A DNA stretch of 64,000 nt, taken from assembly GCA_902624185.1 (NCBI GenBank), contig CACNWU010000003.1:1-64000 (forward strand), in the 5' to 3' direction. A program made the position numbers and the translations under genes. A model generated the notes under the pieces. It worked only from the letters and a program-made list of their open reading frames with translations. It did no database searches and was not told the DNA's origin. Numbering within the stretch: the stretch's first letter is position 1; each line of letters opens with the position of its first letter. This document shows, one piece after another, positions 1 to 64,000 of the stretch. This DNA comes from an uncultured Pelagibacteraceae bacterium (GTDB lineage Bacteria > Pseudomonadota > Alphaproteobacteria > Pelagibacterales > Pelagibacteraceae).

Positions 1-623
1 GGGCTTAAGAGATTTTTAATCCAAATATTATTATCATCCAAAGTATATTTAAGTCTTTCATGTATTCTGTTATCTCCATCTAACCAAAATTCAATACTTG
101 AGGGTTTTAGATTCCAGCCAGACCAATGTTTGGGTCTAGGTACATTATCTTTATTAGAATATTTTTTTCTAAAATCCTCTAAATTATTTAAAAGTTCATC
201 TCTGTTTTTTAAAATACTACTTTGATTTGATGCCCAAGCTCCTATTCTGCTTTCATAGGCTCTACTATTATAATAATCATCTGCTGTCTTATCATCTACC
301 TTATTCAAAGTTCCTACTATTCTTATTTGTCTTAATAAACTTTTCCAATGAAAGCACATTGAGGCATTTGGATTATTTTTTAATTCATTTCCCTTTTGAC
401 TATTTAGGTTTGTATAAAAAACAAATCCATCTTTATCAAAACCTTTTAGGAGCACCATCCTTACTGAAGGAATACCGTCTTTAGTAGCAGTTCCTAATGC
501 CAAAGCATTTGGATCGTTAATTTCCCTCTTTTTTGCCTCAGCAAACCATTTTTTAAATAATTCAAATGGATCATCAAGATCTAAAAAGCACTTATTAAGG
601 CCTAATGAGTTTTTTTGATTCAT
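1..623 (-). CDS. pdxH: Pyridoxamine 5'-phosphate oxidase, 3' end cut by window edge
   Basis: FMN-dependent enzyme that oxidises pyridoxamine/pyridoxine 5'-phosphate to pyridoxal 5'-phosphate in the cytosol. The minus-strand frame opens with ATG at 623 (MNQKNSLGLNKCFLD) and stays open to base 1. Seen: an early DPFELFKKWFAEAKK segment, the FMN-binding stretch with SVRMVLLKGFDKDGFVFYTN, the RIVGTLNKV strand, the SNQSS element, and the C-terminal WSGWNLKP and IHERLKY segments. The last residues read WIKNLLSP, resembling the usual ...RLxP end of PdxH, so only the stop codon is probably missing (about 208 residues visible). It is divergent from aroC with 33 bp between the start codons. No frameshift seen. 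Confidence 0.93.
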   Translation of the reverse strand, partial: MNQKNSLGLNKCFLDLDDPFELFKKWFAEAKKREINDPNALALGTATKDGIPSVRMVLLKGFDKDGFVFYTNLNSQKGNELKNNPNASMCFHWKSLLRQIRIVGTLNKVDDKTADDYYNSRAYESRIGAWASNQSSILKNRDELLNNLEDFRKKYSNKDNVPRPKHWSGWNLKPSSIEFWLDGDNRIHERLKYTLDDNNIWIKNLLS

Positions 624-656
624 AATTTAAACAAAATAATCTATACAATATAAATA

Positions 657-1739
657 ATGTCATTTAATACATTTGGAAAGTTTTTTCGCTTCACTACTTG
701 GGGAGAGTCCCATGGGCCAGCTATTGGTTGTATAATTGATGGTTGTCCCCCATTAATTCAGTTAAAAGAGCAAGATATTCAGAAAGAATTGGATAAGAGA
801 AAGCCAGGACAGTCAAAATTTACAACTCAAAGAAAAGAGAGTGATACTGTTCAGATTTTATCAGGGGTATTCGAGGGGAAGACAACTGGAACACCAATAT
901 CTTTAATTATTTATAATGAGGACATGCGATCTAAAGATTACAAAGATATTAAAGATAAATTTAGGCCTGGTCATGCAGATTTAACTTATTTTAAAAAATA
1001 TGGAATTAGAGATTATAGAGGAGGAGGAAGATCTTCTGCTAGAGAAACAGCAGCAAGAGTTGCAGCTGGAGCTATTGCAAAGAAAGTTTTAGAAAAGAAA
1101 TTAGGTAACAAATTCAAAATATCTGGTGCAGTTACTCAGCTTGGAATTCTTGGTTGTGATACAACAAAATGGGAAGATAAAGTTATTAACAAGAATCCAT
1201 TTTTTTGTCCAGATAAATCAATGATAAAGATTTGGGAAAAATATCTTTTAAGTATAAGAAAAGCAGGATCATCTTGTGGTGCTATAATTGAAATAAGAGC
1301 TAAGGGTATTCCAGCTGGTTTGGGTGCACCTATATATTCAAAGTTAGATGCTGATATATCATCTGCAATGATGAGTATTAATGCTGTTAAAGGAGTGAAT
1401 ATTGGTTCTGGTATGAATTCTGCTCAACTATCAGGAGAGGAAAATTCAGATGAAATTTTTCAAAACAATAAAAAATTAAAATTTAATTCTAATAATGCAG
1501 GTGGAATACTAGGTGGTATATCCTCTGGGCAAGATATAATCATATCATTTGCAGTAAAGCCTACTTCTTCAATTTTAAAAAGTAGAAAAACGATTAATAA
1601 ATTTGGAAAAAATACTACAATATCTGTAAAAGGAAGACACGATCCATGTGTGGGCATTAGAGCAGTGCCCGTTGGAGAAGCTATGTTATCATGTGTTTTG
1701 TTGGATCATTATTTAATGAATAAGGCTCAATGTAGTTAA
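657..1739 (+). CDS. aroC: Chorismate synthase
   Basis: Converts 5-enolpyruvylshikimate-3-phosphate to chorismate using reduced FMN, the last step of the shikimate pathway. 360 residues is the usual length. Family signatures are visible: the N-terminal [15 protein letters not shown], the [10 protein letters not shown] segment, [20 protein letters not shown], the central [13 protein letters not shown] and the C-terminal [18 protein letters not shown]. The ATG at 657 gives a standard N-terminus ([17 protein letters not shown]). A TACAAT hexamer at 644-649 lies 7 bp before the ATG, so the transcript may have almost no leader. Convergent with dxs, with only 6 bp between the stop codons. Confidence 0.97.
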
Positions 1740-1745
1740 TTTAAA

Positions 1746-3659
1746 TTATTTTTGTTTTTGCAATATAATATTTGAATTTAACACATCTAAAACTTTTTCT
1801 TCAATTGCATCAGAATCTAAATTTGCAGTTTTATACATATTGTCTGGTGTATCTTGATCTATAAAAATATCTGGTAAAGTCATTGATCTAAACTTTAAGT
1901 TTGTATCCATTAAACCTTTTTTTGTTAAAAATTCTACTACATGAGAACCAAATCCACCTATAGATCCCTCTTCTATAGTCATAATAGATTCATGAGTTGT
2001 AGCTAATTGCCAAATTAAATTTTCGTCTAAAGGTTTTGCAAACCTTGCATCTACAATTGTAATTTGAATACCTTTTTTTTTTAAACTTTCTGCTGCTTTT
2101 AAAGTTTCGTTTAATCTTGCTCCAAAATTTAAGATAGCAATTTTTTTTCCCTCTTGAATTATCTTTGATTTACCTATTTCAATTTTCTCGTTAATAGAAG
2201 GCAAAGGTATGCCAAAGCCTGTCCCCCTTGGGTATCTAAATGCGCACGGTCTATCATTTATATCTGTTGAGGTATTAATCATCCTTACAAGTTCTGACTC
2301 GTCACTTGCTGCCATTACTATAAAGTTTGGTAATGTTGATAAATAAGTTGTGTCAAAACTCCCAGCATGAGTCGGTCCATCAGCCCCGACAAGTCCAGCT
2401 CTATCAATCGCAAATCTAACAGGTAAACTTTGAATAGCTACATCATGAACAACTTGATCATATGCTCTTTGTAAAAAAGTAGAATAAATTGCTGCGTAAG
2501 GTTTAAAATTTTCAGTAGCCAAACCCGCTGCGAAAGTAACAGCATGTTGTTCTGCTATGCCCACATCAAAAGTTCTTTCTGGAAATTCTTTACGAAAAAT
2601 ATCTAACCCAGTTCCATCTGGCATTGCTGCGGTTATTGCTACAATTTTACTATCCTTTTTTGCATGTTGAATTAAAGTATTGGCGAATACTTTGGTATAT
2701 GAAGGTATTTTGCTGGAACTTTTTAACTGTTCTCCAGTTTGGACATTAAATTTTGATACACCATGATAGTTGTCTTTAGCTTCCTCAGCAAAAGAGTATC
2801 CTTTACCTTTTTTAGTTTTAATATGAATTAAAATAGGACCCTCATGTTTAGAGTCTCTTGCATTTTTTAATATTGGTATTAAAGAATTTAAATCATGTCC
2901 ATCTATAGGACCTATGTAATAGAATCCAAGAGAACTAAATAATGTTCCACCAGTCACAGCAGATCTTAGCAGATCCTCAGCTTTTCCTGCTTTTGCACTA
3001 AACCGTTTTGAAAATGCTGATGTAATGAGCTTAATAGTTTCTCTTAAACTAAAATAAACTTTACCTGAAAAAATTTTTGCAAGATAAGTACCCATCGCAC
3101 CTACAGGCCTTGCAATAGACATATCATTATCGTTTAAAATTACAATCATTTTGGTTTTAGATGCTCCAGCATTATTCATAGCCTCGTAAGCCATACCTGC
3201 ACTAATAGCTCCATCACCTATTACAGCTATTACATTATTAGATTTATTTGAAAGTTTATTTGCTTCAGCTATACCAAGTGCTGATGAAATTGAAGTTGAA
3301 CTATGTGCTGCACCGAATGAGTCATATTCACTTTCTGATCTTTTTGTAAACCCTGAGAGACCTTTAGCTTGCCTTAAAGTTCTAATCTTATCTTTTCTGC
3401 CGGTTAATATTTTATGTGGGTAACACTGATGACCAACATCCCAAATAAGTTTATCATTTGGCGTATTAAAAATATAATGAAGTGCAACAGTCAGTTCTAC
3501 CACTCCAAGGCTTGCCCCTAGATGACCACCAGTTACTGAAACTGCATCAATCATTTCCTTTCTTAATTCATCAGCTACATTTTGCAAATTTTTCTCTGAT
3601 ATCTTTTTTAAATCTGATGGAAAATTAATTTTATCTAAAAATTTATATTCTTTTTTCAT
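1746..3659 (-). CDS. dxs: 1-deoxy-D-xylulose-5-phosphate synthase
   Basis: Thiamine-diphosphate enzyme that condenses pyruvate and glyceraldehyde 3-phosphate, the first step of the MEP isoprenoid pathway. 637 residues, full length. Seen: the transketolase-like N-terminal domain with [19 protein letters not shown] and [16 protein letters not shown], the ThDP motif [18 protein letters not shown]...NDND, and the central pyrimidine-binding segment [17 protein letters not shown], then [15 protein letters not shown]. It is the last gene of the minus-strand xseB-ispA-dxs unit and overlaps ispA by 4 nt (ATGA), which suggests translational coupling. The same xseB-ispA-dxs order is widespread in proteobacteria. 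Confidence 0.97.
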
Positions 3660-4528
3660 TTATTTCTTTTTAAAATATATTCTAATGTTTCAGATAAATC
3701 TTTCGACCTAGAGCCATATTTTCTTAACATTTTGTTAATTTTTAAAATTAATTTATTTCCATATTTAATAGTATTTTCATGCCCTAGTAAACTAATTAGA
3801 GTTGCTTTGCCTTTTTTCTTGTCTTTTCCAGTTTTTTTTCCAGCAGCTAAAGAACTTCCTTTATAATCAATCAAATCATCAGCAACTTGAAATAGTAATC
3901 CAATATTTGCACCAATATTTTCAAATTTCTTAATTTCTCTTTTATTTTTTTTTTTTAAAATTAAAGGTGCTGCACAACAAAAGCTAAAAAGTTTTCCAGT
4001 TTTCTTTATCTCCATTTCAACAACTTTTTTTCTAGAAACTTTTTTATGTTCGTAATTTAGATCTAGATATTGCCCACCTGCAATACCAAGATGGCCAGAA
4101 GTTTCTGAAATTTTATTAATAAGATCAATTTTAATTTTTTCAGATAAATTTAAATTTTTATGGCTTAAAATTTCAAAAGCTAATGTTAGCAGTGAGTTAC
4201 CAGCTAAGACAGCGGTAGACTCTCCAAATTTAATATGTGTTGATGGCTTACCTCTTCTAAGAATGTCATTATCCATACATGGCAAATCATCATGTATTAA
4301 TGAGTAAGCATGTATACATTCGACCGCAGAGCCTATTATAATAAGAGATTTATAATTTATTTTGAATATCAAACCAACGTCAATCAAAATTTTAGATCTT
4401 ATTTTTTTTCCACCCGAAAATAAACCATACTGCATAGGTATAATTAATTCTGATTTTTTTTGCTTTTTAATAAAATTTTTTAAAAATAAATTTGTATCTT
4501 TTGCAATTTTATTTAATTTTTTTTGCAT
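3656..4528 (-). CDS. ispA: Polyprenyl (farnesyl/geranylgeranyl) diphosphate synthase
   Basis: Adds isopentenyl diphosphate to allylic diphosphates to make farnesyl- or geranylgeranyl-PP. 290 residues. The first aspartate-rich motif is present ([20 protein letters not shown], with DDxxxxD), preceded by GGKKIRSKI; the second is [11 protein letters not shown] (DDxxD). Chain length cannot be read safely from the sequence; the IspA name follows from position between xseB and dxs. The ATG at 4528 lies 20 nt inside the end of xseB, and the stop overlaps dxs by 4 nt, so the three genes form one tight operon. The protein is lysine-rich, as expected at this base composition. Confidence 0.93.
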
Positions 4529-4763
4529 TTTTTTCAGAAATTATTTTAGATATATTTTCTTTCGTTTTTTCATTAATATCTTTAACATCTTTTTGAAATT
4601 TTTTTTCAATCAAATTGTTAAGTTTTAACAAATTTTGGTATTTTTCTATAGAACTTTCCAAATCTTTGTTTCTTTCCAAATCTTCTATCATTTTATTTGC
4701 CTCACTGGTCAATTCGTCAATGGACAAAGAATTATAATCATTTGGTAAATTTTTATCTTTCAT
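4509..4763 (-). CDS. xseB: Exodeoxyribonuclease VII small subunit
   Basis: Small helical partner of XseA in exonuclease VII, which degrades single-stranded DNA. 84 residues. The hallmark pattern is visible: a short acidic N-terminus, LSIDELTSEANKMIEDLE (family consensus has FEEAL..LE.IV..LE), then a helix ending LESSIEKYQNLLKLNN. The tail is lysine-rich. The large-subunit gene xseA is not in this window. It is first in the xseB-ispA-dxs unit and overlaps ispA by 20 nt. Only 20 bp separate its start from the divergent Sua5 gene, so its promoter probably lies inside that gene. Confidence 0.88.
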   Translation of the reverse strand: MKDKNLPNDYNSLSIDELTSEANKMIEDLERNKDLESSIEKYQNLLKLNNLIEKKFQKDVKDINEKTKENISKIISEKNAKKIK

Positions 4764-4783
4764 ATAATACTCTCAGATAATAC

Positions 4784-5716
4784 ATGAAAATTAATCTTGC
4801 AAATATTAAAAAAGCTAAAATGCTACTTAATAAGGGTGACTGTATAGCCATACCCACCGAAACTGTTTATGGACTTGCTGGTAATGCTTATTCTGAACAT
4901 GCATGTAAAAAAATTTATAAATTAAAAAAAAGACCAAATAACAATCCTTTGATAATTCATTATTATGACACTAAAGAACTAGCAAAAGATTGTCATTTTA
5001 ATGATACTTTTTTAAAATTGTATAAAAAGTTCTGTCCAGGGCCAATCACATTTATTTTAGATCTAAAAAAAGACTCCCAAATTTCAAAAATTGCCACAAA
5101 TAAGAAAAATACGTTAGCAGTTAGATTTCCAAAACATCCTGTTACAAGACATTTATTAAAAAAATTAAAATTTCCATTAGCAGCTCCAAGTGCAAATATT
5201 TCTACAAAAGTTAGTGCTGTAAGTTCTGCAAATGTTAAAGAGGATTTTGGCAATAAGATAAGCTTCGTACTTGAGGGAGGCAAATCTACAATAGGACTTG
5301 AGTCAACAATTATTGACCTAAGAAACAATCCAAAAATTTTAAGATTAGGTGGTTTAGATGTTACAAAAATTCAAAAATTGCTCAATAAAAAAATTATTGT
5401 AAAAAATAATCCAAAAAAAATCTTTACTCCTGGTCAATCAAAACTTCATTATTCCCCCGGTATACCAGTAAGGCTCAATATAAAAAAAATTCGAAAAGAT
5501 GAGGCCTATTTATTTTTAAAAAAAATGAAAAAAACAAAACCAAATTATTTTTTTTTATCAAAAAATGGAAATTTAGATGAAGCTGCAAAAAATTTATATA
5601 GTACATTAAGAAAAATAAAAAAATTTAAATATAAATCTATTGCTGTTCACAAAATTCCAAACAAAGGTTTGGGTAAAACTATTAATGATAGATTGGTAAG
5701 AGCTTCAAAACTATGA
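4784..5716 (+). CDS. L-threonylcarbamoyladenylate synthase, Sua5/YrdC family
   Basis: Makes threonylcarbamoyl-AMP from threonine, bicarbonate and ATP for the t6A37 modification of ANN-decoding tRNAs. 310 residues: an N-terminal YrdC domain (about 1-205) plus the extra C-terminal Sua5 domain, so this is the long Sua5 type rather than the short TsaC. Seen: GDCIAIPTETVYGLAGNA, KLKKRPNNNPLIIH, FCPGPITFIL, the VRFPKHPV segment, PLAAPSANIS, and STIGLESTIIDL near the end of the first domain. SPGQSKLHYSPG-like residues (TPGQSKLHYSPGIPV) mark the linker. A TATAAT at 4763-4768 overlaps the start codon of divergent xseB and may be its -10 element. Overlaps the next ABC gene by 4 nt. Confidence 0.93.
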   Translation: MKINLANIKKAKMLLNKGDCIAIPTETVYGLAGNAYSEHACKKIYKLKKRPNNNPLIIHYYDTKELAKDCHFNDTFLKLYKKFCPGPITFILDLKKDSQISKIATNKKNTLAVRFPKHPVTRHLLKKLKFPLAAPSANISTKVSAVSSANVKEDFGNKISFVLEGGKSTIGLESTIIDLRNNPKILRLGGLDVTKIQKLLNKKIIVKNNPKKIFTPGQSKLHYSPGIPVRLNIKKIRKDEAYLFLKKMKKTKPNYFFLSKNGNLDEAAKNLYSTLRKIKKFKYKSIAVHKIPNKGLGKTINDRLVRASKL

Positions 5717-6450
5717 TGCAAACATCTCTTGAAGTAATTGGTTTATCAAAGCTTTATAACAATAAGGAAGCTGTTAAAAATATCTCCTTTAAACTAAATA
5801 AGAATGAAATTATTGGAATTTTGGGTCCTAATGGTTGTGGAAAAACAACAACCATTGGAATGATTCTAGGGCTACTTAAACCCACTAGCGGTAAAGTTTT
5901 AATAAATGATATCGAAATCGAAAAAAATAGAGTTAATTTGCTAAATTACCTTAACTTTATTTCACCATACATAGAATTGCCAAAAAAATTAACGGTTAAA
6001 CAAAATTTAGAAGTATATGGGAGGTTATACGATGTTAAAAATTTAACTCGAAAAATTGATTACCTCTCAGAAAAATTGAGACTCAATGAAATTATAAATA
6101 AAATTACTGGAGAGTTATCATCTGGTCAAAAAAATAGAGTAAGTCTGGCAAAATCTATAATTAACGATCCAATGGTATTGCTTCTTGATGAACCAACTGC
6201 ATCACTTGATCCTGAGACTGGAGATTTTGTTAGAAGTTTTTTAGAGGATTATCAAAAAGAAAATCAAACATCTATTCTTCTTGCCTCTCACAATATGAAT
6301 GAAGTTGAAAGACTATGCTCATCTGTACTAATGATGAATAACGGATCAATTATTGATCAAGGCAATCCTGGAGAACTTATAAAAAAACATGGAAGAAAGA
6401 ATATGGAAGAAGTTTTTTTAAAACTTACGAGGGAAAAATATGAATATTAA
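5713..6450 (+). CDS. ABC-2 type exporter, ATP-binding subunit
   Basis: Nucleotide-binding subunit of a two-gene exporter of the CcmA/NodI/YadG type. 245 residues. Walker A is GPNGCGKTTT (about residues 38-47), the ABC signature is LSSGQKNRVSLAKS (about 136-149), Walker B is MVLLLDEPTASLDPE, and the H-loop is LLASHNM. The start overlaps the Sua5 stop by 4 nt and its end overlaps the permease gene by 11 nt, so the three genes are translationally coupled. The substrate cannot be read from the sequence. Members of this family export polysaccharides, drugs or lipids; none of these is specifically supported here. Confidence 0.9.
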   Translation: MMQTSLEVIGLSKLYNNKEAVKNISFKLNKNEIIGILGPNGCGKTTTIGMILGLLKPTSGKVLINDIEIEKNRVNLLNYLNFISPYIELPKKLTVKQNLEVYGRLYDVKNLTRKIDYLSEKLRLNEIINKITGELSSGQKNRVSLAKSIINDPMVLLLDEPTASLDPETGDFVRSFLEDYQKENQTSILLASHNMNEVERLCSSVLMMNNGSIIDQGNPGELIKKHGRKNMEEVFLKLTREKYEY

Positions 6451-7231
6451 TAAAATGTATGGTCTTTTCCTAAGGCATTTTTATTTAATAAAAAGTTCTC
6501 TGCCAAGAATTTTGGATCTTGTTTACTGGCCAACTATTCAAATAATACTTTGGGGCTTTATTTCAAAATTTTTTTCAATTTACAGTGACTATTATAGTAA
6601 CACTCTTGGGGTAATTCTTACATGTGCAATACTTTATGATATTCTCTTTAGATCAAGCATAAGTTTTAATATGCTTTTTTTAGAGGAAATATGGAGTAGA
6701 AATTTTACAAATTTGTTCATTGCTCCATTAAAGCTTAAAGAAATAATTATATCTCTTGTCTTTACTGCCTTAGTCAGAACTTTAATTGGACTCGTGCCAG
6801 CAATTATTTTGACATCACCACTATTCGGGGTTTCAATTTTAAAATTAGGCTTTCCGCTTCTTCTTTTATTCTTGAGTTTATATATTTTTGGAATAACTTT
6901 AGGTTTATTTGTAAGTGCCGGTCTTATCAGATTTGGTCCATCCTTTGAAAATATTGCCTGGTCATCACTTTTTCTTTTAGCACCTTTGGGGTGCATATAT
7001 TATCCTATAGAAATACTTCCAGAATTTTTTCAAATTATAGCAAGAGGTTTGCCTTTAGTGTATATCTTCGATGAAACAAGAAATATTCTTGTAAATGGTT
7101 CAGTAAATTTTGAAAATCTTAAATATGCTTATTTTCTGAATTTTATATATTTTATTTTTGGAATTACTTTGTTTTATTTTTCTTTTTTAAGAGCACGTGT
7201 AAAAGGAACATTGATAAATATGGGTGAATAA
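6440..7231 (+). CDS. ABC-2 type exporter, permease subunit
   Basis: Inner-membrane half of the exporter encoded with the preceding ATPase. 263 residues with about six hydrophobic segments, starting near LVYWPTIQIILWGFISKFF; a charged hinge (EEIWSRNFTNLFIAPLKLKE) resembles the coupling-helix region conserved in the YadH/NodJ permease family (typically E..tg.l..L...P). It ends MGE followed by TAA, and one base later begins the encoded CCA of the convergently placed tRNA-Arg. ATG at 6440 is inside the ATPase gene (11 nt overlap). Substrate unknown. Confidence 0.88.
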   Translation: MNINKMYGLFLRHFYLIKSSLPRILDLVYWPTIQIILWGFISKFFSIYSDYYSNTLGVILTCAILYDILFRSSISFNMLFLEEIWSRNFTNLFIAPLKLKEIIISLVFTALVRTLIGLVPAIILTSPLFGVSILKLGFPLLLLFLSLYIFGITLGLFVSAGLIRFGPSFENIAWSSLFLLAPLGCIYYPIEILPEFFQIIARGLPLVYIFDETRNILVNGSVNFENLKYAYFLNFIYFIFGITLFYFSFLRARVKGTLINMGE

Positions 7232-7232
7232 A

Positions 7233-7309
7233 TGGTGCGCCCGCTAGGAGTCGAACCCAGAACCTCCTGATCCGAAGTCAGGCGCTCTATCCAGTTGAGC
7301 TACAAGCGC
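7233..7309 (-). tRNA. tRNA-Arg (anticodon TCG)
   Basis: A 77-nt cloverleaf on the minus strand with an encoded 3' CCA (plus-strand TGG at 7233-7235). The acceptor GCGCTTG pairs with CGGGCGC (two G-U pairs). The anticodon stem CCTGA/TCAGG encloses the loop CTTCGGA, giving anticodon TCG (plus-strand bases 7273-7275), which reads CGN arginine codons. The T arm has GGTTCGACT. It lies one base from the end of the ABC permease gene and 23 bp from the divergent rluD start. Confidence 0.95.
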
Positions 7310-7332
7310 ATATAATATTAATATAACATTTT

Positions 7333-8313
7333 ATGGAAAAAAAAATAAATTTGATTGTTAAAGAAGGAGATAATAACCTTCGTGTTGATGTTTTTATACA
7401 TAAAAGAGAAAGTGATGTCAGTAGAACTAGAATAAAAAAGTTAATTTTAAACAAAAAATTAAAGTTAAATAACAATATTATTATAGACCCATCAAAAAAA
7501 GTTTCAAAAGGTGATATTATAAATTTAATAATACCTGAGCCAAAAAAAGCCTCTCTAAAACCTTTCAGTTATAAATTAGATATTGTTTATGAGGATAAAG
7601 ATTTAATAGTACTAAATAAACCAGCGGGAATAGTTATGCATCCTGGTGCTGGAAATTTAGACAATACTATTGTGAATGCTTTAGTGAATTATGATAAGGA
7701 TTCTTTGTCAAGTATAGGAGATGAGTTGAGACCCGGAATTGTACACAGAATAGATAAAAATACCTCTGGATTAGTTGTTATTGCAAAAAATAATCAGACT
7801 CATGAAAATCTCTCAGTTCAGTTTAGCAAACACTCAATTAAAAGAATCTACCACCTATTAGTTTGGGGAAAAATAAGACCTTCAAGAGGAAGAGTTGAAA
7901 CTTTAATTATTAGAAGTTCAAAAAACAGGCAAATAATGGAAGTGAGCAAAACAAAAGGTAAAAAGGCAATTACAAATTACAGGACATTAGAAATTTTTGA
8001 AAATAAAAAAATACCTACTTTAAGCTTAATTGAATGTGAATTAGAAACTGGAAGGACACACCAAATAAGAGTGCATATGAATTATCTCGGTTATAGTATT
8101 TTAGGTGACGATAAATATAAGAAAAAATTTAAAAAGATTAAAAATATTGATCCTTCATTAGAAAAAAAAATTATCAACCTTAATAGACAATTTCTTCACG
8201 CCAAAACAATTGGATTTTTTCACCCAAAAACAGGTAAGGAAATGATTTTTGACTCAATTTTGCCAAAAGAATTAGAAATTATTCTAAAAATGCTCAGAAA
8301 TACAAGTAAATAA
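7333..8313 (+). CDS. rluD: 23S rRNA pseudouridine synthase, RluD family
   Basis: Isomerises uridine to pseudouridine in helix 69 of 23S rRNA if it is a true RluD. 326 residues with an N-terminal S4 RNA-binding domain (about residues 12-75, including NLRVDVFIHKRESDVSRTRIKKLI) and a catalytic domain with VLNKPAGIVMHPG, the catalytic-aspartate motif PGIVHRIDKNTSGLVVIAKN, and the C-terminal LETGRTHQIRVHMNYLG. RluC or another RluA-family member cannot be fully excluded, but the HPG and HRIDKNTSG signatures and adjacency to rpoH, frequent in alphaproteobacteria, favour RluD. Divergent from tRNA-Arg. Confidence 0.9.
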   Translation: MEKKINLIVKEGDNNLRVDVFIHKRESDVSRTRIKKLILNKKLKLNNNIIIDPSKKVSKGDIINLIIPEPKKASLKPFSYKLDIVYEDKDLIVLNKPAGIVMHPGAGNLDNTIVNALVNYDKDSLSSIGDELRPGIVHRIDKNTSGLVVIAKNNQTHENLSVQFSKHSIKRIYHLLVWGKIRPSRGRVETLIIRSSKNRQIMEVSKTKGKKAITNYRTLEIFENKKIPTLSLIECELETGRTHQIRVHMNYLGYSILGDDKYKKKFKKIKNIDPSLEKKIINLNRQFLHAKTIGFFHPKTGKEMIFDSILPKELEIILKMLRNTSK

Positions 8314-8317
8314 ATTA

Positions 8318-8345
8318 TTGAAAAATTTTTATTATTAATTAGATA
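8318..8345 (+). promoter_or_regulatory. Candidate rpoH promoter
   Basis: TTGAAA at 8318-8323 is separated by 16 bp from TAGATA at 8340-8345 in the 40-bp gap before rpoH. Transcription from here would begin about at the rpoH ATG, giving a very short or absent leader. Such hexamers arise by chance in AT-rich DNA, so this is a weak call. Confidence 0.35.
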
Positions 8346-8353
8346 GACTGACT

Positions 8354-9247
8354 ATGAGTACAACTTTTAACAGTAATCTTCCGGTCCTAAGTAATGAGGG
8401 TGGATTATCTGCATACTTGGATCAAATTAAAAAATTTCCAATGTTAGATGCTGAGGAAGAATATATGCTTGCAAAAAATTGGAAAAATAATGGAAATGTC
8501 AAAGCAGCTGAAAAACTAGTTACAAGCCACCTTAGACTAGTCGCAAAAATAGCAATGGGTTATAAAGGTTATGGTTTACCAGTTAATGAAATGATATCTG
8601 AAGGAAATGTTGGTTTAATGCAAGCTGTTAAAAAGTTTGAACCAGAAAAAGGTTTTAGATTAGCAACATATGCGATGTGGTGGATTAAAGCATCAATCCA
8701 GGAATATATTTTAAGATCTTGGAGCCTTGTAAAAATTGGAACAACAGCTGCACAAAAAAAATTATTTTTTAATCTTAAGAAATTAAAAAACCAGATTGCT
8801 CCTCAGTCTGAGGGTGACTTAAGAAATGAACATGTCAATGAAATTGCTAACAAGTTAGATGTAAGTAAAGAGGAAGTTGTATCAATGAATCGTAGATTGT
8901 CAGGAAAAGAATTTTCTTTAAATGCTCAAGTTGGTGAAGATGGTGATGAGTGGCAGGATTGGTTAGTGGACAAAGAGTTAGATCATGACCTAAAATTTGC
9001 CCATCAAGAAGAAATGGAACAAAGAAAAGATTTATTAAAAGATTCCTTAAAAGTTTTAAATGAAAGAGAAAAAGAAATCTTACACTCAAGAAGATTAAGT
9101 GACGATCCAGTTACTCTTGAAGATTTAAGTAAAAAATACAAAATAAGTAGGGAAAGAATACGTCAAATAGAAAACAAAGCCTTTGAAAAACTTCAGAAGC
9201 ATATGTTGTTACTTGCTAAATCAAAAAATTTGTTACCTGCCAATTAG
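8354..9247 (+). CDS. rpoH: RNA polymerase sigma factor RpoH (sigma-32 family)
   Basis: Alternative sigma factor for heat-shock/protein-stress genes. 297 residues. Region 2 is clear: [40 protein letters not shown] and [20 protein letters not shown] (core and -10 binding). The diagnostic RpoH box follows as [14 protein letters not shown]. Region 4 has [14 protein letters not shown] and a helix-turn-helix, [25 protein letters not shown]. The stop codon overlaps that of convergent purA. RpoH is probably one of very few sigma factors in a streamlined genome. Confidence 0.96.
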
Positions 9248-10536
9248 ATTTCAAAAGGATTTTCAATCAGTATTGTATCATCGCGCTCTGGACTAGTAGA
9301 GATGCTTGATATTTTAGTGCCAATAAAATCTTCGACTGCATAAACATAATTCTTTGCATTTTCTGGAAGTTCATCAATATTTTTCACCCCATTTGTTGAT
9401 GTTTTCCAGCCAGCGAAAGTTTTATAAATTGGTTTTATTTTAAGCTGGTCATCTACGGCTGCAGGTAAATAATCAATTTTTTTTCCATCTAAATCATATT
9501 GTACACACATTTTAATCTCATCTAACTCATCTAAAACATCAAGCTTTGTTAATGCGATACCGTCAATTCCTGAAATTTTAATTGTTTGTCTTACCAGCAC
9601 TCCATCAAACCAGCCACATCTTCTTTTACGACTTGTAACAGTTCCAAATTCTTTACCTCTAGTTCCTAAAAGCTCTCCAATATCATCCTTCAACTCTGTT
9701 GGAAAGGGGCCTTCTCCCACTCTTGTTGTGTATGCTTTGGTTATTCCTAAAACATAATTTATTGAATTTGGTCCACAACCGGTTCCAGTAGCTGCACTTG
9801 ATGCTACAGTATTTGATGATGTAACAAATGGATAGGTGCCATGATCAACATCTAATAAAATTCCTTGGGCACCTTCAAATAAAATTTTCTTTTTTTGCCT
9901 TTTGAATTGGTCAATTTTAAACCATACAGGTTGTGAAAACTTTAAAATTTCAGGAGCAATTTTTAATAGATCATTTTTTAACTTTTCTTTTTCAAATATC
10001 TTTTTACCTAGTCCTTTTCTAATAGCATTGTGGTGTATTAAAACTGACTCTAATCTCTGATCAAGATTTTTTTCAGACCTTAAATCCATAACTCTAATAG
10101 ATCTTCTTCCAACTTTATCTTCATATGCAGGTCCAATTCCTCGTCTAGTTGTTCCAATTTTTTCTTTACCAGCAGCATCTTCTCTTATTTCATCCATCTC
10201 TCTATGAAATGGTAGTATTAAATTTGCAGACTCGGAGATTATAAAATTATCTGTATCTACCTGCACACCTTTTGATTTAATTTCCTCTATTTCCTCAATT
10301 AATGCCCAGGGATCTACAACAACTCCATTTCCAATTATAGAAATTTTATTTTTCCTTACTATACCAGACGGTAACAGTCGAAGCTTATATGTAACCCCAT
10401 CTATTACTAAAGTGTGGCCAGCATTATGACCACCTTGAAATCTAATAACTACGTCTGCTTGTTCTGAAAGCCAGTCTACAATTTTCCCTTTTCCTTCATC
10501 TCCCCATTGCGAACCAACAACAACAATATTTTTCAT
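9244..10536 (-). CDS. purA: Adenylosuccinate synthetase
   Basis: GTP-dependent conversion of IMP and aspartate to adenylosuccinate, the first committed step to AMP. 430 residues, normal length. Seen: the N-terminal P-loop [18 protein letters not shown], the [11 protein letters not shown] stretch, [40 protein letters not shown], and [15 protein letters not shown] near the GTP-binding end. It is the last gene of the long minus-strand run and overlaps rpoH at the stop codons. The start overlaps the thiD stop by one base. Confidence 0.97.
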
Positions 10537-11348
10537 TATTTAAATGTTTTATTTATTTTAATTGAATTAAGATGATTAATTGGACCATGACCTTTTCCAT
10601 AATTAGGATTTGATTTTAAGGCTAAATTTACATACTTAATTCCAAGCTCACAAGATTTCTTTATTGGTTTTCCACATGACAAAAAAGTTGTTATAGCAGT
10701 AGATAATGTACATCCAGTCCCATGACTGTTTTTAGTTTTGTATCTTTTACTGTGGAATACTTTAATCTCTTTTTTATTAACAAAAACATCTTGAACAAAT
10801 TTATCTTTTAAATGTCCACCCTTAATTAGCACATTTTTTGCACCATATTTAATTAATTGATTTGCAGCATAAATCATATCCTCAGCATTTTCTATTTTAG
10901 TGTTAGTCAAAATTTCAGCTTCAGGAATGTTGGGTGTTATCATTAATACTTTTTTAATCATATTAGATTTAAGTAAATTTATTGCTTTATTATTAATTAA
11001 TTTTGTTCCTCCTTTTGCAACCATTACTGGATCTAAAATAATTTTTTTAATTTTAATATCTTCCAAAGCTTTAATTACATAATTTATAACTTTTGATGAA
11101 TGCAACATTCCAATTTTAATTGCATCAGGCTTAATATCTTTTGAGGTAAAAACAATTTGGTTTAAAATTTCCTTAGGGTTAATAGCAACGATTGATTTGA
11201 CACCAGTTGTGTTCTGTGTTGTCACTGCTGTAATTGCTGTCATCGCATATGAGCCCAATGAAGTAACAGTTTTAATATCTGCTTGAATTCCTGCACCACC
11301 TGAGGAGTCGGAACCTGCAATAATCAATATTTTTGATTTTGGTTTCAA
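10536..11348 (-). CDS. thiD: Hydroxymethylpyrimidine (phosphate) kinase
   Basis: Phosphorylates HMP and HMP-phosphate to HMP-PP for thiamine synthesis. 270 residues, ribokinase-like fold. Seen: the N-terminal [40 protein letters not shown], the DPVMVAKGG segment, [13 protein letters not shown]-like text ([14 protein letters not shown]), and the anion-hole/catalytic end [15 protein letters not shown]. The thiE-like gene at 30194-30808 supplies the next step. Established work on cultured SAR11 shows that cells lack thiC and need external HMP; ThiD is the entry point for that salvage. One-base overlap with purA. Confidence 0.94.
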
Positions 11349-11349
11349 A

Positions 11350-12681
11350 TTATTTAATCTTTTTTGTAATTAGATTTATACATTTTGAGAGCAAATTTTT
11401 ATTTTCACTTTCACCCATAACTCTGATTTTTAATTCTGTACCTGAATTTCTTACTAAAATTCTTCCATGTCCCTTAATTAGTTTTTCAGCAACTTTAATT
11501 GATTGTTTAACTTCATGTTTGTTTATTGCACTTCTATCTTTTACATTTACATTTATAAGAATTTGGGGTGTTTTTTTAAATTTATCAAAAAATTCACTAG
11601 CTTTCTTTCCTTTTCTCAAGGCAAATAAACATTCTAGAGCAACTAGTAAGCCATCACCAGTAGTAGCAAATTTTCCTAAGATAATATGGCCAGACTGCTC
11701 ACCGCCTAAGTTAAATTTATTTTTTTGCATTTTTTCTTTAACATACCTGTCACCTACATTTGAACGTATAAATCTTATCTTCTCTTTTTTGAAAAATTTC
11801 TCTAAACCATAATTAGACATTAATGTACCGATCACTCCTCCTTTTAACATTTTTTTACTCTTCCATCTCGATGCTAAAGCAGCAATAATTTGATCTCCAT
11901 CTATGATATTACTCTTTTCATCACACATAATAATTCTATCAGCATCTCCATCCAAAGAAATTCCAACATGAGCTTTATGTTTTTTAACTGCTGACTTTAT
12001 TTTATTGGGAAATGTTGATCCACAATTTTTGTTAATATTTAAACCGTTAGGTTGAACACCAATAGCGATAACTTTTGCACCTAGAGATTTTAACAGTTCA
12101 GGCCCGGCCTTATAACCAGCACCATTTGCACAATCAATAACAATTCTTAGTCCTCTTAAATTAAACTCTTTTGTAAAATTTTTTTTTAAAATCTTTATAT
12201 AATCTTTTGTTCCACTCTCTAACCTTTTAACTCTTCCAAGCTTTTCTGGAATAGAAAGATTTTTAGAAATTTTTTTATCAATTAAACTTTCTATCCTTTT
12301 TTCTATTTTATCAGATAATTTCATTCCATCTGGTCCAAATAACTTTAAACCATTATCAAAATGTGGATTGTGAGAAGCAGTAATCATAATGCCCATGTTG
12401 GCCTTCATAGCTTTTGTTAGCATTGCTAGACCATTTGTTGGTAAAGGTCCCAAAGTGTAAACATGCATGCCTGCTGATGCTAACCCTGAGACTAATGCAG
12501 GTTCTAGTGCATAGCCTGATAACCTAGTATCTTTAGCAATGATAGCTATTTGTTTCCTTTTTTTTTGAGATTTAAAATATGTCCCACTAGCGAGACCAAA
12601 TTTAAAAAACATATCTCCATTTATATTTCTACTATTAATTGCTCCTCTAATACCATCTGTACCAAAATATTTTTTTGCCAT
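11350..12681 (-). CDS. glmM: Phosphoglucosamine mutase
   Basis: Interconverts glucosamine 6- and 1-phosphate, feeding UDP-GlcNAc for peptidoglycan, lipid A and the surface glycans of this window. 443 residues. Seen: KKYFGTDGIRGAIN at the N-terminus, the active-serine loop GIMITASHNPHFDNGLKLF (phosphoserine at about residue 102), the metal-binding DGDADRIIMCDE, the sugar-binding GGEQSGHII, and the C-terminal phosphate-binding VRNSGTELKIRVM. The fourth motif has Asn where many homologues have Pro (RPSGTE). Sits between folP and thiD; the first base of its start codon is the last base of the folP stop. Confidence 0.96.
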   Translation of the reverse strand: MAKKYFGTDGIRGAINSRNINGDMFFKFGLASGTYFKSQKKRKQIAIIAKDTRLSGYALEPALVSGLASAGMHVYTLGPLPTNGLAMLTKAMKANMGIMITASHNPHFDNGLKLFGPDGMKLSDKIEKRIESLIDKKISKNLSIPEKLGRVKRLESGTKDYIKILKKNFTKEFNLRGLRIVIDCANGAGYKAGPELLKSLGAKVIAIGVQPNGLNINKNCGSTFPNKIKSAVKKHKAHVGISLDGDADRIIMCDEKSNIIDGDQIIAALASRWKSKKMLKGGVIGTLMSNYGLEKFFKKEKIRFIRSNVGDRYVKEKMQKNKFNLGGEQSGHIILGKFATTGDGLLVALECLFALRKGKKASEFFDKFKKTPQILINVNVKDRSAINKHEVKQSIKVAEKLIKGHGRILVRNSGTELKIRVMGESENKNLLSKCINLITKKIK

Positions 12682-13733
12682 TAGCTGTTTATTATCTCCC
12701 TAAACACTTTTATTCCTTGTTGTAATTCATTAACATCATGAATTCTCAAAATTTGAACTCCCTGCATTATCAGATATATAGAAGAGGCCAATGTGCCACC
12801 AATCCGCGTTTTACTATCATTTTTTTTTGATATTTCTTTAATAAATTTTTTTCTTGAATTACCAACAAGTATAGGAAAACCAAGTGAATGAAAAATAGAA
12901 ATATTATGTATTAAACTCATATTATGTTTCAAATTTTTTCCAAATCCAATACCAGGGTCTATTATTATATTGTTATGTTTAATGCCAATTGATCTTAAAA
13001 ATTTTATTTTTTGATCAAAAAAATCATAAATATCAAGTAATTCATTTTCATAATTTGGATTGTTTTGCATGTTTTCAGGATCTCCTTGGGAGTGTTGTAT
13101 CACAAATGGTGTTTTGTATTTTTTAAGTACAAATAAAGTTTGATTATCGTATTCTAATCCAGATACGTCATTTATTAATTTTATACCAAGCTTTATACCT
13201 TTTTTCATAATATTAGATTTTCTTGTGTCCAGTGACAATGGTAGCTTTTTATTTATTGAATACAAAATTTTACTGATTCTTTCCCACTCTAAATTTTCAT
13301 TAATTGCTTTAGAACCAGGTCTAGTTGACTCTCCTCCAATATCAATTAGTTGGGCACCAGAATTGAACAAATCAAATGCATGCTTAATAGCTTTTTTTTT
13401 TGTATTATATTTGCCACCATCAGAAAAACTATCTGGTGTAACATTAAGTACACCTAAAATATTTGGAATTTTTTTAAAATTAAAGCTAGAGAAATTTTTT
13501 TTTTTTGCAGAAATTTTTTTAATATCTAGTTTTACTTGTTTTTTAAGAAGTCTTGAAAGATTGTTAATCTTGTCAATAGAAATTTTTTTTTTTGATTTTC
13601 TTGAAATAATTTCAACATGATCAAAGGAAATTTCTTTTATTTGATGAAGTGGGATTGACTTATGTTTTTTTACTAATTCTTTTGATTGAATGCCATAATA
13701 GAAATTACACGCTCTTGTGTAATATCTTCTCAT
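12681..13733 (-). CDS. folP: Dihydropteroate synthase with N-terminal extension
   Basis: Joins 6-hydroxymethyl-dihydropterin-PP with p-aminobenzoate in folate synthesis. 350 residues; the TIM-barrel core begins only near residue 88 (PNILGVLNVTPDSFSDGGKY) and continues with LIDIGGESTRPGS, LINDVSGL, NIIIDPGIGFGK and LVGNSRKKFI. The first 85 or so residues (MRRYYTRACNFYYGIQSKEL onward) are an extension absent from the E. coli enzyme; comparable extensions occur in other alphaproteobacteria, as far as I recall. No good internal start is seen near the core, which supports the long form. Sits between ftsH (7 bp gap) and glmM (1 bp overlap). Confidence 0.92.
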   Translation of the reverse strand: MRRYYTRACNFYYGIQSKELVKKHKSIPLHQIKEISFDHVEIISRKSKKKISIDKINNLSRLLKKQVKLDIKKISAKKKNFSSFNFKKIPNILGVLNVTPDSFSDGGKYNTKKKAIKHAFDLFNSGAQLIDIGGESTRPGSKAINENLEWERISKILYSINKKLPLSLDTRKSNIMKKGIKLGIKLINDVSGLEYDNQTLFVLKKYKTPFVIQHSQGDPENMQNNPNYENELLDIYDFFDQKIKFLRSIGIKHNNIIIDPGIGFGKNLKHNMSLIHNISIFHSLGFPILVGNSRKKFIKEISKKNDSKTRIGGTLASSIYLIMQGVQILRIHDVNELQQGIKVFREIINS

Positions 13734-13740
13734 ATATAGT

Positions 13741-15657
13741 TTAATGAACTATTTTCGGTTTTAACCCTAAAGAGCTTAAAGCGGAACCCTTGTCATCCTC
13801 GACTTGTATGTCTTCTTTATCTTTTGGATAAATATTTTTATTTATTAAATTTTCTATTTCTTCTCCTGAAAGAGTTTCATATGTTAAAAGTGCTTTAGCA
13901 AGTTTATGAAGATCGTCTATTTTATCAGTTAATACTTTTTTGGCTCTCTCGTAACCCTTATCGACAATTTTTCTAATTTCTGAATCTACTTTTCTTGCAG
14001 TTTCTTCGGACATATTTTGTTGTCTAGCTACTGATCTACCAAGAAAAACCTCTTCTTCATTTTCACCATATGCTACTGGTCCTAATTCTTTGCTTAAGCC
14101 AGCCCGCATAACCATTGCTCTTGCTCTTTTTGTAGCTTGCTCTATATCACTAGCAGCACCTGTGGTTACTTTGTCTTCACCAAATATAATTTCTTCAGCC
14201 ACTCTTCCACCCATCGCAATAGCTAACTGCGCGTGTAATTGCTCTCTTGTCTGTGATAATTCATCTCTCTCAGGTAATTGCATAACCATTCCTAAAGCTC
14301 TACCTCTTGGTATTATTGTGGCTTTATGGATTGGGTAAGCTGCACTTTCGTTAATTGTCACTATAGCATGACCAGCTTCATGATAAGCTGTTAATGTTTT
14401 TTCTTCTTCAGTCATAACCATAGATCTTCTTTCGGACCCCATCATTACTTTGTCCTTAGCATCTTCAAATTCATTTAATGTAACAATTCTTTTATTCTTC
14501 CTGGCTGCTAATAAAGCTGCTTCATTTACTAAATTCGCAAGATCTGCACCTGAAAAACCTGGAGTTCCTCTTGCAACAGTTCTTAAATTTACATCAGGAG
14601 CCATTTTAATTTTTTTGACATGTACTTTTAAAATCTTCTCTCTACCAATAATATCTGGATTTGAAACAACAACTTGTCTATCAAATCTTCCTGGTCTTAA
14701 TAAAGCTGGATCTAAAACGTCAGGTCTATTAGTTGCTGCAATTATTATCACACCCTCGTTAGTATCAAATCCATCCATCTCAACCAAAAGCTGATTTAAA
14801 GTTTGTTCACGTTCATCATTTCCACCGCCTAAGCCAGCACCTCTACTTCTACCCACTGCATCAATTTCATCTATAAAAATTATGCATGGTGAATTTTTTT
14901 TTCCTTGTTCAAACATATCCCTCACTCTTGAGGCTCCAACACCAACAAACATCTCAACAAAATCAGAACCCGAAATAGTGAAAAAAGGAACACCTGCTTC
15001 ACCTGCTATTGCTCTAGCCAATAAAGTTTTTCCAGTCCCTGGGGGACCAACTAATAATGCCCCTCGTGGAATTTTTCCACCAAGTCTACTAAATTTTTTT
15101 GGATCTTTTAAAAATTCTACAATCTCTTCAACTTCTTCTTTTGCTTCTTCAACACCTGCCACATCATTAAAAGTAACTTTTCCTTTTAATTCGTTCATCA
15201 TTTTTGCTTTAGATCTACCAAAACCCATCGCTCCACCTTTACCACCTTGCATTTGTCTCATAAAGAAAATCCAAACTGCGATTAATAATAGCATAGGGAA
15301 CCATGATAATAAGACACCGAACAATGAAGGCATTTTTTCTTCAATAGGAGCGGCTGAAATACTAACTCCTTTTTCTGAAAGTTTTTCAATTAAATTCGGA
15401 TCGTTTGGTGAATAAGTGGTGAATCTATTTCCATTTGAATAAACACCTTTTATGTTATTCCCTTGGATTTCAACTTTTAAAACTTCACCATTATCAACTG
15501 CAGTAAGAAAATCAGAAAAAATAACTTCATTACCCCCTCTTACGTTGGTTTGGGGATTCTTAAACATATTATAAAGACCTATAGTTAAAAAAACTATAAT
15601 AGCCCACATTGCTATGTTTTTCATATTCATGACTTTAAAATAAGAATTATTAATCAA
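13741..15657 (-). CDS. ftsH: ATP-dependent zinc metalloprotease FtsH
   Basis: Membrane-anchored AAA+ protease that degrades misfolded membrane proteins and regulators such as RpoH and LpxC in other bacteria. 638 residues. Two membrane segments (about 13-32 and 109-130) flank the periplasmic domain. The AAA module has Walker [20 protein letters not shown], the pore motif [14 protein letters not shown], Walker [13 protein letters not shown] and the second-region [21 protein letters not shown]. The protease domain has the zinc site HEAGH and a downstream acidic ligand segment ([11 protein letters not shown]). The C-terminus is short and hydrophilic. Located downstream of tilS as in most alphaproteobacteria. 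Confidence 0.97.
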
Positions 15658-15679
15658 TAAACAAGTGTCAAATTTACCC

Positions 15680-16723
15680 TTATTGCAAAAAATATCGACT
15701 TTCTTTTGAAATTATCACTGTTTGATTGAGCTTTTTAATAACACAACCTCCTAAAGTCCCTTTGAAGTTATTATTTCTAAGAATCCTCTCAATAATTTGA
15801 CTCAGTTTTTTACCTCTAACATAGTAGTAATTTCCCCCTATTTTTTTAAGACACTCGGATAAAGATCTAAAAATAATTTCGTCAGGAGCTTTAAAAAAAT
15901 CTAAAGAAATGATGAAAATATTTCTTTTCTTAGAAAAAAAACAATTGTTTTGAATGTTACTATTAACGTAACGTTTGATAGCATGATTTGACCTTTTCAA
16001 ATTATTTATTGTCAATAAAAATTTATTTTTATCTAAACCTTCCTTTTCAAGTTTTTTGATTATATTTCTAATTTTTACTCTTTTAAAATTTTCATCATAA
16101 TTTGATGGGTCATTCACGTATTCATTAAATATTTTTTTTGAAATATAGATCAAATCTTGTTTATCAAAATTAATTAGGGGTCGAAAAATATTAAAATTTA
16201 TATCTAATTTTTGCTCATCTAAAGAAACCAACCCTCTTAAACCAGATCCTCTTACTAGCCTAATCATAAAATTTTCAAGAACATCGTCTTGATGATGGCC
16301 CACTAAAATATTTCTTATGTCTTTTTTTTTACACTCTTTTAATAGTAATTTATATCTATTATTTCTAGCTACAGCTTGAATATTCTTTATTGGTTTTTTA
16401 CCATGCCATTTCAAAATTTTTGCTCTCACAAAAATTTTTTTTAAAAGTGAATTTACATAATCAGCTTCCTTGCTAGAATTTACTCTAAGTTTGTGATCAA
16501 CTATATAAAAATTTACCTTTATACCATTTTTTACTGAATACAATTTAGACAGAAAGGATAATGCCAAACTATCTGGACCACCAGAAACTGCTACAGCAAA
16601 GTTATCAGATAAACTTAATTTGTCTTCAAATTTTTTGAAAATTGAATTGAGTTTTTTGTCTTTTAATTTTAATTCAAAAAATTTATGAATCTTGTTTTCT
16701 GCATTCAAATTTTTGAGACTCAT
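15680..16723 (-). CDS. tilS: tRNA(Ile)-lysidine synthetase
   Basis: Modifies C34 of the CAT-anticodon tRNA-Ile to lysidine so that AUA is read as isoleucine, essential in an AT-rich genome rich in AUA codons. 347 residues. The PP-loop is [19 protein letters not shown] (SGGxDS), followed by [16 protein letters not shown] and the conserved [36 protein letters not shown] follows. The C-terminal domain is reduced compared with E. coli TilS. The chosen ATG at 16723 makes a 41-nt overlap with the end of cpoB; no later ATG exists before the PP-loop, so either the overlap is real or a non-ATG start is used. Confidence 0.93.
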
Positions 16724-17672
16724 ATTTAGCTTTTTGTATCACTGATTGATTGGCATTTGGATATTGTTTTTCTACTCCAATAATCATCTTGCATCCTTGA
16801 TCTTTTTCACCGATTTGAACCATTGACACACCAAGTTTCAATAAATTTATTGGTGCTTTTTCACCTTTAGGATATTTTTGATATCCCTCTAGATAAGCAG
16901 ATGCAGCATCAGTAAATAGTTGTCTTATTCTAAAAGTTTCCGCATACCAATACTGAGCATTTCCAGCAAGCTCATGTTCTGGGTTAGTTAAGACAAATTC
17001 TCTGAATGCCCTTTCTGCTGTAGGATAATCACCTTCTTTTAAAAAACTTGTTGCAAATTCATATTGTTTTTTCGCACTCTCCTTAGGAAGTATTTTTTCT
17101 TCAGTTTGAAAAGTTTCTGTAACAATTGTCGCTGTTGTTTCAATTGACTCTATTTTTTGAGAAGTTTCATTTGTTGAAGTATCTTTATATGATACTGATC
17201 CTAAATCTTGTGGCTGTGAACTACCTGGTAATTCTTTTTCAGCTTGCGTTTCTTTTTTTTTTGAAAGAAGTTTTGATTTATCGCCAGATGAAATGAAAGT
17301 TTCTAAATCTTGAAATCTGAGTTGATTGTCTGCCTGTACTTTTGAAAGTCTGTTTGATAATTTATCAATCTTGAAATTTATTTCTTCAAATTTATTTGTC
17401 AAACTTTGAAATTGACTTTCAATATCGGATAATTTTAGTAAATGCCTTGTAAGGACATCCTCAGAATTTAAATCTAAATTTTCAGATGAACTTGATGTTT
17501 CTTTATTTTCAAACGAATTTGAATAAACTGCTTTCTCTAAAGTTTTTAAATCTTTTTGAATTGTTTTAAGCAGTTCATATACGTCGTGATTATCTGCAAA
17601 TAAATTAGAAGTAAAAATTAAATTAATTAATAGAATTAAGCCAAAAAATAGTTTGTTTATTAGAAAAAACAT
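16683..17672 (-). CDS. cpoB: Tol-Pal accessory periplasmic TPR protein CpoB/YbgF
   Basis: Periplasmic protein that coordinates Tol-Pal-driven outer-membrane constriction with septal peptidoglycan synthesis. 329 residues. A signal peptide is clear (residues 1 to about 26: hydrophobic LFFGLILLINLIF, cleavage after LFA). A heptad-rich coiled coil follows (about 80-130: LLKLSDIESQFQSLTNKFEE), then a variable linker, then TPR repeats (about 205-320: YEFATSFLKEGDYPTAERAF, YWYAETFRIRQLFTDAASAY). C-terminal of pal in the tol-pal block, as in most proteobacteria. Separated from pal by a hairpin terminator, so its expression may depend on read-through. Confidence 0.9.
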   Translation of the reverse strand: MFFLINKLFFGLILLINLIFTSNLFADNHDVYELLKTIQKDLKTLEKAVYSNSFENKETSSSSENLDLNSEDVLTRHLLKLSDIESQFQSLTNKFEEINFKIDKLSNRLSKVQADNQLRFQDLETFISSGDKSKLLSKKKETQAEKELPGSSQPQDLGSVSYKDTSTNETSQKIESIETTATIVTETFQTEEKILPKESAKKQYEFATSFLKEGDYPTAERAFREFVLTNPEHELAGNAQYWYAETFRIRQLFTDAASAYLEGYQKYPKGEKAPINLLKLGVSMVQIGEKDQGCKMIIGVEKQYPNANQSVIQKAKYESQKFECRKQDS

Positions 17673-17701
17673 TAAATATTATTTGTAATTATAATGATGG
17701 C

Positions 17702-17742
17702 AAAAAAAAGACCTCGAACTATTTCAAGTTTGAGGTCTTTTT
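17702..17742 (-). terminator. Rho-independent terminator after pal
   Basis: Inverted repeat AAAAGACCTC...GAGGTCTTTT with a further weaker GAACT/AGTTT extension and a 6-nt loop. On the minus strand the stem is followed by a run of T (plus-strand A run at 17702-17709). It lies 10 bp past the pal stop and before cpoB, so it would terminate or attenuate pal transcripts. It is nearly symmetrical and could also act on the plus strand. One of the few GC-containing stems in the window. Confidence 0.85.
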
Positions 17743-17752
17743 AAATAATAAA

Positions 17753-18229
17753 TTAGTTAGCTTTAACAGTAACTGATCTTCTGTTTTTTGACCAAGCTAA
17801 TGGGTTAGAGCCAGAGTCTACTGGTCTTTCTTTTCCATAACTTAACACAGAAATTCTGTCAGATGATATGCCATAAGTCATTAAATAATCTTTTGCTGCG
17901 TTAGCTCTTCTTTCACCTAGGGCCAAGTTATATTCTCTTGTACCTCTCTCGTCAGCATGACCTTCTAACACTATAGTTATTTTTGAATTTTTTCTTAACC
18001 ACGCTGCTTGTTTTCTTAAAGTCTCTCTTGATGCAGTGGTTAATACTGATTCATTTGTAGCAAAGAAAACTCTATCAGGTACACCTGATGCTAAATATTC
18101 TACTGTATCAGTCCCAGTGTAAACATCTCCCTGCATCTGAGTTGATACTTTTTTAGTTGCACAAGCTGATAAGGCAAAGCATGCTAAAATCACTAGTAAA
18201 GTGTTTTTTAAAATCTTGTTAAATCTCAT
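17753..18229 (-). CDS. pal: Peptidoglycan-associated lipoprotein Pal
   Basis: Outer-membrane lipoprotein that binds peptidoglycan and is mobilised by TolB during division. 158 residues. The N-terminus is a lipoprotein signal with lipobox LSAC (Cys about residue 23; preceding segment NTLLVILACFA). The OmpA-like domain carries the meso-DAP-binding residues (VLEGHADERGTREYNLALGE with the conserved D and R) and RANAAKDYLMTYGI, SYGKERP. A good Shine-Dalgarno (AAGGAG) lies 4 bp before the ATG, unusual among these weakly marked genes. Confidence 0.97.
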   Translation of the reverse strand: MRFNKILKNTLLVILACFALSACATKKVSTQMQGDVYTGTDTVEYLASGVPDRVFFATNESVLTTASRETLRKQAAWLRKNSKITIVLEGHADERGTREYNLALGERRANAAKDYLMTYGISSDRISVLSYGKERPVDSGSNPLAWSKNRRSVTVKAN

Positions 18230-18273
18230 AATACTCCTTGATCAAATTTACTTAAGATTAATTTTTTCACAAT

Positions 18274-18302
18274 TAAATAGATGTTTCAAGTATAAAAATC
18301 AA
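18274..18302 (-). promoter_or_regulatory. Candidate pal promoter
   Basis: On the minus strand TTGATT (18302-18297) and TATTTA (18279-18274) are spaced by 17 bp in the 83-bp gap between tolB and pal. With the terminator after pal this would make pal a separately transcribed, terminated unit. Weak call because of AT richness. Confidence 0.35.
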
Positions 18303-18312
18303 GATAATTTGA

Positions 18313-19653
18313 TTAATTACTTAATAAAGATGACCAAGATGGGTCGGAAGCATCAGTAGGCGTTAATACTTGACGCTCATTATATCCAGTTAAATCAATT
18401 GACCACAATTTTGCTGAGAAGCCTTTACCTTTTTCGTCAGTTTTTGTTTCTCTGTAAAAAATAAGTACTCTACCATTAGGAGACCAGGAAGGGGCCTCTT
18501 GATAAAAATTTTCTGTTAATAATCTTTCGCCACTGCCGTCAGTTCTCATAACACCGATATAAAATTTACCTTTATGAAGTTTTGTAAAAGCAATTAAATC
18601 TCCTCTAGGAGACCAAACTGGAGTTCCGTATAATCCATTTCCGAAAGATATTCTTTTTACATTTTTCCCACTGCTGTCCATTATGTAAATTTGTTGATAC
18701 CCGCTTCTATCAGAATTAAAACAAATATATTTTCCATCCGGTGAGTAAGATGGAGAAGTATCTATTGATGGATGATTTGTAATTCTATCTACAACTCTAT
18801 TTTCTAAATCCATTGTATAAATATCTGAATTACCATCTTTAGCAAAACTCATAATAATTTTTTTACCATCTGGTGAAAATCTTGGTGCGAAAGTCATGCC
18901 AGGAAAATCTCCAACAACCTCTTGTGTTCCAGTTTCAATATCTAATAAATATACTCTTGGCAGATTTCTAAAATAAGAGAGGTAAGTTACCATTTGGCTT
19001 GTTGGATTAAATCTAGGAGTTAAAACCAGCTCATTTCCTAAAGTTAAAAATTTATTATTAAATCCGTCTTGATCCATTATCGCTAGTTTTTTTATTCTTT
19101 GAGTTTTTGGACCATCTTCTGCAACATAAATAATTCTTGTATCAAAGTAACCTTTTTCACCTGTTAATCTTTCATATACTTTGTCGGTAATTATATGACC
19201 TACTCTTCTCCAATTAGTTGGAACAGTTGTAAAAGCTAATGCCATCATCTCCCTACCAGCTAAAATGTCCCAAAGTCTAAACTCAACTCTTAGCTTGTCA
19301 TTTTCAATACTTACTTTACCTGTAATTAATGCTTGAGCTTTGATTAATTTCCAATCTTCAAATCTTGGTTTCAAATTTGCGATATCAGGTTTTTGCAAGA
19401 AAGCTTTTTTATCTAATGGATTAAATAGTCCTGAAGTTTTTAAATTTCTCTCTACTATTATCGAAATCTCAGAACCAATATTTTTTTTATTTAAAATTTC
19501 ATTAAATTTTTTTTTTGTTTCTTCATCTATTGATAAAGGTGATACAGCTATTGGAAGGGGATCTAAATTTCCTCTAGTTATATCAACTTCAATTAAAGCG
19601 TTGCCTTTAAAAGGAACTATAATTAAAAAAAGTAAAAGTAATTTTTTTTTCAT
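18313..19653 (-). CDS. tolB: Tol-Pal system beta-propeller protein TolB
   Basis: Periplasmic protein that links inner-membrane TolA to outer-membrane Pal. 446 residues: signal peptide ([20 protein letters not shown], cleavage near residue 19), an N-terminal alpha/beta domain ([25 protein letters not shown]), and a six-bladed beta-propeller with repeated WD-like PD40 motifs such as [57 protein letters not shown] and [17 protein letters not shown]. Order tolQ-tolR-tolA-tolB is intact, with an 8-bp gap to tolA. Confidence 0.97.
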
Positions 19654-19661
19654 GTTTTATC

Positions 19662-20471
19662 TTATCCTTCTAACATCTCTCTTGCATCAAAATTCAACTG
19701 TAATTCTTTCCATCTTTCATAACCAGTTGTTGGAACTCTAAGAGGCTGGCAAAGTTTTATAGCTCTTAATGCACTTTCTGCTAAAACTTTGTAAAATCCT
19801 TGTCCTGGTTTATTCATTCTTGCATGATCTAAAATTTCAGAGCTTGTTACAGTTCCATCTGGTTTTAATTGTAATTTTATTCTAACAAGTAAATTTTCAT
19901 TATATGGTAAGCCTAAAGGTATACTCCAACATCCAAATATTTGAGCCTTTAAAGCATCTTCCTCACTCAAAGATAAACCCAAATTTTCAAAATTTTTATC
20001 TTGATCTTGAGTAACTTCGTCAGTTTTTTTTATTGTTTCAGCGGTCTCTATTTTTGATTTATCAATCAAAGCAGCAATATTATTGGGGTCGAATAATTCA
20101 TCTTTTTCAAATTCTGAAACTTGCTTTACTTCATTATCAATTTTCTCTGGATTTTGCTTTTCCTCCTTAATCTTTTCAACCTTTTTTATATTATCATCAG
20201 GTAAAGGTACCGAGTCAGGTTTAATTTTTTTTACTTTTTTTGGTGGCGCTTGTTCAGAGACTAATTTTTTTTCTTTCTCCTTGATTTTTTCGATTATTTT
20301 TTTTGCTTTAGGTGCAAAAGGTATATTAGTTTTTTCAGTAATTTGTATTAATTCAACTGATACTATTGGAGGAAGATCGATTGGCTTTTTAGCTAAGAAA
20401 GGTAGACTCATTGTTGTAATAATTACTAACAATACGTGAAAAAGAGAAGATATTAAAACACTTCTACTCAA
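19662..20471 (-). CDS. tolA: TolA-like energy-transducing protein
   Basis: Inner-membrane protein that spans the periplasm and transmits TolQR force to TolB/Pal. 269 residues, shorter than the E. coli protein (about 420). One N-terminal membrane anchor (about residues 1-25, SVLISSLFHVLLVIITTMSL), then a lysine/glutamate/proline-rich domain (KKIIEKIKEKEKKLVSE and following), then a C-terminal TonB/TolA-like domain (about 175-265: FGCWSIPLGLPYNENLLVRI, LKPDGTVTSSEIL, ALRAIKLCQPLRVP). Two cysteines in the C-terminal domain may pair. The assignment rests on position between tolR and tolB as well as on architecture. Confidence 0.9.
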   Translation of the reverse strand: MSRSVLISSLFHVLLVIITTMSLPFLAKKPIDLPPIVSVELIQITEKTNIPFAPKAKKIIEKIKEKEKKLVSEQAPPKKVKKIKPDSVPLPDDNIKKVEKIKEEKQNPEKIDNEVKQVSEFEKDELFDPNNIAALIDKSKIETAETIKKTDEVTQDQDKNFENLGLSLSEEDALKAQIFGCWSIPLGLPYNENLLVRIKLQLKPDGTVTSSEILDHARMNKPGQGFYKVLAESALRAIKLCQPLRVPTTGYERWKELQLNFDAREMLEG

Positions 20472-20478
20472 TTGAAAT

Positions 20479-20895
20479 TTACCTTTCTTTGTATGGCTCT
20501 GATATTAGAGCAACTTTAGTAAAGCCAGAACCAGAAAGTAAGCCCATTATTTCTAGTACTCTTCCATAATTTATTGATTTATCTCCTCTTACATAAATTC
20601 TTGTATCGGTCCTATTTTTTGAAACTGCAAGAACTTTTGCAATAATTTTTTCATACTCTACTTTTGACTCTTGAATAAAAATTTCTCCTTTTGAATTTAT
20701 TGTTAAAGTTAAAGGTTCTTGTTCTTCTGGAAGTGAGTCTGCAGAACTTTCTGGTAAATCAACCTGTACTCCTACTGTTAATAGAGGTGCTGTAACCATA
20801 AAAATAATTAACAAGACTAACATTACATCTACAAAAGGAGTTACATTTATTTCACTCATTGGTTCTTTTGATGAACGATTTAATTTAAATGCCAT
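20479..20895 (-). CDS. tolR: Tol-Pal motor subunit TolR (ExbD family)
   Basis: Proton-channel component of the TolQR motor. 138 residues with a cytoplasmic N-terminus (MAFKLNRSSKEPMSEINVTPFVDVMLVLLIIFMVTAP): the FVDVMLVLLIIFMV membrane helix (about 22-43) carries the conserved Asp essential for proton use (VDVML). A periplasmic domain follows, with TRIYVRGDKSINYGRVLEIM. Four bp downstream of tolQ; 7 bp before tolA. Confidence 0.96.
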   Translation of the reverse strand: MAFKLNRSSKEPMSEINVTPFVDVMLVLLIIFMVTAPLLTVGVQVDLPESSADSLPEEQEPLTLTINSKGEIFIQESKVEYEKIIAKVLAVSKNRTDTRIYVRGDKSINYGRVLEIMGLLSGSGFTKVALISEPYKER

Positions 20896-20899
20896 CTTT

Positions 20900-21574
20900 T
20901 TAAATTATTGATAGAAATCTTTTTGAAAAATTTTCTAATTTAGAAGAATATTTTTTTGAATCATTATTAAACTTATTGTAAGCTATTACTGCTGGTATTG
21001 CTGCTAGTAATCCTAAAGCAGTTGCAAATAGTGCCTCTGCAATTCCAGGTGCAACAATCGCTAGACTAGTATTTCTTGAGATTGCGATAGATTGAAAAGA
21101 ATTCATTATACCCCAAACAGTTCCAAATAAACCAATGAACGGAGCTGTTGATCCTATAGTAGCAAGGTAAACAAAACCTTTTTCAATTTTTGACATTTGT
21201 TTTTCAATACCAGCTTCCAACATCCCATTCAGCCTATCAATCAAATTTGATCTTGATTTAGTTTTCAGAACACTTTGCATAGACTCTTTAAATAAAACAG
21301 CCATTGGATCTTCTACATTAGAAGGTATACTGTTATAAAATGTCTCGGCTGATTTTGATCTCCAAAATTTTTCCTCAAACTCTTCTGATGACACATTAAT
21401 CTTTTTAAACAATTTAATCTTTTCAATTATTATTGCCCAAGAAAAAATTGAACAAGCTATTAATATTACTATCACTGACTTCACAATAATATCAGCCCTA
21501 ATAAAAAGACTCACTAAAGAGAAATCAGTACTAGATGCTAATCCAATAGCCTGTGAACTTATATCAGCTTCCAT
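20900..21574 (-). CDS. tolQ: Tol-Pal motor subunit TolQ (ExbB/MotA family)
   Basis: Proton-channel partner of TolR. 224 residues with three membrane helices: about 25-48 (IVKSVIVILIACSIFSWAII), about 135-155 (VYLATIGSTAPFIGLFGTVW) and about 170-195 (SLAIVAPGIAEALFATALGLLAAIPA). The TIGSTAPFIGLFGTVWGIM and GIAEALFATALGLLAAIPAV signatures are those of TolQ. First gene of the tol block. In many proteobacteria ruvA, ruvB and ybgC lie just upstream; here only 51 bp separate it from ruvC. Confidence 0.96.
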   Translation of the reverse strand: MEADISSQAIGLASSTDFSLVSLFIRADIIVKSVIVILIACSIFSWAIIIEKIKLFKKINVSSEEFEEKFWRSKSAETFYNSIPSNVEDPMAVLFKESMQSVLKTKSRSNLIDRLNGMLEAGIEKQMSKIEKGFVYLATIGSTAPFIGLFGTVWGIMNSFQSIAISRNTSLAIVAPGIAEALFATALGLLAAIPAVIAYNKFNNDSKKYSSKLENFSKRFLSII

Positions 21575-21625
21575 AATGACTTCTCACACTTAATTGTGTC
21601 ATGATTTTGTCTTTATTGACCTCAG

Positions 21626-22120
21626 TTATTCAACTAATTTTAAAGTTTCATAATAATAATTAGCAATTAACATCGCATCTGCCTTATTTGAATCTTTTTT
21701 TTTGGACAATTGAGATGAAAAGTAGGGAAAAATTTCAATCGCTCTTGTCCTACTTGCATCCTTCTCAGAATTAATTAAACCAAAATATTTTTTCCATTTT
21801 GCAGGTCTAACAAAATAGACTGGTAGCTGCATAGCAGAGCAGATGCCTTTTAATATTCCAAATGATTGGCCAAAATTGAACATGCTAGTAACACCTTGTC
21901 CAGGCATAGCTGACACTTGCTCAATGACTACTCTGACTTCAATGTTATTCCATTTATTTAATCTATTTAATATTTCATTATAAATTTGAGAGCCATTAAC
22001 TTGTCTTTTATTTTTTTTGCCCTCAGTCATTGTTGGCATTTCAACAACGTCTAAAATTTTACCATCTTTTAAAAAACAAATTGAACCAGATATTCCAGGA
22101 TCTATTCCAATAATTAACAT
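21626..22120 (-). CDS. ruvC: Holliday junction resolvase RuvC
   Basis: Dimeric endonuclease that cuts four-way junctions made in recombination. 164 residues, normal length. Acidic catalytic residues can be placed: D7 in IGIDPGISGSICFL, E in VVIEQVSAMPGQGVTSMFNFG, and D in KADAMLIANYY near the C-terminus; the intervening FGQSFGILKGI loop is typical. The usual downstream partners ruvA and ruvB are not between it and tolQ, nor elsewhere in this window. Confidence 0.95.
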   Translation of the reverse strand: MLIIGIDPGISGSICFLKDGKILDVVEMPTMTEGKKNKRQVNGSQIYNEILNRLNKWNNIEVRVVIEQVSAMPGQGVTSMFNFGQSFGILKGICSAMQLPVYFVRPAKWKKYFGLINSEKDASRTRAIEIFPYFSSQLSKKKDSNKADAMLIANYYYETLKLVE

Positions 22121-22123
22121 AAT

Positions 22124-22846
22124 TTATTTTATAAATTCAGCGTTAGAGTAAATACTTTGCACATCATCATCTTCCTCTAATGTCTCAAAGAAATTAATTA
22201 AATCCTCGTTTTTTTCTTTAGAAATTTCAACACTATTAAGTGGAAGCCATTCAATTTCTGTCGATATAAAGTTACTAATTTTTTTTTCCAATTCTTTTTT
22301 TACATTATAAATATTATTTACTGAACATTGTATTTCGTGAAAACTTTCATTTGATCTACATTCGTCTGCACCAGCTTCAATAGCTAATTCAAATATATGT
22401 TCATCTGAAATCTCTTTTTTGTCAATTTTGATAATTCCCAATTGGTTAAAATTGTGAGAGGCAGAACCTTGAGTTCCGAGGCTTCCACCAGCTTTTTGAA
22501 ATATTGTTCTAATATTTGAGGCAGTTCTGTTTTTATTGTCTGTGAGAGCTTCAACAATAACTGCTACTTTCTCTGGTCCAAAACCTTCATATCTTAAACT
22601 TTCAAAATTCAATTCAGTATTCATAGAAGATTTATCAATGGCTCTCTCAATATTGTCTTTTGGCATATTTGCAGATCTAGCTGCTTGTATCGCGGATCTC
22701 AACCTTGCATTCATTGAGGGATCTTTTTCACCTAATTTTGCTGCAACTGTAATTTCTTTTGAAAGCTTTGAAAAAATCTTAGATCTCTGCTTATCTGCTT
22801 TACCTTTTTTGTGTTTAATTCCTGCCCAATGTGAATGACCTGCCAT
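22124..22846 (-). CDS. yebC: YebC/PmpR family protein
   Basis: Conserved cytosolic protein, described as a transcriptional regulator in some bacteria and more recently as a translation factor at proline-rich stretches. 240 residues. The N-terminal signature is MAGHSHWAGIKHKKGKADKQ, where many homologues have MAGHSKW(A/N)NI; further IFSKLSKEITVAAKLGEKDP, LRSAIQAARSANMPKDNIERAI, YEGFGPEKVAVIVEALTDN and GGSLGTQGSASHNF. Upstream of ruvC as in most proteobacteria (3 bp gap). Confidence 0.95.
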   Translation of the reverse strand: MAGHSHWAGIKHKKGKADKQRSKIFSKLSKEITVAAKLGEKDPSMNARLRSAIQAARSANMPKDNIERAIDKSSMNTELNFESLRYEGFGPEKVAVIVEALTDNKNRTASNIRTIFQKAGGSLGTQGSASHNFNQLGIIKIDKKEISDEHIFELAIEAGADECRSNESFHEIQCSVNNIYNVKKELEKKISNFISTEIEWLPLNSVEISKEKNEDLINFFETLEEDDDVQSIYSNAEFIK

Positions 22847-22855
22847 AAAATATAA

Positions 22856-23659
22856 TTAAGTATTTTTTAACTGACCTCCAAAAATATAACTTACTGCTTT
22901 GTTTGCTAATCCTGTTTGTATATCACAATCAACAATAACACCACTTAAAGTAGCTTCTCCTGTAGCAGGAAAATGTTTAATTGAATCTTTTTTTAAAAAT
23001 CTATTTAAGGAATTATCTTTATTCATTCCTATAACAGAGTCATAATCACCACACATGCCGGCATCAGTTTGATATGCTGTGCCATTTTTTAAAATTCGAG
23101 TATCATTTGTGGGTACGTGTGTATGAGTTCCAACAACAAGAGTTGCTTTACCATCAAAAAAATGTCCAATAGCGTTTTTCTCACTAGTAATTTCGCCATG
23201 AAAGTCGACTATTAAAATATCATAATCTTTTTTTAACTTGTGATTTTCCAAAAACTTTTTTGCAGTTACAAAAACATCATCACATTTTTTCATAAAAACA
23301 TTTCCCATTAAATTAAGAACCCCAATTCTCATATTTGCCCCTAAAGAATAAATTTCAAATCCTTTCCCTGGTGCTGGTTCAAATAAATTTTTTGGTCGTA
23401 GTAATCGGTTTTCTTTATCGATAAAATTCATTATATCTTTTTGATCCCAAACATGATTACCTGTTGTGATTACATTCACACCAGAGCTAAAAAAATCTGT
23501 ACAAATTTCTTTGGTTAACCCAACACCTGCTTCAGCAGCATTTTCACCATTTGCAATTACAAAATCAATTTTATTCAATTTAATTTGGTCTGAAAGATTA
23601 TTAATGATCTTTGAACAACCAGAAATTCCGACCACATCTCCTAAAAATAATATTCTCAT
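22856..23659 (-). CDS. YmdB-family metallophosphoesterase
   Basis: Calcineurin-like phosphoesterase of the TIGR00282/YmdB group; the B. subtilis member cleaves 2',3'-cyclic nucleotides. 267 residues. Metal-binding residues are visible: MRILFLGDVVGISG (GD), FVIANGENAAEAG (N/E), ITTGNHVWDQKD (GNHxWD), DFHGEITSEKNAIGHFFDGK (H/E) and VVGTHTHVPTND (GTHTHVxT). The cellular role in this lineage is not known. One base of gap to the folate gene upstream; 9 bp before yebC. Confidence 0.9.
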   Translation of the reverse strand: MRILFLGDVVGISGCSKIINNLSDQIKLNKIDFVIANGENAAEAGVGLTKEICTDFFSSGVNVITTGNHVWDQKDIMNFIDKENRLLRPKNLFEPAPGKGFEIYSLGANMRIGVLNLMGNVFMKKCDDVFVTAKKFLENHKLKKDYDILIVDFHGEITSEKNAIGHFFDGKATLVVGTHTHVPTNDTRILKNGTAYQTDAGMCGDYDSVIGMNKDNSLNRFLKKDSIKHFPATGEATLSGVIVDCDIQTGLANKAVSYIFGGQLKNT

Positions 23660-24196
23660 TTAACTATTTTCTGTTACCACAAAATCTAATTTAATATCAT
23701 GTTTATTAATTGGTATCTTTTTTACTTTTTGAAAAGAATAAGCTAAACCAATCGTTATTATATTTTTTCTTTTTTTAATTTTTTTTAAATATCTATCGTA
23801 AAAACCTCCACCGTAACCAACTCTATTTAAGTTTTTATCAAAGGCTATTAAAGGAACTAATAAGATTCCCGGATAAAGAATTTTATTGGAAGTGGGCTCA
23901 GGAATTCCATAATGATTTATTGATAGTGGGTCTTTTGTTGACCAGTGAAAAAAATCCATCTGGGAATTTTCTCTAACTTTTGGCAATGAAATTTGATAAT
24001 TTCTTCTCTCAAATTGATTTAAAATACTATTAGCATCGATCTCAAAGTTATATGGATAATATCCTCCAATAATTTTACTTGTAATTTTGTTTTTTTTTAA
24101 AATTTTTACAATGTGTCTAAAATTTATCTTTAAAGATTGAAGACCTTTTTTTTTTCGAATTTTAAGTAAATTTTTTCTTATTTCAGATTTATTCAC
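23660..24196 (-). CDS. 5-formyltetrahydrofolate cyclo-ligase family protein
   Basis: Converts 5-formyl-THF to 5,10-methenyl-THF with ATP. 178 residues, usual length. Seen: the N-terminal basic helix KSEIRKNLLKIRKKKG, IIGGYYPYNFEIDANSIL, LSLPKV-type strand (ISLPKVRENSQMDFFHW), GILLVPLIAFDKNLNRVGYGGGFYDRYLKK with the conserved GxGGGxYDRxL signature. Sits directly after zapA (9 bp), a classic zapA-fau pairing, but without room for the 6S RNA gene usually found between them. Confidence 0.92.
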   Translation of the reverse strand: MNKSEIRKNLLKIRKKKGLQSLKINFRHIVKILKKNKITSKIIGGYYPYNFEIDANSILNQFERRNYQISLPKVRENSQMDFFHWSTKDPLSINHYGIPEPTSNKILYPGILLVPLIAFDKNLNRVGYGGGFYDRYLKKIKKRKNIITIGLAYSFQKVKKIPINKHDIKLDFVVTENS

Positions 24197-24205
24197 GGTG
24201 ATTTA

Positions 24206-24649
24206 CTAAGATAAATTTTCTAAGTTCGCTTTATCAACGAAACTTGAAATCTCGTCAGCAGCTTCATCAATTAGTTTTTCGTAGTTTTTTTGATTTTCTT
24301 CTATTTCATTTTTTAATTTGAAGTGATCTTTATTTAACTCATTAATTTCTCTCTCCTTTTTATCTTTATACTCATAAATCAAAGATTTAAGCTCTTTAAA
24401 TTTATTTGAAAGATTTCTCAATTCATCTTTTTTTTGTTCAACTTTTTTTTTTGTTTCGTAATACTCATCCATAACTTTTACCGCAGTAATTAATAAAAGT
24501 TTATTTTCACCTAAATTTCCTAAATCATTTTTCAAATTATTGAATTTTTGATTTATCTGGATTAATAATTCCTCTAAATGTTCTTCTTGGCCGTCTTCAC
24601 AAGACAATAAAAACTCTTTGCCATTAAATTTAATACTTACGTTTGCCAT
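24206..24649 (-). CDS. zapA: Cell division protein ZapA-like
   Basis: Small FtsZ-bundling protein. 147 residues. The N-terminal ZapA fold is recognisable (VSIKFNGKEFLLSCEDGQEEHLEELLIQINQKFN), then KLLLITAVKVMDEYYETKKK, followed by a long coiled coil (about 70-140, rich in K/E/L heptads). Longer coiled coil than E. coli ZapA (109 residues). Overlaps the upstream coiled-coil gene by 13 nt. Name based on the N-terminal domain and on fau adjacency. Confidence 0.85.
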   Translation of the reverse strand: MANVSIKFNGKEFLLSCEDGQEEHLEELLIQINQKFNNLKNDLGNLGENKLLLITAVKVMDEYYETKKKVEQKKDELRNLSNKFKELKSLIYEYKDKKEREINELNKDHFKLKNEIEENQKNYEKLIDEAADEISSFVDKANLENLS

Positions 24650-24960
24650 TTATCTATTTCATCCAATAAAGTATCTGTTTCTTGATTTAATTCATCAATT
24701 TTTTCTGAAAATTCCATTTGTTTTTTTTGCTCAATTTTTTCCTGGTTACGAAATTCATCTAATTTTTTACTTAAATCATTATAATCGTTCTCTAAACTTT
24801 TATATTTATCCTCCAAATCCTTTTTTTCAATTTCTAATTGATTTTTTTGATTGCTTAAATTTTCAATATTCTTTTTTATATCTGGGTTTTTAAGATTTAA
24901 ATTTTTTAATTTTGTTAAGGCTAAATTAAGTTTTTTTTCTTTTTCGTTCACAGATTTCAT
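24637..24960 (-). CDS. Small coiled-coil protein upstream of zapA
   Basis: 107 residues, almost entirely predicted coiled coil (KLNLALTKLKNLNLKNPDIK, LEIEKKDLEDKYKSLENDYN, FRNQEKIEQKKQMEFSEKID). No enzymatic motif, signal or membrane segment. In other alphaproteobacteria a small coiled-coil (DUF4164-type) gene sits beside zapA; I place it there by architecture and position only. Overlap of 13 nt with zapA suggests coupling and a shared role in division. Divergent from tkt with a 55-bp gap. Confidence 0.7.
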   Translation of the reverse strand: MKSVNEKEKKLNLALTKLKNLNLKNPDIKKNIENLSNQKNQLEIEKKDLEDKYKSLENDYNDLSKKLDEFRNQEKIEQKKQMEFSEKIDELNQETDTLLDEIDKWQT

Positions 24961-25015
24961 ATATATATGTTTATATTATTAAATAGAATCTTCTTAGTCT
25001 AGACAGGATAATTTT

Positions 25016-27019
25016 TTGAGTAAACAATATAAAGAATTAGCTAATTGTATAAGATTTTTGTCCATTGATGCTGTTCAAAAAGCTAATTCAGGTCATCCTG
25101 GAATGCCAATGGGCATGGCGGATGTTGTAACTGTTCTTTTCAAAGATTTTTTGAATTTTAATCCAAATAATCCAAGTTGGATAAATAGAGACAGATTTGT
25201 TCTTTCTGCGGGACATGGATCTATGTTACTTTATTCTCTTCTTTATCTAACTGGCTACAAAAGTGTTTCATTAAATGATATTAAAAATTTTAGACAGTTA
25301 GATTCAATTTGTGCTGGCCATCCAGAATATCATCCAAATACTGGAATAGAAACAACCACTGGACCTTTGGGACAAGGAATATCAAATGCTGTTGGTTTTG
25401 CAATTTCAGAAGAAATTTTAAAAAAACAAGTTGGAAAAAAAATAATTGATCATAAAACCTATGTTTTAGCTGGTGATGGTTGTTTGATGGAAGGGATTAG
25501 TCATGAGGCTTTAAGTCTTGCAGGACACCTTAAGTTAAAAAATCTTATTTTACTTTTTGATAATAATTCTATTTCAATTGATGGGCCAACTAGCTTGGCA
25601 GTTTCAGATGATCATGAAAAAAGATTCAAAAGTTATGGATGGGATTATTTAAAAATAAACGGTCATGACTTTAAAGAGATATCAAAGGCTCTTAAAAAAG
25701 CACAAAAATCAAAAAAACCTATTGCTATTTCATGTAAAACAACAATCGGATATGGATCGCCTAATAAAGGTGGTAAAGCTTCATCACATGGAAGTCCTCT
25801 AGGCGATGAGGAAATTAAATTAGTCAGAAAAAAACTAAAATGGAATAATAGTGCTTTTGAAATTCCAAAAAAATTAAATGAAGAGTGGAAATTAATTGGA
25901 GCTAAAGCCTCAAAAAAAGCGGAGAAGCATGAAAAAGTTTATATAAATAAAATTAAGAAATTAGGTTGGCTAGGATGGTCAATATCAAATAAATTTAAAA
26001 AAGATTTTCCCCCAGGATATAATTTTTCAAGGGATGCTATTATTGGTTCGATTGAAAAGGCAAAAGTAGACTATTTAAAAACTTTAGAGCCTATGGCAAC
26101 AAGAAAATGCTCTGAAAAATTTTTAGAAATTGTTTCAAAGCTACCAAGTTTAATTGGTGGTTCAGCAGACCTAGCTGGTTCAAATAATACAAAAACTAAA
26201 AATCATAAAATTATAAAACCAAATGACTTTTCGGGAAATTATATTCATTATGGAGTAAGAGAGCATGCAATGTGCGGAATAATGAATGGTATTTCACTTC
26301 ATAGTGGATTAATACCATATGGTGGTACCTTTTTAATTTTTAGTGATTATTGTAAACCATCAATCAGATTATCTGCGATGATGAAACAAAAAGTTATTTA
26401 CGTTTTTACTCATGATTCAATTGGCTTAGGAGAAGACGGTCCAACGCATCAACCAATTGAACAATTAACTAGCTTAAGATCAATTCCAAATTTAAATGTT
26501 TTTAGACCAGCCGATTTTATTGAAACATTTGAGTGTTGGCAGAAAGCTCTTGAAAGTGAAAGTTCTCCAAGCGTTATTGCTCTTACTAGGCAAGCCATTA
26601 ATCCTATAAGAATTAAAGTTTCTTCCGAGAATAAGTCATCATTAGGAGCATATGAGTTTTTAAGGTCTGGTGATGATATAAAAATAACAATAATAGCATC
26701 TGGGTCTGAAACAAGTTTAGCAAGTGATGTTTGTCATAAATTAGCCACAGAGAATATTTATTCAAAAGTAATATCAATGCCTTGCCAGGAATTATTTGAT
26801 CAACAAAGCAAAGATTATAAAAACAAAATTTTAACCGAAACTGAGTTAATTGTTTCAATAGAGGCCTCTGAAACTCATTATTGGAAAAAGTACACAGGAT
26901 TAAATGGATTGAGTTTTGGAATTAATGATTTTGGAAAAAGTGCACCATATAAAGAAATCTACAATCATTTTGGATTGGATGCCGATAATATAATTAAAGA
27001 GATTAAAAAGAAATTATGA
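25016..27019 (+). CDS. tkt: Transketolase
   Basis: ThDP enzyme of the non-oxidative pentose phosphate pathway. 667 residues. Seen: [35 protein letters not shown], the ThDP-binding [20 protein letters not shown]...[22 protein letters not shown], and in the second half [15 protein letters not shown] and [20 protein letters not shown]. The start is TTG at 25016 (MSKQYKEL); no ATG in frame nearby fits, and an AGGATAA stretch sits about 5 bp upstream as ribosome-binding site. It opens the tkt-gap-pgk-fba run and overlaps gap by 4 nt (ATGA). Confidence 0.96.
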
Positions 27020-28017
27020 AAATAAAAATTGGAATAAATGGAATGGGCAGAATTGGAAGAATGATTGTTCGATCTATAATAGAAAATAATTACGAAAATT
27101 TTGAGATTAAACATATTAATAATAGAACAAATTCTGAAGCTTGTTCCGCTCTATTAAAATATGACTCAATTCATGGAAAATTTAATGCGAATATAGATTT
27201 TGATGATAAACACCTAATCATCAACAAAACTAAAATTACATTTAGTCAAGAAACAGATTTGAAAAATATTAATTGGAAAAAATATGATGTGGATTACGTT
27301 TTCGAATGCACTGGAAAATTTAACTCGAAAGATAAATTAGAGCCTCACCTAAATAATGGAGCAAAAAAGGTTATTGTTTCAGCTCCTTGTAAAAATGCAG
27401 ATAAAACTATTGTGTTTGGAGTGAATGAGACAGAATTAAAAAAAAATGACAAAGTAATTTCTGCTGCATCATGTACAACTAATTGTCTTGCACCAGTTGC
27501 TCATGTTCTAAATGAAAATTTTGAAATTGAAAAAGGTTTTATGACAACAATTCATGCTTTTACAAGTGATCAGAGAATTTTAGATAATTCCCATAAAGAT
27601 CCAAGGAGGGCTCGCTCTGCAAGCCAATCTATTGTACCAACATCAACTGGTGCATCAAAAACAATTGGTGAAATTATCCCTTCTTTAAAGGGAAAATTAG
27701 AAGGGATAGCGATGAGAGTACCTACTCCAAACGTTTCTTTGGTAGAACTTGTTTTTTGTACAAAAAAAGAGTTAAGTGTTGAAAAAATTAACTTAGCATT
27801 TCAAAATTTTAGTAAAAAAAATAATATTCTTGAAATAACTAAAGAAAAGTTAGTATCAATAGACTTTAATCACAACCCCGCATCATCTATTGTTGATGCA
27901 AATTTGACTAATGTTGTAGGCAAAAATATGGGCAAAATTTCTGCTTGGTATGATAATGAATGGGGCTTTTCAAATAGAATGTGTGACATAGCAGTCTATC
28001 TTCACAAAATTTCTTAA
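27016..28017 (+). CDS. gap: Glyceraldehyde-3-phosphate dehydrogenase
   Basis: Interconverts glyceraldehyde 3-phosphate and 1,3-bisphosphoglycerate. 333 residues. The Rossmann motif is INGMGRIGR; catalytic Cys is in [45 protein letters not shown] and [13 protein letters not shown] follow. Asn is present at the position after the second strand (HINNRT) where NAD-specific enzymes usually carry Asp; cofactor preference is therefore unclear from this alone. Overlaps tkt by 4 nt and pgk by 1 nt. Confidence 0.96.
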
Positions 28018-29195
28018 TGATTAATATTAAAGATCAAGAAAATCTTAGTCAGAAAAAAGTTTTGTTAAGGCTTGATTTAAATGTTCCGTTAAAAAATGGT
28101 TTAATCACCGATGAAACAAGAATAGATAAGATTGTTCCTGTGATTAATTTTTTGATTGAAAAAAAATCAAAAATTATAATTGTCTCACATGTCGGGAGAC
28201 CAAAAGGTGAAGTAAACGAAAATCTTTCGCTGAAACCAATTTGTTTAAATTTAGAGAAGAAAATTAATAAAAAAATCAAACTACTTAATGATAATATTTA
28301 TGAATTAAAAAAAGATGATTTATTTATGAGTCCTGATGATCAAATAGTCTTTTTAGAAAATATAAGATTTTATAAAGAAGAGGAAAAAAATGAGACAACA
28401 TTTGCAAAACATTTAGCTAGCTTAGCTGATTTATATGTAAATGATGCTTTTTCTTGCTCCCATAGGGCTCACGCATCTATAAGCAAAATTACAGAATTTA
28501 TTCCATCATTTGCTGGACTACAATTGGAAACGGAAATAAATGCTTTAAAAAAAGTCACAACAGAAATCAAAAAACCAACTACTTGTATTATCGGAGGATC
28601 AAAAATTTCAACAAAAATTGGGGTAATTAAAAATTTAATTCCTAAATTTGACAACATTATAATTGTTGGAGGGATGGCCAATAACATTCTTAGTCACAAA
28701 GGAAATAAAATTGGTAAATCAATTAGAGAGGAAGATTGTGAAATAATAATAAATGAAATTTTTGAAACTTCAAAAAATTACTCTTGCGAAATCATATATC
28801 CTAAAGATGTAATGATTGGAAAAAATACAGAAGGTGCTTCTCAAGTGAAAGAATTAGGCGAGATTCAAGATGATGATTTAATATTAGATATAGGGCCAAA
28901 AACAGTGAATAAAATTAAAAGTATTATCGAAACTAGCAAAACAATTCTATGGAATGGTCCAGCTGGCTATTTTGAAAACCCAAATTTTGCTAATGGAAGT
29001 TATGAAATTGCAAAAACCATAATAAAAAAAAATAAAGAAAGATCAATTTACTCTGTTGTTGGAGGTGGAGATACCATAGCCTTAATAAACCAAATCAACT
29101 TGACTCAAGATTTCAACTTTGTTTCAACTGCTGGTGGAGCATTTTTAGAATATCTTGAAGGAAAAGAACTTCCTGGTATAAAAGCTTTAAACTAA
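28017..29195 (+). CDS. pgk: Phosphoglycerate kinase
   Basis: Transfers phosphate between 1,3-bisphosphoglycerate and ADP. 392 residues, normal. Seen: VLLRLDLNVPLKNGLITDETRI, IIVSHVGRPKGEVNE, FLENIRFYKEEEKNE, YVNDAFSCSHRAHAS, CIIGGSKISTKIGVIKNL, DIGPKTVNKI, TILWNGPAGYFENPNF and the nucleotide-binding GGGDTIALINQ. Shares one base with the gap stop; one base before fba. Confidence 0.97.
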   Translation: MINIKDQENLSQKKVLLRLDLNVPLKNGLITDETRIDKIVPVINFLIEKKSKIIIVSHVGRPKGEVNENLSLKPICLNLEKKINKKIKLLNDNIYELKKDDLFMSPDDQIVFLENIRFYKEEEKNETTFAKHLASLADLYVNDAFSCSHRAHASISKITEFIPSFAGLQLETEINALKKVTTEIKKPTTCIIGGSKISTKIGVIKNLIPKFDNIIIVGGMANNILSHKGNKIGKSIREEDCEIIINEIFETSKNYSCEIIYPKDVMIGKNTEGASQVKELGEIQDDDLILDIGPKTVNKIKSIIETSKTILWNGPAGYFENPNFANGSYEIAKTIIKKNKERSIYSVVGGGDTIALINQINLTQDFNFVSTAGGAFLEYLEGKELPGIKALN

Positions 29196-29196
29196 A

Positions 29197-30204
29197 ATGT
29201 CAGAATTAAATAATATTGCTTCTAAGATTCTAGAAAAAGGTAAAGGAATTTTGGCTGCTGATGAGAGCACTGGAACAATGTCTAAAAGACTAGATAGTGT
29301 AAATGTTCCATCTACTCCAGAAAATAGATTATTGTTTAGAGAAACTCTATTTAGTGCATCAAGCATGACTGAGTGTATTGGAGGTGTAATTTTATATGAT
29401 GAAACAATTAAACAAAACTCTTCACAAAAAAATAAAATTCCAGAATTAATTTCAAAAATGGGTGCTGCACCAGGTATAAAGGTTGATACTGGCGCTAAAG
29501 TTTTAGCTGGATCACCCAATGAAAAAATCACTGAAGGTTTAGATGGATTAAGAGAAAGGTTAAAAGATTATTATAAACTTGGTGCTAAGTTTACAAAATG
29601 GCGAGGTGTTTATACTATAACAAAAAATTATCCAAGTAAGCTTTCAATTCATGCTAATGCTCATGCTTTAGCAAGATATTCTGCACTAGTTCAAGAATGT
29701 AATATGGTGCCTATAGTTGAACCAGAAGTTTTAATGGACGGAGAACACTCTGCAAAAGAGTGTTATGAAAAAACTTCTGAAGTAATTCAAAAATGCTTTG
29801 AGGAGCTTATATTGCATAAAGTCGATTTAAAAGGAATTATTCTTAAACCGAATATGATTTTACCTGGTAATCAATCTAAAGAAAAAATTTCTAATGATGA
29901 AGTTGCGAAACTAACTTTGGCTTGCCTAAAAGATTCAGTACCGTCAGAGGTGCCTGGAATTGCCTTTTTATCTGGAGGTCAATCTGAAATAGAAGCAACA
30001 GAAAATTTGAATTTAATAAATAAATATAATGATACAAATTTCACAATGAGTTACTCTTATGGACGAGCGCTGCAGCAAAGTGCTTTAAAATTTTGGTCAA
30101 AGGATTTACAAAATATTGAGGGAACTCAAAAGGTTTTTAACCACCGAGCTAAAATGAATACTTTAGCTGCTCGAGGAAAATGGTCTAAAGATCTTGAGAT
30201 TTAA
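29197..30204 (+). CDS. fba: Fructose-bisphosphate aldolase, class I
   Basis: Cleaves/forms fructose 1,6-bisphosphate through a Schiff base, needing no metal. 335 residues, resembling the eukaryote-type class I enzyme. Seen: KGILAADESTGTMSKR, AKFTKWRGVYTI, PIVEPEVLMDGEHSAKECYE, and the active-site lysine in LKGIILKPNMILPGNQSKE; ISFLSGGQSE-like text (IAFLSGGQSEIEATENLN) and YSYGRALQQSALKFW follow. No class II zinc-enzyme motif. Last of the four carbon-metabolism genes; overlaps the thiE-like gene by 11 nt. Confidence 0.95.
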   Translation: MSELNNIASKILEKGKGILAADESTGTMSKRLDSVNVPSTPENRLLFRETLFSASSMTECIGGVILYDETIKQNSSQKNKIPELISKMGAAPGIKVDTGAKVLAGSPNEKITEGLDGLRERLKDYYKLGAKFTKWRGVYTITKNYPSKLSIHANAHALARYSALVQECNMVPIVEPEVLMDGEHSAKECYEKTSEVIQKCFEELILHKVDLKGIILKPNMILPGNQSKEKISNDEVAKLTLACLKDSVPSEVPGIAFLSGGQSEIEATENLNLINKYNDTNFTMSYSYGRALQQSALKFWSKDLQNIEGTQKVFNHRAKMNTLAARGKWSKDLEI

Positions 30205-30808
30205 TAAAAAAAAATTTATCTATCTCATCTCTCCCTTAAAAATTAAAAAATCTTTTTATGATGATTTAACTAAAGTTTTTCAGCAAAAAAAGGTTAGTTT
30301 TTTTCAAATGAGGCTTAAAGACGGAAGTATTAAAAAAAAATTAATAATTGGAAAAAAAATTAAAAGAATATGCAAAAGATTTAATGTTAAATTTTTAATT
30401 AACGATAATGTTTTTCTTGTAAAAAAATTGAATGCTGATGGTTGTCACTTGGGTCAAAAAGATATGCATATTGCTGATGCTAGGAAATTAATTGGTAATA
30501 AAATTATAGGGATTACTTGTCATAACTCAATTAAATTAGCGAAAAATGCTTTGGAAAATAAAGCTGACTACATAGCTTTTGGTGCTTTCAATTTATCCAA
30601 TACAAAAAAAGTGAAATATAAGGCTTCAATTAATTTATTAAAGAAAGCAAAAAAGATGACAAAAACTCCTATTGTTGCAATTGGAGGTATTAATTCTGAA
30701 AATTATAAAAAACTTCTATTGAATAAAGCTAACTTTTTAGCTATTTCAGGCTACATTTGGAATAATAAAAAACTTAAACCTGTAGAAGCAATAAAAAAAT
30801 TAAAATGA
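30194..30808 (+). CDS. thiE: Thiamine-phosphate synthase-like protein (ThiE/TenI family)
   Basis: TIM-barrel protein; ThiE joins HMP-PP with thiazole phosphate to give thiamine phosphate. 204 residues. Family motifs: FFQMRLKDGS (QLR.K-like), KFLINDNVFLVKKLNADGCHLGQKDM, IIGITCHNSIKLAKNA, DYIAFGAFNLSNTKK and IVAIGGINSENYKKLL. The loop that usually reads GPxxPTxTK is GAFNLSNTKK here and the SAI pyrophosphate loop is SGYI, so TenI-type activity or a diverged ThiE is possible. Overlaps fba by 11 nt and efp by 4 nt, so it is carried in the glycolytic operon. Confidence 0.75.
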   Translation: MRFNKKKFIYLISPLKIKKSFYDDLTKVFQQKKVSFFQMRLKDGSIKKKLIIGKKIKRICKRFNVKFLINDNVFLVKKLNADGCHLGQKDMHIADARKLIGNKIIGITCHNSIKLAKNALENKADYIAFGAFNLSNTKKVKYKASINLLKKAKKMTKTPIVAIGGINSENYKKLLLNKANFLAISGYIWNNKKLKPVEAIKKLK

Positions 30809-31368
30809 AAATAAATGCTAGCGAAATTAGAGTTGGAATGTTGTTAGAGCACAAAAATGATTTATGGCAGGTTTTGAAAACCCAGCATGTAAAACCAGGT
30901 AAAGGTGGTGCGTTTGCGCAAGTTGAAATGAAAAGTGTAAATAAAAATACTAAATTAAACGAAAGATTTAGATCTAGTGAAACTGTGGAAAAAGCTTCAT
31001 TAGAGGAAGAAAATTACAATTTTTTGTATGAAGATGAAAATAATTACTTTTTTATGGACCCAAAATCTTTTGAACAGATAGAAATAAAAAAAAGTTTAAT
31101 AGGTGAAAAAGGTAAATTGCTTACAGAAAATTTGGAAGTATCAGTTAACTTTTACAATGAATTACCAATGTCAGTTGAGCTACCAAATCAGGTAGTGGGA
31201 AAAATAGAAAAAACAGATGCAGCACTTAAAGGTCAAACAGTTTCCTCGTCTTATAAGCCAGCCACGTTGACTAGTGGGCTCAATATTCAAGTGCCACCTT
31301 TTATAGAGGTAGGGGATGATGTTATTATCGATACAAGAAATTTAGAATATATAAAAAAAGTTAAATAA
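30805..31368 (+). CDS. efp: Translation elongation factor P
   Basis: Rescues ribosomes stalled at polyproline stretches. 187 residues, normal. The loop carrying the modified lysine is THVKPGKGGAFAQVEMK (Lys in PGKGGAF, equivalent to E. coli K34). Later segments EDENNYFFMDPKSFEQI, VELPNQVVGKIEKTDAALKG and VPPFIEVGDDVIIDTRNLEYI are typical of domains II-III. The modifying enzymes EpmA/EpmB are not in the window. Overlaps thiE by 4 nt and shares one base with suhB. Confidence 0.97.
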   Translation: MKINASEIRVGMLLEHKNDLWQVLKTQHVKPGKGGAFAQVEMKSVNKNTKLNERFRSSETVEKASLEEENYNFLYEDENNYFFMDPKSFEQIEIKKSLIGEKGKLLTENLEVSVNFYNELPMSVELPNQVVGKIEKTDAALKGQTVSSSYKPATLTSGLNIQVPPFIEVGDDVIIDTRNLEYIKKVK

Positions 31369-32108
31369 TGCGATCTATATCTCCTAACTTAAATATTATG
31401 ATAAAAGCAAGTGAGAAAGCTTCAAAAGTTTTAATTAGGGATTTTGGTGAAATAGAAAAACTTCAAGTTTCTAACAAAGGCCCAACTGATTTTGTAACAA
31501 ATGCAGATATAAAAGTTGAAAAAATTATTATTGAGGAATTAAAAAAAGCAAAACCTAATTATTCTATTATTAGCGAAGAGAACGGAGTTGAAATTAATAA
31601 AGATAAAAACAACACATGGATTATTGATCCAATAGATGGAACTGTAAATTTTTTACATGGTATTCCTCATTTTGCGATTTCTATCGCTCTCAAAAAAGAA
31701 AATGAAATAATTTCTGGATTAATTTATGATCCTATAAAAGATGAAATGTTTTTTGGAGAAAAAAATAATGGTGCGTTTTTTAATAATGAAAGAATTCGAG
31801 TTTCAAAAAAAAATAAACTTTCTGATTGTTTGTTTGCTACAGGTGGAAATATAGTTTCTGATTATAATTTTCTATACAGAAAATCAGGTAGTGCTGCCTT
31901 AGACATGGCCTATGTAGCAGCTGGAAGATATGACGGGTATTTCCAAAAAAATTTAAATATTTGGGATATTGCTGCAGGTATAATAATTATCAAAGAAGCT
32001 GGAGGAGTTATTAATGAGATTGATACTAGTAATCAAAAGAACATCGAAATAATTACTTCAACGCCAGATATAAATTCAAAATTAAGGGAAAAATTGGACA
32101 ATTTTTAA
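31368..32108 (+). CDS. suhB: Inositol monophosphatase family protein (SuhB-like)
   Basis: Mg-dependent, Li-sensitive phosphatase; in E. coli SuhB also joins the rRNA antitermination complex. 246 residues. Metal-site residues are visible: [12 protein letters not shown] (E), [25 protein letters not shown] (DPIDGT), and the C-terminal [19 protein letters not shown] (WD..A). Whether the substrate is inositol phosphate or another sugar/nucleotide phosphate cannot be told. Downstream of efp, an arrangement seen in other alphaproteobacteria. Confidence 0.93.
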
Positions 32109-32136
32109 TTGTTTTAAAAAATTCTTTTGCTATAAA
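32109..32136 (+). promoter_or_regulatory. Candidate rpmE promoter
   Basis: TTGTTT at 32109-32114 and TATAAA at 32131-32136, 16 bp apart, fill the 35-bp gap between suhB and rpmE. The predicted start of transcription coincides with the rpmE ATG at 32144, so the mRNA may be leaderless. Chance occurrence cannot be excluded. Confidence 0.4.
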
Positions 32137-32143
32137 GCCGGTA

Positions 32144-32374
32144 ATGAAAAAAAAAATTCATCCAAACTATCATTCTATAAAAGTTGAAATGACAGATGGC
32201 ACTCAATTTGAAACAAAATCTACATGGGGTGCTGAGGGAGATGTACTAAAATTAGAAATTGATCCTAAATCACATTCTGCATGGACAGGTGGAAAACAAA
32301 AATTAATGGATAAAGGTAGAATAAGTAAGTTCAATAAAAAATTTCAAAACTTTAAATCTGAAAATAAAAAATAA
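32144..32374 (+). CDS. rpmE: 50S ribosomal protein L31, cysteine-free type
   Basis: Ribosomal protein bridging the subunits. 76 residues. Starts [20 protein letters not shown], aligning to the E. coli L31 N-terminus, but the zinc-ribbon cysteines (CxxC and second pair) are replaced, so it is the zinc-independent (C-minus) form. The [19 protein letters not shown] segment matches the conserved (F/Y)TGKQ...GR..(R/K)F of L31. Ends at the same base where the DUF1013 gene begins. Confidence 0.95.
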
Positions 32375-32943
32375 TGGCCAATTCACCCTTAATGCCAATG
32401 GCTACTGCTGTTTGGCTAGTAGAAAATACAACTCTTACATTTAAACAAATTGCAAATTTCTGTAATATGCATGAAGTAGAAATTCAGGGAATAGCAGATG
32501 GAGAAGTCGCGAAAGGTATCAAAGCTTATAATCCAATTATTGCTGGTCAACTATCAAGAGAGGAGATTGATCTTTCTTCAAAAGATGAGAATAGACCACT
32601 ACAAATAAATAATACTGATATCGAAATCTCAAATAATGAGAAGAAAATCAAAAAATATATCCCTCTTTCTAAAAGACAAGATAAGCCAGATTCTGCCTTA
32701 TGGCTTTTAAAACAACATAATATTTTAAAAGACTCCCAAATTGCTAAATTAGTTGGAATTACAAAAAATTCTGTAACATCCATTAGAAATAAAAGTTATT
32801 GGAACTATAATGGATTAAATCCCAAAGATCCTGTTGCTTTAAATCTTTTTTCACAAAAAGAGTTGATTGAGGCAATTGAAAAAGCAGAGAGAAGAATTAA
32901 AAGAGAAAAAAAAGAGAGAGAAAAGCAAAACAAATTAAAATAA
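32374..32943 (+). CDS. DUF1013 (TrcR-type) putative cell-cycle regulator
   Basis: 189 residues. The N-terminus [20 protein letters not shown], followed by LTFKQIANFCNMHEVEIQGI and ADGEVAKGIKAYNPI, matches the alphaproteobacterial DUF1013 family, annotated as cell-cycle transcriptional regulator TrcR. A second helix-turn-helix-like unit is seen at LLKQHNILKDSQIAKLVGIT with KNSVTSIRNKSYWN. The C-terminal tail is highly charged (RRIKREKKEREKQNK). It probably binds DNA; targets are unknown. Found only in alphaproteobacteria as far as I know. Confidence 0.85.
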   Translation: MANSPLMPMATAVWLVENTTLTFKQIANFCNMHEVEIQGIADGEVAKGIKAYNPIIAGQLSREEIDLSSKDENRPLQINNTDIEISNNEKKIKKYIPLSKRQDKPDSALWLLKQHNILKDSQIAKLVGITKNSVTSIRNKSYWNYNGLNPKDPVALNLFSQKELIEAIEKAERRIKREKKEREKQNKLK

Positions 32944-32994
32944 TGATTAAATTTAATAGACATAATTTTTTAAAAGTGATACTTAACCACTTTT

Positions 32995-33201
32995 TTGGAG
33001 GTCATTATTAAAATAGAAGTAAAAGATAACAATATCGAGCAAGCTTTAAGAGTTTTGAAAAGAAAGCTCCAGAGGGATGGTTTTTTTAAAATTATTAAGT
33101 TAAAAAATACCTACGAAAAACCTTCGGAAAAAAAGAAAAGAATTCTACAAGAAAATATTAAGAGAGTAAAAAAACTTAATAAAATTAAAAATAGAATTTA
33201 A
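32995..33201 (+). CDS. rpsU: 30S ribosomal protein S21
   Basis: Small ribosomal protein implicated in initiation. The frame from TTG at 32995 gives 68 residues, but the TTG sits inside the Shine-Dalgarno GGAGGT. S21 proteins normally begin a few residues before (V/I)xDNNVEQALRVLK..., and here that text is VKDNNIEQALRVLKRKLQRD. A start at ATT 33007 (5 bp after the GGAGG) would give a 65-residue protein with a normal N-terminus; ATA 33013 is another option. Conserved YEKPSEKKKR is present. Followed 4 bp later by tRNA-fMet. Confidence 0.92.
   Translation: MEVIIKIEVKDNNIEQALRVLKRKLQRDGFFKIIKLKNTYEKPSEKKKRILQENIKRVKKLNKIKNRI
32997..33002 (+). promoter_or_regulatory. Strong Shine-Dalgarno for rpsU that decides its start
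   Basis: GGAGGT is a perfect six-base match to the 16S anti-Shine-Dalgarno, rare in this window. No ATG, GTG or TTG lies at proper distance downstream in the rpsU frame; the in-frame codons 2, 5 and 11 bp after GGAGG are ATT, ATT and ATA. This argues for a non-canonical AUU start, as in E. coli infC, possibly tied to autoregulation. Confidence 0.6.
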
Positions 33202-33205
33202 TTAC

Positions 33206-33281
<76 letters not shown>

Positions 33282-33282
<1 letters not shown>

Positions 33283-33307
33283 ATCAAATTTTAAATTTTG
33301 ATTTTTT
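33282..33307 (+). terminator. Possible terminator after tRNA-fMet, inside the fsa 3' end
   Basis: AATCAAA...TTTGATT hairpin (8-nt loop) followed by TTTT, starting at the last base of the tRNA. The same bases encode the last residues of the convergent transaldolase gene. The stem is all but one pair AT, so strength is doubtful. Confidence 0.4.
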
Positions 33308-33979
33308 ACTATCTTTCAAAAAACCTTTTACAGTTTCTATAGTTAAAGACTCAAAACTTTTTCCAAATTTTTCTATTTTTTCAATTATTGAAGGTGGCAC
33401 AGTTATTATATGACAACCTAGTTGTTGTGCCTGTAAATAATTATAAGGCTCCCTAACACTTGCCCAAAGAATTTCAACATTTGGGAATTTTTTTGATAAA
33501 GAGATGCTCTTTTTAAACTCTGGAATAGGATCTTTGCCCATATCTGCTGCTCTACCTGCAAAGATTGAAATTATAACTTTAGATTTTTTTTCTAAACATT
33601 TTAATATTTTTCTAGTTTGTGAGGCACTATAAACAGCAGTTATATTAAGTTTAATATTTTTTTTACTGAGTTCATTGATAAGTTTTCCAGTAAATTTTCC
33701 TTTCGAATTTACCACTGGGATTTTAACATAAACATTTTTACCCCAGGAATTTATCTGGAGTGCCTGAAATTTCATTGTTTCATGATCATCTCCGAACACC
33801 TCAAATGATATTGGTTTTTTACAAATTTTTAATATTTGTTTTGAGTATTTTGAATAATCTTTAGCTCCAGCTTTTCTCATCAAGCTCGGATTTGTTGTAA
33901 ATCCTTTTACTAATTTTTTTAAGTTAAATTTTTTTATAAGACTGTAATCAGCGATGTCACAAAAGATTTTAGTTTTCAA
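33284..33979 (-). CDS. Transaldolase / fructose-6-phosphate aldolase family
   Basis: Small (231-residue) class I Schiff-base aldolase of the TalC/FSA group. Seen: the N-terminal KIFCDIADYSLIKKF (D in strand 1), GFTTNPSLMRKAGAKDY, FEVFGDD, the Schiff-base lysine in NVYVKIPVVNSKG, LNITAVYSASQTRKIL, ISIFAGRAADMGKDPIPEFK and EILWASVREPYNYLQAQQLG with TVPPSIIEK. Completes the non-oxidative pentose phosphate route with tkt. Whether it acts as transaldolase or as fructose-6-phosphate aldolase cannot be decided. Convergent with tRNA-fMet. Confidence 0.88.
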   Translation of the reverse strand: MKTKIFCDIADYSLIKKFNLKKLVKGFTTNPSLMRKAGAKDYSKYSKQILKICKKPISFEVFGDDHETMKFQALQINSWGKNVYVKIPVVNSKGKFTGKLINELSKKNIKLNITAVYSASQTRKILKCLEKKSKVIISIFAGRAADMGKDPIPEFKKSISLSKKFPNVEILWASVREPYNYLQAQQLGCHIITVPPSIIEKIEKFGKSFESLTIETVKGFLKDSKKSKFKI

Positions 33980-33986
33980 AAAAATC

Positions 33987-35381
33987 CTATAAATTTTTAG
34001 TTATATCTTCAGTCATTTTTTTTGCATCAGCAAATAACATTAATGTATTCTCTTTATAAAAAAGATCATTGTCAATACCGGCATATCCTGGCGACAGGCT
34101 TCTTTTTACAAAGAGCACTGATTTACATTTTTCTACATCTAAAACTGGCATACCATAAATTGGGCTTTGAGGATCAGTTTTTGCCACTGGATTTGTAACA
34201 TCATTAGCACCAATTACAAAAGCAACATCTGCATTAGCAAAATCATTATTTATTTCCTCTAACTCGAATACCTCGTCGTAAGGAACATTTGCCTCTGCTA
34301 ATAAAACGTTCATATGTCCAGGCATTCTTCCAGCCACTGGATGAATTGCATAAGAAACTTTAATATCATTTTTTTTTAATGTATCTACCATTTCTCTTAA
34401 AGCATGTTGTGCTTGTGCAACTGCCATACCATATCCAGGTACAATAATCACTGATGAAGCATTTTTCATAAGAAATGCTGCATCGTCTGCATTTCCACTT
34501 TTAACTGGTTTTTGTTCTTTATTTTGATTATTAGATGTTTGTTCTGTTGCACCGAAACCTCCCAAAATTACATTAAAGAAAGATCTATTCATTCCTTTAC
34601 ACATTATATAAGAAAGAATTGCACCTGAGGAACCAACAAGAGCACCAGTGATAATTAGTGCTGTATTTTCTAAAGTAAAACCTATTCCAGCAGCAGCCCA
34701 ACCAGAATATGAATTTAGCATTGATATAACCACTGGCATGTCTGCGCCTCCTATAGGAATTATTAACAAGAAGCCTATTAAAAAAGAAACAGTAATTAAT
34801 ATCCAAAATAAATTTGATGATTGTGAAACACATAATAAATAGGTCAAGACAATTATTGAAATAAGTATCAATGCATTCAATAAATGTTGACCTTTAAAAG
34901 TTATCGGTGCTCCAGACATAATTCCTTGAAGTTTTAAGAATGCAATAACTGAGCCTGAAAAAGTAATTGCACCTACAGCAGCACCAATTGACATTTCAAT
35001 TAAGCTAGCAAGTTTAATATTTCCTGGTTCCCCCAGATTAAATGCCCCTGGATTTACAAAAGCTGATATTGCTACAAACACAGCAGCTAATCCTACAAGA
35101 CTATGAAAGCCTGCAACTAATTCAGGCATAGCTGTCATTGGAATTTTGTACGCTATGAATGCTCCAATCAAACCACCCACTAATAAAAAAACTAAAACAA
35201 AAATAAATCCTGTTGAAAAGTTACCTACTGATAAAAAAGTTACCGATACAGCAATAACCATACCTATGATTCCAAATAAATTTCCTTTTCTTGAAGTTTC
35301 TGGTGATGATAGACCTCTTAATGCAAGAATAAACAATACCCCTGATAATAAATAAAAAATTGCTGAAAGATTAGCTGACAT
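33987..35381 (-). CDS. pntB: NAD(P) transhydrogenase subunit beta
   Basis: Membrane proton-pumping transhydrogenase subunit with the NADP(H)-binding domain III. 464 residues: about nine membrane helices (LSAIFYLLSGVLFILALRGL onward) and a C-terminal Rossmann domain from about residue 290 with VIIVPGYGMAVAQAQHALREM, YAIHPVAGRMPGHMNVLLAEANVPYD, DVAFVIGANDVTNPVAKTDP and VKRSLSPGYAGIDNDLFY. Makes NADPH from NADH using the proton gradient. Last of the pntAA-pntAB-pntB unit; its start shares one base with pntAB. Confidence 0.97.
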   Translation of the reverse strand: MSANLSAIFYLLSGVLFILALRGLSSPETSRKGNLFGIIGMVIAVSVTFLSVGNFSTGFIFVLVFLLVGGLIGAFIAYKIPMTAMPELVAGFHSLVGLAAVFVAISAFVNPGAFNLGEPGNIKLASLIEMSIGAAVGAITFSGSVIAFLKLQGIMSGAPITFKGQHLLNALILISIIVLTYLLCVSQSSNLFWILITVSFLIGFLLIIPIGGADMPVVISMLNSYSGWAAAGIGFTLENTALIITGALVGSSGAILSYIMCKGMNRSFFNVILGGFGATEQTSNNQNKEQKPVKSGNADDAAFLMKNASSVIIVPGYGMAVAQAQHALREMVDTLKKNDIKVSYAIHPVAGRMPGHMNVLLAEANVPYDEVFELEEINNDFANADVAFVIGANDVTNPVAKTDPQSPIYGMPVLDVEKCKSVLFVKRSLSPGYAGIDNDLFYKENTLMLFADAKKMTEDITKNL

Positions 35382-35689
35382 TATTTATCTTTCTTCTTTT
35401 TTTTATACATTGCCAACATTCTTTGAGTTACTAAAAACCCACCAAAAATATTAATTGCAGCCAGTGTTATTGCTAAGTAGCCATAAATGCTTGAAAAAGT
35501 AAAAACCTCATTATCGTTACTTGCTAGTGCTGCTATTATGGCTCCAACAATTATTACTGATGAAATTGCATTTGTTACAGACATCAAGGGTGTATGCAAA
35601 GATGGCGTAACACTCCAAACAACATAGTATCCAACAAATATTGATAATATAAAAATACTTAGTCTAAAAATAAACGGGTCAATTTCCAT
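35381..35689 (-). CDS. pntAB: NAD(P) transhydrogenase alpha subunit, membrane part
   Basis: Second half of the split alpha subunit, forming part of the transmembrane proton channel. 102 residues with three to four hydrophobic helices (FIFRLSIFILSIFVGYYVVW; VTNAISSVIIVGAIIAALAS; YGYLAITLAAINIFGGFLVT). The WSVTPSLHTPLMSVTNAISSVI text with the conserved HTPLMSVTNAIS signature is diagnostic. A split alpha subunit is typical of alphaproteobacteria such as Rhodospirillum rubrum; E. coli has a fused PntA. Confidence 0.96.
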   Translation of the reverse strand: MEIDPFIFRLSIFILSIFVGYYVVWSVTPSLHTPLMSVTNAISSVIIVGAIIAALASNDNEVFTFSSIYGYLAITLAAINIFGGFLVTQRMLAMYKKKKKDK

Positions 35690-35691
35690 AA

Positions 35692-36780
35692 TTATGTAAT
35701 TAAAGTTTGTTTTATAATTTCATCCTCTAGATTTATGTTTAATTTTTTGTTTTCTTTATCATACAAATTTGTAACAAAATTAAATACATTTTTTGCGTAA
35801 AGATTCGATGCTGAAGTTGGTAACTTATTAAGAATATTTGTCTCACCCATTATTTTAACACCATTTTTTTCAATTAATTGATCTACTTTTGTAAAAGAAG
35901 TATTTCCACCCTGAACTGCTGCTAAGTCATAGATTACTGAACCAGGCATCATATTTTCAATCATACTATCTTTAATAATAATTGGAGCTTTTTTTCCAGG
36001 AATTAGAGCTGTGCAAATAACTATGTCTATTTTTTTTAAGGTTTCAGCTAACAGTTCTTCTTGTTTTTTTTTAAATTCATCTGATGTTTCTTTTGCGTAT
36101 CCACCTGCTGTCTCAAGATTTTCTGATCCTTCAACTGTTAAAAACTTTCCACCAAGACTCTCAACCTGTTCTTTTGAGGCCATTCTAACATCAGTCGCAA
36201 ATACGATTGCACCCATTCTTTTTGCAGTTGCTATAGCTTGTAAACCAGCAACACCAGCTCCAACAACTAAAACCTTTGCAGCAGGAACTGTTCCTGCAGC
36301 TGTCATCATCATAGGAATTGCCTTCTCAAATTTTGCAAACGATTCTATTACGGCTTTATAACCTGCTAAATTTGCTTGAGATGAAAGAATATCCATCGAT
36401 TGTGCTCGTGTTATTCTTGGAAGTAATTCCAATGAAAAATTATTAATTTTTTTCTTTATTAAGACATCTATTTTTTCTTTATTGAGATAGGGATTTAAAA
36501 TGCCAATTAAATTTTGATTTTCTTTAAAATATGAAAGTTTTTCATCAGAAGGTAAACCGATTTGAATGATAATATCTGCAGCATCAACAATTTTTTTTTC
36601 ATCTTCTAATATAACTACTCCTAATTCCTTAAAACTTTCATCACTAAAGCCTAGATGAGCCCCATAATTTTCCGTAAGAGAAATTTCAAATCCACTAGAT
36701 ATATATTTTTTGGCTATATCAGGAGTGATAGCAATTCTCTTCTCAATATCTAAATTTTCTGAAATTGAAACAATCTTCAT
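35692..36780 (-). CDS. pntAA: NAD(P) transhydrogenase alpha subunit, NAD-binding part
   Basis: Soluble domain I binding NAD(H). 362 residues. Seen: the N-terminal E..n.E.R.A.tPd pattern (ISENLDIEKRIAITPDIAKK), IGILNPY, RITRAQSMDILSSQANLAGYKAV, MMTAAGTVPAAKVLVVGAGVAGLQAIATAKR (Rossmann GAGVAG), VICTALIPGKKAP and YDLAAVQGGN. 2 bp from pntAB. Upstream is the tiny cytochrome oxidase subunit gene. Confidence 0.96.
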   Translation of the reverse strand: MKIVSISENLDIEKRIAITPDIAKKYISSGFEISLTENYGAHLGFSDESFKELGVVILEDEKKIVDAADIIIQIGLPSDEKLSYFKENQNLIGILNPYLNKEKIDVLIKKKINNFSLELLPRITRAQSMDILSSQANLAGYKAVIESFAKFEKAIPMMMTAAGTVPAAKVLVVGAGVAGLQAIATAKRMGAIVFATDVRMASKEQVESLGGKFLTVEGSENLETAGGYAKETSDEFKKKQEELLAETLKKIDIVICTALIPGKKAPIIIKDSMIENMMPGSVIYDLAAVQGGNTSFTKVDQLIEKNGVKIMGETNILNKLPTSASNLYAKNVFNFVTNLYDKENKKLNINLEDEIIKQTLIT

Positions 36781-36789
36781 AAAAGTTTA

Positions 36790-36900
36790 CTATAGTAAGA
36801 ATAATGCCATTAAAACTAAAACTACTACAACCGCGACAGTTCCCCACAATACAAATTTGGTAAATTTATCCCAAGTTTTTTTATGGTCTTCATTATCCAT
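36790..36900 (-). CDS. aa3-type cytochrome c oxidase subunit IV-like mini-protein
   Basis: A 36-residue protein read from the minus strand: ATG at 36900, stop TAG at 36790. It starts MDNEDHKKTWDKFTKFVLWG and continues with a single membrane helix of valines and leucines (VAVVVVLVLMALFLL). This fits the bacterial aa3-type oxidase subunit IV family (a short charged N-terminus with an H...tw..F.k pattern plus one helix). Such genes in other alphaproteobacteria also lie near pntA. It lies between rpmJ (5 bp) and pntAA (9 bp). The other oxidase subunits are not in the window. Confidence 0.8.
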   Translation of the reverse strand: MDNEDHKKTWDKFTKFVLWGTVAVVVVLVLMALFLL

Positions 36901-36905
36901 AAAAA

Positions 36906-37031
36906 TTATTTTTGTCTGGCTTTAAATTTTGGATTAGTTTTATTAATTATGTAAACTCTTCCCCTTCTTCTGACAAGTTTAGAGTTTAAATCTCTTTTCT
37001 TAATTGATTTTAAAGAACTTTTTATTTTCAT
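36906..37031 (-). CDS. rpmJ: 50S ribosomal protein L36, cysteine-free type
   Basis: 41 residues starting [20 protein letters not shown] and ending in NPKFKARQK. The [11 protein letters not shown] core matches alphaproteobacterial L36, in which the zinc-binding Cys3-His of E. coli L36 is lost. The frame is open further upstream to an ATG at 37088, but that reaches into the 5S rRNA gene, so the ATG at 37031 is chosen. It begins 13 bp after the 5S 3' end with no terminator between, so it is probably cotranscribed with 5S. Confidence 0.94.
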
Positions 37032-37042
37032 AATTTTTATAA

Positions 37043-37158
37043 ATGCCGGCAACGTCCTACTCTTCCATGTCTTAAGACAAAGTACCATCGGCGCAGAAAG
37101 GCTTGACTTCCGAGTTCGGAATGGGATCGGGTATAACCCTTTCGCAATAATTACCGGC
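37043..37158 (-). rRNA. rrf: 5S ribosomal RNA, not in an rRNA operon
   Basis: Recognised on the minus strand by the conserved core CCCGATCCCATTCCGAACTC, then GGAAGTCAAGCC, CGCCGATGGTACT and GGAAGAGTAGGACG. The 5' end GCCGGTAA pairs with TTGCCGGC at the 3' end (helix I); length about 114-116 nt. No 23S or 16S gene lies on either side: rpmJ follows and a sugar epimerase gene precedes. An own promoter sits exactly upstream. SAR11 genomes are reported to have 5S separated from 16S-23S by hypervariable region HVR2, which fits the right flank. Confidence 0.95.
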
Positions 37159-37164
37159 GGAAGT

Positions 37165-37192
37165 TTTATACCTTATTAATAAATATTGTAAA
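37165..37192 (-). promoter_or_regulatory. 5S rRNA promoter
   Basis: On the minus strand TTTACA (37192-37187) and TATAAA (37170-37165) with a 16-bp spacer; the -10 ends 6 bp before the first base of helix I of 5S RNA at 37158. The fit of spacing, hexamers and RNA 5' end makes this the best promoter in the window. It also shows that 5S is transcribed independently. Confidence 0.75.
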
Positions 37193-37216
37193 CTAACTTT
37201 TAATAGAAAAACTTAG

Positions 37217-38107
37217 CTAATTTTTAGGGTTTTTTTTTAAAAACTGATGAATGTAATCCCTCAGATTAATTTTACCAAAATTTTTATGAACCTTGTTTGA
37301 TAAACTCATATTTGTTAGAGCCGAAGCATATCTCTCACCTTTTCTTGGGGCAAGCAACTTTACTTCAGTCTTAAATAATTTTGCAACTTCTAAAATAGAG
37401 AAACTTTTTTTATTTGATATACTATAATACCTGCACTGATTTTTTTTCCAAGCCTTAAAACAAACCTCAACTGTATCTTTAATATGAGTAAAACGTCTTG
37501 ATTGTGATCCGGGCTTGACGACTGGTAAAGGTTTATTTTTTAAGTAATGGTCCTCAAATATTCCTATTACAGTTGCCATGCTACCTCTACTAATTTGTTT
37601 TGGTCCGTAAACATTATAAAAAAAAATTACTTCATATTTAAAATTAAACCATTTTTTTAAATTTTCTAAAAGTTCAAGATTTTTTGCTTTTGTGAATGCA
37701 TAAGGTGATAAATTTTTATCTTCTCCTTTATTACCTAAAGAGGCTGATGTAGCAGAATAAATTAATTTAATCTTATTTTTGAGACAAAAATCAAATATAG
37801 CATTTGTGCCAATACTATTAGATTGAATACAATTATTCATCTGTAAAAAACTTTGGTAAATTCTGGAAAATTCACCAAAATGAAAAATCGAAATAATATT
37901 GTTTTTAAATTTATCTAAAACTCTATTTACATCTTTAGTATGTGATTTTAAGTATCTTATTCTTGAATCTTTAATATGATTTTTTTTAGATCCTGAAGAA
38001 TAGTCATCAAGACTAATAATTCTAAAATTAGTTTTTTCTATAAGCAATTCAATTAAATTTGCACCCACAAAACCTGCTCCACCAGTAACAACGATAATTT
38101 TTTTCAT
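37217..38107 (-). CDS. NAD-dependent nucleotide-sugar epimerase/dehydratase
   Basis: Extended short-chain dehydrogenase of the UDP-glucose 4-epimerase type. 296 residues. NAD-binding GGAGFVGANLIELL at the N-terminus, catalytic Ser/Thr in YSATSASLG, YAFTK (YxxxK pair), and substrate-domain text RRFTHIKDTVEVCFKAW. Substrate is not readable. A GalE-like or a dedicated hexose/heptose epimerase is possible. It is the first polysaccharide gene next to 5S; 58 bp separate it from the 5S gene. Confidence 0.85.
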   Translation of the reverse strand: MKKIIVVTGGAGFVGANLIELLIEKTNFRIISLDDYSSGSKKNHIKDSRIRYLKSHTKDVNRVLDKFKNNIISIFHFGEFSRIYQSFLQMNNCIQSNSIGTNAIFDFCLKNKIKLIYSATSASLGNKGEDKNLSPYAFTKAKNLELLENLKKWFNFKYEVIFFYNVYGPKQISRGSMATVIGIFEDHYLKNKPLPVVKPGSQSRRFTHIKDTVEVCFKAWKKNQCRYYSISNKKSFSILEVAKLFKTEVKLLAPRKGERYASALTNMSLSNKVHKNFGKINLRDYIHQFLKKNPKN

Positions 38108-38121
38108 ATTTTCAATAATAA

Positions 38122-39054
38122 TTACTTTAAATTCAAAAAACTTTTAAAAGTTAAATCAAAACCCTTATCTAAATTAATTTTTGATTTCCAACCGTAACTT
38201 TTGGCTAAATTCACATTAAGTTTCTTTCTAGGAGTACCGTTGGGTTTAGATTTATTATATCTAATTTTCAACTTTATTTTAAGCTTTTTCATAATAAATT
38301 CTAAGTAAGATTTAATAGTTTTTTCTTCACCAGACCCTATATTTATTAAACTATGTTTAGTTTTTTTTTTTAAAAAAAATTCACATGCATCTGCTAAATC
38401 ATCTACATACATAAGTTCTCTTCTTGCTTTTCCATTTCCCCAAATTTCAATATACTTTTTATTACCTATTTTTGCATTATAGGCTTTTAAAATTAAAGCT
38501 GGATAAAAATGTGAAGTATCTAAATCATAATTATCATTAGGGCCATACAAATTTGTCGGCATTAAACATACATAATCTAAATTATATTGTTTGTTGTATG
38601 CCTCGCACATTTTTAAACCTGCAATTTTCGCAACCGCATACGACTCGTTTGTTGATTCTAATTTACCATCTAATAAATAACTTTCTTTGATAGGTTGTTT
38701 TGAAAACTTAGGATAAATACAACTGGATCCTAAAAAAATTAATTTTTTTACTCCTACTTTAAACGAGGAGTCTATTACATTTGTTTGAATCATTAAATTT
38801 TGATAGATAAAATCTGCAGAATAAATATCATTTGCATGAATACCACCAACTTTAGCTGCAGCAATTATAACGAAGTCTGGTTTTGTTTTTTTTAAAAATT
38901 TTAAAGTACTATTTTGATCCAACAAATTAAGTTTTTTTCGATTTTGTATAATTAGATTTCTATAACCTTTTTTTTTAAAATATCTTAATATTGCAGAACC
39001 AACCATCCCTTTATGACCAGCTATAAAAATTTTACTATTTTTATTTAATTGCAT
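38122..39054 (-). CDS. fcl: GDP-L-fucose synthase
   Basis: Epimerase-reductase making GDP-L-fucose from GDP-4-keto-6-deoxymannose with NADPH. 310 residues. Seen: IFIAGHKGMVGSAILRYF (GxxGxxG), AAAKVGGIHANDIYSADFIY, FLGSSCIYPKFSKQPIKESYLL with the catalytic Ser, YAVAKIAGLKMCEAYNKQY (YxxxK), PTNLYGPNDNYDLDTSHFYPALI and ELMYVDDLADACEFFL. Overlaps gmd by 14 nt, a classic gmd-fcl pair, so the glycan probably contains L-fucose or a derivative. Confidence 0.95.
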   Translation of the reverse strand: MQLNKNSKIFIAGHKGMVGSAILRYFKKKGYRNLIIQNRKKLNLLDQNSTLKFLKKTKPDFVIIAAAKVGGIHANDIYSADFIYQNLMIQTNVIDSSFKVGVKKLIFLGSSCIYPKFSKQPIKESYLLDGKLESTNESYAVAKIAGLKMCEAYNKQYNLDYVCLMPTNLYGPNDNYDLDTSHFYPALILKAYNAKIGNKKYIEIWGNGKARRELMYVDDLADACEFFLKKKTKHSLINIGSGEEKTIKSYLEFIMKKLKIKLKIRYNKSKPNGTPRKKLNVNLAKSYGWKSKINLDKGFDLTFKSFLNLK

Positions 39055-40090
39055 TTAAATATTGATATTCAGACTTAATCATTTCATCAATTAAAGATTG
39101 TAAATTTTCTTTTGGCTTCCATTTCAATATTTTTCTTGCTTTTTTTGCATCACCTAACAAAGTATTTACATCCAAAGGTCTAAAATAATTTTTATCACAC
39201 TCTATTATAGAGTTACCTTTAACATCATACGCTTTTTCTTTAAGGCCTTTTCCTCTCCAGAAAATTTTTAAATCTAATTTTTTTGCAGTAATATTTATGA
39301 ATTCTTTAATAGAATACTGTCTTCCAGTTGCAATCACAAAATCACCTGGTTTTTTTTGCTGTAGAATTTTCCACATTGCTAAACAATAATCTCTAGCATG
39401 CCCCCAGTCTCTTTTTGCATTTAAATTTCCTAAAAAAAGTTTTTTTTGTTTGCCCTCTTTTATTTTGCATAATGCGGAAACTATTTTTTTGGTTACAAAA
39501 GTTTCTCCTCTTCTTGGACTTTCATGATTAAATAAAATACCGTTAGATGCAAAAATATTATAAGCCTCTCTATAATTCCTTGTAATCCAATGAGCATACA
39601 GTTTAGCAACACCATAGGGGCTTAAAGGATAAAAATCAGTTTTTTCATTCTGAGGTATACTTTGGACTTTTCCGTACATTTCTGAAGTTCCTGCTTGATA
39701 AAATTTTGTTCTCTTTTCCATTTTGTGAAACTTAATCGCCTCTAAAATTCTAAGTGCACCAAGTGCGTCTGCATTGGCTGTATATTCTGGTACCTCAAAA
39801 GACACAGCAACATGAGATTGAGCTGCAAGATTATATATTTCATCTGGTTTAGTTTTTTTGATAATATGTGAAACTGATGATGAGTCTGTTATATCTCCAT
39901 AATGAAGACGAAATTTATAATTTTTTTCATGTGGGTCTTGATAAATATGATCTACTCTATAAGTGTTAATGCTCGATGATCTTCTTTTAACACCATTAAC
40001 AATATAACCTTTTTTAAGTAATAACTCTGCTAAATATGAACCATCTTGACCAGTGATACCAAAAATTAGAGCAATTTTTTTTTTAATCAT
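39041..40090 (-). CDS. gmd: GDP-mannose 4,6-dehydratase
   Basis: First enzyme of the GDP-fucose route, also of GDP-rhamnose/perosamine routes. 349 residues. Seen: ALIFGITGQDGSYLAELLLKKGY, VKRRSSSINTYRVDHIY, YNLAAQSHVAVSFEVPEYTA, AGTSEMYGKVQSIPQNE with the catalytic Thr/Ser, PLSPYGVAKLYAHW (YxxxK), FNHESPRRGETFVTKKI and RDWGHARDYCLAMW. The ATG at 40090 gives the standard N-terminus. Upstream is a 60-bp gap before the FkbM gene. Confidence 0.96.
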   Translation of the reverse strand: MIKKKIALIFGITGQDGSYLAELLLKKGYIVNGVKRRSSSINTYRVDHIYQDPHEKNYKFRLHYGDITDSSSVSHIIKKTKPDEIYNLAAQSHVAVSFEVPEYTANADALGALRILEAIKFHKMEKRTKFYQAGTSEMYGKVQSIPQNEKTDFYPLSPYGVAKLYAHWITRNYREAYNIFASNGILFNHESPRRGETFVTKKIVSALCKIKEGKQKKLFLGNLNAKRDWGHARDYCLAMWKILQQKKPGDFVIATGRQYSIKEFINITAKKLDLKIFWRGKGLKEKAYDVKGNSIIECDKNYFRPLDVNTLLGDAKKARKILKWKPKENLQSLIDEMIKSEYQYLNAIK

Positions 40091-40150
40091 TGTTTATTTT
40101 AATAAACTATTTACTTCATTCAGTCAAAGAAGTTAATTAATTTTAAAGTA

Positions 40151-40876
40151 TCATTTTTGATATTCATATATGTATTCAAAAGTTTTTCTAAATGCCATTT
40201 TATATTTATAAACTTGTTTAAAATGATTTTTTTTTAATAGTTGATGAATATCATTAAATTTATAATTTTTGATTAACATATCGTGATAATGGTGCTCAAA
40301 CATAATTAGTTTTACTCTGTTTAAATCGTTTTTTAAACCCAAAAGAACATTGAGTTCATAACCTTCTGTATCTATCTTTAAAAAATCAATATTCAAAATT
40401 TTATTTTCTGAAATATAATCTGATAGAGTAATTTGATTTATAGTTATATCTTTAAAAATTAACTCTTTGTTCAAATTAAAAAGAAATCGAGATTTCTTTT
40501 TGAAATAATTAGAATTTGTATTGATGTCATTGATAGTAGAGGAAGAACTTTCACTAACTTGTTTCATATTTATTTCTTTTTTTTCATTACCTAAGGCATA
40601 ATTTTCAATTGATATATTTGTGTACCTAAATTTTTTTTTAATTTTAATTAAATTTTTTTTAAGTTCACTAAAGTTTATAGCACTTGGTTCAAATGAAAAT
40701 ATGTCTATAATTTTAAAATGATTTAAGAATAACTTTAAAGTTTCTCCCTTGTGAGCGCCTATATCAAAAAAACACTTAAATTCTGAATAACCTTTACTTT
40801 TAAGAAATTTAAAAAGTTTTAGTTGATAATAATAATCAAAAAAACTTAATAATTTTAAAGAAATATATTTAATCAT
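40151..40876 (-). CDS. FkbM-family methyltransferase
   Basis: SAM-dependent O-methyltransferase family found in polysaccharide clusters. 241 residues. Seen: the SAM-binding start FFDIGAHKGETLKLFL (DxGxxxGxxT/L), FSFEPSAINFSELKKNL, ALGNEKKEINM, and IDFLKIDTEGYELNVLLG, a hallmark of FkbM proteins. Likely methylates a sugar hydroxyl on the glycan. Start overlaps the upstream membrane-protein stop by 4 nt. Confidence 0.9.
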   Translation of the reverse strand: MIKYISLKLLSFFDYYYQLKLFKFLKSKGYSEFKCFFDIGAHKGETLKLFLNHFKIIDIFSFEPSAINFSELKKNLIKIKKKFRYTNISIENYALGNEKKEINMKQVSESSSSTINDINTNSNYFKKKSRFLFNLNKELIFKDITINQITLSDYISENKILNIDFLKIDTEGYELNVLLGLKNDLNRVKLIMFEHHYHDMLIKNYKFNDIHQLLKKNHFKQVYKYKMAFRKTFEYIYEYQK

Positions 40877-42552
40877 TCTGGTATAAAAATATATCTATTT
40901 TTAGAAACCTTTTTAACCTTTGATTTTAACTCTATATCGCAATTATTTATTTTATTTTCACAATTTTCAAAGTTTGAAATACGCTTTTTCATTACTTTAT
41001 CAATTCTAAAATGACTCTCGTTTATATAATAAAACGTGTTGATTATAGGACTGTATTTATATTGTTTTATCTCATTATCCAATCTATTAAAATTTCTTGA
41101 TATAAATATGGCAGTAACTATTAATAAAAAAATAACTAATCTTTTATTTAAATTTTTAAAATTAACATTGTATTTTGACATAATTAAAGAAACTGGGAAA
41201 AAAATCAAAAAGGCTATCAAAACATATCCTCCATATCTTAGCGCAGGGTGATTCAAAAACCATTCAAATAATAATAAAATGATAATAAAAAAAATAAAAA
41301 ATATTTTTTTGTTAAATTTTAAAATTATCTTTTTCTTTTGATAAAATAGTACCAAAGAAATAATAGATAAAACAATTAGGCCTAATAAAAAATCTGATAC
41401 CTTATTAAAAAAATATAAATCAAACCAGTTTATTACCCAATTAAAATTTGTCAGATACAGTTCCGGATTATCTATTCGAAAGTTAGGAGTCAGGCCAGCT
41501 TTAGACCACAATTGATAATGATTATTCATTTTAATAGCTTCAGCTGTGCCTAATGACCAATCAAAATTGTCGAAACAGGTTTGAAAAACTGGATATATCA
41601 AACATCCAGTATTTAAAAAATAAATCAATAAATTTAAAGAAAATAAAATAATAAAAATGTAAAATAATTTATTTTGAAAAAATTCTAAAACTATGTTCAA
41701 TTTTTTCCGTGTATAAAAAATCCATAATAATGGAATAAAAAAGATTATATATAAAATATAAAAAGCTTTTAAAGATATTATAATTCCTAAAGTAATTAAA
41801 ATACAATTAATATTTATTTTCAAATCTTTTTTAAAATCTAAAAGACTTATTAATTGTAACAAAAATATAAAAACTAATATTTGTGCAGATCTATCTGTAC
41901 CATGCTCTTGTAATCTGTAAAAAAAAATATTTATAAAAGCAAAAAAAAGTAGGGCAAGATAAAAAGTATAATTTATATTTTTTTTTTTTAAGTCTGTAAA
42001 AATTTTCGAAATTAATATTAAATTTGAAAATCCCATTATAAGTAAAGAAGGTATATAAAATGAATAATATTTTATTACTGGAAGATAAAATAAAGAATTT
42101 AGATAAAAAATGGATGATGGAGTTCGAAATCCATGATTGAATTCTCCTATGCCAATCTGCATTGAATATTGAGTTAGATAATAACTATAAGGAAAATGAT
42201 AATAGGGAAAATCATCATGAGTTTTGAAAATTAGTAGTGCTAAAAATAATATCGAAAAATTTATAAAAAAAATGAAAATATTAAATTTTTTTTTAATATA
42301 TCGATAATAGAAAAAAAATGATACTAAGCCTAGGAAAACAATAATCATATTGTGTGTATATCCATGGGGTAAAAATATGTGCGATATATAGGAATATAGA
42401 ATTAAAAAAAATATTCCAGTCAGACCAGTAAAGCCTAGTTGGTCAAAAGAAGTTCTTCTATTAAATATTCTCTCAAACAACAAACCAAATCCTAAAACTG
42501 CTATTAAAATTATTTTGTAGAATATAAAAAGTGTGATGATATTAAATGTCAT
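40873..42552 (-). CDS. Polytopic membrane protein, possibly GT-C glycosyltransferase
   Basis: 559 residues with about eleven or twelve hydrophobic helices and a hydrophilic C-terminal tail of about 80 residues. After the third or fourth helix a periplasm-facing loop has KTHDDFPYYHFPYSYYLTQ, an acidic DD motif of the sort GT-C enzymes use to bind the lipid-linked donor; HGTDRSAQ follows near the middle. I cannot assign an exact family; an O-antigen polymerase (Wzy) or lipid-linked sugar transferase role would fit the context. Coupled to the FkbM gene by a 4-nt overlap. Confidence 0.7.
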   Translation of the reverse strand: MTFNIITLFIFYKIILIAVLGFGLLFERIFNRRTSFDQLGFTGLTGIFFLILYSYISHIFLPHGYTHNMIIVFLGLVSFFFYYRYIKKKFNIFIFFINFSILFLALLIFKTHDDFPYYHFPYSYYLTQYSMQIGIGEFNHGFRTPSSIFYLNSLFYLPVIKYYSFYIPSLLIMGFSNLILISKIFTDLKKKNINYTFYLALLFFAFINIFFYRLQEHGTDRSAQILVFIFLLQLISLLDFKKDLKININCILITLGIIISLKAFYILYIIFFIPLLWIFYTRKKLNIVLEFFQNKLFYIFIILFSLNLLIYFLNTGCLIYPVFQTCFDNFDWSLGTAEAIKMNNHYQLWSKAGLTPNFRIDNPELYLTNFNWVINWFDLYFFNKVSDFLLGLIVLSIISLVLFYQKKKIILKFNKKIFFIFFIIILLLFEWFLNHPALRYGGYVLIAFLIFFPVSLIMSKYNVNFKNLNKRLVIFLLIVTAIFISRNFNRLDNEIKQYKYSPIINTFYYINESHFRIDKVMKKRISNFENCENKINNCDIELKSKVKKVSKNRYIFIPE

Positions 42553-42713
42553 TATTCAAAATTAGTGTTAGTTTAAGAATTCTAATAGTTATATACTTTA
42601 CACATCTTTATTTTGCGAATAAAAAAATTATTTTTAATTAATATAACCTTTTTATGATATATTTTTTATACAAATTTTTATTTAGTAATATTAAAATTCT
42701 GTAGTAATAATCT

Positions 42714-43385
42714 ATGAAAAATTTAACTCTTGTAATTCCAGCAAAAAAAGAAAAAGAGTCATTGCCGAATGTCCTAGAGGAGCTCAAAAAATACGAATTT
42801 AAAATATTGATAGTTTTAGAAGAAAACGATATTGAAACAATTGAAGCAATAAAACAATTTGATTGTGAAATATTATATCAAAAAAGTAAAGGTTACGGTG
42901 ACGCTTTAATTCAAGGCATAAATAATGTTAAAACAGAACTGTTTTGTATATTTAATGCTGATGGTTCTTTTAATCCCGAAGAATTACCGGCGATGCATGA
43001 TAAAATCAATAAAGATAATTTTGATTTTGTTTTTGCAAGTCGATATGAAAAAAATTGTTCTAGTGAAGATGACACTTGGGTGACCTTTGTTGGAAATTTT
43101 ATATTTTCTAAAATTGGAAATATTTTTTTTAATTTAGAAATAAGTGACATTTTATATACCTATGTTATTGGTAAAACAATTCTTGCTCAACAACTAAATC
43201 TAAAGAGGAAAGATTTTGTATTTTGTGTTGAATTACCTATTAAAGCCAAAAGACAAAATCTAAAAATCACAACATCAAAATCAAATGAGAGAGCTAGAAT
43301 TGGAGGTAAAAAAAAAGTAAATGCGATTAAAGATGGATTTTTAATACTAATTGCGATGATAAAATTATTTTTTAGAAGTAATTGA
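42714..43385 (+). CDS. Family 2 glycosyltransferase (dolichol-phosphate-mannose-synthase-like)
   Basis: 223 residues, GT-A fold of the polyprenyl-phosphate hexose synthase type. Seen: LTLVIPAKKEKESLPNVLEE, ILIVLEENDIETIEAI, KGYGDALIQGINNV, CIFNADGSFNPEELPAMHDK (the N-A-D replacing the usual DxD) and VFASRYEKN. There are no clear membrane helices apart from a short C-terminal hydrophobic run (DGFLILIAMIKLFF). Likely transfers a sugar to polyprenyl phosphate. Plus strand, alone among minus genes; overlaps the next gene's end by 21 nt tail to tail. Confidence 0.85.
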   Translation: MKNLTLVIPAKKEKESLPNVLEELKKYEFKILIVLEENDIETIEAIKQFDCEILYQKSKGYGDALIQGINNVKTELFCIFNADGSFNPEELPAMHDKINKDNFDFVFASRYEKNCSSEDDTWVTFVGNFIFSKIGNIFFNLEISDILYTYVIGKTILAQQLNLKRKDFVFCVELPIKAKRQNLKITTSKSNERARIGGKKKVNAIKDGFLILIAMIKLFFRSN

Positions 43386-44414
43386 TTTGAGCTTTTTGTT
43401 TAAAATAAAATAAGTTACACAATATAAAAAAATAGCCGCAAAAATAAGTGATAATTGATAAATAGTGTGTTTAAAATCTAATGAACTCATTAAAATAATA
43501 AATAAATTAAATGAATTAATTATTAAACTTGAAGATACATTAAGCACTATTTTTTTTTTATTCTCAAATTTAAATTTTAAATATAAAAAAATTAGTTGAT
43601 GTAAATGATTATTATCAGCTGAAGTTGGAGATTTATCACTTAATATTTTTCTAGTAAGAGAAAATAAATTTTCCAAACACGGGTACCATAAAAACAAAAT
43701 TATGGTGTAGGGTGAAATAGCAACTTGATAATTTGGAGATGTTGTTACTTCAAAATTATAAATTGAAATTAATATAAACCCAAGTATAAATCCAAGAAGG
43801 TAAGATCCTCCATCACCTAAATAAAATTTATTAAAATAATTTAATAATAATAAAATAGAAAAAGAAAATATCAAAAAAATCTGATTTTTTTGGCTTATTA
43901 AATCAGAGTCTATTAAATTATACTGAGTAAGAAAAATTATGATAATTAAAAAATAACCTATCAATAAACCATTAAGACCATCTATAAAATTTGAGCCATT
44001 TATCAAAATCATCAAACAAAAAATTGTAAATAAATGACTTAAAGAACTACTTTCAAATATCCTATCAATTAATTCTATTCGTGTTGGAGTTACTTGAAGA
44101 TTAGAAATAAATACAAATAAAGAAACAGCAAATAACTGTAAAATAAATCTTTTCTTTGGTGATGATAAAATTTTTGAGTCTGATAAAAATCCAATGAAAA
44201 AAATTAAACATCCTATTAATGTAAAAAAAAAGTTTTTTTCTAAGAATATTGTCAATAATATTGGTAGGATTAAAATGCCCCCTATTAAAGGTATTTTTTT
44301 TTCATTAAAAAATTTTTGATGACTTTCTCCTGAATAATTTGGTAAAAAATTCTTTTTATTTGCAATAAAAACTGATGGCACAATAATCGATACATATACA
44401 ATAAATTCAATCAT
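43365..44414 (-). CDS. WecA/MraY-family initiating glycosyl-phosphate transferase
   Basis: Integral membrane enzyme that places a sugar-1-phosphate on undecaprenyl phosphate to begin O-antigen/capsule synthesis. About 349 residues from the ATG at 44414 (MIEFIVYVSIIVPSVFIANK). The longer frame would start at 44447, but the start chosen gives a 4-nt ATGA overlap with the upstream gene. Seen: FFNEKKIPLIGGILILP, IGFLSDSKIL (first aspartate motif), NGSNFIDGLNGLLIGYF, and FYLGDGGSYLLGFILGF (D-box); about ten membrane helices. The sugar is unknown (GlcNAc, or a trideoxy sugar). Confidence 0.9.
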   Translation of the reverse strand: MIEFIVYVSIIVPSVFIANKKNFLPNYSGESHQKFFNEKKIPLIGGILILPILLTIFLEKNFFFTLIGCLIFFIGFLSDSKILSSPKKRFILQLFAVSLFVFISNLQVTPTRIELIDRIFESSSLSHLFTIFCLMILINGSNFIDGLNGLLIGYFLIIIIFLTQYNLIDSDLISQKNQIFLIFSFSILLLLNYFNKFYLGDGGSYLLGFILGFILISIYNFEVTTSPNYQVAISPYTIILFLWYPCLENLFSLTRKILSDKSPTSADNNHLHQLIFLYLKFKFENKKKIVLNVSSSLIINSFNLFIILMSSLDFKHTIYQLSLIFAAIFLYCVTYFILNKKLKSITSKK

Positions 44415-45157
44415 TGATTTTTCTTTAAATAGTTTAGGCCCAAACAAATCAAAAAATAAAACGACTTAACAAAACTGAATTCTAAATATTTATGATAAAC
44501 TCTAAATCCATCTAACAATTTTTGTACTACCGAGCTGGACAAAGAATTTCTAGTTTTTCTCCAAAATGATAGATTTTTATCTAATCCACCTATTGCTATA
44601 TCTTGTTTTAAAATAGACAGCCATAAAACAAAATCTTCTTTCGTTTTTAAGTTTACAAATTTTATATTTTTAGAAAAAATTTTTTTATCTAAAATAACTG
44701 TTGATAAACCTATGTCACAGGATGTCAAAATATCTTTATAGCTTTTGAAAGTTTTAGCTTTACGTTGTCGAATAAATTGATTTTCTTCATCAATTATATC
44801 ATAAGAGGTATGAGAAATTTTAAAATTCCTATCAATCATAAAATTAATTTGAGTTTCAATCTTTTCCTTTTTCCAATAATCATCTGCATCCAAAAAACAA
44901 ATATATTTACCATTAGAATATTTTATACCCTTGTTTCTTGATAATCCTGCTCCGATATTTTGCTCATTATTAATGATTTTAATTTTATTGTTTGATTTAT
45001 ATTGTTTTGTCAAAAAATCTAATTCAAATTTATCTTCATCATCATAGATGATGATTATTTCAATCTTGGGGTAGGTTTGCTCAAGAACTGAAGATATTGA
45101 CTTATTAATATATCTGATTTTTTTATAATATGGAATTATAACACTTACTAGATCCAT
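44411..45157 (-). CDS. Family 2 glycosyltransferase
   Basis: 248 residues, GT-A. Seen: VSVIIPYYKKIRYINKSISSVLEQ, IEIIIIYDDEDKF, NIGAGLSRNKGIKYSNGKYICFLDADDYW (DxD as DAD), EKIETQINFM and EDFVLWLSILKQDIAI. Typical of CpsJ/WaaV-like sugar transferases of O-antigen clusters. Transferred sugar unknown. The stop overlaps the WecA-like start by 4 nt. The start at 45157 lies 127 bp from a plus-strand GT4. Confidence 0.9.
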   Translation of the reverse strand: MDLVSVIIPYYKKIRYINKSISSVLEQTYPKIEIIIIYDDEDKFELDFLTKQYKSNNKIKIINNEQNIGAGLSRNKGIKYSNGKYICFLDADDYWKKEKIETQINFMIDRNFKISHTSYDIIDEENQFIRQRKAKTFKSYKDILTSCDIGLSTVILDKKIFSKNIKFVNLKTKEDFVLWLSILKQDIAIGGLDKNLSFWRKTRNSLSSSVVQKLLDGFRVYHKYLEFSFVKSFYFLICLGLNYLKKNQ

Positions 45158-45284
45158 TAAATGATAACAATTTTTAAAATTAGTTTTTAAAATACAATAT
45201 ATGAATTAAAATAATTTTGTGTATTATTTTTATTTTATATTATTATATTAATCAAATCGCAGCTATTAATAACATTAAATTTAA

Positions 45285-46373
45285 ATGAAAAAAAAAGTCA
45301 TAATGTTTATGCCTTCAATTGAAGGTGGGGGTGTAGAAAAAAATTTTTTTATTGTTGCCAATTTTCTGACAAAATTTAAAGCTGTTTTAGTAATTACTAT
45401 TTCAAAAAAATACAAGGGACTGTTCTTAAAGAAAGTTAAATTTATCACTTTGAAATCTGAATTTTGGGATAAATTGAGTAGAAGATTAAAATATTTTTTA
45501 GCTCTTTTTTTATTAATCAAAGAAATTATAAATGATCGTAATGTTATTGTTTTCTCATTCCAGGCTAATATCTATGCAATTTTAATTTGTAAGTTGTTTG
45601 GGATTAAAATAATTGCTAGGTCTAATTCTGCACCATTTGGATGGTCACAAAATTTTTTAAAAAAGATTTTGTTTAAATTTTTTTTAAATATTTCGGATAA
45701 AGTTATGGTTAATTCTTTTGAATTTAAAAAAGATCTGAAAAAATATTTTAGTGTAAATTCAATTTGTATTTATAATCCATTAAATCAAAAAGAAATTAAA
45801 AAAAAATCTAGAATTAAAGTTAAAAAAATATTCAAAAAGAAATCTTTAAAAATATTGAATATTGGAAGATTTACTGATCAAAAAGATCAGATTACTCTCT
45901 TGAAAGCACTAAATATTTTAAAGAAAAAAATAAAATTTGAAGCTGTCATAATGGGTAGAGGGATACTCAAAGATGAATTGAAAAATTTTATACTGAAAAA
46001 CAATTTAAGTAAAAATGTAAAATTAAAAGAATTTACCAAAAATCCTTTTCCAATTATTAATCAAGCTGATGTTTTTATTTTATCGTCATCTTATGAAGGA
46101 TTGCCAAATGTGCTGTTAGAAAGTCTTGTACTTAAAAAGTTTATAATATCTAGCGATTGCAGAACTGGTCCTAAAGAAATTTTACTTAATGGAAAAGGAG
46201 GATTATTATTTAAAGTTGGTGATTACAAAAAATTATCAGAATTAATAATATTTTTTCTCTCAAATAAAAAAAAATGTAAAATTATGCTTAGAAAATCTAT
46301 TAACGCTTTAGACAGATTTGATTATAATAAAAATCTTAAAAAATACGTAAAATTAATTAATTCTCTCGACTGA
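45285..46373 (+). CDS. Family 4 glycosyltransferase
   Basis: 362 residues, GT-B fold. Seen: KVIMFMPSIEGGGVEKNFFIVANFL (glycine-rich acceptor loop), IIARSNSAPFGW, LKILNIGRFTDQKDQITLLKALNIL (donor-side start), FVLSSSYEGLPNVLLESLVLKK-like text (VFILSSSYEGLPNVLLESLV; ExxxxxxxE motif), and SDCRTGPKEILLNGKGG. Close in pattern to PglA/WaaG-type transferases. Plus strand; convergent with the next GT4 gene. Confidence 0.9.
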   Translation: MKKKVIMFMPSIEGGGVEKNFFIVANFLTKFKAVLVITISKKYKGLFLKKVKFITLKSEFWDKLSRRLKYFLALFLLIKEIINDRNVIVFSFQANIYAILICKLFGIKIIARSNSAPFGWSQNFLKKILFKFFLNISDKVMVNSFEFKKDLKKYFSVNSICIYNPLNQKEIKKKSRIKVKKIFKKKSLKILNIGRFTDQKDQITLLKALNILKKKIKFEAVIMGRGILKDELKNFILKNNLSKNVKLKEFTKNPFPIINQADVFILSSSYEGLPNVLLESLVLKKFIISSDCRTGPKEILLNGKGGLLFKVGDYKKLSELIIFFLSNKKKCKIMLRKSINALDRFDYNKNLKKYVKLINSLD

Positions 46374-46384
46374 TATTAGACTAT

Positions 46385-47494
46385 TTAAATGTCTAAATTA
46401 TTAAACATTTTTTCAACTCTTTTTTCATAAGTATAATTTTTTGAAAGAAAAAAATTATTTTTTGAAATAATTTTTCTTAATTTAAAATTTAGTGAAAGTT
46501 TATTTATTGCTAATCTCCATTTTTGTACATTTAAATCCTCAACAAAAATACAATTTTTTTTATTTATTAAAATTTCTCTTAAAACTGGAAGTGATGATGC
46601 GATTATAGGTTTTGTAGATCCGAGGTAATCAAATAATTTCATAGGTGAAGTGTATTGCGCTATATTTCCAAAATTACCCGCTGCAGAAATTTCTTTTTCA
46701 TAAGGTAGGATCAAAATATCCATTTTGCTCATTAAATCTTTAACTTTTTTGTAAGGTATAAATTCTTGAAAAAAAATATTTTTATGAAATGTCTTCTTTC
46801 TTTTTAAACTTATATTTTCTTTGGTACCACCAAAAATATAATATTCATTTTTTCTATCTAAATGAGACAATCTAAATAAAAAATCTAAACCTCTAGATTT
46901 ATTCACTAGCCCAAAATACCCAATTTTAAGATTATTTTTTTCTAAAACCGTTGGATATCTCGATCTTAAATTTGAGGCACTACTCAAAATGGTGAAATTT
47001 TTTGGTTGAATTTGATAATTTTTGAAAAAATTTTCTTTTATCGAATGAGTTATAAAAATTAAATTGATTATTTTTTTTGAATTTAAAATTTTAAGATTTT
47101 TAAAAATAAAATTATTTATTCTTCCTTCAAACTCTAAACCTGTATGAATTTCAAAAATAACTTTTTTTCTCAAAAGAACTAAAATAAATAATGTAAAATA
47201 ATTTCTAGTTATAAAAACTTTAGGATTAAATTTTAATCCAATAATTATTGAATACAATGAAAACAGATAATACTTAAATCCTCTTGGAAACGTATTAAAA
47301 TTTTTAACTTTGATTATTTTGAAATTTTTTTTTATTCCATAATGCTCCGAAACACTTTTTTTAAGTCCAGTATTTGGGGTTATCAAAATTACCTCTCCAA
47401 TCGATTTTGCAATTTGAGAGCACATATTTACAACTTGTAAACTATTTGCATTATGAGATGGAATTGAAGAATTAAATAAATAAACTATTTTCAT
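46385..47494 (-). CDS. Family 4-like glycosyltransferase
   Basis: 369 residues. Seen: NSSIPSHNANSLQVVNMCSQ, VFEIHTGLEFEGRINNFI, KIGYFGLVNKSRGLDFLF, YIFGGTKENISLKRK and LPYEKEISAAGNFGNIAQYTSPMKLFDYLGSTKPIIASSL, the last matching the GT4 C-terminal donor-binding pattern. A lower-similarity GT4; resembles in pattern the gene at 48462-49541 (shared YTSPMKLFDYL / YNSPLKMFDYL), so the two are likely paralogues. Last of the long minus-strand unit. Confidence 0.85.
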   Translation of the reverse strand: MKIVYLFNSSIPSHNANSLQVVNMCSQIAKSIGEVILITPNTGLKKSVSEHYGIKKNFKIIKVKNFNTFPRGFKYYLFSLYSIIIGLKFNPKVFITRNYFTLFILVLLRKKVIFEIHTGLEFEGRINNFIFKNLKILNSKKIINLIFITHSIKENFFKNYQIQPKNFTILSSASNLRSRYPTVLEKNNLKIGYFGLVNKSRGLDFLFRLSHLDRKNEYYIFGGTKENISLKRKKTFHKNIFFQEFIPYKKVKDLMSKMDILILPYEKEISAAGNFGNIAQYTSPMKLFDYLGSTKPIIASSLPVLREILINKKNCIFVEDLNVQKWRLAINKLSLNFKLRKIISKNNFFLSKNYTYEKRVEKMFNNLDI

Positions 47495-47505
47495 TTTAAA
47501 TAACT

Positions 47506-48465
47506 CTATTTAGAGCTATATTTTTTATACCAATTAATTGTTTTCATAATTCCTTCTTGCCAACCGATAAAATTTTTAAATTTTGTAACACTTAAAATTT
47601 TTTTATTATTTCCATGGGTTTTCAAAATGTCTGCTTTTTGTAAAGAAACTTTTTTGATTTTGGGATTAATCCCATTTTTTTTCATAAAGTTAATAATTTT
47701 TTTTAAATTAATGGGTTTATTTGAACATATGTTAAATATATCATTTCTCTTTAATTTCCTGTGTTTAAATAATAAAATTTCAAGAATTTTAACAACATCT
47801 CCTATATAGGTAAAGTCTCTTTCATGATTACCAAAATTAAAAAGTTTAAATTCTTTTTTTTTATAAAATGAACTTATAAATTTCAGCATCATCATATCAG
47901 GTCTTCCCCACTCTCCATAAACAGTAAAAAATCTCAAACCAGTCAATTTTAAATTATAATAATTATTATAAATTGAGCTAATTTCCTCATTAATTTTTTT
48001 GGTTAATGAATACATGTTTTTGGGCAAAATTTTTTCATTTTCTTTAAGAGGAAAATTTTTATTTTCTCCATAAACGGAGCTAGACGATGCATAAAATAAT
48101 CTTTTAATTTTAAATTTCTTACAATTCTCAATAATATTAAAAAAACCATTAATATTTGCCTCTATATATTTTCTTGGATGATCTATAGAATATCTAACTC
48201 CTGCTTGTGCTGCTAAATTAAAGACAAAATCAAATTTATTTTTTTTAAAAATTTTCTCTAATTCCTTGCTATTATTAATATCTAGTTTTTTAAATCTAAA
48301 ATTCTTATTTTTTTTAAGTAATTTTAATCTTTTTAACTTTAAATTTTTATCATAATAATTGTTAATGTTGTCTATACCGATAATTTTTATTTCTTTTCTT
48401 TTAAGTAAATGATTACTTAAACTAAAACCTATAAATCCAACTGAACCTGTAATTAATATTTTCAT
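47506..48465 (-). CDS. UDP-glucuronate 4-epimerase-like SDR protein
   Basis: 319 residues. NAD-binding ITGSVGFIGFSLSNHLLKRK, FNLAAQAGVRYSIDHPRKYIEANI, YASSSSVYGENKNFPLKENEK with the catalytic serine, MYSLTKKINEE (YxxxK) and RFFTVYGEWGRPDMMMLKF, the last a signature of UDP-glucuronate epimerases. NHERDFTYIGDVV is the substrate-domain motif. May make UDP-galacturonate, or act on a sugar made by the dehydrogenase at 49564. Overlaps the upstream GT4 gene by 4 nt. Confidence 0.85.
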   Translation of the reverse strand: MKILITGSVGFIGFSLSNHLLKRKEIKIIGIDNINNYYDKNLKLKRLKLLKKNKNFRFKKLDINNSKELEKIFKKNKFDFVFNLAAQAGVRYSIDHPRKYIEANINGFFNIIENCKKFKIKRLFYASSSSVYGENKNFPLKENEKILPKNMYSLTKKINEEISSIYNNYYNLKLTGLRFFTVYGEWGRPDMMMLKFISSFYKKKEFKLFNFGNHERDFTYIGDVVKILEILLFKHRKLKRNDIFNICSNKPINLKKIINFMKKNGINPKIKKVSLQKADILKTHGNNKKILSVTKFKNFIGWQEGIMKTINWYKKYSSK

Positions 48466-49541
48466 GCGTTTAAAATTATTTTTTTTACTCTTTTATTCCA
48501 TGTAAATTTTTTTGCTGTTTCTTTAGACTTTTTTTGTAATTTAATCATTTTGTATTTTTTTTTAATTAGATCATTTAAAGCCTTTTCCCATAACTTTAAA
48601 TTATATTTTTGAACTAAAATAGCGTTTTCTTGATTCTTTAAAACTTCACATATTCCATCTAATTTTGATGAAATAATAATTTTCCCTGCAGCTAAATAAT
48701 CAAACATTTTTAGTGGAGAGTTATAATTTGATATATTAACACTCTTTGATCTACCATATTGAATTGGAGCACTTGGTAAAAGCAGTACATCAGATTTAGA
48801 AAGAATCGTCGGAACTTTTTTATAATTTACGTATCCATGAATTTTCACATTATTTGATTTGTTATATTGTTTCTTTAATGGATCACCATAAATATGAAAA
48901 TCTAAATTGTTGAATTTTTCTGCTAATCTTAAAACTAATTCTACACCTTTTCCTTCATGAAAACTTCCTACGTAGCTTACTGATTTTATTTTAGTAACTA
49001 ATTTTGATTTTGAGAAATTATCAATATCCACACCATCATGTAAGATTAGTGTTCTTTTTTTTGAAACATTAAATTTTTTTTCTAAAGCTTTTGAAATAAA
49101 AATTATTTTCTTAATATATCGAGAATTTATAAAATTTAAGTTAATTAATATAAATTTTGTAATAGATTTTAATTCTGAGTGAATTTCGATAAAGTGGTTA
49201 ATTTTATATATGGAAAGAAATACACTTGAAATTAAACTTCTGGTAATAACTATATCAGGGCTATGATTTTGTTTAATATAATTTGCAGTTTTAATACCAA
49301 AATTAAGTCTTCCGAAAAAATTAATAATTTTATTTCTTAATAGAGATTTAATTTCAAATTTTTCTTTTCCCCGTAACAAAAAATCACTCTTAAGTTTTTT
49401 GTAAGAAATTTTTTTTTCAAATGGTAACAACAAAATCAGCTTTGAATTATTCCTAATAAATGCGTCACACATTTTGATTACTTGGTGTGTATACGCACTT
49501 TTATTATTTAGTCTAGTCTCAGCAATATAAATTGTTTTCAT
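48462..49541 (-). CDS. Family 4 glycosyltransferase
   Basis: 359 residues. Seen: YIAETRLNNKSAYTHQVIKMCDAF (acceptor side), FIEIHSELKSITKFI, FIFISKALEKKF-type text (IIFISKALEKKFNVSK), VSYVGSFHEGKGVELVLRLAEKF, HIYGDPLKKQ, and YNSPLKMFDYLAAGKIIISSKL with nearby GICEVLKNQENAIL. A GT-B transferase of an unknown sugar. 22 bp before the dehydrogenase gene (upstream). Paralogue of the gene at 46385. Confidence 0.87.
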   Translation of the reverse strand: MKTIYIAETRLNNKSAYTHQVIKMCDAFIRNNSKLILLLPFEKKISYKKLKSDFLLRGKEKFEIKSLLRNKIINFFGRLNFGIKTANYIKQNHSPDIVITRSLISSVFLSIYKINHFIEIHSELKSITKFILINLNFINSRYIKKIIFISKALEKKFNVSKKRTLILHDGVDIDNFSKSKLVTKIKSVSYVGSFHEGKGVELVLRLAEKFNNLDFHIYGDPLKKQYNKSNNVKIHGYVNYKKVPTILSKSDVLLLPSAPIQYGRSKSVNISNYNSPLKMFDYLAAGKIIISSKLDGICEVLKNQENAILVQKYNLKLWEKALNDLIKKKYKMIKLQKKSKETAKKFTWNKRVKKIILNA

Positions 49542-49563
49542 TTATTAATTAATAAAAAATAAA

Positions 49564-50757
49564 TTATAATACTTTGATTACCTTTTTATTTTTAAGTTTT
49601 TTAATTTTTTTTTTGATGACATCATGACATGTCAAAATTACATAAATATCGTATTTAGGAAAAATTTTTGAACTATTGTAAAATAAATTTTTTTTTGCAA
49701 ACTTAGAGTCTACTAAAGGATCAAAACCATTTATATTCAAATTACTTTTTCTAAGTTTATTATAAATTTGCAATGATAATGAGTTTCTTAAATCAGAAAC
49801 ATTTTCTTTATAAGTTAATCCACAAACTAAGATTTTTTTTGTTTTTATAGATTTGATCTCAAGTAATTTTTTTTTTATAATTTGATAAATTTTAGCAGTC
49901 ATGGAGTCATTTATATTTCTGCCAGCTAAAGTAATTTTAGTTTTAAAATTATTTCTTTTACAAATATTAGCAAAATAATAGGGATCAACTGGCAAACAAT
50001 GTCCACCAACAAGCCCTGGTTTAAACTTTAAAAAATTCCATTTTGTTCTAGCTAAATTAATAATATTGTTAAAATCTAAATTTAAATTTTGACAAGCAAG
50101 ATATATTTCATTCATCAAACCAATATTTACATCACGCTGAATATTTTCAATTACCTTGGCTGTTTCTGCTTCTTCAATACTTTTTGTAAAAATAATTTTT
50201 CTACTTATAAAAGAATATAATTTTAATATTTCCTTTTTTTTATAATCATATGGGTATGCTACGATCTTGTTTATATTTTTAAGTTGATGATCAACATCAC
50301 CAGGATTTATTCTTTCAGGACTATAACCAACAAATAGGTTGGTTCCTAATTTTAATTTATTTTTTTTTTTAAGTAATGGGACACAATAATCTCTTGTAAG
50401 TCCAGGATATACTGTTGACTCGAATATTACGATATCATTTTCTTTTAAAATAGATGATAAATTTAAGCAAACATCCTTCAAGTGTGATAGGTCAGGTTTT
50501 TTATTTTTTTTTATTGGGGTTGGCACAGTAACAATAAAAATATTTGATGTTTTTATTTTTTTTAAATCTGAAGTTAATTTTGAGTTAATTTTTTTTAATT
50601 CTTTCTTACTAAATTCATTAAAAATATCTTTACTCTTTTTTAAATCATCAATCCGTTTTTTACTTTTGTCATACCCAAGAAATGAATATTTTTTTGAAAA
50701 ACTCACAAGTATTGGTAATCCAACATAACCAAGACCAACTACACAAACTTTTAGCAT
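49564..50757 (-). CDS. UDP-N-acetylhexosamine/UDP-sugar 6-dehydrogenase
   Basis: NAD-dependent four-electron oxidation of a nucleotide sugar to its uronate. 397 residues. N-terminal CVVGLGYVGLPILVSFSKKY, IFIVTVPTPIKKNKKPDLSHL, VIFESTVYPGLTRDYCVPLL, GYSPERINPGD, AETAKVIENIQRDVNIGLMNE, and the catalytic cysteine in GLVGGHCLPVDPYYFA; C-terminal VCGLTYKENVSDLRNS. The pattern (VIENxxRDVNIAL; GxHCxPVDPY) is that of WbpA/WecC/TviB type (N-acetyl sugars) rather than plain UDP-glucose dehydrogenase. Gives an acidic residue to the glycan. Confidence 0.92.
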   Translation of the reverse strand: MLKVCVVGLGYVGLPILVSFSKKYSFLGYDKSKKRIDDLKKSKDIFNEFSKKELKKINSKLTSDLKKIKTSNIFIVTVPTPIKKNKKPDLSHLKDVCLNLSSILKENDIVIFESTVYPGLTRDYCVPLLKKKNKLKLGTNLFVGYSPERINPGDVDHQLKNINKIVAYPYDYKKKEILKLYSFISRKIIFTKSIEEAETAKVIENIQRDVNIGLMNEIYLACQNLNLDFNNIINLARTKWNFLKFKPGLVGGHCLPVDPYYFANICKRNNFKTKITLAGRNINDSMTAKIYQIIKKKLLEIKSIKTKKILVCGLTYKENVSDLRNSLSLQIYNKLRKSNLNINGFDPLVDSKFAKKNLFYNSSKIFPKYDIYVILTCHDVIKKKIKKLKNKKVIKVL

Positions 50758-50807
50758 TCAAATCCTTTTTTCATCAAAAAATTAATTCTATAACTATTCT
50801 CACAATT

Positions 50808-51797
50808 TTAAAATTTAAACAAATAATTTTCTAGCTTACTTTCAATATATTTGTTTTCATTTTCAGAAAGTTCTTTTTTATGAATCAAAATGTTATTTTC
50901 TGATCTTTTAAAATCAAACTGAACTTCATCAAAATTCTCAAATTCTTTCTCAATAAATTGAAATATTTTTGTGAGAGATGATTTACGGTTTAATACGAAG
51001 TCCTCAAAATTTATGAAAATAAGCCTTCCATCATTTTTCTTAATTTGGTCTATTTTTTTCATAATAATTAAATACCAGTCACAAAAAATTTTTAAATCGT
51101 AACCAGGAAAGCCTTGGCCTTTTCTTTTAAGCTCTGCGTAAATATCTCTTGGGTCTCTTAAAACACAAATATTATAAGTATTATAAAAAAATTTTGTTGA
51201 TTGTTTTGGTTCAAAAATTGAACCTGCTTGATCTAAAATAATATCTTTCTTCTTATTATTATTTTTAACAAATAATTCAAAAAAAAGTTTTTCCACTTCA
51301 TTTTTAAAAGTATTTAAATCACATAATAAAAAAAACTCTTTTTGATTTGGAAGTTTTTTTTTAAATAATTTTGTCAACTTCAACAAAATTTTTATTCTCA
51401 TTTTTTTTATTAATTCATTTTTATAATTTAAATAACCCGAATCCCCTTTGTAGCTTAAAGCAGTAATGCCTTTTAAAAAATGTTCTAAAAGTATTTTTAA
51501 TTCTTTATTATGTTTAATTAAGTTTTTACCAGTTTGTGTCCCTTGATTTTTTTTTGAATAATAACCAATTAAATCTTGAAAATTATCGTGTGCAATTTTT
51601 GAATTATTTATAGTAAACGTACTTGAAATAACTTTTTCTAGATCCATTAAACCACCAGGATCATATGTTAAAGAAAAATTACTATTTGGAAAAGGATCAT
51701 AAAACAAATTTGTTTTTTGAAAAAACTCATAAATGGCAGAAGATCCACTATAACCAGTTCCAAGAGTATTAATTGTTTTTAAAACTATTTGTGACAC
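50808..51797 (-). CDS. Sulfotransferase-like protein
   Basis: 329 residues. Two features of PAPS-dependent sulfotransferases are visible: an N-terminal P-loop-like NTLGTGYSGSSAIYEFFQ (5'-phosphosulfate loop) and a central CVLRDPRDIYAELKRKGQGF (3'-phosphate-binding loop with R and a following S/D). FINFEDFVLNRKSSLTKIF near the C-terminus matches the sulfotransferase-family ending ((Y/N)E.L....). No signal or membrane segment. A role in sulfating a glycan would fit the neighbours. Family assignment is motif-based, so moderate. Confidence 0.7.
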   Translation of the reverse strand: MSQIVLKTINTLGTGYSGSSAIYEFFQKTNLFYDPFPNSNFSLTYDPGGLMDLEKVISSTFTINNSKIAHDNFQDLIGYYSKKNQGTQTGKNLIKHNKELKILLEHFLKGITALSYKGDSGYLNYKNELIKKMRIKILLKLTKLFKKKLPNQKEFFLLCDLNTFKNEVEKLFFELFVKNNNKKKDIILDQAGSIFEPKQSTKFFYNTYNICVLRDPRDIYAELKRKGQGFPGYDLKIFCDWYLIIMKKIDQIKKNDGRLIFINFEDFVLNRKSSLTKIFQFIEKEFENFDEVQFDFKRSENNILIHKKELSENENKYIESKLENYLFKF

Positions 51798-51799
51798 AA

Positions 51800-53158
51800 T
51801 TACTTTACCTTTCTAATTAAAAAACTTTTATCAGATAGTTTTTCGCAAAAAATATTTTCATATTTAAGTAAGCTACAAATTTTTTGAACTTTATCAGAAA
51901 TATTTTTTTCTGAAATTTTTTCAAATTTTCTATCTAAATAAGTTTTTTTATAAGGTTTAAAAATTTTAACTAATAATCGTATCAATTTTTCTTTAATCTG
52001 AATTTTTTTTAGTTCAAATTTTATTTGCTTCCAATTATTTTTTTCTATTTTATGGGAATATAAAATTTTTTTCCATGTCTCGACAATTAATTCGGATGAA
52101 AGAGAAATGCTTGGAATAAAGATTTTATAATTAAATATTTCTTCCTTAATTTCTTTATTTAAATTCTTGAAATCCTCAGTTAAAATCTTTCTCACCTTAT
52201 TTTTTAAAGAATTGATATCCTGTATACTGTCACTTATTTTATTTGCAGGTTTTCCATATTGTGATTTACTTTCAAAAGGCTCATAACTTAAAGTTGGTAT
52301 TTTATACATAAATGCATGAAATGCTGTTGAACAAGAATTATGAATTAGTAATTTACAATTTTGTAACTGAGAATTTATATTTCCTTCATTATTCACTTGA
52401 ATATTTTTATTCTCAGAAAAAAAATTTTCCCAAGTATCTATTTTTTCCATTGGATGGGGTCTTATAATAAAATTTTCCTCTGGAAAAGAACTTGCCAGCT
52501 GTTTGATCATATTTTTAAATTCATCAAATTTTTTCAAGCTTTCAGGTATAATTGTGTCTAGTTCTTCTTTATACCTCTGACTTCTTTCAAAAAAACCTTG
52601 TTTCTTAATTTCTTCAATTATTTTCGACGTCTTTAGAAATCCATTTACTAAATTAAAATTCGATGAAATTAAAATACTTTTTTTTTTGTTTTCATTACCC
52701 TGCCAATAAGGTTTAAGGTTATTCTTTAAAATATCAATTCTGGGAGATCCGGACAAAACAAACTTCTCTTTGAAAGTTGGATACATTGATTTTAAAACTT
52801 CAAAGTCGTGCTTTCCCCAACAAAAAACTTTATCAATCTTTGATAATGCTTCATTACTAAATCTTGACTCACAAAAAAATGTCAAATCATCATAGATTAA
52901 ACCAGCCTCCTCATCCAAGCTAGTAATACTCATTTTATTCATTTTAATTTCATTATGAAGTTTTGTTTTTTTTTGACCATGTACTAAGCTTTTAGTGTGA
53001 AATACCCCTTCTTTTAAAAATTTTTTATTATTTAAATTTTTTATTGTATCGCTGTTTGAAACCATAACCTCAAAATTGTTATTTGCAGCAATGCAAGCTA
53101 GCAAAATATTGGAGTCCAGTTCTCTTTTAGTAATTTCAGTTAGTATATAAATATTCAT
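51800..53158 (-). CDS. Surface carbohydrate biosynthesis protein (GT-B-like)
   Basis: 452 residues. Features of the SCBP group, which resembles CDP-glycerol glycerophosphotransferases: SITSLDEEAGLIYDD, KVFCWGKHDFEVLKSMYP, FVLSGSPRIDILKNNLKPYW, FPEENFIIRPHPMEKID, and QLQNCKLLIHNSCSTAFHAFMYKIPTLSYEP. RPHP and the HNSCSTAFHA segment mimic the donor site of CDP-glycerol or nonulosonate transferases. Probably a glycan-tailoring transferase; substrate unknown. Two bases separate it from the sulfotransferase-like gene. Confidence 0.8.
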   Translation of the reverse strand: MNIYILTEITKRELDSNILLACIAANNNFEVMVSNSDTIKNLNNKKFLKEGVFHTKSLVHGQKKTKLHNEIKMNKMSITSLDEEAGLIYDDLTFFCESRFSNEALSKIDKVFCWGKHDFEVLKSMYPTFKEKFVLSGSPRIDILKNNLKPYWQGNENKKKSILISSNFNLVNGFLKTSKIIEEIKKQGFFERSQRYKEELDTIIPESLKKFDEFKNMIKQLASSFPEENFIIRPHPMEKIDTWENFFSENKNIQVNNEGNINSQLQNCKLLIHNSCSTAFHAFMYKIPTLSYEPFESKSQYGKPANKISDSIQDINSLKNKVRKILTEDFKNLNKEIKEEIFNYKIFIPSISLSSELIVETWKKILYSHKIEKNNWKQIKFELKKIQIKEKLIRLLVKIFKPYKKTYLDRKFEKISEKNISDKVQKICSLLKYENIFCEKLSDKSFLIRKVK

Positions 53159-53176
53159 AAAAAAAATTAATCAAAA

Positions 53177-53365
53177 TTAATTTTTTGATATTCTGCTTAC
53201 TAATTTAGAAATTTTGTGGTCTTGCTTATTTATATCTTTCAAAATTTTTTTAGCCTCAATTGGAGCAAACTTCATTGCCAATTTTAATAAATTCATCCAA
53301 TTAATATTGTTTTTTTTTCTAGCGTTACTAATTTGATTAATCAGCTTTTCGTAATTATTCTTCAT
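53177..53365 (-). CDS. Small helical protein of unknown function
   Basis: 62 residues from ATG 53365 (a longer reading from 53383 adds 6 residues and deepens overlap with pseB). Sequence: highly charged helices, KLINQISNARKKNNINWMNLLKLAMKFAP, then EAKKILKDINKQDHKISKLV. Overlaps the pseB-like stop by 11 nt. I recognise no domain. The regular pattern, NWMNLLKLAMKFAPIEAKKI, suggests a conserved element rather than chance, so it may bind the PseB-like or SCBP product; this is inference from position only. Confidence 0.6.
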   Translation of the reverse strand: MKNNYEKLINQISNARKKNNINWMNLLKLAMKFAPIEAKKILKDINKQDHKISKLVSRISKN

Positions 53366-54362
53366 CAATTTTTTTTTGTTCATTCAAAATAATCAATTTT
53401 AATTGACTAGATGATAAAAATTTACCATTCAAGTCACTTGAGTATTCAAAATTTAAAGGCACTTTTTTTGCATTAAATTTTGATTTGTAATATGAAAATA
53501 TTTTTTGATTATTTTGTGGCAAAATAACGTAATTATCTTTCATTTCCAAAGTGCTGAAACTATCACTTTTTGATATCATTTGCTCATGAACCTTTTCGCC
53601 TGGCCTTATTCCTATTATCTTTAACTTGTTGGTTTCTTTCATCGCTTTAGCCAAATCAGTAATTTTAAAACTTTTAAGCTTTGGGACAACTATTTCACCA
53701 CCAAAATTATTGTTTAATGATTTAATAACTAAATCTACACCTTCATCTAAAGTGATATTAAATCTTGTCATTGCTTTATCTGTGATAGGGAAATAACCTT
53801 TTTTAATATAGTTTTTGAAAACGTTAAATACAGACCCTCTGCTTCCAAATACATTTCCATATCGAACAACTGAAAATTTTATATTATTTTTTCCCTTAAT
53901 ATTATTTGCAGAAATAAAAAGTTTATCAGAACAAAGTTTTGTTGCTCCATAGAGATTAATTGGGGCACAAGCTTTATCAGTTGATAAAGCAATTACATTT
54001 TTAACTTCATTACTTAAAGCAGCAGATATAATATTTTGCGCACCAAGAATGTTAGTTTTCACTGCTTCAAAAGGATTGTATTCAGTTGATGGAACTTGCT
54101 TGAGTGCGGCGGCGTGGATAATATTTTCTATACCTTTTGTTGCAGACAACAATCTATCAGAATCTCTTACATCACCCAAAAAAAATCTTATAAACTTATA
54201 TTTATTTGTAGGATATTTTGAAGCCATAACAGATTGCTTTAACTCATCTCTACTAAAAATTACTAGCTTTGATATCTTTTTTTTAGACTCTATTAATTTT
54301 TTTACAAATGCGTTTCCAAAACTACCTGTTCCACCAGTGATTAAATATGAATTTTTTTGCAT
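53355..54362 (-). CDS. pseB: UDP-N-acetylglucosamine 4,6-dehydratase (PseB/FlaA1 type)
   Basis: 335 residues. SDR with TGGTGSFGNAFVKKLI (GxxGxxG), IFSRDELKQSVMASKYP, RFFLGDVRDSDRL, HAAALKQVPSTEYNPFEAVKTNI, and catalytic ALSTDKACAPINLYGATK (TDK and YGATK) with the FGSRGSVFNVFKNYI segment. EIVVPKLKSFKITDLAKAM near the C-terminus is PseB-like. It makes UDP-4-keto-6-deoxy-HexNAc, the first step to pseudaminic/legionaminic acid or 4-amino sugars. 3 bp after pseC. Confidence 0.9.
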   Translation of the reverse strand: MQKNSYLITGGTGSFGNAFVKKLIESKKKISKLVIFSRDELKQSVMASKYPTNKYKFIRFFLGDVRDSDRLLSATKGIENIIHAAALKQVPSTEYNPFEAVKTNILGAQNIISAALSNEVKNVIALSTDKACAPINLYGATKLCSDKLFISANNIKGKNNIKFSVVRYGNVFGSRGSVFNVFKNYIKKGYFPITDKAMTRFNITLDEGVDLVIKSLNNNFGGEIVVPKLKSFKITDLAKAMKETNKLKIIGIRPGEKVHEQMISKSDSFSTLEMKDNYVILPQNNQKIFSYYKSKFNAKKVPLNFEYSSDLNGKFLSSSQLKLIILNEQKKIDEE

Positions 54363-54365
54363 TAA

Positions 54366-55493
54366 TTAATTTATTAGTTTTAGTTGTTTTATGATTTTTG
54401 ACAAATGATTTTTTTTGAGGCCAGGAAAAATTGGTAAAGAAATCACTCTTTTATAAAATTCCTCAGAATTTAAAAGCTCTTTACGATTTATATTAAAATT
54501 TTTTTTATAAAAAGGCTGTAAATGAATAGGGATATAATGTACTTGAAGTCGTACTCCAATTTTAGAGAAAATCTCAAATATTTTTTTTTTATTAAATCTT
54601 ATTTTTTTAAACATTATCTGCAAAGGAAATAAATGATACGAATGTTTGATTTTGTTTAATTCAGTTGGTAGAACAAAATTTTCACATTCAGCCAAATTTG
54701 ATAAATACATCTTGGCAATATTTCGTCTTTCAGACACAAATTTATCTATTTTATCTAATTGTGTAATTCCTAATGCACATTGCAAATCTGTGATGCGATA
54801 ATTCATTCCAGTTGAAAAAATTTTATAAATCCATGGATCAAACTTTTTATCTCTTACCATTGAGTGATTTCTCATAAGTTTGATTTTATCATCAATTAAC
54901 TTATCTTTAGAAATAACGCTTCCACCTTCTCCAGTTGTAAACGTTTTAACAGGATGAAAACTTTGAGTTACAAAATCTGCATACTTTATTGCATATTTTT
55001 GATCTGATTTATATTTTGCACCCATTGAATGACAGGCATCATTTATTAGAGTAAAATTATATTTATTAGATAAGAACCTCAACCCTTCCCAATCACATGG
55101 GTGTCCAGCATAATCCACCGCTATAACAGCTTTGAATTTTTTTTTTTTAAGTTTATTTTCAAGTTTATCTAAGTCTATCGTGTATGTTTTTTTCTCGATA
55201 TCAATAAAAACTGGAGACGCATTATTATTTACAATGCAATTTGATGTAGCTATAAAAGAAATAGGTGTTGTCGCAATTAAATCATTTTTTTTCCAATTTA
55301 AAGCCTTTCCTAAGAGGTATAGGGCTGATGTTCCATTACTGACAGCCGTACAAAATTTGCCACCAAATTTTTTGTTTAATTTATTTTCAAATTCTTTAAC
55401 TCTGGGTCCAGAAGTTAAATAATCGCTTTTTAAAGCCTTTATAACATTTTTGATATCTTTTGAATCTATTTTATGTCTTCCGTAACTAATCAT
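54366..55493 (-). CDS. pseC: PLP-dependent sugar aminotransferase (PseC type)
   Basis: 375 residues, DegT/DnrJ/EryC1 family. Seen: YGRHKIDSKDIKNVIKALKSDYLTSGPRVKEFE (typical), AVSNGTSALYLLGKAL (PLP loop), FIATSNCIVNNNASPVFID, DYAGHPCDWEGLRFLSN, DACHSMGAKYK and the PLP lysine region FHPVKTFTTGEGGSVISKD; GMNYRITDLQCALGITQLDKI follows. Puts an amino group at C4 of the product of the PseB-like dehydratase. Between pseB and the SpsF-like gene. Confidence 0.9.
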   Translation of the reverse strand: MISYGRHKIDSKDIKNVIKALKSDYLTSGPRVKEFENKLNKKFGGKFCTAVSNGTSALYLLGKALNWKKNDLIATTPISFIATSNCIVNNNASPVFIDIEKKTYTIDLDKLENKLKKKKFKAVIAVDYAGHPCDWEGLRFLSNKYNFTLINDACHSMGAKYKSDQKYAIKYADFVTQSFHPVKTFTTGEGGSVISKDKLIDDKIKLMRNHSMVRDKKFDPWIYKIFSTGMNYRITDLQCALGITQLDKIDKFVSERRNIAKMYLSNLAECENFVLPTELNKIKHSYHLFPLQIMFKKIRFNKKKIFEIFSKIGVRLQVHYIPIHLQPFYKKNFNINRKELLNSEEFYKRVISLPIFPGLKKNHLSKIIKQLKLIN

Positions 55494-56288
55494 TTAAAAT
55501 TTTATATTTTTTCCTTTAAAAAAGGCATTTCTTTTTTTGTGAAATCTATTTGTTTGTAAATTAAGATGCTTTTTATTCAAGTTCAATAAATGTTTATTTT
55601 TTTGTAAAAAAATAAGAATTTTTTTTAATGAGAAACATTTATCTTTTAGATATAAATTATCAATAACTTTTTCTATCAAATTTAAATCTTCTTTATAATC
55701 CAATGTTAAACGTACTTTTTTAATAAGTCTTCTCTCATTTCTAAAACTTAGTTTAGCTATTTTAAATCTTTTTGGGTTGGTCCATATAAATGGGGTAACA
55801 TGCTCTTTATCAAAATTTTTCTTAACAAGTCTGTTTGCAATTTCTAAACTTTGAAAACTAAAAATTTCGCAACTAAACCCATCCGGTAGACAATTTATAT
55901 CTATATTGTTAACATAGTCATAATCATTTTTTCTAAAAAAATTGAGTAGTTTTTTTATATAAATTACATCAATTAATGGGCAATCCGCAGTTATCCTAAT
56001 TATTATATCTCCTTGATATTTTTTTGAACATTCATAAAATCTATTAAGTACATTTTTTTCACTTCCCCTATAAAAAGTTATATTATTTTTTTTTGCAATT
56101 TTACAAATTGATAAATCTTTTTTATTTGTCGTGGTTGCAATAATTAAATTTCTTTTAAAATTTAATTTTTTTAATCTGAACAATAAGTGTTCTAGAAGTG
56201 TATGTTTTCTAACTTTATATAGTAATTTATTAGGTAGTCTTTTACTTGAATTTCTTGCTTGAACAATACACAAAACTTTTCTTTTCAT
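55494..56288 (-). CDS. SpsF-type cytidylyltransferase-like protein
   Basis: 264 residues. Seen: VLCIVQARNSSKRLPNKLLYKV, LIIATTTNKKD, FYRGSEKNVLNRFYECSKKY, IIIRITADCPLID, YVNNIDINCLPDGFSCEIFS and KEHVTPFIWTNP, all of the SpsF/PseF-like nucleotidyltransferase family (GT2-like fold) found in spore coat polysaccharide and pseudaminic-acid clusters. Such proteins attach CMP or a similar nucleotide to a sugar. A true CMP-nonulosonate synthetase is also encoded at 59361. First gene of the minus-strand unit; divergent from neuB. Confidence 0.82.
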   Translation of the reverse strand: MKRKVLCIVQARNSSKRLPNKLLYKVRKHTLLEHLLFRLKKLNFKRNLIIATTTNKKDLSICKIAKKNNITFYRGSEKNVLNRFYECSKKYQGDIIIRITADCPLIDVIYIKKLLNFFRKNDYDYVNNIDINCLPDGFSCEIFSFQSLEIANRLVKKNFDKEHVTPFIWTNPKRFKIAKLSFRNERRLIKKVRLTLDYKEDLNLIEKVIDNLYLKDKCFSLKKILIFLQKNKHLLNLNKKHLNLQTNRFHKKRNAFFKGKNIKF

Positions 56289-56350
56289 TATTTTTAATAT
56301 ATTTGAAAATGATATATTTAATTATTATCTTATTTTGGACAAAAACTGTA

Positions 56351-56356
56351 TATAAT
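56351..56356 (+). promoter_or_regulatory. Candidate -10 element for the neuB operon
   Basis: Consensus TATAAT, preceded by TGTA, in the 79-bp gap between the divergent SpsF-like and neuB genes, 11 bp before the neuB ATG. No good -35 hexamer at 16-18 bp. Weak. Confidence 0.35.
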
Positions 56357-56367
56357 TAATCTTATTC

Positions 56368-57417
56368 ATGAATAAAACAAAATCATTCAAAATTAAAGAT
56401 AGACTTATTAGTGACTCCAAACCCTGCTTTATTTTAGGAGAGATTGGTCAAACTCATAATGGTTCGATTGAAAAAGTTTTTAAACTAATAGATGAAATTA
56501 GCAAAACTGGATGTGATGCAGTTAAATTTCAAATGCATTTTGCTGATGAAGAGTCGACTTTAGATGAAAAATTTAGAGTCAAAATTAAAAATTATAAAAG
56601 TAGGTACGATTATTGGAAAAGTGTAGAATTTTCATTAGAGGAATGGTTTAGAATTAAAAAATACTGTGAAAAAAAAAATATTTTTTTTATTAGCTCAGTT
56701 TTCTCGATAAAAGGAGTTGATTTTCTAAAGAAAATCAAAGTTCCAGCTTGGAAAATACCATCTGGAGAATATGAGTCAGATGATATTTTGAACGAAATAT
56801 ACAAAACAAACTTACCAGTTCTCTTTAGTACTGGCATGATGAGTCTTAATGAAATAAATAGATTGCACTATAAATTAAATAAAAAAAAAATTATTCACTC
56901 AATTTTACATTGTGTAAGTAGTTATCCGTTGAACTTAAAAAAAGTAGGACTAAATAATATTAAAATTTTTAAAAAAAAATTCAATTGTCCGATTGGTTAC
57001 TCAGATCATTCAGGAAATATTTCTACCTTAATTACGGCTATGGTAATGGGAAGTAACATTCTTGAGGCTCATATAAAGATTGGGGATAATGATAAAGGCC
57101 CAGACTCTTCATCTTCGATTAATATAAAAAAATTAGAGGATTTGTGTAAATTCAGAGATGATTTATTTATTTTGAACAACAATCTTACAGATAAAAGGAA
57201 GCTCCCAAAAGATGTTATTAAAATGAAAAGTTTATTTGGTAAAAGCTTAACATTAAAAAATGACCTTGAAAAAGGGTCATATATTTTAGAAAATAATTTA
57301 ACTTTCAAAAAACCAGGAACTGGATATAAAAAATCTGATATTAAGAAATTTATAGGAAAAAAAGTTAATAAATTTGTTTCCTCAAAAAGAGTTTTAAAAA
57401 AAGGTGATATAGAATGA
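56368..57417 (+). CDS. neuB: N-acetylneuraminate synthase family protein (NeuB/LegI/PseI)
   Basis: Condenses a six-carbon HexNAc-type sugar with phosphoenolpyruvate to a nine-carbon nonulosonic acid. 349 residues: a NeuB TIM barrel (about 1-260) and a C-terminal SAF antifreeze-like domain (about 290-349). Seen: CFILGEIGQTHNGSIEKVFKLID, CDAVKFQMH, WKIPSGEYESDDIL, VLFSTGMMSLNEI, HCVSSYPLNLKKVGLNNI, IGYSDHSG, EAHIKIGDNDKGPDSSSSI, FKKPGTGYKKSDI (SAF). Cannot separate Neu from Leg or Pse acid synthase. ATGA overlap (4 nt) with neuC. Confidence 0.93.
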   Translation: MNKTKSFKIKDRLISDSKPCFILGEIGQTHNGSIEKVFKLIDEISKTGCDAVKFQMHFADEESTLDEKFRVKIKNYKSRYDYWKSVEFSLEEWFRIKKYCEKKNIFFISSVFSIKGVDFLKKIKVPAWKIPSGEYESDDILNEIYKTNLPVLFSTGMMSLNEINRLHYKLNKKKIIHSILHCVSSYPLNLKKVGLNNIKIFKKKFNCPIGYSDHSGNISTLITAMVMGSNILEAHIKIGDNDKGPDSSSSINIKKLEDLCKFRDDLFILNNNLTDKRKLPKDVIKMKSLFGKSLTLKNDLEKGSYILENNLTFKKPGTGYKKSDIKKFIGKKVNKFVSSKRVLKKGDIE

Positions 57418-58580
57418 GTAAAAACAAAAAAAAAGTATGTGTAGTCATTAATAATCGAGCGAACTATGCAAGAATAAAATCTGTATTAATCGAAATTAAA
57501 AAAGATAAAAGATTTCAATTACAAATAATCGTTGGCTCCTCTGGTTTAATTGGTCGTTTTGGAAGTGTAGTTGAAGTAATTAAAAAAGATGGTTTTAAAG
57601 TTGATTTTGAACTTTATACTTTGGTTGAGGGTGAAAATCTTGAAACAATGGCTAAGTCAACTGGGTTGTCTATTGTAGAATACACCTCTGCATTTAAAAA
57701 GTTAAAACCAAACATGGTCATAGTTATTGCAGATAGATACGAAACCTTAGCGGCAGCTGTTACAGCATCATACATGAATATCTTTTTAATCCATACTCAA
57801 GGGGGTGAAATTACAGGTTCAATTGATGAAAGTGTTAGACATGCTACTACAAAACTTGCTCATTTACATTTTCCTGCAACTAAAATTGCTGCTCAAAATG
57901 TCATTAAAATGGGTGAGGATCCCAAAAATGTTTTTAATGTTGGTTGTCCTTCAATGGATTTAATTGAAAAAAAAAATCTCAAAATCAACAATATCTTTAA
58001 AAAAAAATACAGTACATATGGAGTTGGTGAGTTAGAAATTAACTTCAATAAACCTTACATAGTAGTATTACAGCATCCAGTTACAACAGAATATAAAAAG
58101 GTAAAGGAACATATTAAAGAAACTGCTAAAGCTTTACTTAAACTTGATATTCAAGTTATTTGGCTATGGCCAAATGTTGATGCTGGATCAAATCACGTAT
58201 CTAAAACACTGCGTAGAATTAGAGAGATTAAAAGACCAAAAAATATTATTTGGCAAAAAAACTATACGCCTGAGGATTATTTAAAATTAATCTATAATTC
58301 TCAATGTATCGTAGGAAATTCTAGTTCTGCTATACGAGAAGGTTCTTATTTAGGAATTCCAGCTGTAAATATTGGCGAAAGACAAAGATTCAGAGAAAAT
58401 GGATCTAATGTAATTAACGTAATATATAACGAACATAAAATATTAAAAGCAATCAAAAAACAATTAAAAGCGTCAAAATTTAACAAAAATACACTTTACG
58501 GGAAGGGTGATGCAGGAAAAAAAATTGTTCGGATTATATCAAAAGCAAATTTAAATATTATAAAAAAATTAAACTACTAA
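57414..58580 (+). CDS. neuC: UDP-N-acetylglucosamine 2-epimerase, hydrolysing (NeuC/LegG)
   Basis: 388 residues. Hydrolyses and epimerises UDP-GlcNAc (or a 6-deoxy derivative) to ManNAc-type sugar and UDP, feeding NeuB. Seen: VCVVINNRANYARIKSVLIEI, NMVIVIADRYETLAAAVTASYMN, THTQGGEIT-type text (IHTQGGEITGSIDESVRHATTKL, with HLHFPAT), VVLQHPVTTEY, PEDYLKLIYNSQCIVGNSSSAIREGSYLGIPAVNIGERQ. This pattern (GGE(I/V)(T/S)G..DE..RHA.TK..H) is specific to NeuC/SiaA-type enzymes. Overlaps neuB by 4 nt and shares one base with the methyltransferase. Confidence 0.94.
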   Translation: MSKNKKKVCVVINNRANYARIKSVLIEIKKDKRFQLQIIVGSSGLIGRFGSVVEVIKKDGFKVDFELYTLVEGENLETMAKSTGLSIVEYTSAFKKLKPNMVIVIADRYETLAAAVTASYMNIFLIHTQGGEITGSIDESVRHATTKLAHLHFPATKIAAQNVIKMGEDPKNVFNVGCPSMDLIEKKNLKINNIFKKKYSTYGVGELEINFNKPYIVVLQHPVTTEYKKVKEHIKETAKALLKLDIQVIWLWPNVDAGSNHVSKTLRRIREIKRPKNIIWQKNYTPEDYLKLIYNSQCIVGNSSSAIREGSYLGIPAVNIGERQRFRENGSNVINVIYNEHKILKAIKKQLKASKFNKNTLYGKGDAGKKIVRIISKANLNIIKKLNY

Positions 58581-59359
58581 TGAGAAAAGTAAGCTTAAAT
58601 GATCATGAAAATTACTTAAAAAAGAATATTTTTTTTACAAAAAATAAATGGCCTCATTTTAATTTAATATTTGATGATATAAAAAAATTATCAAAAAAAA
58701 TAAAATCTAATAAAACAATAGTTTCTTTGGAGAGAAACAGTCTTTATGGAGGTGTAAGTTTATTTGCACCTTATTTCTCTAAATCAAATTTTATTTCCGT
58801 TGATTGCTCTATGCCAAAAATACTCAGGAGAGGGAGCTATAATAAAATTAAAGATAAATCTTTAATCATAGAAAAAAAAAATAGTTATTTTTTTAGTTTT
58901 GATAAAATCAAACTTAAAAAAAATTCAGCTGATTTGATCATGGTGCCTAATTTAATGCATCATATTCCAGATATAAAAATATTTTTTGATCAAATAAAGA
59001 ATATTTTGAAAAATAATGGAACCTTATATATATTTGAACCACTAATAAGAGAACTTCACCAAGAGCCAGATGATTACTTTAGAATAACACCATATGGCTT
59101 TAAACATATTCTAAAAAATTATGGTTTCAAAAATTTTCAAATTAGTTTCAATGGTGGGCCATTTACTGCAGTAGGATATTGCTGGGATCAAGCTTTACAA
59201 TATTTACCCAAAGATAGAAGAATTGTTATGAAAAAATGGTTGGATGAAGAGATGAAAAAATTAATAAAAATGGATAAAAAATACAAAAAAAATAACTTTA
59301 GAAAAAATACGTCTTTCCCAATGAGCTTTTCTATTACTTCAAAATTAGTAAAAAAATAA
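58580..59359 (+). CDS. Class I SAM-dependent methyltransferase-like protein in the nonulosonate operon
   Basis: 259 residues. A Rossmann methyltransferase core is suggested by IVSLERNSLYGGVSLFAPYF with FISVDCS (motifs I/II region is degenerate), KKNSADLIMVPNLMHHIPDIKIFFDQIKN (motif with HHI) and NNGTLYIFEPLIRELHQEPDDYFRI (post-motif III with EP). The C-terminal FNGGPFTAVGYCWDQALQYLP is unusual. It is squeezed between neuC and neuA on the same strand with 0-1 bp spacing. Possibly methylates the nonulosonate or its nucleotide form; no direct evidence. Confidence 0.75.
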   Translation: MRKVSLNDHENYLKKNIFFTKNKWPHFNLIFDDIKKLSKKIKSNKTIVSLERNSLYGGVSLFAPYFSKSNFISVDCSMPKILRRGSYNKIKDKSLIIEKKNSYFFSFDKIKLKKNSADLIMVPNLMHHIPDIKIFFDQIKNILKNNGTLYIFEPLIRELHQEPDDYFRITPYGFKHILKNYGFKNFQISFNGGPFTAVGYCWDQALQYLPKDRRIVMKKWLDEEMKKLIKMDKKYKKNNFRKNTSFPMSFSITSKLVKK

Positions 59360-59360
59360 G

Positions 59361-60053
59361 ATGATTTTCAAAAAGAAAATTTTAGCAATAGTTCCTGCAA
59401 GAGGTGGGAGCAAAGGTTTGAAATTTAAAAATTTAAGAAAAGTTAAGAATAAAAGTCTTGTAGAAATTACGGGAAAATTTATAAAAAAATGTAAATTTAT
59501 TGATCATGCTATTATTTCAACAGACAATGATAAAATTGCTATAGAAGGCAAAAAAAGCGGTCTCTATTTTATTAGAAGACCAAAGAGTATTTCTGGAGAT
59601 AAAGTTGCAGATGTAAAAGTACTCTTGCATGCCTATAGGGAACTTATAAAAAAGAAAAAATTCTTTGATTTAATTGTTATGCTTCATCCGACGTCACCCC
59701 TAAGAGAAATAAATGATTTAAAAAATGCAATTGAATTTTTACTAAAAAATAAATTTGATAGTGTATGGACTATTTCACCAACTGATACTAAATATCATCC
59801 AGATAAACAATTGCTATTAGATGGAAAAAGAATAAAATTTTTTACAGCAAAAGGTAAAAGCATAATTGCTAGACAACAATTATCAAAAGTTTATCATAGA
59901 AATAGTAACGCTTATATCGTTGACGCAAAATTTCTTCTTAAAAAAAAATCAATTATAAGTAAGAAAACTGGTGGTTATATTGTCAAATCTAAACAAATAT
60001 CAATTGATACTGAAGATGACATTCAAATGGTAGAAAAAATATTTAAGAATTAA
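59361..60053 (+). CDS. neuA: CMP-nonulosonate synthetase (NeuA/LegF type)
   Basis: 230 residues. Activates a sialic-like acid with CTP. Seen: ILAIVPARGGSKGLKFKNLRKV (the PARGGSKG motif), IDHAIISTDNDKIA, FDLIVMLHPTSPLREINDLKNAI, and SIDTEDDIQMVEKIF at the end (SIDTxxD, conserved). The N-acetyl-specific residues cannot be judged. Fourth and last gene of the plus-strand neuB-neuC-MT-neuA set, and overlaps the convergent ABC transporter gene by 11 nt. Confidence 0.93.
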   Translation: MIFKKKILAIVPARGGSKGLKFKNLRKVKNKSLVEITGKFIKKCKFIDHAIISTDNDKIAIEGKKSGLYFIRRPKSISGDKVADVKVLLHAYRELIKKKKFFDLIVMLHPTSPLREINDLKNAIEFLLKNKFDSVWTISPTDTKYHPDKQLLLDGKRIKFFTAKGKSIIARQQLSKVYHRNSNAYIVDAKFLLKKKSIISKKTGGYIVKSKQISIDTEDDIQMVEKIFKN

Positions 60054-61758
60054 TAGAAATTACCTTCTTATCTTCAATCTTAAATTTAACATCGCAGTGG
60101 TTAAGTAGCGAGCTTTTATGAGTAGAAATAAAAACAGTCACTAAACCTTTTAAATTACTTATAATATCAATTATTTTTTTTTCATTATATTCATCTAAAG
60201 CGCTGGTTGCTTCATCAAATATAATTATTTCTGGATTTCTATAAATAGCTCGAGCAATACTTATTCTTTGCTTTTGCCCACCTGAAAGTTTTGAACCATC
60301 TTCCCCAATAATAGTATTTAATCCATTTGCTAATTTTGGTAAAAATTCCTCAACATTAGAAAGTTTGATTGCACGCTCAAAATTTTTTTCATCAAAATTA
60401 TCAAATTTTCCAAAGATTATATTATTTTTAATTGTATCATCTAGAAAAAAAGTGCTTTGAGATACGTATCCAATTTTTCTTCTCCAATAGCCAAGGTTAC
60501 TTGAAATATTTAAATCATCTACTTTTACAGTGCCTGAACTAGGTTCTACAATTCCCGATATTAAATCAAGTAAAGTTGATTTTCCTTCACCAGATTTACC
60601 TACAATCCCTATGAAATTACCTTTTAAAAATTTCAAATCGATTTTATCTAGAATTAAACTTTCTGAATTTGGGTATTTAAAACTAATATTTTCTAAAACA
60701 ATGTTTTTTTTGAAATTAATCTTTTTATCAATATCCCACGAATTTAATTTGATTTTAAGCTTATGTTCTTCCCACAGAGTTTGTACAGAAGCATAACCAT
60801 ATCTTAGAGCTTGAGAATAGATCACCAATTTATTTATAATTGGAAAAAGTTTAAATGCTATAGCAGCTAATAGTGCAACTTCAGGTATTGAATTCTTTAA
60901 ATCTTCCTCTACTAGAGAAACTTTTAAAGCAACGAAAGTAAGAATTAAAACTATTAAAATTTCAATAATATATCTTGGAACTGGTGTAATAATATTTATA
61001 TACTTAATCAGAATCTCTTTTCTAAAAACTTTTTTAATAAGTATTTTTTCGAAAAAAGACTCTTGTTCATATAATTTTATTTCTCTGAAACCTTTTAATG
61101 CTTGTTGGGTATATTTTAAGATCAATCCGTCATATTCCATTCTTTTTTCACCCCATTTTTTTAATAACTTTTTAAAGATTAAAGAATAAAGTAGGAAAAA
61201 TGATAAAAATATTGCTAAAATTACTGATGACTCAACTGGTCTTAAGATTAAAACCATGACAGCAAGACCTATAAGAATAGCAGAATTTAATATCAAATCT
61301 AAAATAACTTTCAGATTTTTTTTTGCCAGAAAGGTACTTTCGTGAATAATATTTCTAAGCATTGATGAAGAGTCTGCGTATACATGAAACAAATAATCTT
61401 GTGACATATATTTTTTGAATAATGTGGAGATTAATTCTACGTTTACACTTAAATAAAATCTAGATGCTAGATAATTTAAAATAAATAGAACGAAATTTTT
61501 TGTAATAATAATTATGTTAAAAATAATTAGACCATACAATAAAACTTTTTCTCGATTAAAGTCATTTATATAATCCTCAAAATCAAAATTTTTCCCAAAC
61601 AATGAGATAGATTTTGGTTCAATAATTAACGATAAAAAAGGAAGAATTAAACCAATACTTAAAAGTTCTAAAATTGTAACAAAAAATAAAAATAATAAAA
61701 TTACGTAAACTTTCCATCGCATTTTTTCTGGTATAAGAAAATAAATTTTACGTAACAT
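60043..61758 (-). CDS. ABC transporter fused permease/ATPase, PglK/MsbA-like flippase
   Basis: 571 residues: six membrane helices in an exporter fold (about 15-310) and a C-terminal nucleotide-binding domain. Seen: Walker A GIVGKSGEGKSTLLDLIS, Q-loop YVSQSTFFLDDTIKNNIIFG, signature KLSGGQKQRISIARAIY, Walker B IIIFDEATSALDEYNEK, H-loop FISTHKSSL. The N-terminal text LELLSIGLILPFLSLIIEPK is close to the PglK-type lipid-linked oligosaccharide flippases. Likely moves the finished glycan on its lipid carrier across the inner membrane. Confidence 0.9.
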   Translation of the reverse strand: MLRKIYFLIPEKMRWKVYVILLFLFFVTILELLSIGLILPFLSLIIEPKSISLFGKNFDFEDYINDFNREKVLLYGLIIFNIIIITKNFVLFILNYLASRFYLSVNVELISTLFKKYMSQDYLFHVYADSSSMLRNIIHESTFLAKKNLKVILDLILNSAILIGLAVMVLILRPVESSVILAIFLSFFLLYSLIFKKLLKKWGEKRMEYDGLILKYTQQALKGFREIKLYEQESFFEKILIKKVFRKEILIKYINIITPVPRYIIEILIVLILTFVALKVSLVEEDLKNSIPEVALLAAIAFKLFPIINKLVIYSQALRYGYASVQTLWEEHKLKIKLNSWDIDKKINFKKNIVLENISFKYPNSESLILDKIDLKFLKGNFIGIVGKSGEGKSTLLDLISGIVEPSSGTVKVDDLNISSNLGYWRRKIGYVSQSTFFLDDTIKNNIIFGKFDNFDEKNFERAIKLSNVEEFLPKLANGLNTIIGEDGSKLSGGQKQRISIARAIYRNPEIIIFDEATSALDEYNEKKIIDIISNLKGLVTVFISTHKSSLLNHCDVKFKIEDKKVISINS

Positions 61759-61766
61759 TTAGTATA

Positions 61767-63095
61767 TTAGTTTATAAATTTACTTATTGAATTTATTAAT
61801 CTTAATGAAGATTTGCCATCAATATTGCCAATGTACTTATTTATAGTTTCATCCAAATGATTTTGCTGAACATTAGGAAAATCTAATTCTTTTTGACAAA
61901 TCTTATTTAGAAAATTCATTAATTCCTCTGATGAGTATGCGAGATGTACAAAATCATTTATTTCAAGTGTATGTTTCAAAAAATTACTCTTATTCTTAAT
62001 ATCGAAATATGGCAAAATAATATTTTTTTTTAAAATTAACGATTCTATTAATGCTGTTGTATTAACACCAATAACTATTTTTGCATTATTTATTAATTTT
62101 CTAGAGTCCCCGCTTCTCACAAATTTACAATTATTTAATTTACTATCAGTTAATATCAGTTCCTGTTTTTTTTCATTTTCGTAATATATTTTTGATTTTA
62201 ATATAATTCGTTCGTCAGGATTTTTTCTTGCAAAATCTACTAGAGTCTTTGTCACATCTGTAGTTAATTTATCTCTATCAAATAATTTTTCATTTTCATA
62301 TCCATAAGGTTGACGAAGTGTGGGTATTAAAAATAAAATATGATTTTTTTTTACCTCGTTGTCTTTTTTAAAATAAAAATCAGCTCTTGGCATTCCAATA
62401 ACAGAAATTTTTTCTGAGGGACAAATGCCACCTTCTACCAATAAATTCTTGTAGTCTTCGGTATAAACAGTCATATAATGACCATTAAATTTTCCATTTT
62501 TTGAATTTATTTTAATGTAAAAGTTTTTTTCACTCTTAAGAATTAGGGATTCTTTTTGACAAACTATGAATGTTAAATCTAATTCTTTACAAGCATTATG
62601 AAGCTCTTTTTCTGTATAATATCTAAAATTGAAGCTTACAATTGCAGATATTTTATTTTGCCTTTTAAAAATCTTAAGGATTTCTTTTAAAAATTCTTTA
62701 TATTTTTGTTTTGTTTCATTTATTTTTTTATTATCAGTTACATAACTATCATCATTTAATTTTTCATCTAGATTAGAAAAGAATTTGTTATAAATTAGTT
62801 TTATATTATTTCTTGGAAAAAATAAAAATTCACATTCATTTTTTTTGTCATTAATTATATATTCGAAATCATTAATTCCGTAAGATCTGTATAAGATAAG
62901 AATTTTTTTTTTGCTTTTTTTACTTTTGTCTCTGAAAAAAAGATTACTAAGATAATTAAGTTGGTAAAGTGAGAGACTCCACGCAAATGAACAGAGAAAT
63001 GGACTTTTAATTAGAGAGCCCAAAATAAGAATAGCTGAAGAAATCGTTGCAAATATTTTGCCTAAAATTTTTTTTAAGATATTAGATACCATCAA
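61767..63095 (-). CDS. Surface carbohydrate biosynthesis protein (second copy, GT-B-like)
   Basis: 442 residues. N-terminal region has one or two hydrophobic helices (IFATISSAILILGSLIKSPF). The core shows a GT-B/SCBP pattern: ILILYRSYGINDFEYIIND, VTVYTEDYKNLLVEGGICPSEKISVIGMPRADFYF (VxGxPR), HILFLIPTLRQPYGYENE, ERIILKSKIYYE, and RKLINNAKIVIGVNTTALIESLILKKNIILPYFD. Similar in layout (IGMPRADF / SGSPRIDI; N..ALIESLI / STAFHAFM) to 51800-53158, so they look like distant paralogues. Substrate unknown. Membrane-attached, unlike the other. Confidence 0.75.
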   Translation of the reverse strand: MMVSNILKKILGKIFATISSAILILGSLIKSPFLCSFAWSLSLYQLNYLSNLFFRDKSKKSKKKILILYRSYGINDFEYIINDKKNECEFLFFPRNNIKLIYNKFFSNLDEKLNDDSYVTDNKKINETKQKYKEFLKEILKIFKRQNKISAIVSFNFRYYTEKELHNACKELDLTFIVCQKESLILKSEKNFYIKINSKNGKFNGHYMTVYTEDYKNLLVEGGICPSEKISVIGMPRADFYFKKDNEVKKNHILFLIPTLRQPYGYENEKLFDRDKLTTDVTKTLVDFARKNPDERIILKSKIYYENEKKQELILTDSKLNNCKFVRSGDSRKLINNAKIVIGVNTTALIESLILKKNIILPYFDIKNKSNFLKHTLEINDFVHLAYSSEELMNFLNKICQKELDFPNVQQNHLDETINKYIGNIDGKSSLRLINSISKFIN

Positions 63096-63244
63096 ATTAT
63101 AACTTTATTAAATAGCTAAAAACCTTCAAATGAATAAATAAATTGTAATTTATTTAAAGCATATATATTACAATTAAATTAAAAATAAATATGTTTATTT
63201 ATTTTAAGCAATAAACAAAGAAATATTGAATATTTATTAATTTT

Positions 63245-63613
63245 ATGAAATTTAAAAAAAATAAAAAATATACATTTTGTTTCGATATAGATAATACAAT
63301 TTGTAAAACTTCAAAAAGTGATTATAAAAATTCAAAACCAGATAAACAGGCTATTAAAACAATTAATTTATTGTATGCTGAGGGACATACTATAAAAATT
63401 TTTACTGCTAGATATATGGGTAGAAATAAGGATAATATTTCTAAGTCGAAAAAAATAGGGTATAAAAAAACAATATTACAACTTAAAAAATGGGGTTTAA
63501 AATTTCACAAAATTTTTTTAACAAAACCAAGTTCAGATATTTATATAGATGATAAATCTTATGGATATAATTCAAAGTGGAAAAAAGATTTATGGAATTC
63601 TTTTAAGAATTAA
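63245..63613 (+). CDS. HAD-superfamily phosphatase-like protein
   Basis: 122 residues. The haloacid dehalogenase motif I is FCFDIDNTICKT (DxD with the nucleophile Asp), motif II is KIFTARYMGRNK (T), and motif III/IV is IYIDDKSYGYNSKWKKDLW (DD). Such small HAD proteins in capsule clusters are annotated as phosphatases of sugar phosphates such as heptose bisphosphate. Here the next gene is a sedoheptulose-7-phosphate isomerase, so heptose phosphate is a plausible substrate. 3 bp separate them. Confidence 0.8.
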   Translation: MKFKKNKKYTFCFDIDNTICKTSKSDYKNSKPDKQAIKTINLLYAEGHTIKIFTARYMGRNKDNISKSKKIGYKKTILQLKKWGLKFHKIFLTKPSSDIYIDDKSYGYNSKWKKDLWNSFKN

Positions 63614-63616
63614 AAA

Positions 63617-64000
63617 ATGAAAAATCCTAAAATAAAATTTATTAACAATTATATTAATGACTTCAATGAAACTTTATCAAAAGTTAAATCTCAAAAAAAA
63701 GAAGTTAATGAAATTTTTAAAACTTTATTAAGATATAAAAATAAAAGAACGGTTCATGTTTTTGGAAATGGTGGAAGTGCGTCTATTGCATCTCATTTTA
63801 GTATGGACCTAACAAATAATTCAAAAATTAAATGCTTAAGTTACAATGATCCATCAATTATCACTTGTTATTCAAATGACTTCAAATTTGAAAACTGGAT
63901 TTCAAAAACTATTCAAAAATACGGTAATAAAAATGATTTGCTAATATTAATTTCATCGAGTGGTAAGTCAAAAAATATGTTGAATGCTGTTAAAGCTGCA
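63617..64000 (+). CDS. gmhA: SIS-domain sedoheptulose-7-phosphate isomerase (GmhA-like), 3' end cut
   Basis: The open frame from ATG 63617 (MKNPKIKFINNYINDFNETL) runs off the window after 128 residues. SIS-domain text is seen: RTVHVFGNGGSASIASHFSMDL (GNGGSA), NDPSIITCYSNDFKFENWI, KNDLLILISSSGKSKNMLNA (SSSGxSxN). GmhA isomerises sedoheptulose 7-phosphate to D-glycero-D-manno-heptose 7-phosphate, for GDP- or ADP-heptose. Probably starts a heptose module continuing to the right. Confidence 0.88.
   Translation, partial: MKNPKIKFINNYINDFNETLSKVKSQKKEVNEIFKTLLRYKNKRTVHVFGNGGSASIASHFSMDLTNNSKIKCLSYNDPSIITCYSNDFKFENWISKTIQKYGNKNDLLILISSSGKSKNMLNAVKAA

Follow-up and report, generated by a model that had tools for sequence, protein, structure and literature searches.

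The 5S rRNA locus and its neighbors

The window analyzed here, a 64-kb stretch of DNA from an uncultured member of the Pelagibacteraceae, carries a 5S rRNA gene on its minus strand (Table 1). The match to Rfam family RF00001 extends from 37044 to 37158 (E 4e-18), scores far above the gathering score of 38, and comprises the full model, with a terminal helix closed by 7 base pairs. It is the sole 5S match in the source genome, which amounts to 917 kb in 34 contigs and is about 80% complete. Neither 16S nor 23S was found inside the 64-kb window by Rfam search, in agreement with the original prediction of a complete 5S gene without 16S or 23S neighbors. The named relatives of pntAA in the window belong to the Pelagibacteraceae, including 'Ca. 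Pelagibacter ubique' HTCC9565.

Past 5S, the gene order is rpmJ, a 36-aa cytochrome-oxidase-like gene, and pntAA-pntAB-pntB. The start codon of rpmJ follows the 5S end after 12 nt, and this protein gene thus abuts 5S just outside the range 37043-37216 that the original prediction had covered.

Table 1. Features of the 5S rRNA locus within the 64-kb window.
Feature	Position	Strand	Evidence
HVR2 part within the window; the region reaches contig position 85845, the 3' end of 23S	37159..64000	.	gene content; GC 0.239
NAD-dependent sugar epimerase/dehydratase gene, last HVR2 gene ahead of 5S	37217..38107	-	PF01370, E 1.5e-29
-35 element TTTACA, 16-nt spacer to -10	37187..37192	-	sequence; exact TTTACA in 88/126 loci
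-10 element TATAAA, its final base 7 positions ahead of where 5S begins, with 6 nt in between	37165..37170	-	sequence; TATAA conserved in relatives
Predicted transcription start, at the mature 5S 5' end	37158	-	position relative to -10
5S rRNA gene, complete, only copy detected	37044..37158	-	RF00001, 90.3 bits, model 1-120
AT-rich 12-nt spacer between 5S and rpmJ, without terminator; proposed 3' cleavage zone	37032..37043	-	
rpmJ, ribosomal protein L36 (type B), first ORF past 5S	36906..37031	-	PF00444, E 8e-17; NF002021
36-aa gene, aa3-type cytochrome oxidase subunit IV-like	36790..36900	-	PF07835, E 3.5e-12 (first 34 aa); coding-type variation
pntAA (35692-36780), pntAB (35381-35689) and pntB (33987-35381); transhydrogenase, core-genome flank	33987..36780	-	

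The Rfam family RF01810 ('pntA sRNA') matches positions 36843-36904 of the minus strand, almost wholly within the 36-aa gene. Since the length of this ORF is constant in 96 relatives and its variation by codon position (374, 97 and 927 at positions 1, 2 and 3) displays a synonymous excess, RF01810 probably represents a gene that encodes a protein, not an sRNA. Either 5S or rmlB has been named as the annotated gene ahead of the pntA element (Meyer 2009, PMC2704228), and this paper was the sole relevant match for rpmJ together with 5S in the open-licence literature.

Separation of 5S from 16S and 23S

One full-length 23S copy, the only 23S match in the source genome, is located on the contig of the window (C3) at 85845-88597 of the minus strand, with 16S beside it at 88997-90471 of the same strand. 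The 3' end of 23S is 48,686 bp upstream of the 5' end of 5S, in the same orientation, and the interval, which lies partly inside the window, contains genes on both strands. Hence 5S does not directly follow 23S in one transcription unit as in a canonical 16S-23S-5S operon, and the both-strand genes of HVR2 exclude a 23S gene just past the window that is continuously transcribed into 5S. The HVR2 genes sampled include sugar epimerases, GDP-mannose dehydratase, a glycosyltransferase and an ABC transporter, and the GC content is 0.239 in the HVR2 part of the window versus 0.298 on the core side. The length of HVR2 and the neighbors of 5S differ between strains. The locus had been predicted to form the 5S-side boundary of the hypervariable region HVR2, and the mapping of 23S bears this out: sole copies of 23S and 5S on the same strand flank about 50 kb of strain-variable, low-GC DNA rich in surface-polysaccharide genes, which matches the published layout.

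A region of this kind between 23S and 5S was reported for SAR11 in 2007 and again later (PMC2217521, PMC3815206, PMC6018831, PMC7318151). According to the parts of these papers that concern us here, HTCC1062, LD12 and other SAR11 likewise have their sole 5S and 23S flanking a cell-surface region of about 50 kb, which measures 48 kb in HTCC1062 and 54.8 kb in the LD12 isolate, compared with 48.7 kb here; the layout does not differ. In the same portions of the published accounts we met no description, for the HVR2 of HTCC1062 or LD12, of a promoter at the mature 5S 5' end, a lost pre-5S stem or a tight spacing between 5S and the next ORF. The split SAR11 rRNA operon is therefore well documented already, and what our comparison would add is the predicted promoter and the likely anatomy of the transcription unit.

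Linked and split arrangements were compared in 121 genomes. A 23S and a 5S gene 83-96 bp apart (about 92 bp) on one contig were found in 27 of them, all from the sister family in the same order, which agrees with the single rRNA operon that the relevant part of one study ascribes to subclades IV and V (PMC7318151). No surveyed genome of the window's own family has 23S adjacent to 5S; where both genes share a contig (n=4), the gaps are 14.6, 34.8, 45.2 and 48.7 kb and the orientation is always the same. The rRNA genes of the ordinary operon in the sister family and in subclades IV and V are homologous to those described here, but in the sister family the operon differs in its 83-96 bp linkage, its retained pre-5S stem and the lack of a 5S promoter. 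Mycoplasmas such as M. flocculare (PMC4357767) also have a 5S gene detached from 16S-23S in a reduced, AT-rich genome; this is a likeness of layout in a lineage unrelated to SAR11.

In one genome that consists of a single 1.34 Mb contig and is listed as 100% complete (G012), 5S is present without a 23S match, also under laxer filters, and the same holds for five further genomes that are more than 90% complete. Assembly loss, gaps or masking likely account for the absence of 23S matches in these 90-100% complete genomes. Directly past the 23S 3' end, at C3:85827-85844 (locus L074), an 18-bp sequence, TGCACTGAAAAAAATTTT, is nearly invariant in the family. It is complementary to the sequence ahead of 23S, with which it would form a processing stem, and strain-specific HVR2 sequence begins right beyond it.

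With regard to the origin of the split, insertion of HVR2 between 23S and 5S predicts exactly what the four same-contig cases display, namely a conserved strand and HVR2 precisely between the two genes. Alternatively, 5S may have moved beside rpmJ, with HVR2 growing or moving in later. A translocated 5S has been published for an Arctic SAR11 genome (PMC12421898), relatives may have 5S before or after the epimerase gene, and no rpmJ was detected in the sister family within up to about 1.8 kb downstream of 5S, although the flanking order of that family may itself be derived. We regard such a movement as possible but somewhat doubtful; it is compatible with the mode of expression proposed below.

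A conserved promoter at the 5S 5' end

On the minus strand, TTTACA, a spacer of 16 nt, TATAAA and ACTTCC lead directly into the first base of 5S, a G. The -10 element thus ends 6 bp ahead of the RNA 5' end, just as originally predicted. The seventh base after the -10 element is where a sigma-70 start is expected. Counting both strands, the window contains 3 matches to the pattern TT(T/G)ACA-N16-17-TATAA, and a lone promoter site in such AT-rich DNA could be a matter of chance; it is the conservation across relatives that makes it more than this. Conservation was relied upon because a generic sigma-70 scan of the window, which did not list the 5S promoter site, demands the final T of TATAAT.

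We therefore took 126 unique 5S loci from the family to which the window belongs, anchored them at the base that opens the terminal helix, and scored TT(T/G)ACA-N15-18-TATAA ending 4-9 nt before 5S (maximum 11). The full score was reached in 75 of the 126 loci, at least 9 in 119 and 8 in the other 7, counts that do not represent independent events since the loci are related. Dinucleotide shuffles, performed for the first 55 loci, gave a score of 11 in 0.04% and of at least 9 in about 8%. The distance from the -10 end to 5S is 6 nt in 91 loci, 5 in 27, 7 in 5 and 4 in 3, and hence 5-7 nt in 123 of 126. The columns of the hexamers (-35 and the first five positions of -10) are 76-100% conserved, and the ten columns just upstream of -10 are 43-72% conserved. 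A few loci have a weak match to -10 or -35. Taken over the 126 loci, the -35 and -10 elements are conserved, with a sigma-70-like spacing of 15-18 nt and at a fixed distance from the RNA. The sister family, represented by 17 linked loci, scores only 4-7.

In 28 of the 118 loci with enough upstream sequence, the neighboring upstream ORF (150 aa or longer) lies on the opposite strand, so that read-through from this gene cannot supply 5S there. Together with the conserved promoter, this comparison strongly supports the earlier proposition that 5S is expressed separately from 16S-23S.

The sequences around 5S also differ in their potential for pairing. In the sister family, the 30-nt flanks of 5S form the usual precursor stem, pairing with a median of -15.7 kcal/mol; those in the window's family are mostly unpaired (median -4.0 kcal/mol). 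A start at the mature 5S end would leave no 5' arm to pair, and we posit that 5' processing of 5S may have been dispensed with in this family.

Proposed transcription past the 5S 3' end

An ORF on the same strand starts 7-26 nt past 5S in 119 of the 126 loci. The next gene is rpmJ in 77 loci (type A) and the epimerase gene in 42 (type B), with rpmJ following the epimerase gene in most type B loci. The spacers between 5S and the ORF have a GC content of 14%. This distance leaves no room for an intrinsic terminator, and no terminator-like site was found in 35300-37400 of the window. With the ORF so close and such a site lacking, transcription is most simply taken to run on past 5S and into the ORF. 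The link between 5S and an mRNA is not universal, given that an adjacent same-strand ORF start is absent in 7 of the 126 loci. Among the rare arrangements, L029, L045 and L046 have some 860 bp of other DNA between 5S and rpmJ, 5S is divergent from rpmJ in L059, and further loci lack a recognized ORF start directly past 5S; L109, L151 and L153 also belong to this rare class.

The ORF that follows 5S is not preceded by a Shine-Dalgarno sequence, but we attach no special meaning to this: of 29 ORFs checked in the window (29197-63613), just 1 has a GGA-type Shine-Dalgarno sequence in the 20 nt ahead of it, even though the 16S 3' end keeps CCTCC.

Proposed mode of 5S expression

According to our analysis of sequence and conservation, the single SAR11 5S gene at the HVR2 boundary is most probably an independent sigma-70-type unit that forms the 5' leader of an mRNA and is freed by a 3' cut. 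The 16S-23S unit has a promoter of its own, and 5S, 48.7 kb away, would be transcribed from TTTACA-N16-TATAAA. Its transcription would begin no more than one or two bases from the mature 5' end, if not exactly there, and little or no 5' processing would be required. RNA polymerase would then run past 5S into rpmJ, or into the epimerase gene followed by rpmJ. A single cut in the AU-rich spacer, probably by an RNase E-like enzyme, together with trimming would free the mature 5S and leave an mRNA whose leader is very short. Neither a description of the mode of 5S expression in SAR11 nor a report of its 5S transcription start site was found in the open-licence literature.

Transcription from the same promoter might instead stop after 5S by a non-intrinsic mechanism, Rho-type or coupled to an RNase, with rpmJ-pnt expressed from a separate promoter in or near 5S. 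The levels of rRNA and ribosomal protein mRNA usually differ, and most promoters are not reliably recognizable from sequence in this AT-rich DNA, both of which favor such a stop. We nonetheless consider it unlikely in view of the tight 5S-ORF distance in nearly all loci and the lack of a terminator-like site, and an rpmJ promoter within 5S would fail to explain that both rpmJ and the epimerase gene occur as the next gene. Read-through from the upstream HVR2 genes (or 23S), with both 5S ends processed and the promoter-like sequence an accident, is very improbable: chance sites of this kind are common in such AT-rich DNA, and in the window, as in 90 of 118 relatives, the upstream gene is directed towards 5S, commonly 40-70 nt away, but the promoter is kept at its fixed distance far above shuffled expectation, the upstream gene varies between strains and is oppositely oriented in 28 of 118 loci, and the processing stem flanking 5S is missing.

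Under the proposed expression of 5S from its own promoter as an mRNA leader, no cis link between 5S and 16S-23S is left. Across ten genomes from this family, the 16S promoter reads TTGATT-N16-TATAAG; the leader measures about 204-207 nt in nine of these and 184 nt in the tenth. It has the -10 form TATAAG/A and the 16-nt spacer in common with the 5S promoter, and the -35 differs. A shared promoter signature as a sign of co-regulation was dropped for this reason. We found no evidence for a dedicated device that equalizes 5S and 23S, and their balance would have to come from shared sigma-70 regulation or the turnover of unassembled RNA. Since E. coli degrades unassembled rRNA, the default model is that 5S and 23S dosage would be tied by such decay and by shared growth-rate control, and not in cis.

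Apparent exchange of 5S with the hypervariable region

Two gene orders are found among the 126 relatives, epimerase-5S-rpmJ and 5S-epimerase-rpmJ. On a tree of the downstream flank (PntAA, PntAB and PntB; 67 loci), types A and B change 16 times, versus 20.2 times (sd 1.8) with shuffled labels, and are thus scattered nearly at random, with some mixed pairs well supported. On the epimerase tree, A and B change only twice, and on the 5S tree 18 times versus 34.8 times with shuffled labels; these change counts are approximate, as the trees are quick ones of conserved proteins. The scatter on the flank tree and the almost clean separation on the epimerase tree indicate that 5S and the epimerase gene pass from one lineage to another mostly together, as exchangeable boundary cassettes, and HVR2 exchange thus appears to carry 5S along. 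Chimeras from single-cell amplification were rejected as a source of the two orders, since dozens of independent genomes share these junctions.

Exchange of HVR2 through recombination in the rRNA genes or past them has been proposed earlier (Wilhelm 2007, PMC2217521; PMC4033161). The latter work argued that the O-chain cluster of Pelagibacter is exchanged together with ribosomal RNA genes, to which our comparison adds two discrete 5S/epimerase orders scattered over the flank tree in dozens of single-cell genomes.

Implications for the Pelagibacteraceae

Our results offer a concrete model of 5S expression for the most abundant marine bacterial group, in which the promoter would be at the mature end, the stem lost and an mRNA attached at the 3' end. 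The stoichiometry of rRNA without cis-linkage thereby becomes a testable question in a cultured organism, and an essential rRNA gene would travel with a hypervariable surface cassette. More tentatively, we suggest that in marine Pelagibacteraceae 5S could be a primary transcript as in eukaryotes, serve as an mRNA leader and be swapped together with surface-polysaccharide cassettes, a combined reading to which we give slightly less than even chances. If true, the mature 5S 5' end would be a triphosphate transcription start that needs no 5' processing, and a single cut would release 5S from the head of a ribosomal-protein and metabolic mRNA. Strains that exchange their coat would then also exchange a ribosomal RNA gene.
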